A stretch of 64,000 nucleotides of DNA from Methylobacter sp. (GTDB lineage Bacteria; Pseudomonadota; Gammaproteobacteria; Methylococcales; Methylomonadaceae), in the NCBI GenBank assembly GCA_004299305.1, contig SCPZ01000062.1:1-64000 (forward strand), given 5' to 3'. The translations under genes were made by a program, and so were the position numbers. This document shows, one piece after another, positions 1-64,000 of the stretch; position 1 is the stretch's first letter; the number at the start of each line of letters is the position of its first letter. The notes beneath the pieces were generated by a model. The model was not told the DNA's origin. It worked only from the letters and a program-made list of their open reading frames with translations, and made no database searches.

Positions 1-822
1 AACGCTACCCGGCAGCGTCACGGCGCTCAATAACCTGACGATTAATAATACGAATGGCGTCAGTCTCGGCGGCAGTTCAGTGACCACCACGCTGAGCGGT
101 ACGCTGACCTTAACCAGCGGTACGTTTGCGGTCGGCGCAAACACCCTAGCCCTGAACGGCCCGGCGATTGCCGGTACGCCGACCCATTTGTCGACGACAT
201 CGTCTTCCAATCTGTCCTTCGGCGGCAGTGCTGCCGGTGTAACGCTACCCGGCAGTGTCACGGCGCTCAATAATCTGACGATTAATAACACGAATGGCGT
301 CAGTCTCGGCGGCAGTTCAGTGACCACCACGCTGAGCGGTACGCTGACCTTAACCAGCGGCGCGTTTGCGGTCGGCGCAAACACCCTGGCCCTGAACGGC
401 CCGGCGATTGCGGGTACGCCGACCCATTTGTTGACGACATCGTCTTCCAATCTGTCCTTCGGCGGCAGTTCTGCCGGTGTAACGCTACCCGGCAGTATCA
501 CGGCGCTCAATAATCTGACGATCAATAATACGAATGGCGTCAGCCTCGGCGGCAGTTCGGTGACCACTACGCTGAGCGGTACGCTGACCTTAACCAGCGG
601 TGCGTTTGCGGTCGGCGCAAACACCTTGGCCCTGAACGGCCCGGCGATTGCGGGTACAGCGACCCATTTGTCGACGACATCGTCTTCCAGCCTGTCCTTC
701 GGAGGCAGTTCAGCCGGTGTAACGCTACCCGGCAGCGTCACGGCGCTCAATAACCTGACGATTAATAATACGAATGGCGTCAGCCTCGGCGGCAGTTCAG
801 TGACCACCACGCTGAGCGGTAT
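1..822 (+). repeat. 240-bp tandem repeat inside the MshQ-like gene
   Basis: The sequence starting AACGCTACCCGGCAG recurs at 1, 241, 481 and 721, giving three full 240-bp units and about 100 bp of a fourth before divergence near 822. Units 1 and 2 differ at roughly nine positions, units 2 and 3 at about fifteen. The period is a multiple of three, so unit gain or loss keeps the frame. The array probably continues leftwards out of the window. Confidence 0.95.
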
Positions 823-3800
823 ACTGGCGCTTGGCGCAAACAAGCTGACTACAGACACGAATACCCTGGCTTTGGCGGGCGATTGCACGGCCAACGGCGG
901 AAACGGCAGTCTTACCCGCACCAGCGGTCACGTCACCGGCAACCTGAAACTGACATTTCCGACCGGGAGCAGCGCTTGCACTTATCATGTCGGCGACAGT
1001 ATTGGTTACTCCCCGATCACTATGGCTGTAGCGGTCACCGGCGCGGGTACGCTTTCCGGTCGCGTTGATGCAGCCGATCATCCCGATACGGTCTCAGCCG
1101 CCTCCGGCATTGATGAGACAAAAAGCGCAAATCACTACTGGACAGTAACGGCGGGGACGTTGACCCATACCGGGTATTCGGCGACCTTCCAGTTTTGCGC
1201 TAACGCCGGTTCATGCACGGCTACCGAAGTGGATTTGGCTGCCAATACCAGTAATTTCATCGTTGCCTTGAAGACCGCCGGTATCTGGTCGACACAGGCT
1301 ACAGGCGCCAGGAATGGCTATTCCACCCAGGCTACCGGTATTACCGGATTTGGAGAGTTTGCGGTCGGAGAGCTCTCCACCAATAATTGTTATAACGACA
1401 GCTTTACCGGGGCTGACGGCGTTTCCCCAGGCGCTAATTGGTCGGTAGGGTACAAAACAGGGACATTCGGCAACCCGGTTATTTTCGGTAATCGTTTGAG
1501 GCTTACTAACGCCTCAGGCAACGACACCACTTGGGCGACACTGCAAAAGCTGTTCCCGGCGGCGGGTAATAAGATTACTGTCGAGTTTGATCACTTCGCT
1601 TATGGAGGAACCGGTAGTGCCGACGGCATAGCGGTGGTTCTGTCTAATGCGTCGGTGGCGCCCCAGGCCGGCGCTTTCGGCGGGTCGCTCGGCTATGCCC
1701 AAAAAGGCCAGGACCCTATTTCCGATTGCAATACGATAGGCGGCTGCCCTGGATTTACTGGCGGCTGGCTCGGAATTGCGCTTGACGAATACGGCAACTA
1801 TTCGACTAATACCGAGGGCCGTTTTGGCGGCTATGCGACAAGGATACTGAACTCGGTAGCCGTGCGCGGTTCCGGTTCGGGCATGTCCGGTTATCGTTAC
1901 CTGCTGGGAACAAGTACGCTTAGTCCGGTAATTGACGGTAACGGATCGGCTAGTCCTCCCCACCGCTACCGCATCATTGTCGATCACACCGACAGTATTC
2001 ACGCCTGGACTTCGGTGGAGCGCGACACCACGGGTGGAGGCACTGCCTATACGATCCTGATGGGTTGCCCGCCGGGGGTGACAAGCGGTTGCACGGCGTT
2101 TGATGTCAAAGATCCCGGAAATAGCCAGGATGCGGTGCCTTCGTATTGGAACCTGTCCTTTACCGGTTCTACGGGCGCTTCGACTAACATTCACGAAGTC
2201 GACAGTCTGAAGGTCTGCACCGTTCAAGGACTAGCCAGCCCCGTACTTCACCATATTAAAATCGAGCATGGCGGGACTGCCTGTACATCGAATGCTGCGA
2301 CGGTCATAGTTAAAGCCTGCGCCAATGCGGCCTGCGATGCGCTTTATATGGGCAGCGTGACGGCCAACCTGAGTACCACTGATGGTACATGGTCGCCTAC
2401 CTCCCCGATTACCTTTAGCGGCGGCCAAGCTACAGTAACACTGACCGATACTACCGCCGGCTCGGATACTCTGGGCGCTACTGCAACTTCGCCGACGGCA
2501 AGTAATGCGACCCAGTGTTTTAACGGCAGCACAGAGACTTGCACCCTGACTTTTGCCGCCTGCACCTTTGATGTGATTGAAGTGGGGGCTGCCGCGAATA
2601 CACCGATTTACACCAAGTTGGCGAACACGGCTTTCAATCTGGATGTGTTGTCCAGGAGTGGCGCGAGTCAGTCATTGACGGCAATAGAACTGGTGGATAT
2701 GAGCAGCGGCACATGCACCAGCCCGGCCGGGGTGCTCTCTCCCGTGACAATAAGTCCCGCATTGACTGGCGGTGTTCCAAATTTCACCGCGAATCAGCGT
2801 AAGACTTTCAGCTTTACCTATGCCAATGCGGCTCCTAATGTTCGGGTACGCATCACCACAGCAGGCCCGCTTTATTCATGCTCGTCGGACAATTTCGCGA
2901 TTCGCCCCCAGTCTTTCAACTTGACGAGCAGCGCCACGCAGACGGGCAGCAGCGGACTCCCTGTGTTCCGGGCGGGAATGGATCCCTTTTCGCTGTCCGC
3001 GACCGCTGTATACAGCGCAACCACGACCACTAATTACGCCGGAACTCCTAAGCTGAACCTTAATTCGGGAATGATCACGACAACCCTGGCGCACTTAGGC
3101 GTTCTTGGTTCCACCACATTTTCACCCGCCAGCAGCGGCGTTGCCACGGCAAGCGGTCTAACCTATTCCGAGGTGGGGAGTTTCAGTCTTGCTCAGTATG
3201 CAGTGTATGACGATACCTTTGCTGAGGTTGATTCGGTCAAAGGTGAGTGTGTTTCGGATTTTAGCAATACCCTGACTAATAGCCGGTATTCATGCCAGTT
3301 CGGGTCGGCTGCGGCAGGAGCATTTGGCCGCTTTGTACCTTATCATTTTACGGTGGCCGGGGCTGTTGTTCATGCTTGTGCAGCGGGACTTTATACCTAC
3401 ATGGGACAGTCTTTCACCCTGTCTACAAGCAATGTGGCCGAAGCCAAAAACGCGGCGAATGGTACGACACAAAATTACGCCGGAGTCTACGCACCCGGTA
3501 CAGTCAGTTTCGCTGCGGAGAATGCCGATAATGGGACGGATCTATCTTCGCGTCTTGCTTTTTCTGGCGGCAGTTGGACTTCCGGTATTTATACGCTGGC
3601 GAGTGCAAGCGCTACGTTTACCCGGCCCACCACTACCGTAGCCGATGCCAGCTGGGGTTCCTTCGAATCCCTCGATATTGGTCTCACGGTAAATGATAGC
3701 GATGTGGCGACCTTGCCCAAGGTCAGTGGCGCCGATATGAATCCCAGCGTTGCAGGCGGTAGCAGCTTTGCATACAAAAAGTTTTCCGGGAGTCCAATGC

Positions 3801-4207
3801 GGATGCTTTTAGGCCGCCTCAACCTGCAAAACGCCTATGGTTCTGAATTGTTGGACTTGCCTATGCCGTTGACGGCTGAATATTGGGATGGCATTAGCTG
3901 GGTTATCAATACGGCAGACAACTGTACCGCCTTGACTGCCCCGAGTGGAAGCCGGTTAGCGCTCAATCTTGCCAATGGAGGGACGACCACGGCGACGCTG
4001 GACAGTCCGCTGGTGTCCGGCGATGCCGGTTTGAGCCTGTCCGCTCCCGGAGTCACTCATGCCGGTTATGTCGATGTCAGCATCGATTCACCTGCCTGGC
4101 TGGATTATAACTGGAGCGGCGCCGGTGATACTGATCCAAGCGCTCGCGCCACCTTCGGCATCTACAATAGCGATAATAAATTTATTTATATCCGTGAGCT
4201 TTATTAA
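2..4207 (+). CDS. MshQ-like surface protein, 5'-truncated by window edge
   Basis: The frame is open from the left edge to TAA at 4205-4207, so 1401 residues are visible and the true start lies outside. The first ~270 residues are near-identical 80-residue repeats rich in Thr, Ser, Gly and Asn, as in beta-solenoid or adhesin stalks. From about nt 1390 a lectin-like (concanavalin A fold) region begins with CYNDSFTG and contains GSADGIAVVLSN. From about nt 2250 the sequence fits the DUF6701/MshQ C-terminal region, with paired cysteines (e.g. TACTSNAATVIVKACANAAC), NTADNCTAL, and the family-type ending ATFGIYNSDNKFIYIRELY. MshQ is named from mannose-sensitive haemagglutinin pilus loci, but its function is unsettled; no msh genes are in the window. 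A secreted or surface adhesin role is inference. Family assignment of the C-terminal half is fairly secure. Confidence 0.75.
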   Translation, partial: TLPGSVTALNNLTINNTNGVSLGGSSVTTTLSGTLTLTSGTFAVGANTLALNGPAIAGTPTHLSTTSSSNLSFGGSAAGVTLPGSVTALNNLTINNTNGVSLGGSSVTTTLSGTLTLTSGAFAVGANTLALNGPAIAGTPTHLLTTSSSNLSFGGSSAGVTLPGSITALNNLTINNTNGVSLGGSSVTTTLSGTLTLTSGAFAVGANTLALNGPAIAGTATHLSTTSSSSLSFGGSSAGVTLPGSVTALNNLTINNTNGVSLGGSSVTTTLSGILALGANKLTTDTNTLALAGDCTANGGNGSLTRTSGHVTGNLKLTFPTGSSACTYHVGDSIGYSPITMAVAVTGAGTLSGRVDAADHPDTVSAASGIDETKSANHYWTVTAGTLTHTGYSATFQFCANAGSCTATEVDLAANTSNFIVALKTAGIWSTQATGARNGYSTQATGITGFGEFAVGELSTNNCYNDSFTGADGVSPGANWSVGYKTGTFGNPVIFGNRLRLTNASGNDTTWATLQKLFPAAGNKITVEFDHFAYGGTGSADGIAVVLSNASVAPQAGAFGGSLGYAQKGQDPISDCNTIGGCPGFTGGWLGIALDEYGNYSTNTEGRFGGYATRILNSVAVRGSGSGMSGYRYLLGTSTLSPVIDGNGSASPPHRYRIIVDHTDSIHAWTSVERDTTGGGTAYTILMGCPPGVTSGCTAFDVKDPGNSQDAVPSYWNLSFTGSTGASTNIHEVDSLKVCTVQGLASPVLHHIKIEHGGTACTSNAATVIVKACANAACDALYMGSVTANLSTTDGTWSPTSPITFSGGQATVTLTDTTAGSDTLGATATSPTASNATQCFNGSTETCTLTFAACTFDVIEVGAAANTPIYTKLANTAFNLDVLSRSGASQSLTAIELVDMSSGTCTSPAGVLSPVTISPALTGGVPNFTANQRKTFSFTYANAAPNVRVRITTAGPLYSCSSDNFAIRPQSFNLTSSATQTGSSGLPVFRAGMDPFSLSATAVYSATTTTNYAGTPKLNLNSGMITTTLAHLGVLGSTTFSPASSGVATASGLTYSEVGSFSLAQYAVYDDTFAEVDSVKGECVSDFSNTLTNSRYSCQFGSAAAGAFGRFVPYHFTVAGAVVHACAAGLYTYMGQSFTLSTSNVAEAKNAANGTTQNYAGVYAPGTVSFAAENADNGTDLSSRLAFSGGSWTSGIYTLASASATFTRPTTTVADASWGSFESLDIGLTVNDSDVATLPKVSGADMNPSVAGGSSFAYKKFSGSPMRMLLGRLNLQNAYGSELLDLPMPLTAEYWDGISWVINTADNCTALTAPSGSRLALNLANGGTTTATLDSPLVSGDAGLSLSAPGVTHAGYVDVSIDSPAWLDYNWSGAGDTDPSARATFGIYNSDNKFIYIRELY

Positions 4208-4346
4208 CGAGAGGCGTGGGAGAGAGCATAGGTAAAGCCCCTGTCAATACTGTGGGCAAGGCGCGTAAACAAAGAGCGGAAGCTTTAAAATTCACGACTC
4301 TATGCTGTATACTGACCGGCTATTTTTTATAATTAGGATTGAAACA

Positions 4347-4889
4347 ATGGAACAGCATTTTGCCAAGATTATCGAGGCAGTCGGTGAAGATTTAAATCGC
4401 GAGGGTCTGCTCGATACGCCAAAACGCGCGGCCAAGGCTTTCAAATTTTTAAACAACGGCTACGACAAAACCCTGGAAGAAGTGCTTAACGGCGCTATTT
4501 TTAACGCCGATACCGAGGACATGGTTATTGTCAAGGATATTGAGCTGTATTCTTTATGTGAACACCATCTATTGCCGTTTATCGGCAAATGTCATGTGGG
4601 TTATTTGCCGCAAGGTAAGGTGATGGGCTTGTCCAAAGTGGCTCGTGTTATCGATATGTACGCGCGTCGCCTGCAAATCCAGGAAAAACTGACTAAACAA
4701 ATAGCCGATGCGATTGAACTTGCAACCGGCGCCAGAGGTGTTGCGGTGGTTATCGAGGCCAAGCATTTATGCATGATGATGCGCGGCGTTGAAAAACAAA
4801 ATTCGGTGATGACGACTTCGGTGATGACCGGGATTTTCCGTAAAGAAATCAGCACCCGTTCGGAATTTTTAAATTTGATTAACCGATAG
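4347..4889 (+). CDS. folE: GTP cyclohydrolase I
   Basis: Converts GTP to 7,8-dihydroneopterin triphosphate, the first step of folate and pterin synthesis. The 180-residue product is a single-domain cyclohydrolase of normal bacterial length. The expected zinc ligands are visible as C71 and H74 in [12 protein letters not shown] and C142 in [13 protein letters not shown]; the latter stretch also carries the conserved RGVEKQ. I chose ATG 4347, preceded by TTAGGATTGAAACA, over ATG 4302 in the same frame, because [15 protein letters not shown] is where family similarity begins. It is followed after only 6 bp by hemH, so the two are probably co-transcribed. Confidence 0.96.
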
Positions 4890-4895
4890 GCCTAA

Positions 4896-5885
4896 GTGGT
4901 GAGCAAAGCCGAACTAACGACGACAAAAAAAACCGGCGTATTGCTGGCAAATCTGGGTTCGCCTACCGCGCCGACCACGTCGGCGGTCAGGCGGTTTCTT
5001 AAAGAGTTTCTTTGGGACCCACGCGTTGTCAACTTGCCCAGGCCATTATGGTGGGTGATACTGCATTTTTTTGTACTGCCTTTTCGCCCCCGAAAATCGG
5101 CTAAAGCCTATCGCAATATCTGGCATGAAAAAGGTTCTCCGTTAATTTTCCTGACTATGCAATTGGCCGAACGGGTTGCCGACAAGCTTCATGCCAAAGG
5201 CGTCACTACCCAGCATGTGATGCGCTATGGCGAACCCTCGATAGCGAAGCAGTTAAAAGCCTTTAAAACAGCGGGCGTCGATAACCTGATCGTGTTGCCG
5301 CTGTATCCGCAATACTCCTCAACCACCACCGCATCAATCTACGACGACATGGTTAAGGAGTTGAGTCAGTGGAAACACTTGCCCAACATTCACTTCATCA
5401 GCGATTATCACCAGCACAGCCACTATATTGCCGCAGTCGCCGAATCCATCAAACAAAGCTGGCTGGAACACGGCAAAAACGAGCTGTTATTGATGTCCTT
5501 TCACGGCTTGCCTGAACAGCTGACAAAATGGGGCGATCCTTATTTTCACCAGTGCCATAAAACCGCAGCCTTGATTGCCGAGAAATTGGGCATTGATCAG
5601 GAGCAATGGATGATTGTGTTCCAGTCGCGTTTTGGCAAGGCGCAATGGCTGAAGCCTTATTGCGTGGATACCTTAAAGGAGCTTCCGGGTCGCGGCATTA
5701 AAACGGTAGACGTTGTTTGTCCGGGTTTTGCGGTGGACTGCCTGGAAACCTTGGAAGAAATAGCGATGGAGAATAAGGCTATTTTTATGGAGTCAGGGGG
5801 AAAGGAATACCGTTATATAGCCGCATTGAATGATTCGGAAATTCATGTTGATGCTATAGTTAACCTGATTGAGCAGAAGTTGTAG
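4896..5885 (+). CDS. hemH: Ferrochelatase
   Basis: Inserts Fe(II) into protoporphyrin IX in the last step of haem synthesis, at the cytoplasmic membrane face. The product is 329 residues, normal for proteobacteria. Family motifs seen are VLLANLGSP near the N-terminus, LPLYPQYSSTTTAS, MSFHGLPEQ with the catalytic histidine at H203, and CPGFAVDCLETLEEI with the conserved glutamate (E284). Start is GTG 4896; a second GTG follows directly at 4899, so the exact first residue is uncertain. There is no strong ribosome-binding site, which suits translational coupling to folE just upstream. Confidence 0.95.
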   Translation: MVSKAELTTTKKTGVLLANLGSPTAPTTSAVRRFLKEFLWDPRVVNLPRPLWWVILHFFVLPFRPRKSAKAYRNIWHEKGSPLIFLTMQLAERVADKLHAKGVTTQHVMRYGEPSIAKQLKAFKTAGVDNLIVLPLYPQYSSTTTASIYDDMVKELSQWKHLPNIHFISDYHQHSHYIAAVAESIKQSWLEHGKNELLLMSFHGLPEQLTKWGDPYFHQCHKTAALIAEKLGIDQEQWMIVFQSRFGKAQWLKPYCVDTLKELPGRGIKTVDVVCPGFAVDCLETLEEIAMENKAIFMESGGKEYRYIAALNDSEIHVDAIVNLIEQKL

Positions 5886-6042
5886 GGTGAGCGGGCTTTT
5901 TTTCCACCAAAAACACTTGCTTCCTGTCTTTGTGGTTGACATTAAGTTAAAGTTTAGGTAGGTATTCATGCCCCTTAGCTCCATACGGATGGTTTAGCCA
6001 TTAAACGGTTCGTTTAAAATTTTATGGCTAAATCGTCCTATT

Positions 6043-6123
6043 GAAAAATATATTGTTACGCCAAGACCTTCCAGGTTTTAAAAACCTGGAAGGTCTAAAT
6101 ACGGTCGGGGTCTGAATAGTTAC
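6043..6123 (-). repeat. Dispersed palindromic repeat, AGACCTTCCAGG family
   Basis: The core AGACCTTCCAGGTTTT / AAAACCTGGAAGGTCT forms a long hairpin. The whole 81 bp, including flanks ending GTAACTATTC on the other strand, recurs in opposite orientation at 63765-63845 with about one mismatch. Shorter copies lie at 47910-47969 and 55183-55215. Confidence 0.9.
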
Positions 6124-6138
6124 AAGTTTAGAAATATG

Positions 6139-6260
6139 CGGGTTCCCAAGCTTGGGAACCCGGATGACGAAGCTCTCGGCAACCGCTCCTGCGTCGCCTA
6201 AAGCGCCTACTGTTGGTGCTTTACCTTCTGCATCATTCCCAAGCTTGGAGCTTGGGAACT
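6139..6260. repeat. Pair of TTCCCAAGCTTGGGAA palindromes
   Basis: A perfect 24-bp palindrome centred on AAGCTT lies at 6139-6162. A related hairpin, ATTCCCAAGCTTGG followed by AGCTTGGGAACT, lies at 6235-6260. Together they look like the two ends of a small TTCCC...GGGAA element, the same general type as those at 31079-31177 and inside cydD. Confidence 0.65.
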
Positions 6261-6345
6261 AGCGCTCGACTAGCGCTCACAAAAATCCTTAACTTAATCG
6301 TACTGCTGCCGGAGAGCGTAGGAACGATAAATAAAGGCTAAATAG

Positions 6346-7944
6346 ATGAACCAAACACTATTACAAAACTGGCAAGACAGCAGCTGGCCGACTATCAAAT
6401 CCAGCAAGCCTTTGGATACCGGCGACGGCGTTATCGACCAAAGAACCTTCAATACCATAGAAGTAGATGAATTGTTCGATACCGTTAATCATGCCTCAAC
6501 CATTTCCGGCCAAGCGGTGTTATACCGTTCTTTAGCCCAGCCGATGAATGGGCTTGATGCAATTAAGGCCAAACAGCTAGCCGTTGAAGAATTGCGTAAT
6601 AATCCGGCACTAAAAGAACAGCTTGAGCGGATCGTGCAACAGGCTGTAGTCAACGAGAAAAACTTCTATTTACTGTTGTTCGGTGAATTTCTGGGAACCT
6701 TCGGTACAGCCAGGGAAGAGCATGAAATTGAAGGCTACGGTTATCTGCAATATAAACGCGGCATCCGTTTTATGCTGGATCTGGTCGATCAGGTCCAATC
6801 TGTAGAAGCTCCGCAAAACAGTTACCTAAAAGGAATTTTCGACCAAATAAAAGCCTTTGCCTTATCGCGCCCTTATTCGCTGATGCAGGGGCCGGTTTAC
6901 ATCACTGAAAACAATATCCAATGCAAGGAACAAAGACAGGGTTCGTTTTCGCCTGCGGTTATTTTCAAACCCCGGCTATTCAAGCCGCTGCTGATCAGCC
7001 TGTTTTTCGGAGCCGTTTGGGCATTGGCCCACTTCTTTCCAACCGATATGTTCCAGGTTTCAGTTGAGGCCATCCCGACCGCAACTATTTTCTTTGCGCC
7101 TTTGTTGCTGATTTATTATCCCGTAGTCGGCGGCTTCGATCGTGACAGCTGCATAATCCCGCTAAGAAATGAATTCAAAGCGTCCCCGGCGGTGGCAGAA
7201 ACCTTGGATGCGCTGGGCAAACTAGACGAATTACTGTCGTTTATCAAATTGGCCGATGAATTTGGCGGTGATATGGTGTTGCCTGAATTGGTTGAAGCGC
7301 CGCATCATCGAATCAATCTGGCCGATGCCAGAAACCCGGTTTTAGGCAAACAAAACCCGGATTATGTCGGCAACGACTTTGTCTTGGAAGACGACAAACT
7401 GGTATTGGTCACCGGTCCCAACAGCGGCGGCAAGACGGCTTTTTGCAAAACCGTCACCCAAATCCAACTGCTCGCGCAAATCGGCTGCTATGTTCCGGCC
7501 AAATCGGCAGTATTGACCGTCGCCGACCGGATTTTCTATCAGGCACCCGACATCAGTCATCTGGATGACGGGGAAGGGCGCTTCGGCACCGAATTGAAAC
7601 GCACCAAGGATATTTTCCTGGCCGCAAGCCCGAAAAGCCTGGTGGTGTTGGACGAATTATCCGAAGGTACGACCTTCGAAGAAAAAATGGAATCGTCGTC
7701 GAATGTGCTGAACGGCTTTTACCGGAAAGGCAACAGCACCATTTTAATTACCCATAACCATCAGCTGGTCGATCATTTTGTCGATCAAGGCATAGGCTTG
7801 CCGAGACAGGTTGAGTTTGCCAATGACGCACCGACTTACAAACTGGTTGCAGGCATTTCCCGTGTCAGCCATGCCGATCGTGTGGCTAAAAAAATCGGTT
7901 TTTCCAAAGAAGATATAGACAACTATCTGGCAGATTCACAATGA
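6346..7944 (+). CDS. MutS-like ATPase with membrane segments
   Basis: A 532-residue protein whose C-terminal half is the MutS/ABC-type ATPase: Walker A GPNSGGKT at 357-364, a signature-like GRFGTELKR at about 411-419, Walker B VVLDEL at 433-438 and ITHNH after it. It has no N-terminal mismatch-recognition or connector domain, so it is not canonical MutS. The N-terminal ~200 residues are helical and resemble the MutS core/lever region. Two hydrophobic segments, about 213-231 and 246-263, could be membrane-inserted; such MutS-related membrane proteins are known as families without settled function. ATG 6346 follows AAGG. Its stop overlaps the purT start by ATGA, so the genes are translationally coupled. 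A link to purine metabolism is only suggested by that coupling. Confidence 0.75.
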
Positions 7945-9137
7945 AAATAGGCACCGCATTATCAAACAGCGCAACCAAAGCCCTGCTGCTCGGCAGCGGC
8001 GAACTGGGCAAGGAATTGGCTATTGCATTACAACGTTACGGCGTGGAAGTGATTGCCGTAGACCGCTATCCGAATGCCCCTGCTCAGCATGTCGCGCATC
8101 GCAGTCATGTGATCGATATGACCGACACCGAAGCGGTCAAAAAACTGATTGCACTGGAACAGCCGGATTTCATCATCCCGGAAATTGAAGCGATTGCAAC
8201 CCAGGCGCTGATCGACATTGAAACGGAAGGCGAATGTACCGTGGTGCCCAACGCCAGGGCGATTCAGTTGACTATGAATAGGGAAGGCATCAGAACCCTG
8301 GCCGCCGAACAACTTAAAATCCCCACTTCGAACTACGCGTTTGCGGAAAGTTTTGAGCAATTGCAGGCCGCAGTTGACGGCGGTATCGGTTACCCGTGCT
8401 TTATCAAGCCGACCATGTCATCATCCGGCAAAGGCCAGTCGATGGTTAAAAGCGTAGACCAGCTTAAAGCGGCCTGGGATTACGCCAAATCCAGCGGTCG
8501 GGTTGATACCGGCAAGGTCATTGTCGAAGCGAAAATAGACTTCGATTTTGAAATCACCTTGTTGACGGTGCGCGCCATGAATGAACGCGGTGAAATCGAA
8601 ACCCACTTTTGCGCACCGATAGGTCACAGACAGGAAAGCGGCGATTATCGCGAGAGCTGGCAACCGCAAGCCATGAGTTCCGCCGCGATAAAAGCATCGC
8701 AGGACATCGCGTTTAAAATAACCAATGAGATTGCCGGGCTTGGCCTGTTCGGCGTTGAACTGTTTATCAAAGGCGATGCCGTCTGGTTTAGCGAAGTCAG
8801 CCCCAGACCGCATGATACCGGCATGGTGACCATGGTTACCCAAAAACAAAACGAATTTGAATTGCACGCCAGAGCCATTCTAGGCTTGCCTGTCGATACA
8901 TCCATGCACAGCACAGGGGCGAGCGCCGTTATCTTAGGCGGCCTGGATGCCGAAGGCGTGGTTTACGAAGGTCTGGATAAGGCGCTGACTGTTCCGACCA
9001 GCGAAATCAGGTTGTTCGGCAAGCCCGAAGCTTTTGTCAGCAGGCGCATGGGCGTTGCGTTAGCCACCGCCGAAACAGTCGATGAAGCCAGAACCAGGGC
9101 GGTTAAAGCCGCAAGTATGATCGTTATTAAACCATAG
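7941..9137 (+). CDS. purT: Formate-dependent phosphoribosylglycinamide formyltransferase
   Basis: ATP-grasp enzyme that makes formyl-GAR from GAR, ATP and formate in purine synthesis, the folate-independent alternative to PurN. At 398 residues it matches the family. Visible features: N-terminal nucleotide-binding [19 protein letters not shown]-grasp stretch [40 protein letters not shown] (split here only by reading), and the C-terminal PurT domain with GAVILGG-like [13 protein letters not shown]. It starts inside the stop codon of the MutS-like gene (ATGA). Confidence 0.94.
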
Positions 9138-9145
9138 GTGCAGCT

Positions 9146-9784
9146 ATGATGAGAATTAAGGTCAGGCGATTCTGCCTGCGGCTCTTCGGGCCGATGAAAA
9201 TCTGTTCCAAACAGATGTGTGCCGTTATATTGACTACTTTTCTCATCTCAAACGAGGTGTCGGCCGACATTTATAAATTTATCGATACTGACGGCCGTAT
9301 CTACTATACCGACAAGCCTAAAAACGGCCTATACAAGCGCATTATACGAACAAGGCCAGTCACTTATTCCGCAGCCGTGCCCTATATCGGCGTCAACAAA
9401 AAGAAATTCGCCGATCTTATTGCCGAAGCGGCCAATCGTCACCAGGTTGATGTTAATCTGCTGCACGCCGTTATTCAGGCTGAATCCGCTTACGATGCCG
9501 GCGCAATATCCTCAGCCGGAGCCGTAGGTTTAATGCAGTTAATGCCCGATACCGCCAGACGCTATGGCGTTGTTAACCGGACTGATCCGGTCCAGAATAT
9601 CGACGGCGGCACCCATTATTTGAAAGACTTGCTCAGGATGTTCGATTCGAATCTGGATCTGGCCGTTGCAGCGTATAACGCCGGTGAAAATGCGGTGATC
9701 CGCTACAACAATTCCATCCCGCCTTACCCCGAAACTCAAAATTACGTCAAAATAGTGAAGGCTTTGTATAACAGGCGGTCTTGA
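9146..9784 (+). CDS. Lytic transglycosylase with DUF4124 N-terminus
   Basis: Predicted periplasmic enzyme cleaving peptidoglycan glycan strands. A signal-type segment (about residues 17-41, ending EVSA) precedes a short DUF4124 module, ADIYKFIDTDGRIYYTDKP. The SLT domain (about 90-205) shows IQAESAYD with the catalytic glutamate, SSAGAVGLMQLMP and AVAAYNAGENAV, all hallmarks of the Slt70/MltC fold. The product is 212 residues. ATG 9146 and 9149 are adjacent; ATG 9194 (MKICSKQ) would give a cleaner signal peptide and is the main alternative start. It follows purT by 8 bp and may be in the same transcript, though without obvious functional connection. Confidence 0.88.
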   Translation: MMRIKVRRFCLRLFGPMKICSKQMCAVILTTFLISNEVSADIYKFIDTDGRIYYTDKPKNGLYKRIIRTRPVTYSAAVPYIGVNKKKFADLIAEAANRHQVDVNLLHAVIQAESAYDAGAISSAGAVGLMQLMPDTARRYGVVNRTDPVQNIDGGTHYLKDLLRMFDSNLDLAVAAYNAGENAVIRYNNSIPPYPETQNYVKIVKALYNRRS

Positions 9785-9814
9785 GCTGTTGGGCGGCTCG
9801 CCAAGGAGCCAAGC

Positions 9815-10258
9815 ATGATGAACGCAAACCCCCTCGACTTAAGTCGTTTCACAAATGCGCAAGAAAGCATTTATGACAGCGTCCTCACAGAATTAACAAA
9901 CGGTCGAAAGCGCTCTCACTGGATGTGGTACATATTCCCGCAAATTGATGGCTTGGGACACAGTTCAACCTCAAAACACTATGCCATTAAGAGCATGGAA
10001 GAAGCTCGGCAATACCTAAATCATCCCGTTCTTGGAAAAAGACTACTGGAATGCGCGGAAGCGGTTTTTGCTATTGAAGGACGATCTATTTCAGAAATAT
10101 TTGGTTGTCCTGATGATATGAAGCTTAAATCTTCCATGACACTATTTGCTTGTGTAGCAGAACCATATTCTGTGTTTGTCCGTATTCTTGAAAAGTATTT
10201 TAATGGGGTACACGATTCTTTGACGCTACGCCTATTAGGCGAGGAAAAAAACAAGTAA
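9815..10258 (+). CDS. DUF1810 family protein
   Basis: A 147-residue cytoplasmic protein of the DUF1810 family, recognised from DLSRFTNAQESIYDSVL at the start, SHWMWYIFPQIDGLGHSST, YLNHPVLGKRLLECAE and the FGCPDDMKLKSSMTLF stretch. The family has no firm biochemical function. ATG 9815 has a good upstream AAGGAG at 9804-9809. Base composition is more AT-rich than purT and the transglycosylase before it, as is the following EAL gene, hinting at a different history for 9.8-12.5 kb. Confidence 0.85.
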   Translation: MMNANPLDLSRFTNAQESIYDSVLTELTNGRKRSHWMWYIFPQIDGLGHSSTSKHYAIKSMEEARQYLNHPVLGKRLLECAEAVFAIEGRSISEIFGCPDDMKLKSSMTLFACVAEPYSVFVRILEKYFNGVHDSLTLRLLGEEKNK

Positions 10259-10507
10259 AAAATCAACCTAACGGGCACTTCTGCTGATGGGCTATTGTCC
10301 GTCTGAGTTTCATTTTACATGTAAAATTTCTTTGCCGATGGGCGTTGCATTCAACTAAGCACGATCTTCATCATTAATAACTAGGCTTTCTTTTGGCGTT
10401 TCTTTTAACAAGTATTCCAATGTTAGACTCGACACGGGCATGGAGTTAGTTTCGTTTTGATTGTTATCCGTTGCGCTAGTCATTTTATGGATGCTCGGTA
10501 TTGTTTT

Positions 10508-10550
10508 TTGTCACAGTTAGGTAACCAAAATGACACATTCCGATTAAAAC
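10508..10550 (+). promoter_or_regulatory. Upstream copy of the duplicated promoter block
   Basis: Consists of 11-bp units TTGTCACAGTT, AGGTAACCAAA and ATGACACATTC, then GATTAAAAC. Each unit aligns with the one in the functional copy at 10631. An ATG follows (10577) at the position equivalent to the EAL start but opens only a short frame, so this looks like a relic of a tandem duplication. Confidence 0.5.
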
Positions 10551-10630
10551 GCTTAGCTAAGCAGTCAGGGTGCTATATGCCAATCTCAGCAAGGGAAGGA
10601 GATGGGGGCTGGGTTATTAGTATTTTTTGT

Positions 10631-10673
10631 TTGTCATAGCAATGTAACAAAAATGACATATTCTGGTTAAAAT
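10631..10673 (+). promoter_or_regulatory. Candidate promoter with 11-bp repeats, before the EAL-GGDEF gene
   Basis: TTGTCATAGCA (10631-10641) and ATGTAACAAAA (10642-10652) resemble PhoB half-sites (consensus CTGTCAT plus 4 bp) in 11-bp register; a third unit, ATGACATATTC, is weaker. A -10-like TAAAAT lies at 10668-10673, 26 bp before the ATG. Resemblance to a Pho box is suggestive only; the duplication is directly visible. Confidence 0.4.
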
Positions 10674-10699
10674 ACCCAGATAACTAGTCAGAATATTAC

Positions 10700-12496
10700 A
10701 TGTCAATTTTACACAACGAACTCAGCAAAATTCTTAATAGTAAGCAATTAACGCCCCATTTTCAGCCTATTGTTTCTTTATCTCAAAAGAAAATCATGGG
10801 TTACGAAGCGTTAATTCGAGGTCCTTCCGATAGTCCGCTACATAGTCCCTTTAATTTGTTCGACACGGCTGAGCGTTTTGATTTAAGCACAAAACTCGAA
10901 TATATTTGCCGGGAAGTCACTATAAAACATTACGCCGACTTAAATATCAAAGAGAAGCTGTTTATTAACGTAAGTCCTTCCGTATTGTTGCACCCAGACG
11001 TTAAAAAAGGGGAAACGCTTAAACTCCTGCAACAATTTGGTGTTGATCCTCGCTCTGTCGTTATTGAATTAACAGAACACCAACCGACTGATGACTTTCA
11101 ATTAATGCGCGAAGCGATCATCCACTATAGGAAAATGGGTTTTGAAATAGCAATTGATGATCTAGGGGCAGGTTACTCGGGATTAAGGCTTTGGTCGGAA
11201 TTACAGCCTGAATATGTAAAAATAGATATGCATTTTATTCAAGGTATTCATAATGATCCGATCAAACTTAATTTTGTTCGATCCATTCAAAATATTGCAA
11301 GTTCCCTTAATTGCAACGTTATCGCTGAAGGGATTGAAACAGAGGATGAATTTAAAGTTGTAGAGCAACTTGGCATTACGCACGCGCAGGGCTACTATTT
11401 CGCCCGGCCGACGGCTATCCCTTTAGAGAAAGTTGATAAATCATTATTCATTACCAGTACCCAGCCCAATCAGTTTAATGCTACAAAAGCAGATCATATC
11501 GCTAAATTTATAGCGCCTGTTTCAGCGGAAACCGCGATCAGCGATGTCATGAATTTGTTTCATCACGACAGTGACTTAACCATTCTACCTTTGGTTGATA
11601 ACAATGTGGCTTCAGGTATTATTTTTCGCGACCATTTTCTATTTAAACTATTTTCCAGTCGCTACGGCATAGAGTTGTATGGAAAAAAACCGATAAAAAC
11701 GTTTATAGAAAAAACGCCGTTAAGTTTTGATCAAAATACCCCCATTGAACTGGTCAGTAAGCAACTGACCTCGACCATGCGCAATGACCAGGCTTTTATT
11801 ATTACCAATGACGGGGAATATTCAGGTATAGGAACGATACTTAAATTGCTTGAAGAAATCACCCGCCAGCAAATCCATAATGCCAAACACGCTAATCCTC
11901 TTACCCTGTTGCCGGGTAGCGTTCCCATCAATGAACAGATAGATCAATTATTGCTAACCAAGACACCTTTCAGTTTCGGCTACTTTGATCTTGATCACTT
12001 CAAGCCTTTTAACGATGTATACGGTTACAGTGCGGGCGATGCGATTATTAAGGCAGTTGCCAATTCACTGTCGCAACATATTCCCGCAGAAAGCGGACTG
12101 GTCGGCCACATCGGCGGTGACGATTTTATAGTTATTTTTTTGGGTGATGACTGGTTAAGGTGTTGTGAAAATATTTTGCATGATTTCGAAAAAATCGTTC
12201 CGAATTATTACAAAGATAAAGATATAAAAACAGGCGGCATTCATACTGAAAACAGGGCTGGAGAAAAATGTTTTTTTCCTTTGATAAGCCTGTCGGTAGG
12301 CTTGGTAGGCCCTGATTCGACAAGTCAGTGTCAATCGCATGTCGATATAGCCGATTTAGCATCCGAAGCCAAAAAACAGGCTAAAAAAATTGAAGGGAAT
12401 AGTTTCTTTATTAATCCGCGAATAGTAACGAAAAGCCCGGAAAACCATCAAGTCTTTGCGTATAGACCCGCCGTAAAACTACATGCAGTTCATTAG
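10700..12496 (+). CDS. EAL-CBS-GGDEF cyclic-di-GMP protein
   Basis: A 598-residue cytoplasmic signalling protein with reversed order. The EAL phosphodiesterase domain (about 10-245) has E36 in YEALIRG, FINVSPSVL, DDLGAGYSGL, KIDMHFIQG and EGIET, so it looks catalytically complete. A CBS-pair region (about 265-395) follows. The GGDEF domain (about 410-560) carries GGDDF at 472-476 rather than GGDEF/GGEEF, with YFDLDHFKPFND in front. There is no transmembrane segment, so it probably senses a soluble ligand through CBS. Net hydrolysis of c-di-GMP is the likely activity; whether the cyclase half is active cannot be read from sequence. A downstream chemoreceptor starts 84 bp later on the same strand. 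Confidence 0.88.
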   Translation: MSILHNELSKILNSKQLTPHFQPIVSLSQKKIMGYEALIRGPSDSPLHSPFNLFDTAERFDLSTKLEYICREVTIKHYADLNIKEKLFINVSPSVLLHPDVKKGETLKLLQQFGVDPRSVVIELTEHQPTDDFQLMREAIIHYRKMGFEIAIDDLGAGYSGLRLWSELQPEYVKIDMHFIQGIHNDPIKLNFVRSIQNIASSLNCNVIAEGIETEDEFKVVEQLGITHAQGYYFARPTAIPLEKVDKSLFITSTQPNQFNATKADHIAKFIAPVSAETAISDVMNLFHHDSDLTILPLVDNNVASGIIFRDHFLFKLFSSRYGIELYGKKPIKTFIEKTPLSFDQNTPIELVSKQLTSTMRNDQAFIITNDGEYSGIGTILKLLEEITRQQIHNAKHANPLTLLPGSVPINEQIDQLLLTKTPFSFGYFDLDHFKPFNDVYGYSAGDAIIKAVANSLSQHIPAESGLVGHIGGDDFIVIFLGDDWLRCCENILHDFEKIVPNYYKDKDIKTGGIHTENRAGEKCFFPLISLSVGLVGPDSTSQCQSHVDIADLASEAKKQAKKIEGNSFFINPRIVTKSPENHQVFAYRPAVKLHAVH

Positions 12497-12579
12497 CCCT
12501 GAAAACAGCTCCCCATTTCTTCTGATTCTTATGCGGAAGGAGTGGAAAATAGGTAATAACATCATAAAAGGTTTTTAAA

Positions 12580-14961
12580 ATGTTTGGTCATATAAGCTTC
12601 AAAGTCCGCATCCTGCTCGGTTTTCTTGCCATCATCAGTTTGATGATAGGCATTGTCTCAGTGGGTTTATTTAATTTTTCGCAGACCCAGCGTGACGTGG
12701 CGAAAGTGGATGATACTTTTCTGCCCAATGCCTTGTTGGCAGAGCGAATGGCGATTTACACCGTACAGGTGCAACAGTTTTTCACTCAAGCTTCAATCAG
12801 TCAGGATCCTGATAGTTTTCAGGATGCTGAACGAGCTGCCGAAGATTTTAAACTGGGCATTGCCCAATTTCGCGAACGTTTGGCGGGAGAAAACTCAGCG
12901 GAAATAACATCAGAATTAGCGGCAATTAAGAACGGCCATGTTGCTACGCTGAATAATGTCAATTCGCCGGTAGTAAAAATGACTGAGTTAGCGGCGCTTG
13001 AGACCGGCTTTGATTGGTATTACAGTGAAGGCAAGCGCATGACTACGGTTTATGCCACGGAGGGAGTCGATGCCGGTAATTTGGTCATGAAAGATTTCAA
13101 TAAATTGGCGAAAAACTTACGCACGCAACTGAATCGAATTAAAAACCAAGGCGTGAACGACGCAAAAAATAACGCTCATGCCATTACTGAATCAACCCGG
13201 CATGCGTCTATGATCATGCTGGCCATCTCTTTAACCGCTATCGGTTTGGGCCTGGGCATTGCGATTTATTTAACACGCTATCTGGACAAGAGCTTAGGCA
13301 TAGACCCTTATTTCGCAAAAGGAATTGCCATGGAAATTGCCGAGGGTAATTTAACCCGGGATATTCAGGTTGATCAAAAAGACAGCAGCAGCTTGTTATA
13401 TGGTATGAAGCACATGCAACAACAGCTGCTGGCGCGCATAACCGCAGAGCGCAAAGCGGCAGACGAAACTCTGCGCGTTAAGATTGCCTTGGACAGTGTC
13501 AGCACTGGCGTATTAATTGCCGATAATGATCGCAACATCATTTATGCCAACCCAGAAGTGATCAAGATACTCGGCAAGGCCGAAGCTGAAATCAGCAGGC
13601 AATTATCGAAATTCTCTATTGACGGTCTGGTCGGCACTAATATGGATGATTTCCACGCAACAGCCTCGCATCAGGCAAAAGTGCTCGCGACCTTAACCGG
13701 CGCCTATGAAGCTGATGTAATGGTAGGCGGTCGTTCAATGGTGGTGATCGTCAATCCGGTTGTCAACGAGCAAGGTCAGCGATTGGGTACGGTGGCCGAA
13801 TGGCATGATCGTACCGACGAGGTAATGGCGGAGAATGAAGTAGCCGCGATTGTCAGCGCCGCAGCTATGGGTGACTTTAGTATGCGTTTTGACCTGGACG
13901 GCAAGGAAGGTTTTTTACGTCGCCTTGGCGCGGACATTAACCAGCTTATGCAAACCAGCGAAACTAGCCTCAATGAAGTCGTGCGCGTGTTTAACGCGTT
14001 GTCTCGCGGCGACTTGACCGAAACTATCAGCAATGATTATTCAGGTATTTTTGGTCAACTTAAAGACGACTCCAATACCACGGTAGAAAAACTTCAAGAT
14101 ATTGTTAACCAAATTAAGGCGGCTGCCGACGGCATTGACACCGGGACTAAAGAAATTGCGTCGGGTAACAATGATCTGTCGCATCGCACCGAACAGCAAG
14201 CCTCCAGTCTGGAACAAACCGCCGCCAGCATGGAGCAGCTGACCTCCGCTGTACAGCATAATGCTAAAAACGCCCAACAGGCCAACCGGCTTGCCGTTGA
14301 TGCGTCGGACATAGCGGGCAAAGGCGTCGAAGTGGTCGATCAAGTGGTAACGACCATGACTGACATCAACGAATCTTCACGCAAAATCGGCGATATTATC
14401 TCGGTGATCGACGACATCGCTTTCCAAACCAACATTCTTGCCCTTAATGCCGCAGTAGAAGCCGCCCGTGCCGGAGAGCAAGGCCGGGGTTTTGCCGTTG
14501 TAGCGGTAGAAGTTCGCAATCTTGCGCAACGCGCGGCGACGGCAGCCGGAGAAATTAAACACCTGATTAATGATTCGGTAGAGAAAGTCTCGGGAGGTAG
14601 TAAACTGGTTGCCCAGGCGGGATTGACCATGAAAGAAATCGTCGCCTCGATTCGCGGCGTTACCGATATGATGGCTGAAATTACCGCCGCCTCCGCCGAA
14701 CAAAGTTCCGGCATCGAACAAGTCAATCAAGCTATTGCGCAAATGGACGATGTAACCCAACAAAATGCCGCCTTGGTAGAGCAATCCGCCGCAGCGGCAA
14801 AATCGCTGGAGGAACAGGCGCACAACCTAGTGGTCACCGTGGGCAGTTTTAAGCTGGATAACAACCCGGACGATTTTTACCGCCTTGTCTCCCCAGTAAA
14901 AATAAGCACAAGCAAGCATGAATTACTGAGCGTTGATACCGAGGGTTGGGAAGAATTTTAA
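12580..14961 (+). CDS. Methyl-accepting chemotaxis protein with PAS domain and CheR-tether tail
   Basis: A 793-residue chemoreceptor. TM1 is about residues 10-31 and TM2 about 208-231, enclosing a ~175-residue helical periplasmic sensor. A HAMP region follows, then a PAS-like domain (about 295-410, [19 protein letters not shown]), a second HAMP-like stretch, and the MCP signalling domain with the conserved hairpin tip [20 protein letters not shown] at about 610-630. The C-terminus is GWEEF, matching the x-W-x-x-F pentapeptide that tethers CheR/CheB in some receptors. A purine-rich AAAAGG precedes ATG 12580. No cheA, cheW or cheR lies in the window, so this is an orphan receptor gene. Confidence 0.93.
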
Positions 14962-15118
14962 GGCGATTGCAGGAAATCGCCTAAGTGCAAGATCGCGAAT
15001 TTAAGCCGTTATTTGTGAAATTAGCTAATCCGTAAGTTTTTTGTTGTTGCCGGGAATAGCGCGAGCGCTATAATCCAGCAAACTTGGTAAAAAACACGAT
15101 GAATTCTTAGGAGCTTTT

Positions 15119-15643
15119 ATGAACCGTACGGTTTTATTTATGGTAGCGCTGGCGACCGTGGGTTGTTTTGCACTCACCGGTTGCGAGCAAGAGCAAAAAA
15201 CGGCAAAAGCGAATCCAGTCGCGGTTAAAAAATACACGCAAACGACAACTTTAGAGGGCGTGGTCAGTAATAACGAAGGCCTGGTTAAGTCCGGTAGGGT
15301 GGAAGCGACCGATGAAAGCGGTCGTTTAATTGCCCATGCGGTGGTGGATAATGGCTATTACAGCGTGGAAATTCCAGCCAATACGGTTTTGCCGATAGTG
15401 TTGACGTTTTCTTCCGAGTTGAACTCTGAGAAATTAGTCGCCGCTGTCATTCATAACACGATTACGAAATATGAGATTAATCCGGCAACGACTGCAATTG
15501 CCAAAGCGGCAAAAGCCATGGGCGGTTATACGCATGACCATATGATCCGCGCTGCGGCAGATACCGTACACACTCCCGATGCCAACAAGACCACAAGCGG
15601 TTGGCGCGGTGATCCGACTACGCAATACGGCGGTTGGCATTAA
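15119..15643 (+). CDS. Small lipoprotein of unknown function
   Basis: A 174-residue predicted lipoprotein: the N-terminus runs to the lipobox LTGC with C22. After it comes a short linker and a region GVVSNNEGLVKSGRVEATDE...YYSVEIPA that resembles carboxypeptidase-regulatory-like beta-sandwich domains, in which a small modifier is 'inherited' by a surface protein. The C-terminus, ending TTQYGGWH, is His/Gly-rich and unlike anything I recognise. TAGGAG at 15106-15111 is a good ribosome-binding site. It is monocistronic by appearance, with a hairpin and T-run just after the stop. Function is unknown. Confidence 0.7.
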   Translation: MNRTVLFMVALATVGCFALTGCEQEQKTAKANPVAVKKYTQTTTLEGVVSNNEGLVKSGRVEATDESGRLIAHAVVDNGYYSVEIPANTVLPIVLTFSSELNSEKLVAAVIHNTITKYEINPATTAIAKAAKAMGGYTHDHMIRAAADTVHTPDANKTTSGWRGDPTTQYGGWH

Positions 15644-15648
15644 GTCAT

Positions 15649-15670
15649 GTACGCCATGTGTACCTTTTTT
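15649..15670 (+). terminator. Candidate intrinsic terminator after the small lipoprotein gene
   Basis: GTACGCCATGTGTAC hairpin followed by CC and six T residues. The stem is short (4 bp plus possible G-T pairs), so strength is doubtful. A related sequence follows the coiled-coil gene at 61074. Confidence 0.45.
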
Positions 15671-15815
15671 CAATCGTTACGAAAGTCAAAATAAAGGCGC
15701 GCACAACAACGCCGAAACAGCTTGGTGCATGTCTAGCGTATGAGTCAATCCACGGGTTCATCGTTCCTACCCATTCTATTTTTTACTGTCACCATTAGTT
15801 TTACTGAGGAGCGCT

Positions 15816-16289
15816 ATGCGAACATTTAGACAAATTCCGGCTTTTTTTCTTTTCATCGCAATTTTTTCGGCTTGCAACCCTGTTTTTGCTGAAACGGCTG
15901 AGACAAGCGATACGGATACGCATCATGCACAAAATAGCCTTGATTGGCCGGGCATTTATCACGGTTTTATGCCCTGTGATGATTGTAAGGGAGTCAAATC
16001 GACGCTCGCATTAAATCAAAACAGCAGTTATATCTTGATTACCCAATATGTTGGCAAGTCAGAAAGAGAAATTGTGGAGAAAGGGAAATTTTCTTGGGGT
16101 GATAAACGCGATACGATTGTTTTAACGCCACGCAATAGCTCAACTACACGGCAATATTTTGTCGGCGAAAATATGCTCATTCAGCTTGATGACAATGGCA
16201 ATCGTATCTCTGGCAAACTTGCAGACCGCTATATTTTGCGTAGAACTGACGTAACAAAAGCGTCGTCATCGTCACATTTGGGGCATTGA
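15816..16289 (+). CDS. NlpE-like exported protein
   Basis: A 157-residue exported protein with the N-terminal NlpE fold: DWPGIYHGFMPCDDCKGVK contains the CxxC pair (C54, C57), followed by ILITQYVG and KGKFSWGDKRDTIVL, as in copper-resistance lipoprotein NlpE. In E. coli NlpE is an outer-membrane lipoprotein that signals surface and copper stress through Cpx. Here FSAC at 17-20 could be a weak lipobox, but the stretch NPVFA before ETAET would also serve as an ordinary signal-peptidase site, so lipidation is uncertain. It has only the N-terminal domain. GAGGAGCG precedes ATG 15816. Confidence 0.75.
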   Translation: MRTFRQIPAFFLFIAIFSACNPVFAETAETSDTDTHHAQNSLDWPGIYHGFMPCDDCKGVKSTLALNQNSSYILITQYVGKSEREIVEKGKFSWGDKRDTIVLTPRNSSTTRQYFVGENMLIQLDDNGNRISGKLADRYILRRTDVTKASSSSHLGH

Positions 16290-16526
16290 GCGGCTTATTT
16301 GGCTGTTTAGCGTAGCCTGCGTCAGTAGAGTAGGGCGGTTTTGCGCCACGACTTGTATGGGTGCAGGAGGTAGATTGTTAAATTAGACGAAAAAACTGAG
16401 GTTTTGCAGGCTTCCCGCTGTTGGCATTTGTGTACGATTATTTAGCCCCGGCAATTTATTTAGAATAAATTGCTGAATTTCTATAAAATTACTTATTACC
16501 GTAACAATTCTTAAGGCCAAGTCTAC

Positions 16527-17492
16527 ATGGACCTAAAATTTCTCGATTTCGAACAACCCATTGCTGAATTAGAAGCGAAAATTGAAGAACTCCGCAATGT
16601 GCAGTTCGACAATAATATTAATATTTCCGATGCGCTTAAACAGTTGGAAGAACGAAGCCAAGCGCTGACCGAGTCGATTTTTACCGATCTTTCCGATTGG
16701 CAAATTTCCCAGTTATCCCGGCATCCGGGCCGTCCTTATACGCTGGATTATGTGGAACATATTTTTACCGATTTCCATGAGCTGCACGGCGACCGGGCTT
16801 ATGCCGATGATCCGGCGATTATTTGCGGACTGGCGCGCCTCGACGGGCAGCCGGTTATGGTAATCGGTCATCAAAAGGGACGCGATACCAAGGAAAAAAT
16901 TTATCGCAATTTCGGAATGCCGCGCCCGGAAGGTTACCGCAAGGCTTTGCGCATGATGAAAATGGCCGAGCGTTTTAAAATGCCGGTTATCTGCCTGATT
17001 GACACACCGGGGGCTTATCCGGGCATCGGTGCGGAAGAACGCGGCCAGAGCGAAGCCATCGCCAGAAACCTGTTTGAAATGGCCAAGCTGAGAACGCCGA
17101 TTATCTGCACTATCATCGGCGAAGGCGGTTCCGGCGGCGCGTTGGCTATCGGCGTTGGCGACCGTTTAATCATGCTTGAATACAGCACTTATTCGGTTAT
17201 TTCCCCGGAAGGCTGTGCATCTATATTGTGGAAGAGTGCGGATAAATCGCAATTGGCGGCCGAGGCGATGGGCATTACGTCGGATCGTATTCGTGAGCAG
17301 GGTTTTCTGGATGAAGTCGTTCGGGAACCTTTAGGCGGCGGGCATAGAAATTTTAAAGTGATTGCTCTGAACTTAAAGGAAGCACTGCTTCGTCATATGA
17401 ATGAATTGAAACTGCAACCTATTGAGAAGGTGCTGGAAAAACGTTATCAGCGGATTATGGATTTTGGTGTTTTTGAGGAATCCGGGAAATAG
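16527..17492 (+). CDS. accA: Acetyl-CoA carboxylase carboxyltransferase subunit alpha
   Basis: With AccD forms the carboxyltransferase that moves carboxyl from carboxybiotin to acetyl-CoA, giving malonyl-CoA for fatty acid synthesis. At 321 residues it is full length (E. coli 319). Seen: the N-terminal helical [67 protein letters not shown], and the oxyanion-hole [15 protein letters not shown]. The tilS start lies 8 bp after the stop; accA-tilS linkage is common in gammaproteobacteria. Confidence 0.97.
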
Positions 17493-17498
17493 GGCGTA

Positions 17499-17535
17499 GG
17501 TGCAAGGCGAAGGGCAAAAGGCGGAAGGTTCAAGT
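17499..17535 (+). repeat. Purine-rich GGCAAAAGGC-type repeat covering the tilS start
   Basis: GTGCAAGGCGAAGGGCAAAA and what follows to 17535 resembles the tract GCGCAAGGCAGAAGGCGAAA at 23577 before ftsB and AAGGTTCAAGG-type units at 23931-23955 before ispD. All three are low-complexity mixtures of AAGGC, AAGG and TTCAAGG. Confidence 0.6.
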
Positions 17536-18873
17536 CTCTGCGAGGACTGTATTCTTAAATTTGATCTTGGGGATGCGCGACAAAGGTTTTTTATTGCTTA
17601 TAGCGGCGGTGTGGATTCTCATGTTTTGCTGCATTGGTGCGCCTCAATGCCTCAACTCAAAAATAAACTTACCGCAGTTTATGTGCATCACGGCTTACAG
17701 GCAGAGGCTGAATCTTGGTCCAAGCACTGCGAAAAAACAGCCCAAGATTTGGGTGTTGAGTTTGTAACGCTACGGGTTAATGCCAAGGCGGCGCTCGGCG
17801 AAAGTCCAGAAGAAGCCGCCAGAAACGCCCGCTATGCGGCTTTAAAATCGCTAATCAAGGTTAATGATGTCTTGCTGCTTGCCCAGCACCGGGAAGATCA
17901 GCTGGAAACGGTGTTGCTGCAATTGTTTCGCGGCAGCGGTTTGCGCGGGCTTTCCGGGATGCCGGAAAGTACGGCTTTCGGGGGCGGCGTTATGCTCAGG
18001 CCTTTGTTGAATACGCCCAAACAGGCGATTAACGATTACGCCAAACTTCATCAATTAAGCTGGGTTGAAGATCCCAGTAATCAGGGTAATGATTATGACC
18101 GCAATTTCCTGCGCAATGCGGTTGTGCCTTTACTGAAACAGCGCTGGCTGGTCATCGATAAAACCGTGGCGCGTTCGGCAATGCATTGTGCGGATGCTCA
18201 AGTGCTGGTTGAGAAGGTTGCAGACGAGTTATTTGCTGCGGTATTTAATCCGGCAGATAAAACATTGTCTATCAGCCGTCTGATTGAACATCAACTCCAT
18301 CCGCAACAACTTATCATCAGGCATTGGTTTCGGTATATGGGGCTGAAAATGCCTGCGCAAGCCTTCGTTGGGCGGATTCTAAGTCAAGTGGTTGCGGCAG
18401 CCGAGCATCGCGATCCGGTATTATCGGGGCGGGGCTACAGCATTCGCCGTTATCGGGATAAGCTGTATTGCCTGACAAATACGCCGGGAACAGGCTTGTA
18501 TTTATCCGAAGGGCAACCGGCAGTTCCGCAAGACCTCATTTGGCCGAATGGGCAAGCATCGCTAAAAATTACCCAAGGCCTGACATTGTCCTGTGTGCCT
18601 TCTGCAAAAGGAATACTCCGGGAGCAGTGGGTGGGAGGCAAGGTTGAGGTGAGATTTCGGCGTGGCGGTGAGAAAATCTGTTTGCCGGGGCGTCAAGGCC
18701 GTCATTCGTTGAAGAACCTGTTTCAGGAAGCGGGTATTCCGCCGTGGGAAAGGGATGTAACGCCGCTGGTTTATCTGGATGGTGCGCTCGCCGCAGTTGG
18801 GGATCGGTGGATTAGCGCGGCGTTTTATAGTGAAAAACTACACGGCTGCATCGGTTTGCTGCTGCAAAGTTAA
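17500..18873 (+). CDS. tilS: tRNA(Ile)-lysidine synthetase
   Basis: Modifies C34 of the tRNA-Ile CAU anticodon to lysidine, which lets it read AUA; essential in most bacteria. The PP-loop AYSGGVDSHVLL is at about residues 33-44 and is followed by HHGLQAEAESWS, LAQHREDQLETVLLQLFRGSG and the substrate-binding and TilS C-terminal domains (GEKICLPGRQGRHSLKNLF near the end). The 457-residue length is normal. GTG 17500 is the only possible start: an in-frame TAG lies at 17497-17499 and no ATG, GTG or TTG occurs before the PP-loop. That GTG lies inside a purine-rich repeat (17499-17535), so the first ~11 residues are repeat-derived. Confidence 0.94.
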   Translation: MQGEGQKAEGSSLCEDCILKFDLGDARQRFFIAYSGGVDSHVLLHWCASMPQLKNKLTAVYVHHGLQAEAESWSKHCEKTAQDLGVEFVTLRVNAKAALGESPEEAARNARYAALKSLIKVNDVLLLAQHREDQLETVLLQLFRGSGLRGLSGMPESTAFGGGVMLRPLLNTPKQAINDYAKLHQLSWVEDPSNQGNDYDRNFLRNAVVPLLKQRWLVIDKTVARSAMHCADAQVLVEKVADELFAAVFNPADKTLSISRLIEHQLHPQQLIIRHWFRYMGLKMPAQAFVGRILSQVVAAAEHRDPVLSGRGYSIRRYRDKLYCLTNTPGTGLYLSEGQPAVPQDLIWPNGQASLKITQGLTLSCVPSAKGILREQWVGGKVEVRFRRGGEKICLPGRQGRHSLKNLFQEAGIPPWERDVTPLVYLDGALAAVGDRWISAAFYSEKLHGCIGLLLQS

Positions 18874-18884
18874 GAATTAAGGCG

Positions 18885-18936
18885 TGAAAACTAAATAACT
18901 TGAACAGATAACATCCCTTGAAGGGATGTTATCTGT
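18885..18936 (+). repeat. Dispersed palindrome, CAGATAACATCCCTT family, copy 1
   Basis: Contains a 31-bp palindrome (18905-18935): CAGATAACATCCCTT, a single G, then its exact reverse complement. With its left flank TGAAAACTAAATAACTTGAA it is 52 bp and is repeated exactly at 55279-55330. It lies just after tilS and could also form a transcript-ending hairpin, though no T-run follows. Confidence 0.9.
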
Positions 18937-19027
18937 AAATCGGCTGTATGAGTTATTTAATTTTTATCCCTAAAGCCAAAAGACAATGACGACAAGCGCA
19001 TTGTCGATTAAAATGCACAAGTTCGGT

Positions 19028-20780
<1,753 letters not shown>

Positions 20781-20781
<1 letters not shown>

Positions 20782-21614
20782 TGAAATTATGTGGTTTTGA
20801 GGCGGGTTTGGATCAGCCGTTTTTTTTGATTGCAGGTCCCTGCGTTATTGAAAGCGAACAGTTGGCTCTGGATACTGCGGGGGAGTTAAAAGAATTAACG
20901 ACGGCATTAAACATCCCCTTTATCTACAAGTCGTCTTTCGATAAAGCCAATCGTTCATCGCACGAAAGTTATCGCGGTCCCGGCGTAGAGCAAGGGCTTA
21001 AAATACTGGAAAAAGTCAAACAACAAATCGGCGTGCCGGTGTTGACCGATGTGCATGAAGATACGCCGTTAGCCGAAGTCGCCTCGGTCGTTGATGTGAT
21101 GCAGACGCCAGCGTTTTTATGCAGGCAAACCAATTTTATTCAGCAAGTCGCCTCTCATGGCATTCCTGTGAATATCAAAAAAGGCCAGTTCCTGGCGCCT
21201 TGGGATATGGTGCATGTCGCTAACAAGGCTAAGGCAACCGGAAACCAGCAGATTATGGTCTGCGAACGCGGCGTATCGTTCGGCTATAACAACCTGGTTT
21301 CCGATATGCGCTCGTTGGCGGTCATGCGCGATACCGATTGTCCCGTGGTTTTTGATGCCACGCACTCGGTGCAACTGCCCGGCGGACAAGGTACGGTATC
21401 GGGCGGACAGCGCGAGTTTGTACCCGTGTTAGCCAGAGCCGCCGTTGCGGTTGGTATAGCCGGATTGTTTATGGAAACCCATCCGAATCCTGCTGAAGCA
21501 AAAAGCGACGGCCCTAACTCCTGGCCTTTGCACAGGATGCGGGAATTATTGGAAACCTTGGTGATTTTGGATAATGCGGTCAAACGTCAGTCATTTATCG
21601 AAATGACGTTGTAA
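20781..21614 (+). CDS. kdsA: 3-deoxy-D-manno-octulosonate 8-phosphate synthase
   Basis: Condenses arabinose-5-phosphate with phosphoenolpyruvate to give Kdo-8-phosphate for lipopolysaccharide core. Family motifs: [58 protein letters not shown] and [13 protein letters not shown]. At 277 residues it is normal length (E. coli 284). The order pyrG-kdsA-eno is common in gammaproteobacteria; here a Uma2-type gene intervenes 4 bp after the stop. Confidence 0.96.
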
Positions 21615-21618
21615 GGGT

Positions 21619-22230
21619 ATGGCTCAGATTACCCAGCTATCACAACTCGATTTATCCGCCAGCTATAGCTATGCGGATTATGTGACGTGGCGGTTAACCG
21701 AGGCTGTGGAGTTGATTAAAGGCAAAATTCAGTTAATGTCTCCTGCGCCGAATGTCAAACATCAACGTATTTCGTGGCAACTCGGTGGCGTATTATTTAA
21801 TTATTTTGATCGCAAAGACTGTGCTGCTTTTTCGGCACCGTTTGATGTGCGTTTATATGACCGTACTAAATCGTTATTAGCCAATAAAGACATCACCACC
21901 GTCGTACAGCCTGATGTTTGCGTAATTTGTGATCAGGAGAAGTTAGATGAGCAAGGTTGTAACGGTGCGCCCGACTGGATTATTGAAATATTATCCAAAG
22001 GTAATTCCAAAAAAGAAGTCAAAATTAAACATGCGCTTTATGCCGAAAGCGGCGTAACTGAATATTGGTTGATTTATCCTTATGAAGAAGTCATTCATCA
22101 ATTCGTACTGAATGACGAAACCGGGCAGTATCATTTGCATAATAGCTATGCGGGTGACGATGTCGCAGTCCCTTATTTATTTCCAGACTTAGCGATTGAT
22201 TTATCAACGCTATTTAAAGATGTGCAGTGA
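21619..22230 (+). CDS. Uma2 family (DUF820) putative nuclease
   Basis: A 203-residue protein of the Uma2/DUF820 family (PD-(D/E)XK-like restriction-endonuclease fold). Seen: a start region YADYVTWRLTEAVELIKGKI, VKHQRISWQL, the core VVQPDVCVIC and PDWIIEILSKGNSKKEVKIK, in which D, E and K residues fit the PD...ExK arrangement, and ESGVTEYWLIYP. Members are abundant in cyanobacteria and methanotrophs and their role is unknown. It is inserted between kdsA and eno, 4 bp after kdsA. Transfer is inferred from family behaviour and position; no insertion ends are visible. Confidence 0.85.
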   Translation: MAQITQLSQLDLSASYSYADYVTWRLTEAVELIKGKIQLMSPAPNVKHQRISWQLGGVLFNYFDRKDCAAFSAPFDVRLYDRTKSLLANKDITTVVQPDVCVICDQEKLDEQGCNGAPDWIIEILSKGNSKKEVKIKHALYAESGVTEYWLIYPYEEVIHQFVLNDETGQYHLHNSYAGDDVAVPYLFPDLAIDLSTLFKDVQ

Positions 22231-22267
22231 TGTTATTTAACCAAAAGCCCAGTGCTTTTATTTTTAA

Positions 22268-23569
<1,302 letters not shown>

Positions 23570-23576
23570 AAAACAG

Positions 23577-23606
23577 GCGCAAGGCAGAAGGCGAAAGGCA
23601 AAGGGT
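23577..23606 (+). repeat. Purine-rich repeat between eno and ftsB
   Basis: GCGCAAGGCAGAAGGCGAAAGGC-type tract (unit approximately AAGGC/AAAGG), related to those at the starts of tilS and ispD. Confidence 0.5.
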
Positions 23607-23658
23607 GAAAAACCGTGAGCCTTACGTCTTTTGTTTTTAACTCTTAGCCTTCCCATCT

Positions 23659-23928
23659 ATGAAAATCCTTATTGCAATCATCATCCTGTTAATTATTCAT
23701 CTACAATACCGGATATGGATTGGCGACGGCAGTGTTGCGCAGATCGAGGCCTATCAACAGAGACTCGATGACCTGAAAGCACAGGTAGAGGAAAAAAGAG
23801 AGCGCAACGAAGCGCTTTACGCTGAAGTGCTGGATTTGAGGAAAGGGCAGGAAGCCATTGAGGAACGGGCTAGGGACGAATTAGGGATGATTAAAGAGGA
23901 TGAAACGTTTTTTCATGTGCTTGAATAG
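23659..23928 (+). CDS. ftsB: Cell division protein FtsB
   Basis: Small bitopic divisome protein that joins FtsL and FtsQ at the septum. The 89-residue product has one N-terminal membrane helix (about residues 3-20, mostly Ile and Leu) followed by a periplasmic coiled coil (AYQQRLDDLKAQVEEKRERN) and the family-typical ARDELGMIKEDETFFHVL near the end. Position between eno and ispD is the standard gammaproteobacterial one. Confidence 0.92.
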   Translation: MKILIAIIILLIIHLQYRIWIGDGSVAQIEAYQQRLDDLKAQVEEKRERNEALYAEVLDLRKGQEAIEERARDELGMIKEDETFFHVLE

Positions 23929-23969
23929 TGAGGTTCAAGGTAAAAGGTGCAAGGTATGTGCTTTTCGCT

Positions 23970-24025
23970 TTGAACCTTGAACCTTGAACCTTGAACCTTG
24001 AACCTTGAACCTTGAACCTTGAACC
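23970..24025 (+). repeat. Eight tandem copies of TTGAACC overlapping the ispD start
   Basis: Exactly eight 7-bp units TTGAACC run from 23970 to 24025. Because 7 is not a multiple of 3, every frame meets TGA within 21 bp, so no protein can be read through the array. The preceding 40 bp are made of AAGG/TTCAAGG units, the reverse complement theme. Confidence 0.97.
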
Positions 24026-24710
24026 TCAGTTAAAATTCTGGGCTATCGTCCCAGCCGCTGGCGTCGGCAAACGTATGCAGGCCGACCGGCCTAAACAATA
24101 TCTGGAACTTGCCGGAAAAACGGTTATCGAACATACCCTGTTACGCTTGTTACAGGCCGATGTTTTTACCGCCGTTGCCGTTGCGGTTTCCGAAGAAGAT
24201 CCGTACTGGCCTGATCTGGCTATATCTCAACATAAAAACATCATCACTGCTCCAGGCGGCAAAGAGCGGGCCGATTCCGTACTTTCCGGGCTAAAAACCA
24301 TTAGTGGGCAGGCGGTCGATGACGATTGGGTATTGGTGCATGATGCGGCCAGGCCTTGTATTACCGCGACCGACATTCACCACCTGATTGATTCCCTGGT
24401 TAACGATGACGTGGGCGGGATTCTGGCCTTGGCATCGCCCGACACCTTGAAACAGGTGCAAGGCAACAGCATCACCGGAACCCTGGACAGGAGTCATATC
24501 TGGCGGGCATTGACGCCGCAGATGTTCCGTTACGGCATGTTAAAAACCGCACTGGAACAAAGCCTAGGCAATCCGGCCATCACCGACGACGCCAGCGCCC
24601 TGGAATTACAAGGTTTGCAGCCGAAAATCGTCGAGGGTCGCCCCGACAACATCAAAATCACCCGCCCGGAAGACCTGGCGCTGGCGCAATTTTATATGGA
24701 GCAACAATGA
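24012..24710 (+). CDS. ispD: 2-C-methyl-D-erythritol 4-phosphate cytidylyltransferase
   Basis: Third step of the non-mevalonate isoprenoid pathway: couples MEP to CTP. Seen: [24 protein letters not shown] (nucleotide-binding P-loop-like region, split here for reading), [12 protein letters not shown], and the C-terminal [19 protein letters not shown]. The product is 232 residues. The start is TTG 24012 by elimination: TGA at 24006-24008 closes the frame upstream and no other start codon occurs before the conserved AIVPAAG. This TTG is the first codon of unit 7 of the TTGAACC array, and no Shine-Dalgarno sequence is visible. ispF overlaps the stop (ATGA). Confidence 0.95.
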
Positions 24711-25180
24711 TTAGAGTAGGTCAAGGTTACGATGTGCATCGCTTTAAAGACGGCGGCGACGTCATACTAGGCGGTGTAAAAATACCTTACGAACAAGGCC
24801 TGGAAGCGCATTCCGATGGTGATGTGGTTTTGCATGCCTTGTGCGATGCGCTATTGGGCGCTGCCGCCTTAGGCGATATAGGCAAACATTTTCCCGATAC
24901 TGATCCCGAATTTAAAGGTGCTGACAGTCGTGTTTTATTGCGTCATGTCTACGGCATCGTGCAGGAAAAGGGTTATGCCTTGGTGAATGCCGACATTACC
25001 ATCATTGCCCAGGCGCCGAAGATGTCGCCGCACACAGCCTCAATGTGTCGCAATATTGCCGATGATTTGCATGTGGACGTTGATTGCATCAATGTTAAAG
25101 CAACGACTACCGAAAAATTGGGTTTTGAGGGGCGAAAAGAGGGTATTGCCGTACAGGCGATAGTCTTGATTGAAAAATAG
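24707..25180 (+). CDS. ispF: 2-C-methyl-D-erythritol 2,4-cyclodiphosphate synthase
   Basis: Cyclises CDP-ME 2-phosphate to MEcPP in the same isoprenoid pathway as ispD. The 157-residue product has the metal-binding GQGYDVHRF (Asp-x-His), [52 protein letters not shown]. Start ATG overlaps the ispD stop by 4 bp, so the two are translationally coupled. Confidence 0.97.
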
Positions 25181-25339
25181 CTTACAAAAAAATAACTGCC
25201 CAACAGTTCACAAATTCAGCATCAGGAAAGTATTTTTGTATGGAATAGTAGGGTCAGTTAAGACTAATTTAAGGTTAAGTGATGAGAATAGCGCATCAGT
25301 ATTAATACCTATAAAGCATGAACGCGAGTACAACCGACT

Positions 25340-26038
25340 ATGAATGAAAGTGACATTATTTCATCACGACGCAAGTTTCTAAAAAATATGGCTTATGGTT
25401 CTCTGCTGATGGCGGGAGGAATCGGGGTTGCAAACGCTAAAGTTAAACACATAGCTTCACATACGGTGCTTGCCCCGCACTCGGCTAGCCATAACAGCCG
25501 TGTCCATGACACCTTGCATCGGCATTTGGTATCAAACAAGTCTTCACACAGTATCGATACTCATAATATATTTGATCGGAACTCGCCTTCGCACAAGGTG
25601 CTTGCTTTCCATAACACGCATACCGGCGACCAATTAAAGCTGACTTATTTTGAGCGGGGTCGTTATGTCAAAGATGCACTCCACGAAATTAATCATTTAT
25701 TCCGTGATTACCATGACGGCAGCATCCATCCTATTGACCCGGCATTGCTGGATCAGTTGTATGATTTAAAACATACTCTCGAAGTCAGAAAGCCTTTTCA
25801 TATCGTCTCAGGTTATCGATCACCGGCTACCAATGCCGATTTGCGCAAACACAGCGATGGCGTTGCCAAGAATAGTTTGCACATGGAGGGTAGGGCGATT
25901 GATATACGCATTGAGGGTTTAGATACCAGAAGGATCAGAAATGCAGCGCTTGCCATGCGTCGTGGCGGTGTCGGTTATTATGAAAGATCCGACTTTGTGC
26001 ATTTGGATACCGGCAGCGTAAGAACCTGGGGCAGCTAG
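25340..26038 (+). CDS. YcbK-like DUF882 peptidase M15 family protein, Tat-exported
   Basis: A 232-residue exported protein. SSRRKFLKN near the N-terminus is a twin-arginine motif, followed by a hydrophobic segment ending in ANA. The C-terminal domain (about 100-232) is DUF882/peptidase M15-like with FHIVSGYRSPATNADLRK, NSLHMEGRAIDIRI and YYERSDFVHLDTG, whose His/Asp residues resemble the zinc site of D,D- or L,D-carboxypeptidases. A long His-rich linker sits between. It faces the YcbB-like L,D-transpeptidase gene, and ycbB-ycbK pairing is conserved in E. coli, supporting a role in peptidoglycan turnover. Confidence 0.88.
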   Translation: MNESDIISSRRKFLKNMAYGSLLMAGGIGVANAKVKHIASHTVLAPHSASHNSRVHDTLHRHLVSNKSSHSIDTHNIFDRNSPSHKVLAFHNTHTGDQLKLTYFERGRYVKDALHEINHLFRDYHDGSIHPIDPALLDQLYDLKHTLEVRKPFHIVSGYRSPATNADLRKHSDGVAKNSLHMEGRAIDIRIEGLDTRRIRNAALAMRRGGVGYYERSDFVHLDTGSVRTWGS

Positions 26039-26069
26039 GTTTTAAGGCAACTTGCGGTTAAATGCAATA

Positions 26070-26171
26070 GAACACGGATGGCATAGATTGGACGGATTTT
26101 AAAGAGTCGATGTCCGCCCATTGATTGGTTTTATCCGTGTTTATCAGTCTGATCCGTGTCGTCCGTGTTCC
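26070..26171. repeat. Palindromic element with GAACACGGA / TCCGTGTTC ends
   Basis: Begins GAACACGGATGG and ends TCCGTGTTCC, with further ATCCGTGT copies inside. A related 32-bp end sequence (CCGTGTTC, TTTTCTA, CTG, AAT, GTTG in order) recurs at 35483-35514 with about six mismatches. It fills the gap between two convergent genes. Confidence 0.6.
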
Positions 26172-26235
26172 ATTTTCTATCTGCTGAATCGTTGAAACTA
26201 TAAGATGCGGCAGTTTGTTTTTGATGAATTACCGT

Positions 26236-27984
26236 TTATTTGACCAGCGCTTCAGGCGCTGTATTGGTGCTGACAAAAAGCGATTGGTCGGACAGGTCAT
26301 CCGGTTTACTCAAAGCTCCTAACAATACCGCGTCATGACCATAAATATCAGGATAAAATTCTAAATTATCATATTGGTCGAAAAAAGCCGTGGTATAAAA
26401 AAACAATACCGGTATCGGCTTTTTCAATATGACCCGTTGTGTTTTGGGCGTATTCATGGCCTGTTGTATAGTTTCGGCGTTCCAGTTATCCTGATCTCTA
26501 AGTGCAAATTCAGCCAGTTGTTGGGGGTTTGCAACCCGCACACAGCCATGGCTGAAATCCCTCCGTGATTTACTAAATAAGGCGTTTGACGGCGTGTCAT
26601 GCAAATATACGTCATCCTTATTAGGAAAAATAAACTTGACTCTACCCAAAGCATTCTTCCCGCCTGGACGCTGCCTGATTCTTAATTTTCCGTCTTTAAG
26701 CAGGTTCATGGTCTCTTCACTCAGCTCTGTAGGATTTTCGGCGTCGCGAAAAACAGAGACCATCTCCATGTTTTCCTTGTTAAGATAATTATTATTTTGA
26801 ATCAGCTTGGGCAATAGTTCATTCTTTATGATGCTGTAAGGCACATTCCAGTAAGGCATAAAGTCGATAAAATGCATTTCCGCCATCAACACCGGAGTTT
26901 GGGTTTTCAGCGCCTTGCCGACCACGACCCGCATATTAACGATATTGGCATCAGGCTGGTTAATATCATCAAACGCCCATAGTTGGAAGGCCGGGATATT
27001 AACAATAATCGACGCACCGGCATTGAGTTCAGGTAACCAGCGTAGTCTTTCCATCGCCAGTTCGATTTGTGTTACTCGTTGGCTTAAAGGCACGTTGAGC
27101 GCGATTACAGTGCTTTTTCCGATATGTCCGTCAGCGTTAAGTCCATGCCGTTTTTGAAACTTTTTAACCCCGTTAGCAATAGCGTCAGTGTATAGCGAGG
27201 ATTTTTCAGCATTGTTAGCCGTTGTATCCTCGGGTAAATCGCCTAGAATGGTTAAAAACCTGCGTAGTTCTGCAATTTGTGGATGGCTATTTTTGGGGCG
27301 TAACGTTTCTTTAACGTCCAGCTTAAAAGAGGGGGCGTTTGCGGCAAGTTCACGGTAACTGGCCAATGCCTGTTTTAACTTTTGATATTGTTTTAAGGTC
27401 GGTTCAACCGATAGCGGCAATTGAGCCAGAGTATTTTGTACCAAATTGTTTTTAATCAACAAGGGTAAATCAATCAGCTTTTTTTCTCTTAACTTTAAGT
27501 TAAAGTTTATGCCCTGCGGATTCACCCGTCCATAATGCAAGTCATGCACGAAGCGTAGCAACGATATGCTGAGCGCGGTATCGTATAGCGCCAATTCTTG
27601 GTACGAATCCGGTTTGAACTTTAAAGCGAACTGTAGTTTTTGCCGCAACGTAGCCGTATCGTAATTGTTAGGATTTAAGCCGTGGATAGCCGCGTTTTCC
27701 AACAGGCCAAGCGCTTCGTTGATGTTTTTTTCCGCATCCGGGTTGCCTAGCCACAGCAACTGGTGGTTCGACATCTTATAGAGCGACTCAAGATCTTCGG
27801 TGCGATTCTGGAAATTGGACAGCATCAGATAAGGATGTTGTTTTGCCGTGATAATGGCAGTAATTTCCTGGGTGATGCCGGGTTCCTGATTGGCGGTTTC
27901 TTCGGCAAGCGACGCCTGTATGGGGAAGCCCAAGAAAAGAAAAATTAGCAATCGGGAAATAGAATATCTTATGGTCTTTTTCAA
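26236..27984 (-). CDS. L,D-transpeptidase, YcbB/LdtD type
   Basis: Predicted periplasmic enzyme making 3-3 peptidoglycan cross-links. The 582-residue product has a signal peptide (about 1-28), a helical N-terminal region, a peptidoglycan-binding domain (about 235-300, GVKKFQKRHGLNADGHIGK) and a YkuD catalytic domain with SHGCVRVANP, nucleophile C481. E. coli LdtD is 615 residues with the same domain order. The start codon is TTG (complement of 27982-27984); no ATG or GTG lies in frame nearby. It converges on the YcbK-like gene. Confidence 0.9.
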   Translation of the reverse strand: MKKTIRYSISRLLIFLFLGFPIQASLAEETANQEPGITQEITAIITAKQHPYLMLSNFQNRTEDLESLYKMSNHQLLWLGNPDAEKNINEALGLLENAAIHGLNPNNYDTATLRQKLQFALKFKPDSYQELALYDTALSISLLRFVHDLHYGRVNPQGINFNLKLREKKLIDLPLLIKNNLVQNTLAQLPLSVEPTLKQYQKLKQALASYRELAANAPSFKLDVKETLRPKNSHPQIAELRRFLTILGDLPEDTTANNAEKSSLYTDAIANGVKKFQKRHGLNADGHIGKSTVIALNVPLSQRVTQIELAMERLRWLPELNAGASIIVNIPAFQLWAFDDINQPDANIVNMRVVVGKALKTQTPVLMAEMHFIDFMPYWNVPYSIIKNELLPKLIQNNNYLNKENMEMVSVFRDAENPTELSEETMNLLKDGKLRIRQRPGGKNALGRVKFIFPNKDDVYLHDTPSNALFSKSRRDFSHGCVRVANPQQLAEFALRDQDNWNAETIQQAMNTPKTQRVILKKPIPVLFFYTTAFFDQYDNLEFYPDIYGHDAVLLGALSKPDDLSDQSLFVSTNTAPEALVK

Positions 27985-28278
27985 TTTATGTCTTCGCTGA
28001 ATGTTCGTGATATTAAGTTTTGCAGTTGGGCTGCGACAAAGCTATTTTTAATAGGATAATCAGTCTTTTGCTGTACGGATTGACGATTGTGCGATTTTAA
28101 CATCAACTACATCATTCGAGGAAATTTTGACGACTGCAAGGATGTAGGAGGTACGACCCCAAGGACGGGGGAGGTAGAGCAATGCAGGAGCAATTGCCGA
28201 CGACTTGCAGGGATGCAGGGTCGAGCAACACCGAAGGTAACGGCATCATTTACGTTTCACATACTACAAGGCAATACC
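27985..28278. other. Intergenic region with GGATGTAGGAGG-type repeat
   Basis: Between divergent genes. Around 28135-28235 lies a low-complexity stretch with GCAAGGATGTAGGAGGT, GCAATGCAGGAGCAATTGCC and GCAGGGATGCAGGGT, i.e. imperfect direct repeats about 35-60 bp apart. A reading frame runs through it into the MBL gene but is not protein-like. Confidence 0.5.
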
Positions 28279-29676
28279 ATGACAAGTCTTACTTTTTTAG
28301 GCGCAACAGGCCAAGTTACCGGCTCCTGTTATTTGTTGGAAACCGATACCCGTCGCATCCTGCTTGATTGCGGGCTATTTCAGGGTTCAAGGGAGACGGA
28401 AAAACAAAATGAAGCCGATTTTCCGTTTGACCCGGCCGGTATTGATGTGGTGGTTTTATCTCACGCCCATCTCGACCACTGCGGGCGCTTGCCCAAGCTG
28501 GTTAAAGACGGCTTCAAGGGGGCCGTATTCCTGACCGAAGCCAGTTTTCCATTGTTGGAATTGATGTTGATGGATGCAGCCCATCTGCAATTACGCGATA
28601 CCGAATGGGAAAACAAGCGGCGGGAGCGCGCCGGTAAGCCTCTGCTCGAACCTTTATATACCGAGGCCGATGTCAAGGCGTTACTGGCGCTACGTAAGCC
28701 GGTAGCCTACGGCGTGGAAACCGAAATACTCCCCGATCTTAGCGTTTCCTTTCATGAGGCCGGGCATATACTCGGATCATCGATTGTGCGCTTGCGCATT
28801 AACGATAAAAATAAAACCAAAACCCTGGTTTTTTCCGGCGATTTGGGTAACCCGAATTCGCCCTTACTGCGCGACCCGACTGTTTTAACCGAAGCGGATG
28901 TATTGTTGCTTGAGTCTACCTACGGCGACCGCGACCACAAACCGCTGGAAAATACCTTGGATGAATTGCGAGAAGCATTGGCGGAAGCCGCAGACAGCGG
29001 CGGCAACGTGATTATTCCGGCTTTTGCCGTGGGCAGAACCCAGGATTTAATTTATTGGTTGGGTAAAATTCAGCGTCAGGGCGGCGTGCCGCAACGGCAG
29101 ATTTACCTGGATAGTCCGATGGCGATCAGCGCCAGCAATATTTACGCTGATAATGTACATTTATTCAATATCGATGACCCCGAGTTTACCAAAATAGCCC
29201 CCGACGGTTGGCAAGCCTGGTTGCCGGGCCTGATCTATTCGGAAACCGCCGAAGAGTCGATGGCCGTCAATCGCATTGCCGGCGGCGTGATTATTATTGC
29301 CGGCAGCGGCATGTGTACCGGCGGGCGTATTCGTCACCATCTTAAATACAATTTATGGCGGCACAATGCGCATATCATCATCGCAGGCTTTCAGGCCGAA
29401 GGCACCTTGGGCCGGGCTATTGTCGACGGTAAAAAGTCGCATTTGAAAATTTTAGGCGCAGAAGTCAATGTGGCCGCCAAGGTGCATACACTGGGCGCAT
29501 TAAGCGCTCATGCCGATCAAAGCCAGTTGTTGCAGTGGGCGGGGCATTTTAAAAACAAGCCGAGGCTCTACCTGATTCATGGCGAAAAATCGGCTGCTTT
29601 ATCATTACAGACCTGCTTCAAGCGCACCGGCTGGGATGCGAATATTCCTCAAGTGGGGGAGAGAATCACTATTTAA
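28279..29676 (+). CDS. MBL-fold RNase/CPSF-like hydrolase (beta-CASP family)
   Basis: A 465-residue metallo-beta-lactamase plus beta-CASP plus RMMBL protein, as in YsfR/TTHA0252-type ribonucleases. Metal ligands: LSHAHLDHCGR with H62, H64, D66, H67. Also AGHILGSSIV, VFSGDLGNPNSP, LLLESTYGDRDH, then beta-CASP FAVGRTQDLIY, IIAGSGMCTGGRI and the C-terminal TLGALSAHADQSQL, IHGE. ATG 28279 is supported by AAGG 12 bp upstream and by MTSLTFLGATGQVTGSCYLL, the standard start; the frame is open to 28087 but that extension is repeat sequence. Likely RNA processing or decay; substrate unknown. Confidence 0.9.
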   Translation: MTSLTFLGATGQVTGSCYLLETDTRRILLDCGLFQGSRETEKQNEADFPFDPAGIDVVVLSHAHLDHCGRLPKLVKDGFKGAVFLTEASFPLLELMLMDAAHLQLRDTEWENKRRERAGKPLLEPLYTEADVKALLALRKPVAYGVETEILPDLSVSFHEAGHILGSSIVRLRINDKNKTKTLVFSGDLGNPNSPLLRDPTVLTEADVLLLESTYGDRDHKPLENTLDELREALAEAADSGGNVIIPAFAVGRTQDLIYWLGKIQRQGGVPQRQIYLDSPMAISASNIYADNVHLFNIDDPEFTKIAPDGWQAWLPGLIYSETAEESMAVNRIAGGVIIIAGSGMCTGGRIRHHLKYNLWRHNAHIIIAGFQAEGTLGRAIVDGKKSHLKILGAEVNVAAKVHTLGALSAHADQSQLLQWAGHFKNKPRLYLIHGEKSAALSLQTCFKRTGWDANIPQVGERITI

Positions 29677-30069
29677 ATGAGGCACGGTGGATTTGTTAAT
29701 TACAAAAGCTTTGCCGATACAATGCCTAACCAAAAGGGCTTATGGTTTAATTTAGGCGATTGCCAAGAATAAATATACCCAAATGGCGCAGGATTTTTGT
29801 TCGTCTGCAAGGCGTAAGAATGGGCGCATAGCGAGCTATGCAACCATTTTTACAACGCAGGAGACGGGCAAAAAGACCAGTCAGTTGGGTATATTTTTCG
29901 CAGGAAAGCGCCTTATATGCGGGCTTGAACAATCTGCGCTTGTAATTGCAACAAAGTCAAGTTGCCGTCCGGCTTGAACTTGAACAACCCAAACGAGCTT
30001 TATAAACCGGGATGCAGGCCATAAAAAGTCGCCATCTTTTCAATCAACATCTATTCAAAAGAACCCAAT
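29677..30069. other. Intergenic region holding a hairpin element
   Basis: Apart from the 126-bp hairpin element at 29771-29896, no gene or RNA is recognised. The sequence AACAAAGTCAAGTTGCCGTCC...TTGAACTTGAACAACCC after it is unremarkable. Confidence 0.6.
29771..29896. repeat. 126-bp MITE-like imperfect hairpin
   Basis: Ends are perfect 12-bp inverted repeats, AAATATACCCAA and TTGGGTATATTT. The centre is GCATAGC-GA-GCTATGC. Between them the arms remain complementary at many positions (e.g. GTAAGAATGG with CCATTTTTAC). It encodes nothing and looks like a non-autonomous palindromic element. Confidence 0.75.
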
Positions 30070-31020
30070 ATGGCCGGAACCAGCCTTTTAGCTTTACTTG
30101 ATGATATTGCCTCAGTCCTGGACGACGTGGCCTCGATGACCAAAATGGCGGCAAAGAAAACAGCTGGGGTATTGGGCGATGACTTGGCGCTGAATGCTGA
30201 GCAGGTGTCCGGTGTTCGTGCGGATCGAGAGTTGCCGGTGGTGTGGGCGGTAGCGAAAGGCTCGCTGAAAAATAAACTGATTTTAGTGCCGACGGCGCTG
30301 GCGATCAGCTGGATTGCAGCATGGCTGATCATGCCGCTATTAATGCTGGGCGGCGTTTATTTGTGTTTTGAAGGCTTTGAAAAACTGGCGCATCCGTTGT
30401 TGCATAGTCATGATAAACATGACGTCCATCGTGCCGAATTGGCTGCTGCGGTCGCCAATCCCGGGCTTGACCTGGTGGCGTTTGAGCGGGACAAGATTAA
30501 GGGAGCCGTGCGTACCGACTTTGTATTGTCGGCGGAAATTATCGTGATTACGTTGGGAGCCGTTGCAACTGCGGCTTTTGCGACTAAAGTAGCTGTGCTT
30601 GCCGGTATTGCGCTGATTATGACGATAGGTGTGTACGGCTTGGTGGCGATCATTGTAAAACTGGATGATGTAGGGCTTTACTTGTGCCGGAAGCCAAGTT
30701 TAGGGCTCTGGACGAAACTCCAGCATCAAGTCGGCCGAGTGTTTTTGCATGGCGCTCCTTATTTGATGAAGTCGTTAGCGGTTATCGGCACTGCGGCGAT
30801 GTTTATGGTGGGTGGCGGGATTATCGTTCATGGCATCCCCATTGTGCATCACTTGATCGAGTATCTTGCCCAAAGCGCCAACGCTGTACCCAGTATTGGC
30901 GGCATGTTGGAAGTGCTGATTTCTTTATTGCTTAATATATTGGCCGGTATTGTTACCGGCGCGTTTGCATTGGCCGGGCTGACGATAGCTACGCGTATTT
31001 ACAATCTCTTCAACTATTAA
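30070..31020 (+). CDS. DUF808 family inner-membrane protein (YedI-like)
   Basis: A 316-residue multi-pass membrane protein. It begins MAGTSLLALLDDIASVLDDVASMTKMAAKKTAGVLGDDLA (read in parts), which is the DUF808 signature, and has several hydrophobic segments (about 80-105, 155-195, 235-260, 285-310). E. coli YedI is a homologue of unknown function. Weak ribosome-binding site. A TTCCC...GGGAA repeat follows the stop. Confidence 0.88.
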   Translation: MAGTSLLALLDDIASVLDDVASMTKMAAKKTAGVLGDDLALNAEQVSGVRADRELPVVWAVAKGSLKNKLILVPTALAISWIAAWLIMPLLMLGGVYLCFEGFEKLAHPLLHSHDKHDVHRAELAAAVANPGLDLVAFERDKIKGAVRTDFVLSAEIIVITLGAVATAAFATKVAVLAGIALIMTIGVYGLVAIIVKLDDVGLYLCRKPSLGLWTKLQHQVGRVFLHGAPYLMKSLAVIGTAAMFMVGGGIIVHGIPIVHHLIEYLAQSANAVPSIGGMLEVLISLLLNILAGIVTGAFALAGLTIATRIYNLFNY

Positions 31021-31078
31021 TATATCAACCTAAAAAATCAGTTAGGTAACTCGCAATAATAAACCCCCACAGCTATCG

Positions 31079-31177
31079 TTCCCGCGCTCCGGCGCCCATC
31101 GTTATACACAAGTATTTCAAAGAACGTCATCCCGGTAGGCACTTGTGTATAAAGGCGAGCGGCTCCGGCGTGGGAAC
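31079..31177. repeat. Nested palindromic element, TTCCCGCGCTCC...GCGTGGGAA
   Basis: Outer arms TTCCCGCGCTCCGGCG and CGGCTCCGGCGTGGGAA flank inner arms TTATACACAAGT (31102-31113) and ACTTGTGTATAA (31141-31152). The outer arms resemble those of the element inserted in cydD, the inner part does not. Confidence 0.7.
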
Positions 31178-31234
31178 TAAAAACAGTTTACAATACCGCT
31201 GTGTGTCTATTCCCGGTTGTACCCTAAATAATCT

Positions 31235-34200
31235 ATGAAAATCATTAATTTCCCTATAGTTCAATCCAGTATTTACCCCCTGTTGTTATTGTTTATGTTT
31301 ACATTGTGCTCAACCGGGGTGTGGGCCAAAAGCACGGTTTCAGGGGGCGGGCAAAAAAGCACAACCCTTGAAATCAATAAAGATACGCTAAAAGTCAAGA
31401 TCGACACGATCAATAGCCGGGAAGGTATTGATGAGGCGACAAAATCCAAGCTGCTGTCTATTTATCAAGCGGCGGAAGATAATTTAGGCAACATCGAAAA
31501 GTTTAAGGCACAGACTGCCGATTTTAAGGCGGCTCTCAAGCAAGCGCCGGAACAAACTAAAAAACTGCAAAAGGAACTTGAGCAGGCCATGTTGAAACTA
31601 TCCAAGCAAAAACTGGAAGATTTTAGCCGTATACCGATTGAGGAACTTGAGCAGCGACTTATTCTTGAGAAGGGCAAGGTCAGTAATCTGGATGAACAGG
31701 TCAAGAAGCTTGAAAATGAGCTGGTTGTCGAAAATAGCCGTCCACAGTTGATTCGCGAAGAAACGGTAGCGGCACAGCAAGACCTGGAGGCGGCGCAGAA
31801 AAAACTGGAAGTTCCGGCCAGTAAAGCGGATGCAAAATTGGAGGTTGAGGCTAGGCAGATGCAGCTGAAAACCTTGATTGATTCGCGCATTGCCGAGTTG
31901 AAAATGCTTGATGTTGAAGCAATCAGCAACCCGTCCAGAGTCGAGTTGCTTAAAACCCAGCTTCAGTTGCTGGATAATCAAAAAGCCGCGTTAAGCCCGG
32001 TTGTTAATGCAATCGAAACCCTTAGTTTCGATCTGCGCCAGCAGGAAGCGAAGCAAATGCAGGATGCGCTTAGCCAGGCGGAAAAAGCGGTTTCCGGCAA
32101 GCATCCGCTTATTCAAGCAAGTACGCGGGAAAATAGCCAATATAGCCGTGACCTACAAGACATTACCGCTAAAATTGAGCAATACAGCGAACAAAAAACC
32201 AGGGTTGAGCTACAAGCCGGTGAAATTGAAGCCGACTTTAAAAGCGCCGAAAAAAAAATCAGTTTGGCCGGTTTAAGTCCGGCGCTGGGCAAAATTTTGC
32301 GGGAACAGCGGCGTAATTTACCGATTCAGGATGAGTTTGCGCAGCAGTCCCAGACCATCCAGAGCGAAACTGCGATAACCAGCCTTGAGCAATTCAAGGT
32401 TGAAGACAAGCTGAAACGGTTGAAGGATGTTGATGCCGGGCTAAAAGATATGATGAGCCGACAGGTCGATCCCGCTTTGCCTGTCGATCAGCGCATGATG
32501 ATACAGGCTGAATTACGGGTGTTGCTGAACAATCAGAAAGAATTGCTGAACAAGTTGTCGGTTGCCTACGCCACTTATCTGCGCACCTTGGGCGATTTTG
32601 ATTTTGCTAGGCAACAGATGGGGGCGCAGGCCGGTAAGTTTGCTATTTATTTGGACGAGCGTTTGTTGTGGGTGCCCAGTTCCGAGCCGATTAACCTGGG
32701 TTATATAGCCGAGTTGTATCATTCTACGCAATGGCTGTTGTCGCCGTTTAACTGGATGGCGGTGATTAAGGATACGGTTAAGCTGGTCTTTCATCACCTG
32801 TTTTTGACCTTTGTCGCGGTACTGTGTTTTGTCGGCCTACACTTTGGCAGAAGCTGGGCAAAGCTGCAATTAGCTGCAATTAGCGGCAAGACGGATAGTT
32901 TTTATTACACCTTAAGGGGCTTGGCTTATAATTTAATGCTGGTGTTGCCTATTCCATTAATTATCAAATGTTTAGGCCTGTTTTTGGGGCGCAGCATCCA
33001 GGTTGACGATTTTACTAAGGCCATAGGCGAAGGCTTGCAGGGCGCTGCATTGCCGCTGTTTTTCCTGCAATTTTTTTATCGCTTATTTGCGGTCGATGGA
33101 CTGGCGCGTAAACATTTTCAATGGCAAAAAAACTCAATCAGTCTGTTGCGCAGACAGATCGCCTGGATGCGTTTTGTTGTGATACCGGGGATGTTTATTA
33201 TCAGCGCCACCAGCGCATCAAAATTTTCGGCGCACAGCGATAGTATCGGTCGCTTGGCTCTGCTGATCATTATGATTGTGATGGCGGTATTTGCGGGCCG
33301 GGTGTTAAAGCCTTCTACCGGCTTATTGCAGGACTATATCAACAAGAATTCCGAGGGTTGGACGGCTAAACTGCGCTATGTCTGGTATTTTGCTGTTATT
33401 CTTATTCCGGTGGTTATTATTGGTTTTGCTGTTGCCGGTTATTATTTAAGCGCGTTGGAGTTGCAGCAGAAGCTGATTATTACCCTGCGCTTGATTTTTT
33501 TGATCATTATTATCCATGCACTGGTGTTTCGTTGGTTAACGTTGGTTAACCGGCAGTTGGCTATCACTAATGCCAGACAAAAGCGCAAAGCGGCGGCGGT
33601 TACCGAAAGGCATTTGGTAGGCTCGGAAGATCCGGTGTTGCCGGTTGATGAGCAACAAATCGATATTCCTAAAATAAACGCCCAAACCATAAAACTACTT
33701 AATGTCTTTATCGGTTTTACCCTGGTGATCGGTTTTTGGATGATTTGGAAAAATATTTTGCCGGCCTTTTCATTCTTGGATCGTATCGTGCTTTGGCAGC
33801 ATCTGGTTAATATCGATAATCAGGAGAGTTCTCAACCGATAACCCTGACTAATCTGCTGCTGGCCGGGTTATATGTTTTTATTGCCGTGGTTTCGGTACG
33901 AAATTTTTCCGGCGTGATGGAATTGTTGGTGTTTAGGCGCTTGTCGATAGAGGCGGGCAGCCGATATGCGGTTAACCAGCTAGCTACATATGGTTTATTT
34001 TCGATAGGCTTTATCAGCGTCGCCAACGAACTGGGCGGCAGTTGGTCGCAGGTACAGTGGTTGGTTGCAGCGCTCAGTGTCGGCTTGGGTTTCGGCTTGC
34101 AGGAAATCTTCGCCAATATGGTGTCGGGTATTATCCTGTTGTTCGAGCGTCCGATACGGATTGGCGATACCGTAACTATCGGCAGTGTCACCGGCAAAGT

Positions 34201-34621
34201 CAGTCGTATCCAGATGCGCGCCACTACGCTTGTAGATATAGATCAAAAGGATCTGATTGTGCCGAATAAAACGTTTATTACCAGCCAGCTGATCAACTGG
34301 ACTTTAAGTGATGCCATAACCCGTGTGGTGATTCCGGTGGGTATCGCTTACGGTTCCGATATCGAGTTGGCGCATAAAATTATGATCGATACGGTACGCT
34401 CGACGCCGATGGTGCTTGCAGATCCTGAGCCCTGCGTGGTGCTGGTCGGTTTTGGCGATAGCTCACTGAGCTTTTCCATTCGTGTTTTTGTTAGTGAGCT
34501 TGCAAACCGGTTGCCTGTTACGCATGATTTGCACATTCGGCTTGAAAAAGCCCTGCGTGAGCACAGAATAGAAATTCCTTTTCCGCAGCAGGACATTCAT
34601 TTGAGAACAGGTGAAAGGTGA
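31235..34621 (+). CDS. Giant MscS-type mechanosensitive channel (MscK/MscM-like)
   Basis: A 1128-residue inner-membrane channel of the MscK/YjeP size class (E. coli 1120 and 1107). Residues 1-32 are a signal peptide ending WAKS. A long periplasmic coiled-coil domain (about 40-480, rich in Glu, Lys, Gln) follows, then about ten hydrophobic segments from 510 to 930, and the MscS pore and beta domain from about 930: VGLGFGLQEIFANMVSGI, FERPIRIGDTVTIG, VPNKTFITSQLINWTLSD. Members release solutes on hypo-osmotic shock. ATG 31235 follows AATAATCT, a weak ribosome-binding site. Confidence 0.9.
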   Translation: MKIINFPIVQSSIYPLLLLFMFTLCSTGVWAKSTVSGGGQKSTTLEINKDTLKVKIDTINSREGIDEATKSKLLSIYQAAEDNLGNIEKFKAQTADFKAALKQAPEQTKKLQKELEQAMLKLSKQKLEDFSRIPIEELEQRLILEKGKVSNLDEQVKKLENELVVENSRPQLIREETVAAQQDLEAAQKKLEVPASKADAKLEVEARQMQLKTLIDSRIAELKMLDVEAISNPSRVELLKTQLQLLDNQKAALSPVVNAIETLSFDLRQQEAKQMQDALSQAEKAVSGKHPLIQASTRENSQYSRDLQDITAKIEQYSEQKTRVELQAGEIEADFKSAEKKISLAGLSPALGKILREQRRNLPIQDEFAQQSQTIQSETAITSLEQFKVEDKLKRLKDVDAGLKDMMSRQVDPALPVDQRMMIQAELRVLLNNQKELLNKLSVAYATYLRTLGDFDFARQQMGAQAGKFAIYLDERLLWVPSSEPINLGYIAELYHSTQWLLSPFNWMAVIKDTVKLVFHHLFLTFVAVLCFVGLHFGRSWAKLQLAAISGKTDSFYYTLRGLAYNLMLVLPIPLIIKCLGLFLGRSIQVDDFTKAIGEGLQGAALPLFFLQFFYRLFAVDGLARKHFQWQKNSISLLRRQIAWMRFVVIPGMFIISATSASKFSAHSDSIGRLALLIIMIVMAVFAGRVLKPSTGLLQDYINKNSEGWTAKLRYVWYFAVILIPVVIIGFAVAGYYLSALELQQKLIITLRLIFLIIIIHALVFRWLTLVNRQLAITNARQKRKAAAVTERHLVGSEDPVLPVDEQQIDIPKINAQTIKLLNVFIGFTLVIGFWMIWKNILPAFSFLDRIVLWQHLVNIDNQESSQPITLTNLLLAGLYVFIAVVSVRNFSGVMELLVFRRLSIEAGSRYAVNQLATYGLFSIGFISVANELGGSWSQVQWLVAALSVGLGFGLQEIFANMVSGIILLFERPIRIGDTVTIGSVTGKVSRIQMRATTLVDIDQKDLIVPNKTFITSQLINWTLSDAITRVVIPVGIAYGSDIELAHKIMIDTVRSTPMVLADPEPCVVLVGFGDSSLSFSIRVFVSELANRLPVTHDLHIRLEKALREHRIEIPFPQQDIHLRTGER

Positions 34622-34698
34622 ACCTGTAATGCGGTCGATGGTGCTATGATTCGATTACAGCGTTTGTTTTAACTATTTATCATGCTCAAGAAAAACCT

Positions 34699-35037
34699 AT
34701 GAATTTTGATCTGGAAAAAATTAACGGTTGCACTGTCCTTTTTATCAAGGAAGAAAGGATAGACGCACATAATTCGGGTGAATTAAAGGAAGCTGTTTTG
34801 CATCTGATAGAGCAGGGTGAGGTCAATATTATCGTCCAGTTGGAAGGTGTACGCTTTATTGATAGTTCCGGTTTGGGGGCTTTGTTGTCAGGCCATAAAA
34901 ATGCAGCGGCCAAGTCGGGCAAGTTGGCTATAGCTAATATGCAGCAACAAGTATTATCGATGTTTGAGTTAACCCGTTTAAATCGGGTGTTTGAGATTTA
35001 TGCGGATTTAAATGAGGCGTTTGACAACGAAACGTAG
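34699..35037 (+). CDS. STAS-domain anti-sigma factor antagonist
   Basis: A 112-residue single STAS domain of the SpoIIAA/RsbV class. GVRFIDSSGLGALLSGHK holds the phosphorylatable serine (S56 or S57) in the expected D-S-S-G-L-G context. It is followed after 9 bp by an RsbW-like kinase, the usual antagonist/kinase pair that switches partners by phosphorylation. No sigma factor, PP2C phosphatase or RsbU-like gene lies in the window, so the downstream target is unknown. Confidence 0.9.
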   Translation: MNFDLEKINGCTVLFIKEERIDAHNSGELKEAVLHLIEQGEVNIIVQLEGVRFIDSSGLGALLSGHKNAAAKSGKLAIANMQQQVLSMFELTRLNRVFEIYADLNEAFDNET

Positions 35038-35046
35038 AGGTTGTGT

Positions 35047-35472
35047 ATGTATAACTCGATTATTCAGGTTGAGGTAATTATTCCGACGCAGACCAAATAT
35101 CTGGATTTGATCGGAAGTATCGGTGAGCATATAGCCAAAGAGCTGGATGATTTTTCCGGTGACCGAGGAGCCTTGGCTTATCATTTAAATCTGGTATTAA
35201 CAGAAGCGACCGTCAATGCGATTAAACATGCAAATCATAAGGACCCGAAAGATACGGTCAGAATAACTATCTATATTCAGGACAATGAACTGAATATTAA
35301 GGTGTACGATCACGGACAGGGTTTCGATCTGGAATCCGTGCCGTTGCCGGATTTCGACCATCCCCAGGAAGGCGGCATGGGTATATTTTTCATTCGTACC
35401 CTGATGGATTCGGTTACTTATACCCGGCAGGGCGATTGTAATGTTTTGGAAGTTATTAAATATCTGAGTTGA
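35047..35472 (+). CDS. RsbW-like serine kinase / anti-sigma factor ATPase
   Basis: A ~141-residue GHKL ATPase (HATPase_c_2). N box LVLTEATVNAIKHAN, G1 VYDHGQGFD and G2 GGMGIFFIRTLMD are visible. With the STAS protein before it this is a partner-switching module. I prefer ATG 35047, 6 bp after AGAGG, over TTG 35041, which would add two residues. Function beyond kinase/anti-antagonist is inferred from the family. Confidence 0.88.
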   Translation: MYNSIIQVEVIIPTQTKYLDLIGSIGEHIAKELDDFSGDRGALAYHLNLVLTEATVNAIKHANHKDPKDTVRITIYIQDNELNIKVYDHGQGFDLESVPLPDFDHPQEGGMGIFFIRTLMDSVTYTRQGDCNVLEVIKYLS

Positions 35473-35531
35473 ACAATGGCATCCGTGTTCTGTTTTCTAA
35501 CTGTTAAATTGTTGCAGGAGAGGATAAGTCA

Positions 35532-38500
35532 TTGAACAAACTAAGCAAAAACTGGCTGATAGCCTTGCGGCATCTTGCGGAAAGGGCTTTGGGCAAACAA
35601 GCCGGTCACCAACTGTGGCAAAAATACCATTCAGCATTTTCGGCTGAATATCAGGCTCTAGTTTCGCCGCGTTATGCGTTAAAAGACATATTGCATCTTG
35701 AGCAGGTTCTGGCATCGGACAGTCAACGCATCGGTTTGCTTAATCCCGGCAATCAAGTTGACCATTATCGGCTGCATTTTTACAGTCGTCAGCCTCGTTA
35801 CCTGGACGAGTATATTCCGGTTCTGGAAAACATGCATTTAAGGGTCATGGATCAGGTGCAGTTTCCGGTTACTGTCGATGGCCTTACCCTGTTTATCAAA
35901 AGCTTCACCATCAAGGCGGCTAAAAGCCAGTGCGCTTCATTTTCAAAGTTAAGAAGCCGGATGCTGGAAACTATTCAAGTGATGATGGAGGGGGCGGTTG
36001 AAAGAGACGCGCTCAACAAGCTGTGCGTGCTGGCCGGCATGGCTTGGCAGGAAATCGATGTGCTTAGGGCTTACCGGAATTATTACCTGCAACTGGGGCA
36101 TCGAACCACCCGTTCCAGCGTTCATCATGCCTTGCTTAATAATCCTCAGGTTGCGCTAGGCTTGTTTAATTACTTTGAAGCGCGCTTTAGGCCGAATCCT
36201 GACTGGGAGGATACGTCGATCAGGGAAGAGCAGGCTTTATTCCCGTTACGATTGCAATTGCTGGAAAGTATCGCATCGGTTTCCGATCTTAATGATGATC
36301 GTATTTTGCGCACCCTGTTTAACCTGATTGATGCGACGATGCGCTGTAATTTTTATCTGCGTCGTGGTTTGGTCGACTATTTTATCGCCTTTAAAATCAA
36401 CAGTCTTGGCATTATCGACCTGCCCGCGCCCAAGCCGCAAAACGAGATTTATGTCCACGCAGTCGATATGGAAGGCATACATTTACGTAGCGGCAAGATT
36501 TCCCGTGGCGGTATCCGCTGGTCGGATCGTCCCGATGATTTTAGGGCCGAAATTATGGGCTTGATGCAAACCCAGATCAGTAAGAACGCCTTGATTATTC
36601 CGACAGGCGCCAAGGGCGGATTTGTCGTTAAAAAGAATAGTTCAAAGTCCTCGTTGCCAAGTTCCGGCTTGGGAATGAAAGAAGCCGGTAAAAAAGCCTA
36701 CCTGACTTTGATCCATGGTTTGCTGGATTTAACCGATAATTATATCGGCGACGAGGTCGTCCAGCAGCAGAACATCGTCTGTTACGACGACCCCGATCCT
36801 TATCTGGTAGTCGCCGCCGATAAAGGTACGGCGCAGTTTTCGGATATTGCCAACGCGGTTTCCGCCGAATACCAATTTTGGTTGGGCGATGCCTTCGCCA
36901 GCGGCGGCTCCCGGGGTTATGACCATAAAGCGTTGGGTATCACAGCTCGCGGCGCTTGGGAATGTATAAAGCGCCATTTTCGGGAAATAGGCAACGCTTT
37001 TGCTCATGGCCCTTATCCGCGTCCCGTAGGCAAAGACATACAGAACGAAGCTTTTACCGTGGTCGGGATCGGCAGCATGGACGGCGATGTGTTCGGCAAC
37101 GGCATGTTGCAGTCGCGGTATATCCGGTTATTGGCGGCTGTTAGCGGCCAGCATATTTTTATCGATCCCAATCCGTCCAATAGCGATGCGGCATTTAATG
37201 AACGCAAACGTTTGTTCGAGTTGCCGGGCTCCAGTTGGGATGATTATGACCGGATGCTTATTTCAGCAGGCGGCGGCGTTTATCCACGGTCGGCCAAAGA
37301 TATTCCGGTTTCTGCCGAGTTGAAAAAATGGTTGGGTTTACGTTACAGATCATTGGATGGCGAATCCTTGATCCGCTACCTGCTGACGGCTCCGGTGGAA
37401 TTGTTATGGTTGGGCGGCATCGGGACTTACGTAAAAGCAAGCACGGAAAAACACGAAGATGTCGGCGACCGGGCTAACGACAATGTGCGGGTGGATGCGG
37501 CCGAACTGTGCGCCCGTGTTGTTGGAGAAGGCGCTAACCTGGGCTTTACTCAAAAAGCGCGCATTGAATATAGTTTGGGAGGAGGGCGCATTAACACCGA
37601 TGCGGTCGATAACTCGGCAGGCGTCGATACCTCCGATCATGAAGTGAATTTAAAGATCTTTTTGGTCGGCCTGCAAAAGAAAAACCTGATTGCCGACTAC
37701 CAGCCGTTATTCATCAGTATGACTCAGGATGTCTGTCAATTAGTGTTGGCTGATAATATCGCTCAAAGCCTTTGTTTGTCATTGGAACAATTGCGTTGTG
37801 CCGAAGGTTTGGCGGCTTATTTGCAATTGGCCGAACGTTTGGAAACCGAAGGTAAGTTCGATAGAGCTGAAGAATGTTTTCCGCAAACTAAAGAGCTTAT
37901 GTCCCGGCCCGGCCCGGTCATAACCCGGCCCGAGCTTGCGGTATTAATGGCCGCAAGCAAAATGTACCTGACCCAGCTGATACAGGATCAATCGGTCCTG
38001 TTGCAGGAGGAATGTTGCAGCTGCTATTTGCAGGCCTATTTTCCCGAACAGATCAGCAGGCAGTATGCCGACTATCTTTCCGGTCATCCCTTGGCTCATG
38101 AAATTAAAGCCACGCTGATCAGCAATAAAATTATCAATCAGGCCGGTTGCGGTTTTTTAAGCCAGGACGAAGACAGCGAAAACGTCCTGGATCGTGTCAC
38201 ATGCTATCTAACCTTCGACCGGGTTTTGGACGGCGACGCTTTACGGCAGGCGATTAATGCATTGGATAATAAAATAGCCCCCGACCTGCAATATCGCTTA
38301 TTGATGCAGTTGGAAAATACATTGGCCGGTTTTTGTCGATGGGCCTTAATGCAAAAAAGAAAAATCCGTCCGAATGAGTCGACTGTTGCCTGCTATAAAC
38401 GTCATTTAAAGGACTATGAACATTATTTTAAAAGTGATCACGCCGAGTTTAACGGGCAGCTTACGCAATACCGGCAAGAGGGCATTCCCGACCGGTTGGC

Positions 38501-38918
38501 GCTGAGCATGGTGTTTATGGCTAGTCTCAATGATTTTCCGCTGATCGTCTCATTAGCCGCTGAGGCCGAGCAGGGTTTTGTCACTATCCTGAAGCTGTTT
38601 AATGAAATAACCGCTTGTCTGGGCTTGTCTGAGGTCAATGAACAGTTGGCGAAAATTCCCATGCACGATTATTGGGAGCGAAAAGTATTGAATGAGCTGC
38701 AAGAGGATATGAAGCGGGCGATAGGTCGTGTAATTAAGGCTATTCTGGCCAGTAAGGCCGAAACCTGTACCGATTATTTCAACCAGCCGGAGCGCAAACA
38801 TAAAATCAATCGATACCGGCGCATTTATCGGGAAATTAACAATGTCTTGCCGGTTAATCTATTTCCCTATATTGCGTTAATTAAAGAGCTGGAATATTTG
38901 CTGGATAGTAACTTGTAG
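35532..38918 (+). CDS. NAD-type glutamate dehydrogenase, shortened form
   Basis: A 1128-residue protein of the large NAD-dependent glutamate dehydrogenase (GdhB, ~1600 residues) family; it lacks the ~450 N-terminal residues with ACT domains. The catalytic core includes LRSGKISRGGIRWSDRPDDF, KNALIIPTGAKGGFVVKK, GDEVVQ, ADKGTAQFSDIAN, GSRGYDHKALGITARGAWE, VGIGSMDGDVFGNGML and VGEGANLGFTQKARIEY. Start is TTG 35532 behind a strong GGAGAGG (35517-35523); TAA at 35505 closes the frame. It likely converts glutamate to 2-oxoglutarate with NAD. Loss of ACT domains implies different allosteric control, an inference. It follows the STAS/RsbW pair by 59 bp. Confidence 0.88.
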   Translation: MNKLSKNWLIALRHLAERALGKQAGHQLWQKYHSAFSAEYQALVSPRYALKDILHLEQVLASDSQRIGLLNPGNQVDHYRLHFYSRQPRYLDEYIPVLENMHLRVMDQVQFPVTVDGLTLFIKSFTIKAAKSQCASFSKLRSRMLETIQVMMEGAVERDALNKLCVLAGMAWQEIDVLRAYRNYYLQLGHRTTRSSVHHALLNNPQVALGLFNYFEARFRPNPDWEDTSIREEQALFPLRLQLLESIASVSDLNDDRILRTLFNLIDATMRCNFYLRRGLVDYFIAFKINSLGIIDLPAPKPQNEIYVHAVDMEGIHLRSGKISRGGIRWSDRPDDFRAEIMGLMQTQISKNALIIPTGAKGGFVVKKNSSKSSLPSSGLGMKEAGKKAYLTLIHGLLDLTDNYIGDEVVQQQNIVCYDDPDPYLVVAADKGTAQFSDIANAVSAEYQFWLGDAFASGGSRGYDHKALGITARGAWECIKRHFREIGNAFAHGPYPRPVGKDIQNEAFTVVGIGSMDGDVFGNGMLQSRYIRLLAAVSGQHIFIDPNPSNSDAAFNERKRLFELPGSSWDDYDRMLISAGGGVYPRSAKDIPVSAELKKWLGLRYRSLDGESLIRYLLTAPVELLWLGGIGTYVKASTEKHEDVGDRANDNVRVDAAELCARVVGEGANLGFTQKARIEYSLGGGRINTDAVDNSAGVDTSDHEVNLKIFLVGLQKKNLIADYQPLFISMTQDVCQLVLADNIAQSLCLSLEQLRCAEGLAAYLQLAERLETEGKFDRAEECFPQTKELMSRPGPVITRPELAVLMAASKMYLTQLIQDQSVLLQEECCSCYLQAYFPEQISRQYADYLSGHPLAHEIKATLISNKIINQAGCGFLSQDEDSENVLDRVTCYLTFDRVLDGDALRQAINALDNKIAPDLQYRLLMQLENTLAGFCRWALMQKRKIRPNESTVACYKRHLKDYEHYFKSDHAEFNGQLTQYRQEGIPDRLALSMVFMASLNDFPLIVSLAAEAEQGFVTILKLFNEITACLGLSEVNEQLAKIPMHDYWERKVLNELQEDMKRAIGRVIKAILASKAETCTDYFNQPERKHKINRYRRIYREINNVLPVNLFPYIALIKELEYLLDSNL

Positions 38919-38955
38919 GGCGGAACGACTTGTCATAAATTTTTGTGATTATTGG

Positions 38956-40212
38956 TCAGTTGGAAAACGCCTTCATAGCATCATTAATTTGCTGCTTGGC
39001 TTCATGCAATATATTTAGTGAGAGTTCGGGCGAAAGTGAAAAGTTTTTTAATTTGCTGGCGGCGGGAATAGAGGAAATAACCGGAAGCCCAGAGGTATTT
39101 TTCTGTCCTATTTTGCTATGCAGGCGGGAAAGTACAACGATGTCGGTTAAGTTAAGGGTTTCACCGTTATTTTGATACCAATCATCGGCATAGAGAGGAA
39201 TTTCAAGATATTCTTCAACAAATCCCCAGTCACGTAAAACTTTGTATCCTACCGGGCCTTTGATGTAGGGTAAGGCGAGTTCGATATCGGCTTCAGTGTA
39301 GTAACTTGTTGGAAAGTTTGCAGCAAAACTTAAGAAAGGGACAGAGCCGATATTGCTGATAAGTCCTGCGAGTAGCGCTTCTTCAGGATTAACTTGTTTG
39401 GTAATAGTTGCCAAAACAAAACTGATAATGGAAATAGAGAGGCTTTCTTTCCATATTGCGTCTAAGTATTTTTTTATAACGGGTAAATTGGTTTTAAAAA
39501 TACGATTGATGCTTAAACTAATAACTAGGTTACGAGTGGCATTTAAACCAATACGGTTTACCGCCTCAAAACAGCTTTTTACCGGGTTTGCACCTCGATA
39601 GAGCGGACAATTGGCTAAACCGATAAGCTTGGCGGAAAAAACCGGGTCATGTTGAATTATTTTTACGATATCGGCAATGTTTGCATCGTTCTGCATGGCG
39701 TTGCGCAATTTAACCGCTACATCAGGCAGTGAGGGTATATCAAGCTCTTCGTTATTATAGTGATGAATAAAACCGGCTATCAAATGATTTTTAGTTAATT
39801 CATCCGGGATTGCCAGTGTTGAAAACTCTGATCTTGGTGCATATTTTGGCGACAAGATTTTTTGTGAAACACGCAAAACACTCACGTCAGTTGTAGCGAT
39901 AGCTGTTGTTGTTTGTATGGCGGCGCTTGATAGAGGGAATGTAGCTTGTGTACTTCCAGACGATAATTCATAGCTTTTGCCATTCTCATCCGATAAAGAA
40001 ACAGTGCCTTTTAGTAGATATAGGGCTGAATCAGCTTTATCACCGAGATGAAATAAGGTCGTTTGTTTAGGAAAAACCTCAGACTTAAGGTCGGATGTAA
40101 AAGCTACAAGCTTTTCATGATCGTAATTCCTGATTGGAAAGAGTTTTTGTACGACATCCATTGAAATGTTTTCGGTCACAAGGCTGCATTGTGTATTGCT
40201 TTTTAAATCCAT
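38956..40212 (-). CDS. Cyclic-nucleotide-binding plus HDOD signalling protein
   Basis: A 418-residue cytoplasmic protein. N-terminal cNMP-binding-like beta-barrel (about 15-120: FPKQTTLFHLGDKADSALYL) and a C-terminal HDOD domain (about 160-365: IPSLPDVAVKLRNAMQND, IVKIIQHDPVFSAKLIGLAN, LLAGLISNIGSVPFLSF). HDOD domains are HD-GYP relatives lacking metal-binding residues and act as regulators, often with c-di-GMP networks. ATG complement at 40210-40212, preceded on that strand by AAGGGAT. A degraded homologue lies directly upstream. Confidence 0.88.
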   Translation of the reverse strand: MDLKSNTQCSLVTENISMDVVQKLFPIRNYDHEKLVAFTSDLKSEVFPKQTTLFHLGDKADSALYLLKGTVSLSDENGKSYELSSGSTQATFPLSSAAIQTTTAIATTDVSVLRVSQKILSPKYAPRSEFSTLAIPDELTKNHLIAGFIHHYNNEELDIPSLPDVAVKLRNAMQNDANIADIVKIIQHDPVFSAKLIGLANCPLYRGANPVKSCFEAVNRIGLNATRNLVISLSINRIFKTNLPVIKKYLDAIWKESLSISIISFVLATITKQVNPEEALLAGLISNIGSVPFLSFAANFPTSYYTEADIELALPYIKGPVGYKVLRDWGFVEEYLEIPLYADDWYQNNGETLNLTDIVVLSRLHSKIGQKNTSGLPVISSIPAASKLKNFSLSPELSLNILHEAKQQINDAMKAFSN

Positions 40213-40273
40213 GTCTATCCCTTAGAATTCATAAAATGAGTAAGTTGTAAAAAAGTAGTCATTTGAATTTAAG

Positions 40274-40677
40274 TCATAAAGATTTCATTGTTTCTGCAAT
40301 TGGTTGTTGAGCATCTTGTATTATCTGTAGGGACATTTCTGGCGTTAGCTGTTGATTGTTCAATGTTTGAAAAATGGGTAACGTACTAATTGTAAGGTAA
40401 CTTAGTGCTATTTATGAGATCTAAGAGGCGATGGTATTTGGCTAATAACACAATGTCAATTAGGCTGAGATCTTCGTTGCTATTTTCAAACCGGTTTGTA
40501 GTGCCCTTTTCCGGCAGACATTGGATGCAATACGTTAAAGGATCCGCTTGTGCCCCTGTTGAAAATGATCGATCCGGGAGGAAAATTAGCGGTTGTAACT
40601 TGTAATTGTTGTATATCTGTGTTTGGTGGCTGTGAAATAGGCTTTAGTGTTGTTAAAAATGAAAACAGGTATATCAA
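40274..40677 (-). pseudogene. Decayed second copy of the cNMP-HDOD gene
   Basis: On the minus strand, 40490-40677 reads ANFPPGSIIFNRGTSGS, comparable to EVFPKQTTLFHLGDKADS of the intact neighbour. About 40390-40470 reads EDLSLIDIVLLAKYHRLLDL, comparable to ETLNLTDIVVLSRLH. After a frameshift (stop at about 40390), 40274-40355 reads LTPEMSLQIIQDAQQPIAET then KSL and stop, comparable to LSPELSLNILHEAKQQINDA. The middle of the gene (~270 codons) is missing. Order and strand match the intact gene 60 bp away, so this is a tandem duplicate in decay. Confidence 0.75.
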
Positions 40678-41372
40678 TGTTGGTTTATTTTCAGTAGTTT
40701 TTATTATGAGTAAAGCTCATTTAGGATATGTGTAGTTACACTGGTATTTTCATCCTGAGTCGGCTAATTATTAAATGCTTGACTAGTGTTATGTTCTTCG
40801 TGAAAGTAGAGATAGTGAATTAAAATTAGATGATTTAGAGTGTTAGCGGTATTTTTTGGGCTGGATGCAGTATATCGTGCCGATGAGTTAGGGTGATGAA
40901 CTTCACATTTTTGAGCTTTGGCTTAGGGATGAATACGGTGGAACTGTGGGTGTTTTCTAGTTGGGCTGATGTTTAAAACGCTTATTTCGATAGGTTTTAG
41001 GCTTTACATTGCCAAGTAGCTATGTATAATTTATTTAGGCTTGGAGGGCTTATCTGAAAAATTATGACTCTTTAGTCAGCATGTTAAACATGCGATTAGG
41101 TGCTTAATTTGGCTGATAGTCCTGAATTTCGAATAGCCAAAGCCCAAGAGATTCAGTATTCGGGTATATATTAGGGAATGATGATTAACAAAGTTGAAAT
41201 GCTGCCATTGTGCGGTTGAAAATTTTATGTTGGTATCAATTGTTAATTTATACGCTATATAGTGTTCGATTGGTGTTTAATTCTTAACAGAAAAAACAAG
41301 TGACTTTTTCAATGGTACTGTGTAAGATTTATTTCAGTGCAGTTATTTTTTTTAAATTTATGAGGGGGTAGT
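40678..41372. other. Long AT-rich upstream region of the RTX-like gene
   Basis: About 700 bp without a supportable gene. Two short dyads, TGACTCTTTAGTCA (41064-41077) and GCATGTTAAACATGC (41079-41093), are adjacent and could be operator sites. The last 150 bp are strongly AT-rich, which suits a promoter and leader for the following gene, but no single -35/-10 pair stands out. Confidence 0.45.
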
Positions 41373-42347
41373 ATGGCAGGCGATTCAGTAGTTGGTTCTA
41401 GTGATAATGGTGTTAGCGGTTTAGACCAGGCAAGTAAAGATTTATTAAATTCTGTAGACCCGACTACTCTGGCTGGCTTAGAAGGCCACACAGAAGTGTC
41501 TAAGTTAGGTGACAGTGTGCTTGTTCAAGGTCAAGATGGACAGGGCGGTACTGTGGGTGTGCTGGTTCCGTCGCCTAATTTGTCAACAAACGGCACCATT
41601 CCAAGTGGTCTGATGGAAATAAATATTGGCGCAGGTCCCAATATCGGTTTGGGTATTCAAGGTCCTGATGATTATCAACAAACATACGAAGCAAATAATT
41701 ATTTTGGTGCTTTGGCTGAAGGTTGGCTTCCAGAAGATGGTGCGGGTAATGTATATAGAACTTCATTTAATACCGCAGTTGAAAGGGCGACTAACAGTGC
41801 CGGTGATAATGCTGTAGTTCGCCTATTGACACCGACTGATCACTCAGAGGTTGCAGGCGAGATGAGCTTAGCAGGTTCAGCTACGGTTGATGATATGGCT
41901 GTTATCAACATGTATGGCGTCCAAGCTCACACTATCGTTGATGTTGCAGATTTCAATAGTGTGGCGATCTTAGGCGCTGGTACGCTTAATGTGGTAGGCG
42001 GTTCAATGTACGTGGCTGGAGACGCTGCCAATCAGAAAATTACTGGTGGTTCTGGTAACGATACAATCGTCGGTGGTGGCGGTTCTGACATTCTGACTGG
42101 TGGATCAGGTGCTGATACTTTCGGTATTGGATTAGACGGCAACATAATGATTACTGACTTTGGCGCCGGCGATAAGTTGTCATTCGGTGGTGGCATAACA
42201 CTTGAGAAGTTCGTCAGTATGGATGTTACTGCGTCAAATATCGGTGGATTTGCTGTTACTGATCTGGCGTTCAATAATCAACATGTTTATTTAGTTGGTG
42301 TTGATCCAAGCGCATTAACCTTAGATATGATTAATTTCGATCTTTAA
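41373..42347 (+). CDS. RTX-like secreted calcium-binding protein
   Basis: A 324-residue acidic protein with no signal peptide. Near residues 223-250 it has ITGGSGNDTIVGGGGSDI and LTGGSGADTF, i.e. two to three RTX nonapeptides (GGxGxDxxx), and after them a beta-rich region ITDFGAGDKLSF ending DMINFDL. Such C-termini serve as type I secretion signals, so export in one step and calcium-induced folding are inferred. No secretion ATPase or fusion protein is in the window. GAGGGGG is a strong ribosome-binding site and a strong terminator follows. Low cysteine content and many Asn and Gly residues fit a surface-layer or matrix protein; the first 200 residues match nothing I know. Confidence 0.8.
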   Translation: MAGDSVVGSSDNGVSGLDQASKDLLNSVDPTTLAGLEGHTEVSKLGDSVLVQGQDGQGGTVGVLVPSPNLSTNGTIPSGLMEINIGAGPNIGLGIQGPDDYQQTYEANNYFGALAEGWLPEDGAGNVYRTSFNTAVERATNSAGDNAVVRLLTPTDHSEVAGEMSLAGSATVDDMAVINMYGVQAHTIVDVADFNSVAILGAGTLNVVGGSMYVAGDAANQKITGGSGNDTIVGGGGSDILTGGSGADTFGIGLDGNIMITDFGAGDKLSFGGGITLEKFVSMDVTASNIGGFAVTDLAFNNQHVYLVGVDPSALTLDMINFDL

Positions 42348-42365
42348 GGGTTGATTGTTGTTGAG

Positions 42366-42393
42366 AAGGGCCCGCTTGTGCGGGCCCTTTTTT
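42366..42393 (+). terminator. Strong intrinsic terminator after the RTX-like gene
   Basis: AAGGGCCCGC, loop TTGT, GCGGGCCCTT, then a run of T residues. Ten GC-rich base pairs. Confidence 0.95.
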
Positions 42394-42433
42394 ATTATGT
42401 AATTTAATTTATCTGTTTCAATCTGCACCAATT

Positions 42434-42605
42434 TTATTCGCCGTGAGAATCCCTTCAATGGATAGAGGTGGGGTGTTTCCTCCCAGCGAACGAGGAGGTT
42501 GCCGCAAAGGAAACGATATCAGCGCATCGCTGTCAGATTTTAAAATCTCCCTAAAGGGGGAGGTTTCAACCGGGGAAGTATTTCGATGAAGGGAATCTTT
42601 ATTAT
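42434..42605. repeat. Repeat element with GAATCCCTTCA / TGAAGGGAATC ends
   Basis: GAGAATCCCTTCAATGG near 42446 is inverted relative to TCGATGAAGGGAATCTTT near 42585. Between them are short internal inverted segments such as CTCCCTAAAGGGGGAG and CAGCGCATCGCTG. No coding. It resembles a small non-autonomous element; about 430 bp separate the RTX-like gene from the glycosyltransferase and the rest shows nothing. Confidence 0.5.
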
Positions 42606-42781
42606 CGATATTTCACCTGTCATGAATAACCGTGTTGATAAGTAAGCATTAATTTTTTACCTCAGTGAAATAATTTATTTTTGCGGATCGGTGTACTACA
42701 GTTATGAGCGCGGAATTTTGGTTATTAATTCAATTTTTAAAAATTGGTGCTTATAAGTTTTAATAATTTATACTTGCCCCT

Positions 42782-45544
42782 ATGGAAAAAGACATTATAG
42801 GCTTAAAGCCAAGAGCTCACGGCAAGGCGATTTCGCCTTTGAGTATATCGGATGGTTTTGTGCGTGGTTGGGTATTTGATCCATTACGGCCTATAACGAC
42901 GGTTTTGCTCAGGGTCGATGGTATAGAAATGGTCAGTGGCTTGACCGGTCATCCTGTAGCGGATGAGTTTTACGCAAGGTATACGCCTCCTGCGACTAAT
43001 TGCGGTTTTGTATTGGCGCTCCCGGATGAAGCGCTAGATGGCTTTACACACCAGCTTACAATTAAGGTTGCCGAATGGCGCTCTATGCCTTTAGCGCCCG
43101 AATCTAGTGAAGAGTGGTACCACGGTAATATATTTGGCGAGGTGAAATTTACCCCGCAGGGCTTCATAGAGGGTTGGGTTGGTTTTCGTTCGGCTATTGA
43201 TGTTAATAAGCTGCCTCCAGTCACTGTCGGGCAGGGCGGTCAAACACATTACGCTATTCAACTCACCAGTGCCGTACCGGTTTCAAATAGTAAATGTCAA
43301 GTAATGGGGCGGTTTCGCGTCCCCCAAAGTCAGTTTGCAACGCTCGATCAGCCTGTTTTTTCTTGTTTAGGCGTCGTGTTGCGCCTTCATCCTGTTGTCT
43401 CAGCATTCAAACCTATCGGGCAAGTTGATGCCATCGACCACGAGGGTATCCGCGGCTGGGCGCTAAACAGTGTTAATCCGCTTGAATCCCTCGACCTACA
43501 GTTAGTGGTGGACGGACTGCCATTGAGAGCGATCCGCCCTAATGTCCGGCGCAACAATATCGCCGATTACCTTAATCTGTTGCCCGAAGAGATTGGTATA
43601 GTGGGTTTTCAAATCGGCTTACCGGCAAAGCTGAAAGACGGTCGACCCCATACCGTTTCAATACATTGCCGTAAAGACGGTACCGTCCTGAATGAAAAGC
43701 CGCTGAACTATCGACATGTGGCGCATGGTATCAGCTTACAACAAGCGCTGGCCCTGCTTGGCAAGCCGGTTGACGATAGCCGAAGCATTGCTGCGGATTT
43801 ACCAAAATCCCGAAGCAGTCGGCGTATCAAAAAATCCCCGCAGGTTGCTGTTGTGATACTCAACCGTAATGGTGCGTCCTGTCTTGAGGCTTTGTTCGAA
43901 AGTTGGCAGTGTTACAACACCACGCCTGTCGAGCTGATTGTGATTGATCATGCTTCAAGCGATGCCAGCTTGGACACAATTAAGCGCTGGGAAAGCAAAT
44001 TACCTATCCAGACTTTGGCGCTGGACAAAAACGATTCTTTTTCGGCGTCCTCCAATCGTGGCGCTAGAATGGCTAAGGCGCCGTTTGTCTTGTTCTTGAA
44101 TAATGATATTGTCTGGCGGCAAGACGCCTTGCCATCCATGTTAGACACTCTTGAAAACCAGCAGGTTAGTGTTGTCGGCATTAAACTGTTGAAAACCGAG
44201 TTTACTGAGGATAGCGATAACACATTACTCAGCAGCGCTGCCGCCGAAGTACAGCATCTCGGCGTTCGTTTCACACTGGTGGACGATCAATATTGGCCTT
44301 ACGAAACATCACCAGGCTCAGGTTTGCCGGAAGAACAATACAGCCCCCAAGATGTGCCGGTTGTTACTGGCGCAGTCATGCTTTGTCGGCGTGACGAGTT
44401 TTTGGCCGTAGGCGGTTTTGACGAAGGTTATTTTTACGGCTATGAAGATGTTGAGTTTTGTCTGCGTATGAGCGTACCGCAAGGCAGGCGTATTGTCTGC
44501 CGTAATGATTTAGTAGCTCTCCATCATCATGGATATACCCGTTTGACCGGTCGCGAGCCTAGTATGATCGATCACCAGCTGGACAACCAGATGCGTTTGG
44601 CAGACCAGCTCGGTTTATGGTCTAAACGCACTTTTTGGCAAAGCCTGCTCGATACAGATAACCTATTCACCAGCGAAGCGCTAACGATTGGTTTTGCAAT
44701 CCACAATATTCACGGCAATACGAACGGGAAAACCCAGCTTGCAGCAGCAGTGGAACTGGCCGAACGTGTTTGTGCAATATACCCGAATGTTAAAGCAACT
44801 TTCTTGACATCTGAAAATGGCTGGAACATGGTTAGCGAATTGCATGTGTTGGTTTCGTTGAGCCCGTATTTTGACCTGCGCTGCCTCAAGCAGGCTCGCG
44901 CCGACCTTAGGACGGCTTGTTACATTACTCACGAGAAAGAACTTAACGATTGGTCAGTCAATCCAAGTTTAGAGTTGCTTGATGCTTGTTTGTGTGCCGA
45001 TCAGAAGTTGGCCGACAAGGCTGGGCAAGCAATGCACGATAGGGTAAGGTCGGTTGCAGTTTCCAAAAAAACGCCTCTGGCCGACTTGTTGGATGCAAAT
45101 CGCCTGCGGGTGCTGTTGCGTATGCCTTCAAACCCTAATCTCGCTACAGCAGTCAATACGCTTGCACGAGCTATGAAAGCGCAAGGCGCTTTGGTATATA
45201 CCACGGGCTCAGAGGCTTGGCGCGAATCGTCACGGGTAGTCGAAGTTATCATCGGTTTACATGAAGGTCCTGCAAAAAATACGCGTCCATTGGCATCATA
45301 CCAGCGTCGTAATGACGTGATTAACGTGTTGTGGATTGTCGAAGATGTTGATAGTCTGACCATCAACGAATTGACTCAGGCAGACCAAGTTTGGCTGGCT
45401 ATTCCAAAACTTCCTCAACACCTAGAAAAAGCAGCGGCGGCACAACGCGCCGTTGGCTTGCAAACTGAGCTTATGCAGGGTTTAGTGCAACACTTGCAAC
45501 ATGCCGTAGAGAAGAAAATTGAACGTACTTTTCGTACATCCTAA
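42782..45544 (+). CDS. Multi-domain family 2 glycosyltransferase
   Basis: A 920-residue protein. Residues 1-320 hold three related beta-domains, each with a G-W motif: GFVRGWVFDP (~25), GFIEGWVGFR (~126) and GIRGWALNSV (~220), with LRVDG / LVVDG after the outer two. A GT2 catalytic domain follows (about 350-630): VAVVILNRNGASCLEALFES, VIDHASSDASLDTIKRWE, FLNNDIVW as the DxD-like metal site (440-442), VTGAVMLCRRDEFLAVGGFD and GYEDVEFCLRM. The last ~280 residues resemble a glycosyltransferase-like Rossmann region without clear catalytic residues. It overlaps the next glycosyltransferase by 26 bp. A role in polysaccharide or protein glycosylation is inferred. Confidence 0.85.
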   Translation: MEKDIIGLKPRAHGKAISPLSISDGFVRGWVFDPLRPITTVLLRVDGIEMVSGLTGHPVADEFYARYTPPATNCGFVLALPDEALDGFTHQLTIKVAEWRSMPLAPESSEEWYHGNIFGEVKFTPQGFIEGWVGFRSAIDVNKLPPVTVGQGGQTHYAIQLTSAVPVSNSKCQVMGRFRVPQSQFATLDQPVFSCLGVVLRLHPVVSAFKPIGQVDAIDHEGIRGWALNSVNPLESLDLQLVVDGLPLRAIRPNVRRNNIADYLNLLPEEIGIVGFQIGLPAKLKDGRPHTVSIHCRKDGTVLNEKPLNYRHVAHGISLQQALALLGKPVDDSRSIAADLPKSRSSRRIKKSPQVAVVILNRNGASCLEALFESWQCYNTTPVELIVIDHASSDASLDTIKRWESKLPIQTLALDKNDSFSASSNRGARMAKAPFVLFLNNDIVWRQDALPSMLDTLENQQVSVVGIKLLKTEFTEDSDNTLLSSAAAEVQHLGVRFTLVDDQYWPYETSPGSGLPEEQYSPQDVPVVTGAVMLCRRDEFLAVGGFDEGYFYGYEDVEFCLRMSVPQGRRIVCRNDLVALHHHGYTRLTGREPSMIDHQLDNQMRLADQLGLWSKRTFWQSLLDTDNLFTSEALTIGFAIHNIHGNTNGKTQLAAAVELAERVCAIYPNVKATFLTSENGWNMVSELHVLVSLSPYFDLRCLKQARADLRTACYITHEKELNDWSVNPSLELLDACLCADQKLADKAGQAMHDRVRSVAVSKKTPLADLLDANRLRVLLRMPSNPNLATAVNTLARAMKAQGALVYTTGSEAWRESSRVVEVIIGLHEGPAKNTRPLASYQRRNDVINVLWIVEDVDSLTINELTQADQVWLAIPKLPQHLEKAAAAQRAVGLQTELMQGLVQHLQHAVEKKIERTFRTS

Positions 45545-46763
45545 CTTTCCCGGACAATTCCGTCGCTTGGCCGTTGCTCTAAGTAAAGAGCAAAATGTGC
45601 AAGTTTACACGCTGGGGGATGAAAGCTGGATGCCTGCTTTTGATTTTCCCGGCGCTATCCGCCTATCCTATCCGGCTCCCGATCCTGCGGGGCCGACCAC
45701 GCATCCCTATGTGCAAGGTTTTGAAGCCGGTGTGCGCCGAGGCCAGCAAGTGGTACGCACACTGCTTCCGCATAAACATCAAGGATTTGAGCCGGATGTG
45801 ATCTATATTCATCCCGGTTGGGGAGATGGGCTGTACCTGAAAGATATTTTTCCCAATGCCATCATTATCGGTTTGTTTGAGTATTACTATCGTTCGCGCG
45901 GTGCGGATTGCGGGTTTGACCCGGAGTTTCCGCTGACATTCAATGACCTGTTCAGGGTGCGCACCATGAACACTCTCCAGCATTATGCGCTGGAAAGCTG
46001 CGATATTCGGCTAAGCCCCACCGCTTGGCAAAAGAGTCGTTATCCGGCCGCTTATCAACACCAGCTTGAATGTCTGCACGAAGGTGTTGATACTGAGCAA
46101 ATTCGACCCGATCCCGTTGCGACCTTTACTTTACCCAATGGTGTCGTAGTGAAGGCCGGAGATGAAGTGTTGACCTATGTCAGTCGTAGTCTCGAACCTT
46201 ACCGCGGTTTTCATTGCTTAATGCGAGCGCTGCCCGGCATCATGCGCAACCGTCCTAACTGCCACGTTATCATCGTTGGCCACGACAAGCCTCATTATGG
46301 CCCTGCGCCCCGCCAAGCAGAAAGCTGGCGAGCTCAGTATGTCGATGAGCTGGGCGGACAGCTTGATAGCAATCGCTTACACTTTATGGGGACGCTTGCT
46401 TTTGACGACTACCTTAAGGTGCTGCAAGTTTCACGGGTACATGTGTATTTGACTTATCCGTTTATTTTGTCTTGGTCGATGCTTGAGGCCATGTCGGCCG
46501 GATGTTTGGTTTTAGGTTCGGATATTCCGACCGTCCAGGAAGTTATTAACCACGGACACAATGGGATGTTATTTCCGTTTTTTGATACGGATGCCTTGGT
46601 GAATATGGCGACAGATGTTTTAGCACAGCCGCACAATTATGACTCCATGCGTGAAACAGCACGGCTCACTATTCAAACACGCTATGACTTTAACAGTGTA
46701 ATTTACCCTCATCACCGCGCCCTGCTTTACAGGTTGCGCGAACAACAGAAGATATCATCATGA
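45519..46763 (+). CDS. Family 4 glycosyltransferase
   Basis: A 414-residue GT-B protein, 'glycosyltransferase family 4': N-terminal MNVLFVHPNFPGQFRRLA, ECLHEGVDTEQIRP at the domain switch, VLTYVSRSLEPYRGFHCLMR, HVIIVGHDKPHYG, and the donor-binding YPFILSWSMLEAMSAGCLVL followed by SDIPTVQEVINHGHNGMLF. Start is TTG 45519 inside the previous gene, after GAAGAAAA; it overlaps by 26 bp. The stop overlaps the TPR gene start (ATGA). The three genes are therefore one translational unit. Confidence 0.9.
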   Translation: MNVLFVHPNFPGQFRRLAVALSKEQNVQVYTLGDESWMPAFDFPGAIRLSYPAPDPAGPTTHPYVQGFEAGVRRGQQVVRTLLPHKHQGFEPDVIYIHPGWGDGLYLKDIFPNAIIIGLFEYYYRSRGADCGFDPEFPLTFNDLFRVRTMNTLQHYALESCDIRLSPTAWQKSRYPAAYQHQLECLHEGVDTEQIRPDPVATFTLPNGVVVKAGDEVLTYVSRSLEPYRGFHCLMRALPGIMRNRPNCHVIIVGHDKPHYGPAPRQAESWRAQYVDELGGQLDSNRLHFMGTLAFDDYLKVLQVSRVHVYLTYPFILSWSMLEAMSAGCLVLGSDIPTVQEVINHGHNGMLFPFFDTDALVNMATDVLAQPHNYDSMRETARLTIQTRYDFNSVIYPHHRALLYRLREQQKISS

Positions 46764-47893
46764 ATAATTCCTTTGAAACCTTGGTTCAACAAGCTTCCGC
46801 CAAATTACAAGCCTTGGATTTTGGCGATGCTGCTGAACTGTATAACGAAGCGTTGCGTCTCAAGCCAAATAATGGCGCGGCGCAGATGGGCCTTGCCATG
46901 GTTTATAACCACATTGGCGAAAGTGGCAAGGCTTTGCAGATATTGCAAACTATCTGGACTAGTATTCAAACCAGAATCGCTGAGCAGCAGCCCGTACCAG
47001 ACAAAAACACACAAGCGGAACTGCTTGCCCAGATTGGTATTGCACAGCACCAATTGGGACAGCTCGACCAAGCGTTGGCTTCTTACAAGCAAGCTTTCAG
47101 TCTCTGTCCGAGCGAACCGCTGAAAATACGGATCAATAGTTTGACGAATGCTGTGGCCGCTGCCACTCCTTTTGAGCAACTGTTGACGTATGCGCAAAAA
47201 AACCAAGCAAACGGGCTATTGGACGAGGCTATCAAAGCTTATAAAGCTGCCCTGCAACTTAATCCTGACAGCGATCGCGCCCTGCATGGTCTGGGTAATG
47301 CACTAAGACAGCAGGGTGATTTTCAGGCAGCCATACCTTTTATTCAGCAGGCTATTATTATGCAGCCCGAGATAGCTGAATACCACAATACCCTGGGGAT
47401 GCTGTTCCAACAAAAAGGCGAATTTGAAAAAGCCATCACCTTTCATCAGCGTGCGATCAGTCTCGATTCTAAGTATGCTGCTGCATTTTGTAATTTGGGT
47501 GTGGCCCTCAAGAATCTGGATCGTGCGACCGAGGCGGTTGCGGCTTATCAGCAAGCGTTGCAGATCAACCCTAATATGCCGGAAGTTCATAATAACCTCG
47601 GTAATCTGTTACGCAGAATGGGGGACGTGGTCGGTGCTCAAGCCAGTTTAGAACAAGCTTTAAAGATTCATCCCAACTATCCTGATGCCGAACAAAACCT
47701 GAAGGAACTGCTTGATTCGCTTAAGTCCACCGCTAAAAAGCCCAGGGCTAAACCGGCGGCTAAAAAAACCAGTACGGCAAAAGAAAAAACCGGCACAGTA
47801 AAAGAAAAAAGCACTACGGCAAAAGAAAAGAAGGCTGTGGCTAAAGCTACTAAACCAACTAAAGCTAAAGAAACGGATTCGGTAAAAAAATAG
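46760..47893 (+). CDS. TPR protein with Lys/Ala-rich C-terminal tail
   Basis: A 377-residue protein. Residues 1-320 are seven or so tetratricopeptide repeats, e.g. ALHGLGNALRQQGDFQAAIP, NTLGMLFQQKGEFEKAITFH, AFCNLGVALKNLDRATEAVA. The tail (about 323-377) is built of TAKEK/AKK-type units and is very basic, like the AlgP or histone-H1-like tails. TPR proteins beside glycosyltransferases often organise glycosylation of surface or PEP-CTERM proteins. No signal peptide. The tail suggests contact with nucleic acid or a polyanion such as an acidic glycan; that is inference. Confidence 0.82.
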   Translation: MNNSFETLVQQASAKLQALDFGDAAELYNEALRLKPNNGAAQMGLAMVYNHIGESGKALQILQTIWTSIQTRIAEQQPVPDKNTQAELLAQIGIAQHQLGQLDQALASYKQAFSLCPSEPLKIRINSLTNAVAAATPFEQLLTYAQKNQANGLLDEAIKAYKAALQLNPDSDRALHGLGNALRQQGDFQAAIPFIQQAIIMQPEIAEYHNTLGMLFQQKGEFEKAITFHQRAISLDSKYAAAFCNLGVALKNLDRATEAVAAYQQALQINPNMPEVHNNLGNLLRRMGDVVGAQASLEQALKIHPNYPDAEQNLKELLDSLKSTAKKPRAKPAAKKTSTAKEKTGTVKEKSTTAKEKKAVAKATKPTKAKETDSVKK

Positions 47894-47909
47894 TAATAAC
47901 CCAGAGGGT

Positions 47910-47969
47910 GTAACTATTCAGACCCTGATCGGATTTAGACCTTCCAGGTTTTTAAAACCTGGAAGGTCT
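47910..47969 (+). repeat. Dispersed palindrome, AGACCTTCCAGG family, copy 2
   Basis: GTAACTATTCAGACC flank and hairpin AGACCTTCCAGGTTTT / AAAACCTGGAAGGTCT; the right flank differs from copies 1 and 4. Confidence 0.9.
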
Positions 47970-48175
47970 TCAGTCGTAAAGCGCCTGCTTTTTGAGCTTG
48001 CGTTTGCAGGCGAAGCTTCCGCTCCTGTTCACGCCCCTTACCTCCATTCACCTAAAAACCGCAGTTTATCCACGAAAAGCACGAAAGACACTAAATAAAA
48101 CAATATGTTGTATTGATTTAGTAACTCACCCTTTGGGTAACGGCCTACGTTTGATAACCTTTTGAAATTTTTCGT

Positions 48176-48200
48176 GTCGCCTAAAGCGCCTACTGTTGGT
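48176..48200 (+). repeat. 25-bp sequence shared with 6193-6217
   Basis: GTCGCCTAAAGCGCCTACTG followed by TTGGT, identical at both places. Here it interrupts a TTTCGTG inverted repeat. Confidence 0.8.
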
Positions 48201-48314
48201 TTTCGTGGACGAAATGATTTTTCTAGGTTCATGTAGGCAACCCTGTACTCCCTCTATTAGCAACTTGACTAGGTTATTTCGTACACATTCCTTACCTTCA
48301 AGGATGATTGTCAA

Positions 48315-48626
48315 TCAGGTAACAATATGATCCTGAGTATCTTGGTTGCCTAGGTTATCTACCCAGTTGATGGTGATTTTGTCGCCGACCTTGCCGCCAT
48401 TCAGCACAAAAGCAAAGTAGGGGTCTTTGGAAATATTGGCTCCGGTATTGCCGCTAATAATGACGTTTTTATTATGTATTACCGTTAATTGCTGGATGAA
48501 ATGCGCAGGAATTAATGCGTTGGTTTTGGCATCGCGATTGCGTCCGTGTTCCATCGGATGGGCTATCAGCATCCTGATTTGCATCTTGCCGTCCATGCAT
48601 TTAGTGCGGATTTTAATGCTCGACAT
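48315..48626 (-). CDS. soxZ: Thiosulfate oxidation carrier subunit SoxZ
   Basis: A 103-residue SoxZ: an immunoglobulin-like subunit that pairs with SoxY to carry sulfur intermediates during thiosulfate oxidation in the periplasm. Seen: KIRTKCMDGKMQIRMLIAHP, PMEHGRNRDAKTNALIPAHF, ISGNTGANISKDPYFAFVLN and DNLGNQDTQDH. It starts 1 bp after the soxY stop, so the two are co-transcribed. No soxAX, soxB or soxCD is in the window. Confidence 0.9.
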   Translation of the reverse strand: MSSIKIRTKCMDGKMQIRMLIAHPMEHGRNRDAKTNALIPAHFIQQLTVIHNKNVIISGNTGANISKDPYFAFVLNGGKVGDKITINWVDNLGNQDTQDHIVT

Positions 48627-48627
48627 A

Positions 48628-49098
48628 TTAAATCTCGCAGCCGCCAGGAGTAACGATGACTTTCTTGCTGGCGCTGTAAAATCCTTCGTTAGTCTCTACG
48701 ATGACGGCTACGGCAGATGACTCGGCTATTTTTAAGCGAGCCGATACCACAGGCTCCAGGTCTGGAGATAATTCAAATTTAGCGGCCAGCGCTATGGGGT
48801 TTTTTTCTACCAGTATCGCAATGCTTTCAACATTATCCAGGCTGCTGCTTACCGTAATGGGGACAGCTGCGCCATTTTCCGCAGTTTTAGGCATTTGGAT
48901 GTCGATTTGGTCGGACTCGATGATTTTCCGGTCTTTGAATAAGCGCTTTATGGTCTGTTGCAGGATGTCGGTCGATGTGGTCTCGGCAAGCCACTCCGCT
49001 TTTGCCTGAGGCGAAGCCAGCAGCCCGCCGACCGTCATCATTGAATAACTGCCGAAGACAACAGACTTTTTGATGAATGCTCTACGATTGTCGGTCAT
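48628..49098 (-). CDS. soxY: Thiosulfate oxidation carrier protein SoxY, atypical C-terminus
   Basis: A 156-residue Tat-exported protein: NRRAFIKKS is the twin-arginine motif, with a hydrophobic segment ending ASPQAKA. The SoxY domain contains DIQMPKTAENGAAVPITVSS and DLEPVVSARLKIAESSAVAV. The functional cysteine is at the very end in VTPGGCEI and stop. Canonical SoxY ends GGCGG or GGCG; here Glu-Ile follows the Cys. The swinging-arm cysteine is thus kept but its small-residue neighbours are not. Confidence 0.9.
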   Translation of the reverse strand: MTDNRRAFIKKSVVFGSYSMMTVGGLLASPQAKAEWLAETTSTDILQQTIKRLFKDRKIIESDQIDIQMPKTAENGAAVPITVSSSLDNVESIAILVEKNPIALAAKFELSPDLEPVVSARLKIAESSAVAVIVETNEGFYSASKKVIVTPGGCEI

Positions 49099-49128
49099 GC
49101 TTATGTTTTCCCGGCTTGGTTTAAGCGC

Positions 49129-49749
49129 TTATCGACTGAATAAGGCCTGATAAGCCCGAGCCGATTGTTCCGGCTCATGGTCGAATACCCCGCCGATAAC
49201 CGCTAACAAATCGGCTCCTGCTGCAAGTAACTGTCCGCCATTGTCCGGCAGAATGCCCCCGATGGCAACAATCGGGATAGTTAGCGCAAGCTTTGCTTGC
49301 CGTAGTGTTTCGATTTGGGCGGGTGCTGCCAGCGGTTTTGACGAGGATGGGAAAAATCGCCCGAATGCCGCGTAAGTCGCTCCCTGCGCTTGGGCGGCGA
49401 TGGCCTGTTCGACAAAATCATAGCAGGAAACGCCGATAATCGCTGCGCGGCCCAACCGCTCTCTTGCCTGGGTAACAGCGCCGTCTTCACGGCCTAGGTG
49501 GACGCCGTCAGCGTCAACAAGGGCTGCAAGTTCGATGTCATCATTGATCAGCAAAGGCACGTTATATCGATGGCAGATTTTGACCAGTTCACGGGCAAGA
49601 AATGGCGCGACAACCGGTTGTTTGTCCCGATATTGCACCACGACAGCGCCGCCTTTAAGCGCCGCAGCAACTTCGTTAAGAACGGTGTCGGGTGATTTAT
49701 TTGCAGTCTGGGTGATTGCGTACAGTCCGCTTGCAGGGAATTTAATCAC
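49129..49749 (-). CDS. thiE: Thiamine-phosphate synthase
   Basis: Joins HMP-PP and HET-P to form thiamine phosphate. The 206-residue product has GLYAITQTA, VVQYRDKQ, LLINDDIELAALVDADGVHL, GVSCYD, and YAAFGRFFPSSSKP, PIVAIGGI. Start codon is GTG (complement of 49747-49749), overlapping the thiD stop by 4 bp (GTGA). No TPP riboswitch precedes the thiD-thiE pair, whose upstream gene is the OmpA-like lipoprotein. Confidence 0.93.
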   Translation of the reverse strand: MIKFPASGLYAITQTANKSPDTVLNEVAAALKGGAVVVQYRDKQPVVAPFLARELVKICHRYNVPLLINDDIELAALVDADGVHLGREDGAVTQARERLGRAAIIGVSCYDFVEQAIAAQAQGATYAAFGRFFPSSSKPLAAPAQIETLRQAKLALTIPIVAIGGILPDNGGQLLAAGADLLAVIGGVFDHEPEQSARAYQALFSR

Positions 49750-50534
49750 TCTTCATCCATCCAGAAAAAACGATTGGGAATGTGCTGGCCTTGGCCCGGT
49801 TGATAACCGTCATTTAATGAATTCCAGGTGTATTCCTGGGCCTCCATGACCGCTTGCAAGGGCTCCAGTCCGTGCGCCAGCAACGCCGCAATACTGGCGG
49901 CCAGCGTGCAGCCGGAGCCGTGATAGCTGAACGGCAGTCTGTCCCAGGTGTAGGTTTCCCAACTGCGCCGGTCATGGAACAGTTGGTTACTGACCGAAGG
50001 CGTGTCTTCATGGCTGCCGGTAATCAGCACATAGTCGCAGCCTTTTTCCAGCAATGCCAGGCCGCAGTCGTTCAGCTTAGTTAATCCCGATAGTTTTCGG
50101 GCTTCTTCGCTGTTTGGCGTCAACACGGTGGTGCAGGGCAGCAGCAAGTCGACGATGGCGGCTATGAGTCGGTCGTTAGACAGTTCAGCGCCGCCGCCCG
50201 CCGCCAGCACCGGGTCCAAAACCACAGGAATATTCGGGTGCTGTTTTAATATCTCATGAATGGCGGCGGCGGTTTCATGATGGCCGATTAAGCCGATTTT
50301 AAAAGCCTTAACCGGCAGGTCGTCCAGCAAGGTGTTGGCTTGGCTGATAATGGCTTCCGGGCTTTGCGGAATCAGCTTTTTTACATTCCGGGTGTCCTGC
50401 TCGGTTAAGGCAGTGATAACGCTGGCAGCGTGACAGCGATGGCTGACCAAGGTTTCAATATCCGCCTGCACCCCGGCGCCTCCGCTGGGGTCATGACCGG
50501 AAAATGAAAGCACAACAGGGCGGTTTAAACTCAT
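49746..50534 (-). CDS. thiD: Hydroxymethylpyrimidine/phosphomethylpyrimidine kinase
   Basis: Phosphorylates HMP to HMP-PP for thiamine synthesis. The 262-residue ribokinase-fold product has SGHDPSGGAGVQADIET, ALTEQDTRNV, KIGLIGH, VLDPVLAAGGGAEL, TVLTPNSEEARKLSG and the anion-hole HGSGCTLAASIAALLA. Translationally coupled to thiE. It starts 5 bp after the preceding lipoprotein gene ends. Confidence 0.95.
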   Translation of the reverse strand: MSLNRPVVLSFSGHDPSGGAGVQADIETLVSHRCHAASVITALTEQDTRNVKKLIPQSPEAIISQANTLLDDLPVKAFKIGLIGHHETAAAIHEILKQHPNIPVVLDPVLAAGGGAELSNDRLIAAIVDLLLPCTTVLTPNSEEARKLSGLTKLNDCGLALLEKGCDYVLITGSHEDTPSVSNQLFHDRRSWETYTWDRLPFSYHGSGCTLAASIAALLAHGLEPLQAVMEAQEYTWNSLNDGYQPGQGQHIPNRFFWMDEE

Positions 50535-50539
50535 GATGG

Positions 50540-51304
50540 TTATTGAGGGTAATTGTATTGTTGTTGCTGAGGGTAACCCTGTTGTTGTGGATAGCCTTGT
50601 TGCTGAGGGTAACCTTGTTGTTGCGGATTGCCCTGTTGTGGAGCCGCTCCTGCATTTTTATTGGCAATAATAGCCAGTTCGACCCGACGATTCTGCGCCC
50701 GATTCGCCTCATCCACATTAGGCACTTTCGGCATTTTTTCGCCCATGCCCTGTTGAGTTAGACGGGAAAAGTTGACGCTATGCTGAGCCAAATAACTCGA
50801 AACACTGGCGGCGCGTCGTTCGGATAAGGTCTGATTATAACTATCCGAGCCTACATCATCGGTATGTCCGGTTACATTGATCGTCGAATCGGGATATTGA
50901 TTCAATACCTTCGCCACCGAATCCAGGGCGCTTTGCGCTTGCGGCGTTAAATCCGCTGAATCGAACGCAAAAGTAACGCTGCTCGGCATGGTTATATTAA
51001 GGGTGTTTTCCGCCGTCCTTTGCACTTCTATACCGGTGCCTTGCAATGATTGTTGCATTTCTTGTTGCTGGTGATCCATATAGGCGCCAACAGCCGCTCC
51101 AACGATACCACCGGCTAAAGCGCCTAATCCGGCATTCTTAAGATCGTTGCCGCCGAACAGTGTTCCCGCGCCAGCGCCGACCGCAGCGCCCACTCCGCCG
51201 CCGATGGCTGATTTACGGATTCTGGATTGCCCTGTATAAGGATCGGTGATACAAGCCGTCAGTAGGACTGAACTTATAGTTATCGTCAATAATTTTTTTT
51301 TCAT
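50540..51304 (-). CDS. OmpA-family outer-membrane lipoprotein (YiaD-like)
   Basis: A 254-residue lipoprotein with lipobox LLTAC (C18), a glycine-zipper region (about 33-75: GGGVGAAVGAGAGTLFGG and repeats) and an OmpA C-terminal peptidoglycan-binding domain (FAFDSADLTPQAQSALDSVA, NVTGHTDDVGSDSYNQTLSE, GMGEKMPKVPNVDEANRAQN, RRVEL). The last ~35 residues are tandem PQQQGY units. It is likely an outer-membrane to cell-wall tether. It precedes thiD on the same strand by 5 bp, an unrelated function, so shared transcription is probable but incidental. Confidence 0.9.
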   Translation of the reverse strand: MKKKLLTITISSVLLTACITDPYTGQSRIRKSAIGGGVGAAVGAGAGTLFGGNDLKNAGLGALAGGIVGAAVGAYMDHQQQEMQQSLQGTGIEVQRTAENTLNITMPSSVTFAFDSADLTPQAQSALDSVAKVLNQYPDSTINVTGHTDDVGSDSYNQTLSERRAASVSSYLAQHSVNFSRLTQQGMGEKMPKVPNVDEANRAQNRRVELAIIANKNAGAAPQQGNPQQQGYPQQQGYPQQQGYPQQQQYNYPQ

Positions 51305-51627
51305 AGGAATAACATTAGATTGGTTTGTATGAGGCTTCTAATGAAGCCGGTTCAAGCGCTCTTGGTTTTAGAGGCGATATCGGCATTATATAACGCGCTT
51401 AATAAATTAAAGCTGAACAATATCGTCAATTTTGATTGTTCCTATGCATGGAGGGGCAATGCCATTAAATTAAGAACAATGACGGCGTAGGAGCGGGCCG
51501 CGCCCGCGACATTTGAACGGTGTTTCAACGTTGTAACGCCACCTACTGCGCTTAACTTAATGTCGTTGACGCTGGAGGTTGGGAACGATGCAAAGCCGGT
51601 GTGTTATGCTTTTCCTCAATTTAACAA
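51305..51627. other. Intergenic region between ompA-like gene and cydD
   Basis: Divergent gene starts flank it. The one structure seen is the CATTAAATTAAG element at 51463-51562; it also contains a possible leader ACACTTAAC... with nothing else recognisable. Confidence 0.55.
51463..51562. repeat. MITE-like element with CATTAAATTAAG ends, copy 1
   Basis: Ends CATTAAATTAAG and CTTAACTTAATG are inverted repeats with one mismatch. Inside, GTAGGAGCGGGCCGCGCCCGCGA is palindromic at its core (GGGCCGCGCCC). A second copy lies at 61153-61274. Confidence 0.7.
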
Positions 51628-53484
51628 ATGGCAAAAACCGTGCAGCTAACAGAAACAGACAATCAAGCTTATTTCGATAAACACAAAATCAGGGAGAAAA
51701 CCTGCGCCGCTTGGTTAAAAGCGCAGAGCAAAACAGTCCGCAAGCCCATTCTATTTGCCGCTATCGCAGGCATTGCCAACGGCTTGGGGGTGATTGTTCA
51801 ATCGGCATTGCTCGCTTTTATCCTGCAAGCCGTCATTATCGACAAGCTGCCGTGGGCGTCTGTAACGACTCCATGCCTGATACTGGCAGTCGTATTCATA
51901 TTGCGTAGTTTGTGTGTTTATTGGCATCAAATTTGGGGATTCGAGGCCGGAGCGCAAATTAGGGCCTCAGTAAGGCGGCAGTTGTCCGACAAGCTTTTAA
52001 CGCTGGGGCCTGCCGCCGTTAAGCAACGCCAAAGCGGTGAATTGGCGGCTGTTATGTTGGAACAGGTCGATGCGCTGGAAGCTTATTTTTCGCGCTATTT
52101 GCCGCAACAAACGATAGTTGGCGTATTGCCGGTCATCATGATTAGCGTGGTCATGCCGGTCAATTGGGTGGTTGGTTTGATCTTTTTAGTGACCGGGCCG
52201 CTGGTGCCGGTTTTTATGGCCCTAGTCGGCATGGGGGCTGCTTCTGCAAATCGCAGCCAGTTTTTGGCGATGGCGAGAATGAGCGGTTATTTTCTTGATC
52301 GTCTGCAAGGTCTGGCGGCATTAAAGCTGTTCGGTCAAGCTAGCCAAGAGTTAGCCAATATCAATAATATTGCTGATGATTTTCGGGAAAAAACCATGGC
52401 GGTATTGCGCATCGCATTCTTGTCGTCGGCAGTTTTGGAATTTTTCAGTGCGGTTGCAGTTGCCCTGGTTGCCGTTTATGTCGGCTTGGGCTTATTAGGG
52501 CTGGTTCATTTTGGCCCGGCCGAGCATATCAATTTAAGAGAGGCGCTGTTCGTGCTGTTGTTAGCGCCCGAGTTCTTTATGCCGCTCAGGCAGCTGGCGA
52601 TTAATTATCATGACCGGGCAGCGGCATTAGGTGCGACTGATGCTATTTTTGCGATACTGGAGCAAGACGCTGAGGTGTTGAGTGATTTAGATAACGATAT
52701 AGATTATATCGGCGAAGCAGGCCTATCAATCCTAGCTCCCACGCACCGCGTGGGAGTTCATGCCGCCTGCGCTGCGGGCTGTTTCTCAACGCAGCGCGTT
52801 GACGCTGCATTCCCACACGGCGCGTGGGAACGAGGGGGAGCCAATCTCATCGAATTTAACAATGTCAGCAAATTTTACGGCAAGCGGCAGGTCTTAACAG
52901 GCATCAATCTGCACATTGCAGCCGGTGAAAAAATCGCCTTGGTTGGCGAATCGGGCGCCGGGAAAACGACGCTTTTAAACCTGTTATTAGGTTTTGAGGC
53001 GGCAACCGAAGGCCGGGTATTGCTTAACGGCCTAGCGGTTAACCGGGACTATGCCGCCAAAGCCATCGCTTGGGCGGGGCAAAACGCCTATATCTTCCAC
53101 GGCACTATCAAAGACAACATCGCGCTGGCCGATCCTGAAGCGCCGGAACAAGATATTATTGATGCGGCGCAGGCGGCTGGTGTAACTGAATTTAGCGCAG
53201 AATTGCCAGGCCGTTTGCTGACCCCTGTTGGCGAGCGGGGCTATGGCTTGTCAGGCGGACAAGTGCAAAGAATCGCTCTGGCCAGGGCGTTTTTAAAAAA
53301 TGCCGACATTATCCTGCTGGATGAGCCGACCGCCAATCTCGATGCCGCCAACAAAGCGCTGCTGCTTGATGTCATCGATCGATTGTTTGCTGATAAAACC
53401 CTGATTATCGCCAGTCATGACCCGGAAGTTATTCATCGAATGGACAGGCGGATAGAATTACAGCAAGGACGGTTGCTGTCATGA
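51628..53484 (+). CDS. cydD: Cysteine/glutathione ABC exporter subunit CydD with repeat insertion
   Basis: Half of the heterodimeric CydDC exporter, which moves cysteine and glutathione to the periplasm and is needed for cytochrome bd assembly. The membrane domain spans residues ~35-340 (PILFAAIAGIANGLGVIVQS, GPLVPVFMALVGMGAASANR, FVLLLAPEFFMPLRQLA). The ATPase domain has Walker A GESGAGKTT at ~440 and LSGGQVQRIALARAF, ILLDEPTANLD. Between them, residues ~368-402 are encoded by a 103-bp palindromic repeat and match nothing in the family. The rest is full length (E. coli 588; here 618). It overlaps cydC by 4 bp (ATGA). Confidence 0.93.
   Translation: MAKTVQLTETDNQAYFDKHKIREKTCAAWLKAQSKTVRKPILFAAIAGIANGLGVIVQSALLAFILQAVIIDKLPWASVTTPCLILAVVFILRSLCVYWHQIWGFEAGAQIRASVRRQLSDKLLTLGPAAVKQRQSGELAAVMLEQVDALEAYFSRYLPQQTIVGVLPVIMISVVMPVNWVVGLIFLVTGPLVPVFMALVGMGAASANRSQFLAMARMSGYFLDRLQGLAALKLFGQASQELANINNIADDFREKTMAVLRIAFLSSAVLEFFSAVAVALVAVYVGLGLLGLVHFGPAEHINLREALFVLLLAPEFFMPLRQLAINYHDRAAALGATDAIFAILEQDAEVLSDLDNDIDYIGEAGLSILAPTHRVGVHAACAAGCFSTQRVDAAFPHGAWERGGANLIEFNNVSKFYGKRQVLTGINLHIAAGEKIALVGESGAGKTTLLNLLLGFEAATEGRVLLNGLAVNRDYAAKAIAWAGQNAYIFHGTIKDNIALADPEAPEQDIIDAAQAAGVTEFSAELPGRLLTPVGERGYGLSGGQVQRIALARAFLKNADIILLDEPTANLDAANKALLLDVIDRLFADKTLIIASHDPEVIHRMDRRIELQQGRLLS
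52732..52834 (+). mobile_element. Palindromic element inserted in frame in cydD
   Basis: Starts CTAGCTCCCACGC and ends GCGTGGGAACGAG, which are inverted repeats. Sub-hairpins include TCCCACGC-ACC-GCGTGGGA, AACGC-AGC-GCGTT and TTCCCACACGGCGCGTGGGAA. The peptide includes APTHRVGVHAACAAGCFSTQ and RVDAAFPHGAWERGG. It interrupts a position that is a linker between membrane and ATPase domains. Related ends occur at 31079-31177. Confidence 0.85.
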
Positions 53485-55160
53485 AAGATTTATGGTTTTT
53501 CCTGAAATTATTCAAACCGCATAGCGCCTGGTTAATGGGGGGTATTTTATTGTCATTGCTGACCGCATTTGCCGCTATCGCGTTATTAACGCTGTCCGGC
53601 TGGTTTATCAGCGCTTCGGCGATAGCCGGATTAATCGCTGTTGACGGTAATACGGCGGCCTTTAATTTTATGCTGCCCGCCGCGCAAATACGTGCTTTGG
53701 CGATTGCCCGCACACTGGGCCGTTACGGCGAGCGGGTAGTGACCCATGAAGCGACTTTTAGGGTATTGGCCAGAATACGCAGCTGGTTTTTCGGGCAGCT
53801 TATTCCGTTGGTTCCGGGGCGATTGTCGGCTATGCGTAGCGGCGATTTATTATCGCGCATGACGGCGGATATTGACGCCTTGGACGCGTTGTATTTACGG
53901 CTGTTGGCTCCTGCCGTTGTCGCGGCGATTGGCGTAACCGCAGTTACGGTCTTTTTGGCTTGTTATGCGCCGGTCATCAGCTTGACTACAGGTTTTATGT
54001 TGATGATCGCCTCGATCTGGGCGCCATGGATTTTTAACCGATTGGGACGTGCCGGAGCGGAAGAAATTGTCGTATTGGCGGCAAATTTCCGGATTCGGCA
54101 ACTTGATATGATGCAGGGACTTGCGGATTTAATCGTCAACCGGGCTTATGGACGATTTAGCGATAAGCTCGGCCAGTTTTCCGATTTGATGATCAACACC
54201 CAACGCCAAAACAACCGTTTGTCGGCGATTTCTTCGGCATTCACATTATTGTTGTCGCAGCTAACATTACTAATGGCGTTGGTGCTTACCGCGATTGCAT
54301 TTAAAGACGGCCTGTTATCGGGAGCGGATTCAGCCTTGGTTGTTTTTTGCGTAATCGCAGCTTTTGAGTTAGTAACGCCCTTGCCGCAAGCCATGCAAAT
54401 GTTGGCGAAAACCCAAAAAGCCGCCCGGCGTATCAGGCAGGTTACGGAAATGTCGCCGACAATACGCCCGTCAAACCAGCCATTAGCATTGCCGGGCAAT
54501 TATGATTTGCAGTTAAACGATGTGAGTTTTCGCTATTTTGAGCAGCAGGATTGGGTGCTGAAAAACATCAGCCTGACTATTTTGCAGGGCGGTAAAGTTG
54601 GCATAGTCGGTGCCAGCGGCTCGGGCAAGACGACCTTATTGCAGCTGATAATGCGTTGTTACGATCCTGAACAAGGCAGTGTGTTGTTGGCAGGACAAAA
54701 TATCAGGCAACTGGATGCCGATGAATTGATGACTTGTTTTGGCGTATTGTCTCAGCGCAGTCAATTGTTTGCGGCCACTATTAAAGAAAACCTGTTGCTT
54801 GCCAAACCGGACGCCACGGCAACGGAACTCAATGCTGCTGTTAAAGCCGCAGGATTGGAGGGATTTATCGGGCATTTGCCGGAAGGTCTTGAAACCTGGG
54901 TCGGCGAAAGCGGCGTAAAAGTATCGGGAGGCGAAGCGCGGCGTATTGCCCTGGCGCGCCTTTATCTAAAAAATGCGCCGGTATTGATCCTTGATGAACC
55001 GACCGAAGGCTTGGATAGCGATACGGAGCGGGATGTATTCAAAGCGTTGGCGGATTTTTCCAGGGATAAAACGGTGATTATGGTGACTCACCGTAAAGCC
55101 GGGTTGGGCTTGGTCGATGTGGTTTATGGAATGGAGCAGGGCGTTTTGCGGACCTTATAA
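53481..55160 (+). CDS. cydC: Cysteine/glutathione ABC exporter subunit CydC
   Basis: Partner of CydD. The 559-residue product has six membrane segments in its first ~300 residues, starting FKPHSAWLMGGILLSLLTAF, then an ATPase domain with Walker A GASGSGKTT (~376), Walker B VLILDEPTEGLDSDT and signature VSGGEARRIALARLY. E. coli CydC is 573. cydAB is absent from the window, so the bd oxidase it serves lies elsewhere if present. Confidence 0.94.
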   Translation: MKDLWFFLKLFKPHSAWLMGGILLSLLTAFAAIALLTLSGWFISASAIAGLIAVDGNTAAFNFMLPAAQIRALAIARTLGRYGERVVTHEATFRVLARIRSWFFGQLIPLVPGRLSAMRSGDLLSRMTADIDALDALYLRLLAPAVVAAIGVTAVTVFLACYAPVISLTTGFMLMIASIWAPWIFNRLGRAGAEEIVVLAANFRIRQLDMMQGLADLIVNRAYGRFSDKLGQFSDLMINTQRQNNRLSAISSAFTLLLSQLTLLMALVLTAIAFKDGLLSGADSALVVFCVIAAFELVTPLPQAMQMLAKTQKAARRIRQVTEMSPTIRPSNQPLALPGNYDLQLNDVSFRYFEQQDWVLKNISLTILQGGKVGIVGASGSGKTTLLQLIMRCYDPEQGSVLLAGQNIRQLDADELMTCFGVLSQRSQLFAATIKENLLLAKPDATATELNAAVKAAGLEGFIGHLPEGLETWVGESGVKVSGGEARRIALARLYLKNAPVLILDEPTEGLDSDTERDVFKALADFSRDKTVIMVTHRKAGLGLVDVVYGMEQGVLRTL

Positions 55161-55182
55161 TTTCACTAACAGGCCGATATGC

Positions 55183-55215
55183 AAACCTTCCAGGTTTTTA
55201 AAATCTGGAAGGTTT
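55183..55215 (+). repeat. Dispersed palindrome, AGACCTTCCAGG family, copy 3
   Basis: AAACCTTCCAGGTTTTTAAA with partner ATCTGGAAGGTTT; only the hairpin core is kept, with one arm mismatch. Confidence 0.85.
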
Positions 55216-55278
55216 AACCTGCAACGTTTTGAATAGACGGGGCGTTTTGAATGGAGCAACATGCCCCGTCCTTAGGGA

Positions 55279-55330
55279 TGAAAACTAAATAACTTGAACA
55301 GATAACATCCCTTGAAGGGATGTTATCTGT
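55279..55330 (+). repeat. Dispersed palindrome, CAGATAACATCCCTT family, copy 2
   Basis: Identical over 52 bp to 18885-18936. Followed by CCGGCTTA, which also follows copy 3 at 57437. Confidence 0.92.
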
Positions 55331-55369
55331 TCCGGCTTAGTTGGTAGCCGAAGAACGCTATTACGTCAA

Positions 55370-55467
55370 TTGTCATGATTTTGTCACAATATTGTAATAA
55401 ATCTTTGAAATATATATGTATGTCGTCATGGATTTGTCATAATTTTGTAATGAATCTTTGTGATAAT
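55370..55467 (+). promoter_or_regulatory. Two PhoB-box-like clusters and a -10
   Basis: Cluster 1 has contiguous 11-bp units TTGTCATGATT, TTGTCACAATA and TTGTAATAAAT (55370-55402), cluster 2 has TCGTCATGGAT, TTGTCATAATT and TTGTAATGAAT (55423-55455). Each is followed by CTTTG. They match the PhoB half-site CTGTCAT plus 4 bp. A -10-like GATAAT (55462-55467) lies 6 bp after cluster 2, as expected when bound PhoB replaces the -35, and 28 bp before the ATG of the ExbB-fusion gene. Confidence 0.7.
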
Positions 55468-55495
55468 CCTCGCACTAATATATGTGAGGAAAACA

Positions 55496-57304
55496 ATGAA
55501 ACGGTTTGGTCTTTTATTAATTCTTTTAGCCCTGATACCTTCGGTGGCATCGGCATGGTGGAGTGATGACTGGGGATATAAGAAAAAAATAACCCTTGAT
55601 GCGAAAAAACTTCAGCAAGACGGCGTCAGCATTCCTGAAGATGCGTTTGCGTTAATTCGCCTGCATACAGGTAATTTTACCTATTTTCTGGATCTTGCCG
55701 AGAAAGGCAAAGATATTCGGGTTCTGGCGGATGATGAAAAAACGCCGTTGAAGTTTTACATTGAAAAGCTCGATCCCGTTAATGAAATGGCTTTTATCTG
55801 GGTTAAATTACCCAAGGATATTGCTAAATCCGCTGAGCCCGGTATTTGGTTATATTACGGAAATGCTTCGGCTGTCGATGGGCAGGACGCGGCAGGTTCT
55901 TATGATGTCAGTCAGGTGCTTAGCTATCAATTCGACTCCAGCAGCGTTAAGGATTTAACGGCCAACGCCAATAACCCTTCTGAAATTACCGCAAGCGTAG
56001 AAGATGGATTGATTGCCGGTGCGGCGGCTTTTCAAGGCAGCCAAATTATTCGCATTCCTTCATCTCCCTCTTTGCAAATGTCGCCGACAACGGGCTGGAC
56101 CGTAACAACATGGTTAAAATGCGACCAGGCCCACCAACAAAATAGTGTGTTGTTTCAACGAGCGGGAGCGGACAGTTCTGTAACGCTGGCGATAAGAGAA
56201 CAAACGCCTTATCTCGAAATTACTAATGCAGCGGGCGTTAAACAGGAATTTTCAGCCCAGTTTACGGTAGCGGCGGACGCTTGGCATCATCTTGCGCTGG
56301 TTGCCGGCGCCGATAATTTTGTTATCTACATTGACGGTACCATCGCCGGCAGCTTTCCGGTTTCATTGGCAGAGTTAACCGGCGATATGACTATCGGCGC
56401 CGATGCCACAGGAGCCAGGGGATTTTCCGGCTCGGTAGATCAATTCTCAGTGTTCAAAACAGCTCTCGATGTTAATGCAATAAAATTCGATGTGCGGATG
56501 CAGGGCGCCGGATCGGCATTGTTAACTTATGGTGAAGACACCACGCCGGATGCAGAAGGCGGCGAATCTTACATTATGGCTACGCTGGACAGCGTAACTA
56601 TAGATGGCTGGATTATTATCGGCATACTGGGCGTCATGTTTGTGATCAGTTGGATGGTGATGATCGTCAAGACGATAGTCATTAACCGTATCCATGGGGA
56701 AAACAAAAAATTCGAACGGGTATTCAGTACGCTTGGCGCGCAGGAAATTTCAAAATTAAACAGTGAAGAAACCGAAGATGATGAGGATTTTGAAGAATCC
56801 CCGCTGTTGCTGTCATTAACTTCCAAGCACGGCGCTTTTATGGGCTCCTCCATTTACCGCATCTATCATGTCGGTGTTGAAGAGATGAATAAGCGTTTAA
56901 GAAAAGGCGTAGGCTTGAATGAACAGCAAACTTTATCGGCAAGCGCGATGGCAGCCGTTAGAGCGTCAATGGATGCGGTTTTGGTCAGGGAGTTGCAAAA
57001 ACTGAATTCGCAAATGGTGTTGCTGACTATTGCCATCAGTGGCGGGCCTTTCCTGGGCTTATTGGGCACCGTGGTCGGGGTTATGATCACCTTCGCGGCG
57101 ATTGCAGTTAGCGGTGAGGTCAATGTTAATGCGATTGCTCCCGGTATTGCGGCTGCGTTGACGGCGACTATCGCCGGTCTTGCGGTAGCGATTCCAGCCT
57201 TGTTCGGATACAACTATTTAGGCAGCCGCATCAAAGTCATTTCCGCAGATATGCATGTGTTCGTCGATGAATTTGTAGCGAAATTGGCAGAACAGCATAC
57301 CTGA
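55496..57304 (+). CDS. DUF2341/LamG-ExbB (MotA/TolQ/ExbB) fusion
   Basis: A 602-residue fusion. Residues 1-20 are a signal peptide ending ASA. A periplasmic DUF2341-like segment (~22-120: WWSDDWGYKKKITLDAKKL, WLYYGNASAVDGQDAAGS) and a LamG lectin-like domain (~140-330) follow. Then comes an ExbB/TolQ domain: TM at ~370-392 (IIIGILGVMFVISWMVMIV), a cytoplasmic loop, and two TMs in SGGPFLGLLGTVVGVMITFA and APGIAAALTATIAGLAVAIP, the conserved ExbB core. ExbB energises TonB with the proton gradient. I chose ATG 55496, 5 bp after GAGGA, not TTG/ATG further up (55460). ExbD, TonB and a porin follow. Confidence 0.88.
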   Translation: MKRFGLLLILLALIPSVASAWWSDDWGYKKKITLDAKKLQQDGVSIPEDAFALIRLHTGNFTYFLDLAEKGKDIRVLADDEKTPLKFYIEKLDPVNEMAFIWVKLPKDIAKSAEPGIWLYYGNASAVDGQDAAGSYDVSQVLSYQFDSSSVKDLTANANNPSEITASVEDGLIAGAAAFQGSQIIRIPSSPSLQMSPTTGWTVTTWLKCDQAHQQNSVLFQRAGADSSVTLAIREQTPYLEITNAAGVKQEFSAQFTVAADAWHHLALVAGADNFVIYIDGTIAGSFPVSLAELTGDMTIGADATGARGFSGSVDQFSVFKTALDVNAIKFDVRMQGAGSALLTYGEDTTPDAEGGESYIMATLDSVTIDGWIIIGILGVMFVISWMVMIVKTIVINRIHGENKKFERVFSTLGAQEISKLNSEETEDDEDFEESPLLLSLTSKHGAFMGSSIYRIYHVGVEEMNKRLRKGVGLNEQQTLSASAMAAVRASMDAVLVRELQKLNSQMVLLTIAISGGPFLGLLGTVVGVMITFAAIAVSGEVNVNAIAPGIAAALTATIAGLAVAIPALFGYNYLGSRIKVISADMHVFVDEFVAKLAEQHT

Positions 57305-57525
57305 GTCCGGCAGCCGCCGGGTATGGATGGGGGCGTAGGGCGCGCCATGTGCGCCCTACAGCATATGTGCCTATGTCGGAAACAACATGGAAAACTGTTC
57401 CAGAAAGCGGGCTTCCAATTTAAAGCGGGACGATTACAGATAACATCCCTTGAAGGGATGTTATCTGTCCCGGCTTAAGCGCAAACCGTCCTCAATAAAG
57501 TTATATAAAAAGAGTCTTTTAAATC
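57305..57525. repeat. Gap with two palindromes between the ExbB and ExbD genes
   Basis: A hairpin GTAGGGCGC / GCGCCCTAC (57335-57359, loop GCCATGT) and the third CAGATAACATCCCTT palindrome (57437-57467). They interrupt what is otherwise a co-oriented gene set, and may process or partly end the transcript. Confidence 0.8.
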
Positions 57526-57930
57526 ATGAAAGTACAAGAAGATAATGCGGCATACGACGAAATCAACGTCACGCCGATGCTGGATTTAGCCTATGTGTTG
57601 CTGGTTGTATTTATCCTAATGACCACGGCCTCGGTGCAGGGCATAACTGTTAACCTGCCTAAAGCCAGCGATGCGCCAAGCCTTGCCAAGCCGCAAACCA
57701 AAGCCATTACGATAACGGCTGACGGCACTATTTTCCTGGATACCTATCCGGTGACTATGGAACAGCTGGAATCCACCTTACAGCAATACAAAGCCGTAAA
57801 TCCGGCATTGCCCGTTGTTATTAAAGGCGATGCGGCGGTTCAGTATGTCAATATCGTAAATGTGCTGGCATTGCTGGGTAAACTCGATATTACTCAGATT
57901 GGCTTGGTTACGCAAAACCTAGTCAAATAA
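57526..57930 (+). CDS. exbD: ExbD-type biopolymer transport protein
   Basis: A 134-residue TolR/ExbD protein. INVTPMLDLAYVLLVVFILM carries the essential membrane aspartate (D20), followed by a periplasmic domain with AITITADGTIFLD and PVVIKGDAAVQYVNIVNVL. It pairs with the ExbB domain upstream to form the proton channel. Confidence 0.92.
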   Translation: MKVQEDNAAYDEINVTPMLDLAYVLLVVFILMTTASVQGITVNLPKASDAPSLAKPQTKAITITADGTIFLDTYPVTMEQLESTLQQYKAVNPALPVVIKGDAAVQYVNIVNVLALLGKLDITQIGLVTQNLVK

Positions 57931-57942
57931 GAGTCTCCTGTA

Positions 57943-58605
57943 ATGACTACGAAAAAAAAACATTTTCGCGCTTACCTGCCGATGATTATTGGCGCAATCC
58001 TATTGCTGGTGGCGATTGGCGTTATTATCCATATGATCGGCACTATGGAAGAAAAACCGGCCAAGAAAGAAAGGAAAATTCAGGCAATTTCCTTAACCAA
58101 GCCGCCTCCGCCTCCGCCACCCCCGCCAAAGGTTGAAAAACCGCCTGAGCCTGAAGTTGAAAAGATCCAGGAAAAAGTGGAACAGGAACCAGAAGAAATA
58201 CCTGATGTTGCAGACGAGCCGCCACCGGGTGATTTGGGCTTGGATGCAGAAGGTTCGGCCGGTTCGGATGGTTTTGGCTTGGCTGCGCGTAAAGGCGGTA
58301 AAGGCTTGCTGGGCGGAGGCGGTGGCGGAGATCCTTATGCCTGGTATGGCGGGATCATCAAAAACGATATTTTAGACATCCTTTCCGAACAAGAAGAGCT
58401 GCGCCGTAAAGGCTATACCGCTGTGGTTAAAGTGTGGATTGAGCTTGATGGCTCGGTCAAACGATTTGAACTGGCAAGAGGAAGTAATGACGCTGAAATT
58501 GACGAATTGCTGAATCGATTGCTCAGTAAATACAGAAAGGTTAATGAGCCGCTCCCGCCTGGGATGGAACAACCGATCAAGTTAAAAATTACATCAAGAA
58601 TATAA
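57943..58605 (+). CDS. TonB-type energy transducer
   Basis: A 220-residue protein with one N-terminal membrane helix (~12-32), a Pro-rich segment of nine consecutive prolines near residue 55, Glu/Pro-rich spacer (KPPEPEVEKIQEKVEQEPEE), Gly-rich hinge, and a TonB/TolA C-terminal domain (VVKVWIELDGSVKRFELARG, LLSKYRKVNEPLPPGMEQPI). It follows exbD by 12 bp. Confidence 0.9.
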   Translation: MTTKKKHFRAYLPMIIGAILLLVAIGVIIHMIGTMEEKPAKKERKIQAISLTKPPPPPPPPPKVEKPPEPEVEKIQEKVEQEPEEIPDVADEPPPGDLGLDAEGSAGSDGFGLAARKGGKGLLGGGGGGDPYAWYGGIIKNDILDILSEQEELRRKGYTAVVKVWIELDGSVKRFELARGSNDAEIDELLNRLLSKYRKVNEPLPPGMEQPIKLKITSRI

Positions 58606-58625
58606 ACACATTAACAGGTAAAGAA

Positions 58626-60326
58626 ATGGATAATAAAAAGCAGCTGATAGCCTTGGCGCTTTGCGGCTTGGTCGGCGTGGCTCAGGCAGGAGAAAAAGAA
58701 GAGTTGCTGAAGTTGCGTAATACGACAACTAATCTGATTAAGGAATTGGTTAAGCAAGGAATTTTAACCGACAAAGTCGCTGACGAGATGATCAAAAAAG
58801 CCGAAGCGGACGCCGAAACCCAGGCTGCACAGCAAGTCGCCCAAAAACCGGTCGATGCGCCGGAGCAGGGCGAAATACGCGTGCCTTATGTTCCTGAGTT
58901 TGTTAAAGACGAAATTCGTCAGCAAGTGCGCACGGAATTACGTGCCGATGTGGTGCATGATGTGATGCAGGAAGCTAAAACCCAAAAATGGGGCGTACCC
59001 GATGCGTTGCCGGAATGGATCAGCCGTTTTAAATTATCGGGCGATTTGAGATTGCGTTCGCAGAATGATTTTATGGCGGCGGACAATGCAAAAACTTATT
59101 ATTTAAATTTTCAAAATATTAATAATCAAGGCGGCACCACCGCGGCCGGTATCAATGGCTTTTTAAACACGACCCATGATAGACAGCGCTTCCGTGAGCG
59201 TCTCCGTTTAGCGGTTGACGCTAAAATTACCGACGGCCTAAAAGCCGGTGTAAGGCTGGCAACCGGTAATCAACCCGATCCGGTTTCCACCAACCAGACC
59301 TTGGCGAATAACGGCAGCCAGTATCAATTTAATTTGGATCGCGCCTATCTTAAATATGACGCAGTCAATGATGAAGGCTTTAAATGGTTGACGCTGTCCG
59401 GCGGTCGTATCGCCAACCCGTTTTATACCGGCGGCGCCGAATTTACCGGCGGTAGCGAGCTGGTCTGGGATACCGATTTATCTTTTGAAGGTTTTGCCGC
59501 AACAGCCCGGCATCGTTTAGGCGGTTCGGAAGGTATTCATGACAAGAGTGATGATGCCCGGTCGGTGTTCGCGACCGTGGGCGCTTTTCCGCAGGGTAAC
59601 TCGTCAAGGGCGGAGTCCGCTTTTTCCTCAACCGATCAATGGTTGTTCGGCGGACAGCTTGGCGTGGATTGGGGCTTTCAAAATCAGGATGCTTTAAAAT
59701 CGGCAGTGGCTTATTACGATTATGAAAACATAAAAGCCAAGCCCAACCAGAATACACCGCCTACCTGTAATACCAATAGCGCGAAAAATACCTTATCGGC
59801 GCCTTCTTGGATGCCGTTCGGTAATACGCCGTCTATTATTTGTTACGATAACGCCAATGTCTTTCCTCAGTTATACGGGCTGGCGTCGGACTTTAAGATT
59901 GTCAATGCCTCATTCACTTACGATATGGCAAGGTTCGCCCCTCATCATGTCACTGTAAGCGCGGATTATGCGAAAAACGTAGGCTTTAATTCAAAATCCG
60001 TTGCGCAGTTAGCGCAAAGCCAGGTTAAAGACCAAACTAATGCCTGGCAAGTGAGGGTCGATGTCGGCTGGCCGAAAATCGACCATGCCGGACAATGGGG
60101 TGTTTTTACCGCCTACAAGCATGTTGAACGGGATGCGGTGTTGGCGGCCTATACGGATTCCGATTTCCATCTGGGCGGAACCAATGCTAAAGGTTGGGTC
60201 ATTGGCGCGAATTATGGCCTGATGAAAAACGTCTGGGCGACAGGCCGCTGGTTAAGCACCGATGTGATCACCGGGCCTAGATACGGCAACGATGTTCTGC
60301 AATTAGACTTGAATACGAGATTCTAA
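58626..60326 (+). CDS. Putative outer-membrane porin
   Basis: A 566-residue protein: signal peptide to VAQA, then an N-terminal helical coiled-coil region (~25-110, QQVRTELRADVVHDVMQEA), then a long beta-barrel from ~135 (FKLSGDLRLRSQNDF, RFRERLRLAVDAKITDGLKA) to the C-terminal phenylalanine in DLNTRF, which is the expected barrel end. It fits the 'putative porin' family (Porin_5-like, OprO/OprP neighbourhood). OprP-like porins are phosphate-selective, which would suit the Pho-like boxes, but I cannot tell selectivity from sequence. AACAGGTAAAGAA precedes the ATG. Confidence 0.82.
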   Translation: MDNKKQLIALALCGLVGVAQAGEKEELLKLRNTTTNLIKELVKQGILTDKVADEMIKKAEADAETQAAQQVAQKPVDAPEQGEIRVPYVPEFVKDEIRQQVRTELRADVVHDVMQEAKTQKWGVPDALPEWISRFKLSGDLRLRSQNDFMAADNAKTYYLNFQNINNQGGTTAAGINGFLNTTHDRQRFRERLRLAVDAKITDGLKAGVRLATGNQPDPVSTNQTLANNGSQYQFNLDRAYLKYDAVNDEGFKWLTLSGGRIANPFYTGGAEFTGGSELVWDTDLSFEGFAATARHRLGGSEGIHDKSDDARSVFATVGAFPQGNSSRAESAFSSTDQWLFGGQLGVDWGFQNQDALKSAVAYYDYENIKAKPNQNTPPTCNTNSAKNTLSAPSWMPFGNTPSIICYDNANVFPQLYGLASDFKIVNASFTYDMARFAPHHVTVSADYAKNVGFNSKSVAQLAQSQVKDQTNAWQVRVDVGWPKIDHAGQWGVFTAYKHVERDAVLAAYTDSDFHLGGTNAKGWVIGANYGLMKNVWATGRWLSTDVITGPRYGNDVLQLDLNTRF

Positions 60327-61045
60327 TGATTACCAACAACAGGCTTATGAAATCATCGGTTTTCTTTGCTTTGCTAATCTGCGCGGCATCATCGGGCGTC
60401 GCTGTTGCAGCGCCTCGGGATGCCGGCGGTAACGCTAAAATCGTCAGTAAGTTGCAGGCGATGGTTAATGAAATCACCACCGAACGGGATCGCCTTAAAA
60501 CCGAGAACGCGAAAATTGCCGCTGAACTTGAAACTCTGAAAGGCCAGGTGCAGCAGGAAAAAGACGCGGCAGCGTCATTGGAACAAAGGTTAAGCACCGA
60601 GCTTAGTTCGCAAAAAGCGAGCAGTGATGAGATTCGCGGTCGCCTGGATAATACGACGGATAAGCTGCGCGAAGTCGTCGATAAATACAACGCCTTGAAC
60701 AAAGCTAAAAATGAATTAGCCGTTGAACATGCGAACTTGCAAAATAATCAGCAACTTACCGCCTCTGAATTGAAAATGTGCGAAAGCAAAAACATTAAGA
60801 TGTATCAGGGGGCCAAGGACATTATCGACGGTTATCATCATTGCCAAAACAAGGGCGTTGTCGATGCGTTAATTGAATCGGAGCCTTTTTTGCAGATTAA
60901 AAATGTCGAATTCGAAACGATAATTCAAGAATACGAAGATAAGTTGAATAAGCAAAAATATCAGGGCAATGCTAATGCCGCAACGTTAGATCCAGCGACC
61001 GCTAAACCGACCGGTTCAGATCAAGCGGGCGACGCTAAAGAATAA
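60326..61045 (+). CDS. Exported coiled-coil protein
   Basis: A 239-residue protein with a signal peptide ending VAVAA and a long coiled coil (~45-160, e.g. LKTENAKIAAELETLKGQVQ), then a conserved-looking C-terminal part with cysteines CESKNIKMYQGAKDIIDGYH and HHCQNKG. Its start overlaps the porin stop (TAATG). Co-located with the TonB-porin set, it may be a periplasmic partner; no family recognised. Confidence 0.7.
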   Translation: MITNNRLMKSSVFFALLICAASSGVAVAAPRDAGGNAKIVSKLQAMVNEITTERDRLKTENAKIAAELETLKGQVQQEKDAAASLEQRLSTELSSQKASSDEIRGRLDNTTDKLREVVDKYNALNKAKNELAVEHANLQNNQQLTASELKMCESKNIKMYQGAKDIIDGYHHCQNKGVVDALIESEPFLQIKNVEFETIIQEYEDKLNKQKYQGNANAATLDPATAKPTGSDQAGDAKE

Positions 61046-61073
61046 ACGATCCAATTTCATTATTCACAACCTT

Positions 61074-61093
61074 GTACGCTGTGCGTACCTTTT
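61074..61093 (+). terminator. Candidate terminator after the porin/coiled-coil genes
   Basis: GTACGC, loop TGT, GCGTAC, then CC and TTTT. Six-base-pair stem; a similar sequence lies after the small lipoprotein at 15649. Confidence 0.5.
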
Positions 61094-61152
61094 CGTCAGC
61101 ATTTCGCCCTCGAAGTTTCCAATCTGGAAACGTGAGGGTGGAGTGTCACTGC

Positions 61153-61274
61153 CATTAAATTAAGCGCTGTAGGAGCCGGGCCATGCCCGCGATGATGGCG
61201 CTACAACTTAGCATTACTGCCCAAATGTCGCAGGCATGGCCCGCTCCTACAGTATCATTATGTTTAACTTAATG
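61153..61274. repeat. MITE-like element with CATTAAATTAAG ends, copy 2
   Basis: Ends match copy 1 (51463-51562): CATTAAATTAAG and TTTAACTTAATG. The interior has long inverted arms GTAGGAGCCGGGCCATGCC and GGCATGGCCCGCTCCTAC. Confidence 0.75.
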
Positions 61275-61321
61275 TAGAACGATGCAATCAATTACTTAAA
61301 ATTAGTAGAGGACTTGGATTT

Positions 61322-63724
61322 ATGCCGTCATTCCCGTATGGCTCAAAATACTTATTACTGTTGTGCCTGGTCGGCAACCTTACCGCTTGCGATCGAAGCG
61401 ATCAGCAAACAACCCAATATATAGAAGAAGGTAAGCGTCTATATAAATCGGGCGATTATAAAAAAGCCCAACTCGCATTCGATAATGCTGCCGCCGTTGA
61501 TCCCAAAAATACCCGGAATCGTTATGACTTGGCCGAACAATTAAGCAAGTTCGGCGATATACAGGACGCCGCTAAATACTATCAGGCTGTGATCAACCAG
61601 GATGCCGGACATCTGATGGCGCGGGTCAAGTTGGGGCAAATCTACTTGCTGGCGGCGAAACTCGATGGTGCGGAAAAAATGGCTGCCGAAGCGCTCACCA
61701 TTGACGCTGAAAATACCGAGGCGCAGGTTTTGATGGGCGGCGTTTTAGCCGCGCAAAACAACAGCGATGCGGCGTTTGTCAAAGCCGAAACGGTGTTGCA
61801 GAAAAAACCTGACGATGTCGGCGCGACATTATTGTTGGCCTCGCTAACGGCTAAGACAGGCAAGCTGGACAAAGCGAGAACCTTGTTGCTGAACGCGATT
61901 GAAAAACATAGGGATAATGTGGCCATGCGTTTGATGCTGGCTAATCTGTATATTCAGGATCATGACTTGGAGAAAGCCGAAGCGATGCTCGAAGCTATCG
62001 TCAAGATAGAGCCTAAGGCGGTGGATCACCGCAAACGATGGGCGGTTTTTTTAATTAACAATAAGCAGCTTGATAAGGCGGAAACCGTTTTACGTGCGGC
62101 GGTTACAGAATTGCCGGACGATGAGCAGGCCAAATTGATGTTGGTCGAATTCCTGGCTAGCCAAAGAACGCCGGAAGTCGCTATCGCAGAATTGATTCCG
62201 ATGGCGGAGCAAAACACCGATAATTATGAGCTGCGCTTTAAATTGGCCCAATTGCAGTGGGCTCAAAAACAGACCGATAAAGCCGAAGAAACCTTAAAAG
62301 AGCTGGCCGAACTTGATAAGCAGGGCTGGGTATCGATTAAAGCGCGTAACCAACTCGCGCAATTATACAGTGCTACCGGGCGTGTTGATCAGGCCAAAGC
62401 ACTGGTTAAAGGACTGCTTGCAAGTAATCCCGGCGACCTGGCCGCGCTGGCGTTGCGCGGCGAAATGGCGTTGGCGGAGAATCGCGTGGCTGAGGCCATT
62501 GCCGATTTTCGTGCTGTGCTTGCCGAGCAGCCGCACAATATCCCGATACTCAAATTGCTGAGCGCCGCGCATCTGGTCAATAAAGACAAGGTATTGGCGC
62601 GCGAGAATATCGAAAAAGTTGTGGCGCAAGCGCCGGATGATGAAGCAGCCCGCCTGGATTTGGTCGAGCTGCTGTTGCAATCGGGAGATAAAGAACAGGC
62701 GACGCAACAGCTCAATGCATTATTCAGGCTTAAGCCGAACAGCAAAAAAGGCCTGGAAGCGTTATTCAAGATTTATTCGGCCCAGAAACAATGGGATCAG
62801 GCGCTGCAAATAGCAACGCAGTTTGAACATGCCTATGCTGAAGATGCGACAGGTTATTACTTGTCCGGCTTAGCGTATCAGGCGTCAGGTAAACTTGAGC
62901 AAAGTACGGCGCGGTTTGAGCAGGCTATGCGCAAACAAGCACAGGCCGTGGAGCCGCTGGTCCAGTTGGTGAAAAATTACCTTACTGCAAAACAACCCGA
63001 TAAGGCGCTGAATAAGTTGAATGAGGTGCTAAAAGACCAACCCAGAAATTTTGTTGCCTACAATTTGCTAGGCGATGTTTATAGCCGCAGCAATAAATAC
63101 GCCGAAGCAATAAGCGCCTATCGGCAGGCCATGGACATCAAGCCCGGCTGGACTATTCCTTACCGCAATATTGCATCGATCAATATCATGCAAAAGCATA
63201 AAAACGAGGCTGTTGAGGTTTTAACAAAAGGCATTAAGAAGGTCGACGAGCCTATGGAATTGGTGGCCGATTTAGCGGCGCTTTATCACCAGGACGGCGA
63301 GCATCAGAAAGTTATAGCGTTGTATGAAGAAAGCTATAATAAAACACCCGCTTCATTAACCGTATTGAACAATCTTGCCCGTTATTTAGCCGAGTATGGG
63401 AACGGCGTTGAAGCATTATCCCGCGCTGCAAAACTGGCCGAGCCGCTTGCCGAAACGAACAATCCTTATATGCTGGATACGCTGGCCTGGATTGCCTATA
63501 AACAGGGAAACTACGAAAAGGCCCAGCAAATCTTAGTGAAAGCGATTGAATTAAATCAGGATATTGCGCTTAGTCATTATCATTTGGGTATGGTTTATTT
63601 CAAGCAAGGCGATAAGAACGCGGCGAAGGAATCTTTACAAAAAGCGCTTAATAAAAAAGAGGATTTTAATGGCTTGGCTGAAGCGAAAGAAACGCTGAAG
63701 GGGCTGGAAAAAGGTACCCAATAA
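61322..63724 (+). CDS. Long TPR lipoprotein
   Basis: An 800-residue predicted lipoprotein: signal with lipobox LTAC followed by D. From about residue 40 to 790 it is TPR after TPR: AQLAFDNAAAVDPKNTRNRY, NTEAQVLMGGVLAAQNNSDA, AKLMLVEFLASQRTPEVAIA, YNLLGDVYSRSNKYAEAISA, SHYHLGMVYFKQGDKNAAKE. It resembles the PrsT/PEP-CTERM-associated TPR lipoproteins of exopolysaccharide loci, but no exosortase or epsA-type gene is in the window, so that link is a guess. It could also belong with the TonB-porin set, whose coiled-coil gene ends 276 bp upstream. Confidence 0.8.
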   Translation: MPSFPYGSKYLLLLCLVGNLTACDRSDQQTTQYIEEGKRLYKSGDYKKAQLAFDNAAAVDPKNTRNRYDLAEQLSKFGDIQDAAKYYQAVINQDAGHLMARVKLGQIYLLAAKLDGAEKMAAEALTIDAENTEAQVLMGGVLAAQNNSDAAFVKAETVLQKKPDDVGATLLLASLTAKTGKLDKARTLLLNAIEKHRDNVAMRLMLANLYIQDHDLEKAEAMLEAIVKIEPKAVDHRKRWAVFLINNKQLDKAETVLRAAVTELPDDEQAKLMLVEFLASQRTPEVAIAELIPMAEQNTDNYELRFKLAQLQWAQKQTDKAEETLKELAELDKQGWVSIKARNQLAQLYSATGRVDQAKALVKGLLASNPGDLAALALRGEMALAENRVAEAIADFRAVLAEQPHNIPILKLLSAAHLVNKDKVLARENIEKVVAQAPDDEAARLDLVELLLQSGDKEQATQQLNALFRLKPNSKKGLEALFKIYSAQKQWDQALQIATQFEHAYAEDATGYYLSGLAYQASGKLEQSTARFEQAMRKQAQAVEPLVQLVKNYLTAKQPDKALNKLNEVLKDQPRNFVAYNLLGDVYSRSNKYAEAISAYRQAMDIKPGWTIPYRNIASINIMQKHKNEAVEVLTKGIKKVDEPMELVADLAALYHQDGEHQKVIALYEESYNKTPASLTVLNNLARYLAEYGNGVEALSRAAKLAEPLAETNNPYMLDTLAWIAYKQGNYEKAQQILVKAIELNQDIALSHYHLGMVYFKQGDKNAAKESLQKALNKKEDFNGLAEAKETLKGLEKGTQ

Positions 63725-63764
63725 CCCACAGGCAGGTGATACGGGTTATAGGTTCTCTCAAAAA

Positions 63765-63845
63765 GTAACTATTCAGACCTCGACCGTATTTAGACCTTCC
63801 AGGTTTTTAAAACCTGGAAGGTCTTGGCGTAACAATATATTTTTC
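63765..63845 (+). repeat. Dispersed palindrome, AGACCTTCCAGG family, copy 4
   Basis: 81 bp, near-identical to copy 1 (6043-6123) in opposite orientation. Confidence 0.92.
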
Positions 63846-63912
63846 CGGCCTTAAGCGGGTAGCCTTAAATGTTAAAGCTCGCGGCTTGGATTGAGTGAAG
63901 TAAAACCACAAA

Positions 63913-63999
63913 TCACAAAGAAATCCTGGAAATCCCGACCGCTTTGCGTAACTCCTGCATAAACGGCACACTGACTGCACGCGCTTTTTGTGCGCCATC
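63913..63999 (-). CDS. trpS: Probable tryptophanyl-tRNA synthetase, C-terminal end only
   Basis: At the right edge the minus strand reads DGAQKARAVSVPFMQELRKAVG and then ISRISL before TGA (63913-63915). The pattern ARAVSVPFMQELRKAVG is typical of the last residues of TrpS in gammaproteobacteria. Only 28 codons are visible, so the call rests on this short match. Confidence 0.5.
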   Translation of the reverse strand, partial: DGAQKARAVSVPFMQELRKAVGISRISL

Positions 64000-64000
64000 C

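Follow-up and report, generated by a model that had tools for sequence, protein, structure and literature searches.

A putatively phosphate-controlled TonB-type operon with a plug-less porin, and its association with DUF3739 haemagglutinins, in Methylobacter sp.

The operon, its motor genes and its promoter

Five genes on the + strand occupy positions 55496-61045 of the window, by which we mean the whole 64 kb stretch of DNA that was analysed. They encode a DUF2341-LamG-ExbB fusion, ExbD, TonB, a Porin_5 protein and an exported coiled-coil protein. The source genome is that of Methylobacter sp., a methane-eating bacterium, of which 4.49 Mb were scanned for genome-wide patterns. Profile searches and coordinates bore out the sequence-only reading of five genes in a single orientation at this position. 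Its description of the gaps as short holds for all but exbB-exbD, where a palindromic repeat found across the genome has a copy within the 221 bp. The features are:

55370..55398, + strand: upstream Pho-box array of three 11-bp units, TTGTCAT-GATT-TTGTCAC-AATA-TTGTAAT, the best three-unit array in the window
55423..55451, + strand: promoter-proximal Pho-box array from the array scan, with the box TTGTCATAATTTTGTAAT at 55434-55451
55462..55467, + strand: predicted -10 element GATAAT, 10 nt 3' of the Pho box and conserved together with it
55496..57304, + strand: exbB fusion (Pfam, AF2 model, 79 homologous loci)
57526..57930, + strand: exbD (PF02472, 1.9e-26)
57943..58605, + strand: tonB, with transmembrane segment, proline-rich linker and TonB_2 C-terminal domain (PF13103, 1.8e-6)
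58626..60326, + strand: Porin_5 barrel with periplasmic helical N-terminus (PF16930, 8e-187; 16 strands)
58875..59018, + strand: porin residues 84-131, periplasmic segment IRVPYVPEFVKDEIR...W...LPEW, candidate TonB-docking site
60326..61045, + strand: exported coiled-coil protein of 239 aa, after the porin in 57 of 57 loci
61322..63724, + strand: PrsT-like TPR protein, adjoining the coiled-coil gene in only 26 of 49 loci

The fusion most likely starts at the ATG at 55496 and not at the GTG at 55460: alignments with relatives begin at residue 1 of the ATG form, and the GTG lies at the predicted promoter -10; GAGG is found just 5' of the ATG. The TPR protein scores under the cut-off of PrsT, a family of XrtA/PEP-CTERM systems, and its gene is probably a lineage-specific neighbour and not part of the core. 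Family searches gave no solid match for the coiled-coil protein.

The joining of an ExbB channel to DUF2341 and LamG was confirmed in Pfam, with DUF2341 (2.8e-14), Laminin_G_3 (7e-21) and MotA_ExbB (PF01618, 3.2e-26) all matching one protein of 602 aa. Its layout is a signal peptide, DUF2341 at residues 71-135, a LamG/ConA-like domain at 184-329, a first transmembrane helix at about 369-412 and the ExbB core at 476-586. The core residues of ExbB are invariant among 32 sequences, and the ExbD transmembrane motif MLDLAYVLLVVFILM, which includes the transmembrane aspartate, is highly conserved among 76. TonB scores above the PF13103 cut-off and has a transmembrane anchor and a linker with PPPPPPPPP. 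Judged by sequence, the proteins contain the channel domain, the ExbD aspartate and the TonB anchor, linker and C-terminal domain of a TonB-ExbB-ExbD set; the motor subunits score nearer to the TolQ/TolR models than to the ExbB/ExbD models. DUF2341 has already been noted as an addition to MotA/ExbB-type subunits (PMC12505986). Clostridial neurotoxin binding domains resemble the fold of the ExbB ectodomain, a likeness that reflects the widespread ConA-like jelly roll (10-17% identity) and is uninformative on toxicity. Vibrio TonB3/TtpC was considered as the closest relative and set aside, as the literature search gave no tie to DUF2341 or Porin_5.

Within the 64 kb window, the two top-ranking Pho-box arrays of three units start at 55370 and 55423, and the Pho score of the upstream region was reached by none of 2000 shuffles. 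An exact match to the three-unit pattern is found three times in the 4.49 Mb: here, and twice, at overlapping positions, 5' of a Porin_O_P gene encoding a homologue of the phosphate-selective porins O/P. On the window ranking, the genome-wide pattern count and the shuffles, a chance Pho box was rejected. Across relatives, the generic three-unit score 5' of exbB did not exceed background in most cases, and conservation is visible only with an aligned two-unit box and -10 element: GTcATAATnnTGTAAyGAAtnTTTGTgATAAT precedes the ATG at a nearly fixed short distance in 49 of 50 Methylococcales loci, a few of the matches being weak. The box to -10 spacing is the same as in the E. coli phoA promoter. 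The predicted PhoB-type control of the operon is well supported by these promoter sequences, in agreement with the Pho-like regulation first proposed for it.

Weaker Pho-box-like arrays lie at 10508-10659, 5' of an EAL-GGDEF gene (10700-12496), suggesting a possible tie between phosphate starvation and cyclic-di-GMP. The palindromic repeat GATAACATCCCTTGAAGGGATGTTATC is present in the window at 18907-18933, 55301-55327 and 57439-57465, that is, with one copy just 5' of the Pho promoter and another within the exbB-exbD gap, possibly forming a hairpin in the transcript. Its 25-bp core has 49 exact copies among the matches listed for the 4.49 Mb genome.

Gene order and the giant haemagglutinin

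A single scan recovered 79 loci homologous to the fusion, from Methylococcales, other Gamma- and Betaproteobacteria and Verrucomicrobia, with the order kept in nearly all. Neighbours were identified by BLAST with the window proteins. Among loci with enough flanking DNA, exbB is followed by exbD in 70 of 71, exbD by tonB in 63 of 64, tonB by the porin in 57 of 59 and the porin by the coiled-coil gene in every case (57/57), at least some of the misses being effects of ORF calling. The porin and coiled-coil genes are therefore conserved beside the fusion. In Betaproteobacteria an extra gene often stands between porin and coiled coil, in the case examined one for an ankyrin-repeat protein. Tandem exbD pairs were seen in an Aquabacterium plasmid cluster (L093, 21649-22462) and apparently in another genome (G360; L106, 3888-4532).

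The list of five genes stood, and it had overlooked what appears to be a defining partner. Of the 69 loci with flanking DNA, 56 have as the next gene 5' of the fusion one for a giant filamentous haemagglutinin (FHA) of about 3300-5100 aa, whose C-terminus matches the DUF3739 'filamentous haemagglutinin family'; the N-terminus of one relative matches the two-partner secretion (TPS) domain. The window copy has no TpsA or TpsB beside the operon and no adjacent FHA. A second full set is present in the same genome on contig C20, in the order TpsB-FHA-exbB fusion-exbD-tonB-Porin_5-coiled coil, with an FhaC/ShlB-type TpsB and an FHA of 3516 aa carrying TPS and DUF3739 domains. Contig C45 holds, within positions 275-17382 of the locus read (L088), another DUF3739 FHA gene (3419 aa) and, behind it, three genes with many RTX calcium-binding repeats; the TonB module is absent from the stretch read, and none of the five ShlB-type genes of the genome is on this contig. 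That the C45 protein is the partner of the window set is a guess.

In a sample of 398 Pseudomonadota genomes, one and the same set of 14, representing several families and 12 genera, carries the full-length fusion, full-length Porin_5 and DUF3739. By hand calculation, which ignores relatedness, the chance of two such 14-genome sets coinciding is ~1e-25. A draw of 372 Gammaproteobacteria, overlapping slightly with the first sample, gave DUF3739 over the cut-off in 23 genomes and full-length Porin_5 in 23, of which 22 are shared (22/24); the two genomes that differ are assemblies of hundreds of contigs. Partial Porin_5 matches in other genomes belong to another subfamily. On these co-occurrence counts the tie of DUF3739 FHA to the TonB module appears near-obligate.

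Phosphate genes are found near the system elsewhere. On the Methylomagnum plasmid pRS11DPr1 (L094, 6603-48675) the system is split into fusion-ExbD-TonB-hypothetical, FHA-TpsB-PstS-like (the latter a weak likeness) and a porin next to cax and phoU; PhoX and a further alkaline phosphatase lie between the pieces.

The counterpart in Pseudomonas aeruginosa has the published order pdtA, phdA, pdtB, exbB2, exbD2, tonB4, PA0696, PA0697, PA0698, PA0699, PA0701 (PMC7035377, PMC4971064), in which PA0696 is a putative porin, PA0697 has a signal peptide, and PA0698, PA0699 and PA0701 are YbjN, PpiC and LysR proteins. On a Klebsiella quasipneumoniae plasmid (L095) we found, in order, a VreA-like half receptor, sigma, anti-sigma, FHA, TpsB, fusion, ExbD, TonB, porin, hypothetical, YbjN, PpiC, hypothetical and LysR genes, and its fusion is 36.5% identical to that of the window over 97%. 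Because this plasmid shares the published gene order, it links the family of the window operon to the P. aeruginosa locus; the PAO1 proteins were matched to the window by gene order and published annotation via this synteny. The cluster is carried on two Klebsiella plasmids (L090 and L095), one typed conjugative, and so may move between strains.

The pdt locus (PUMA3) is under PhoB and sigmaVreI control and its TonB system has been called uncharacterised (PMC7035377, PMC2729926). In zebrafish embryos the virulence of PAO1 mutants in tonB4 and in PA0696 was unaltered, an assay that is not one of uptake. The sequence-only reading had called this the least described system in the window; that is fair as to function, which is unexplained for the P. 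aeruginosa counterpart, but the same order and its PhoB/sigmaVreI control were already published (PMC7035377, PMC2729926).

The porin and its periplasmic segment

Porin_5 (PF16930) is the sole family matched by the barrel protein, and its profile covers the full length. The AF2 model (28 sequences, pLDDT 76) predicts 16 barrel strands, helices ahead of the barrel and no plug, and its closest solved folds are the attachment porin OmpM1 (Z 22) and OprP and OprO (Z 19). A TonB-dependent receptor was rejected on this family match, the predicted 16 strands in place of 22 and the plug-less model, in line with the first description of the barrel as a porin without plug. Searching solved structures by sequence, with the porin as query, returned nothing useful.

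Residues 84-131 are common to 31 diverse system-linked porins, aligning as [VI]RVxY[VI]P..V..IR..V...E....V...AK.E.W..P....P.W. The segment is absent from the four closest solitary porins, which retain the N-terminal helix and barrel, and from a fifth, very weak relative. In the Gammaproteobacteria sample almost all low-scoring Porin_5 matches start past the part of the profile that holds the segment, the weak exception being the solitary porin of genome G604 with a weak N-terminal match. Motif 84-90 is modelled without confident structure in the monomer.

From its conservation the segment is a candidate TonB-docking peptide, with a loose likeness to a TonB box; it could equally be a stalk or hinge. 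A trimer stalk is possible because the nearest fold is that of an attachment porin. The original suggestion of a TonB-type complex that opens or assembles a porin fits the conserved periplasmic segment.

Possible functions and comparison with known systems

Our leading reading, which we hold tentatively, is that a phosphate-starvation TonB motor works a plug-less porin serving the two-partner-secreted DUF3739 FHA, in the import of a phosphorus ligand. Low phosphate would switch the operon on through PhoB, and the proton-driven ExbB-ExbD motor would move TonB. TonB would grip the N-terminal segment of the porin (VRVPYVPE), in place of the TonB box of a plug, and so open or remodel the porin. 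The DUF2341-LamG ectodomain would sense or bind something periplasmic, and this lectin-like domain and the coiled-coil protein may tune or scaffold the TonB-porin contact. The surface FHA would capture a phosphorus-bearing ligand, whose product would enter via the porin, in a layout like that of HxuA-HxuB-HxuC with a porin instead of the TonB-dependent receptor. The inward transport step is the least certain.

At the level of sequence, this import reading is grounded in the parts, the promoter, the partner and the porin segment. It draws on the gene order and domains, the FHA upstream of the fusion and the second complete copy on C20, on the co-occurrence in 14 of 398 genomes, and on the conserved Pho promoter shared with the Porin_O_P gene and the phosphate genes nearby elsewhere. 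It further draws on a porin segment found only in the system-linked porins aligned, the OprP/OprO-near fold and the PhoB-controlled P. aeruginosa locus. Points that weigh against it are the possible stalk role of the segment and its loose TonB-box likeness, the weak N-terminal match of the solitary G604 porin, the zebrafish result with the PAO1 mutants and the separation of the window operon from an FHA gene.

The main rival to import, and nearly as likely, is that the TonB machine, porin and coiled coil serve the FHA itself, in its late secretion, its DUF3739 anchoring in the envelope or its release. The almost one-to-one occurrence of DUF3739 with the fusion and Porin_5 would suit this, as would the very large size of the FHA and the chaperone-like periplasmic PpiC and YbjN genes within the cluster. 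Against it, type V translocation is described as working without energy source or gradient (PMC5422565), and the porin fold near OprP/OprO, together with the predicted phosphate control and phosphatases close by in some genomes, suits nutrition better. We consider it unlikely that the complex is instead an envelope tether like Tol-Pal or OmpM1, in which a stalked porin and the coiled coil bind the outer membrane to peptidoglycan or motor so as to hold the surface together while the FHA coat is made. OmpM1 as the nearest fold, the TolQ/TolR-like scores and the pairing of a helical periplasmic N-terminus with a coiled-coil partner speak for a tether, but profile searches found no SLH or OmpA-type peptidoglycan-binding domain in porin or coiled coil, and the predicted phosphate control is left unexplained. 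It is more improbable still that this is an ordinary extra TonB-ExbB-ExbD set for plug-bearing receptors elsewhere, with porin and coiled coil as hitchhiking phosphate-regulon genes. The three motor proteins are of standard families and many genomes have several TonB sets; yet the gene order is fixed over two phyla, the fusion and full-length Porin_5 always occur together in the 398 genomes, and the porin segment is system-specific.

P. aeruginosa is already known to have the gene set, with no function assigned to it. Judging by the papers searched, the widespread module, its near-obligate DUF3739 tie, the methanotroph promoter and the system-specific porin segment are new; a paper on the S-layer of Methylomicrobium album does not mention the cluster. 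The phosphate-induced P. aeruginosa locus gains a defined core of ExbB fusion, ExbD, TonB, Porin_5 and coiled coil, whose apparently near-obligate haemagglutinin partner spans methanotrophs to Klebsiella plasmids, and a 48-residue porin segment is singled out as candidate TonB-docking site. It is possible, and speculative, that force is put on the N-terminal segment of a plug-less porin under control of a lectin-like ExbB domain, in an obligate partner of one class of giant TPS proteins. If true, TonB would be acting in a new way, working a channel without plug, and two-partner secretion, usually regarded as energy-free, would have a proton-driven companion.

Like the canonical TonB-ExbB-ExbD complex, the system has the three motor subunits, each with the domains that define it; it differs in the DUF2341-LamG ectodomain of ExbB and in lacking a plug-bearing receptor in the operon. 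With OmpM1 and OprP/OprO the porin shares the 16-strand fold, whereas identity is 12-15%, an SLH domain was not found and the family is PF16930, not PF07396. Pdt/PUMA3 of P. aeruginosa has the same exbB-exbD-tonB-porin-exported protein order; its phosphate control has a predicted parallel in the conserved Pho promoter, and its TPS partner one in the FHA beside the second copy and most relatives, whereas the window operon has no adjoining vreAIR, TpsB, FHA, YbjN or PpiC genes. HxuA-HxuB-HxuC of Haemophilus influenzae combines a TPS exoprotein with TonB-powered outer-membrane uptake, as proposed here, but HxuC is a TonB-dependent transporter for haem, whereas the channel here is a Porin_5 protein without plug, putatively linked to phosphate.
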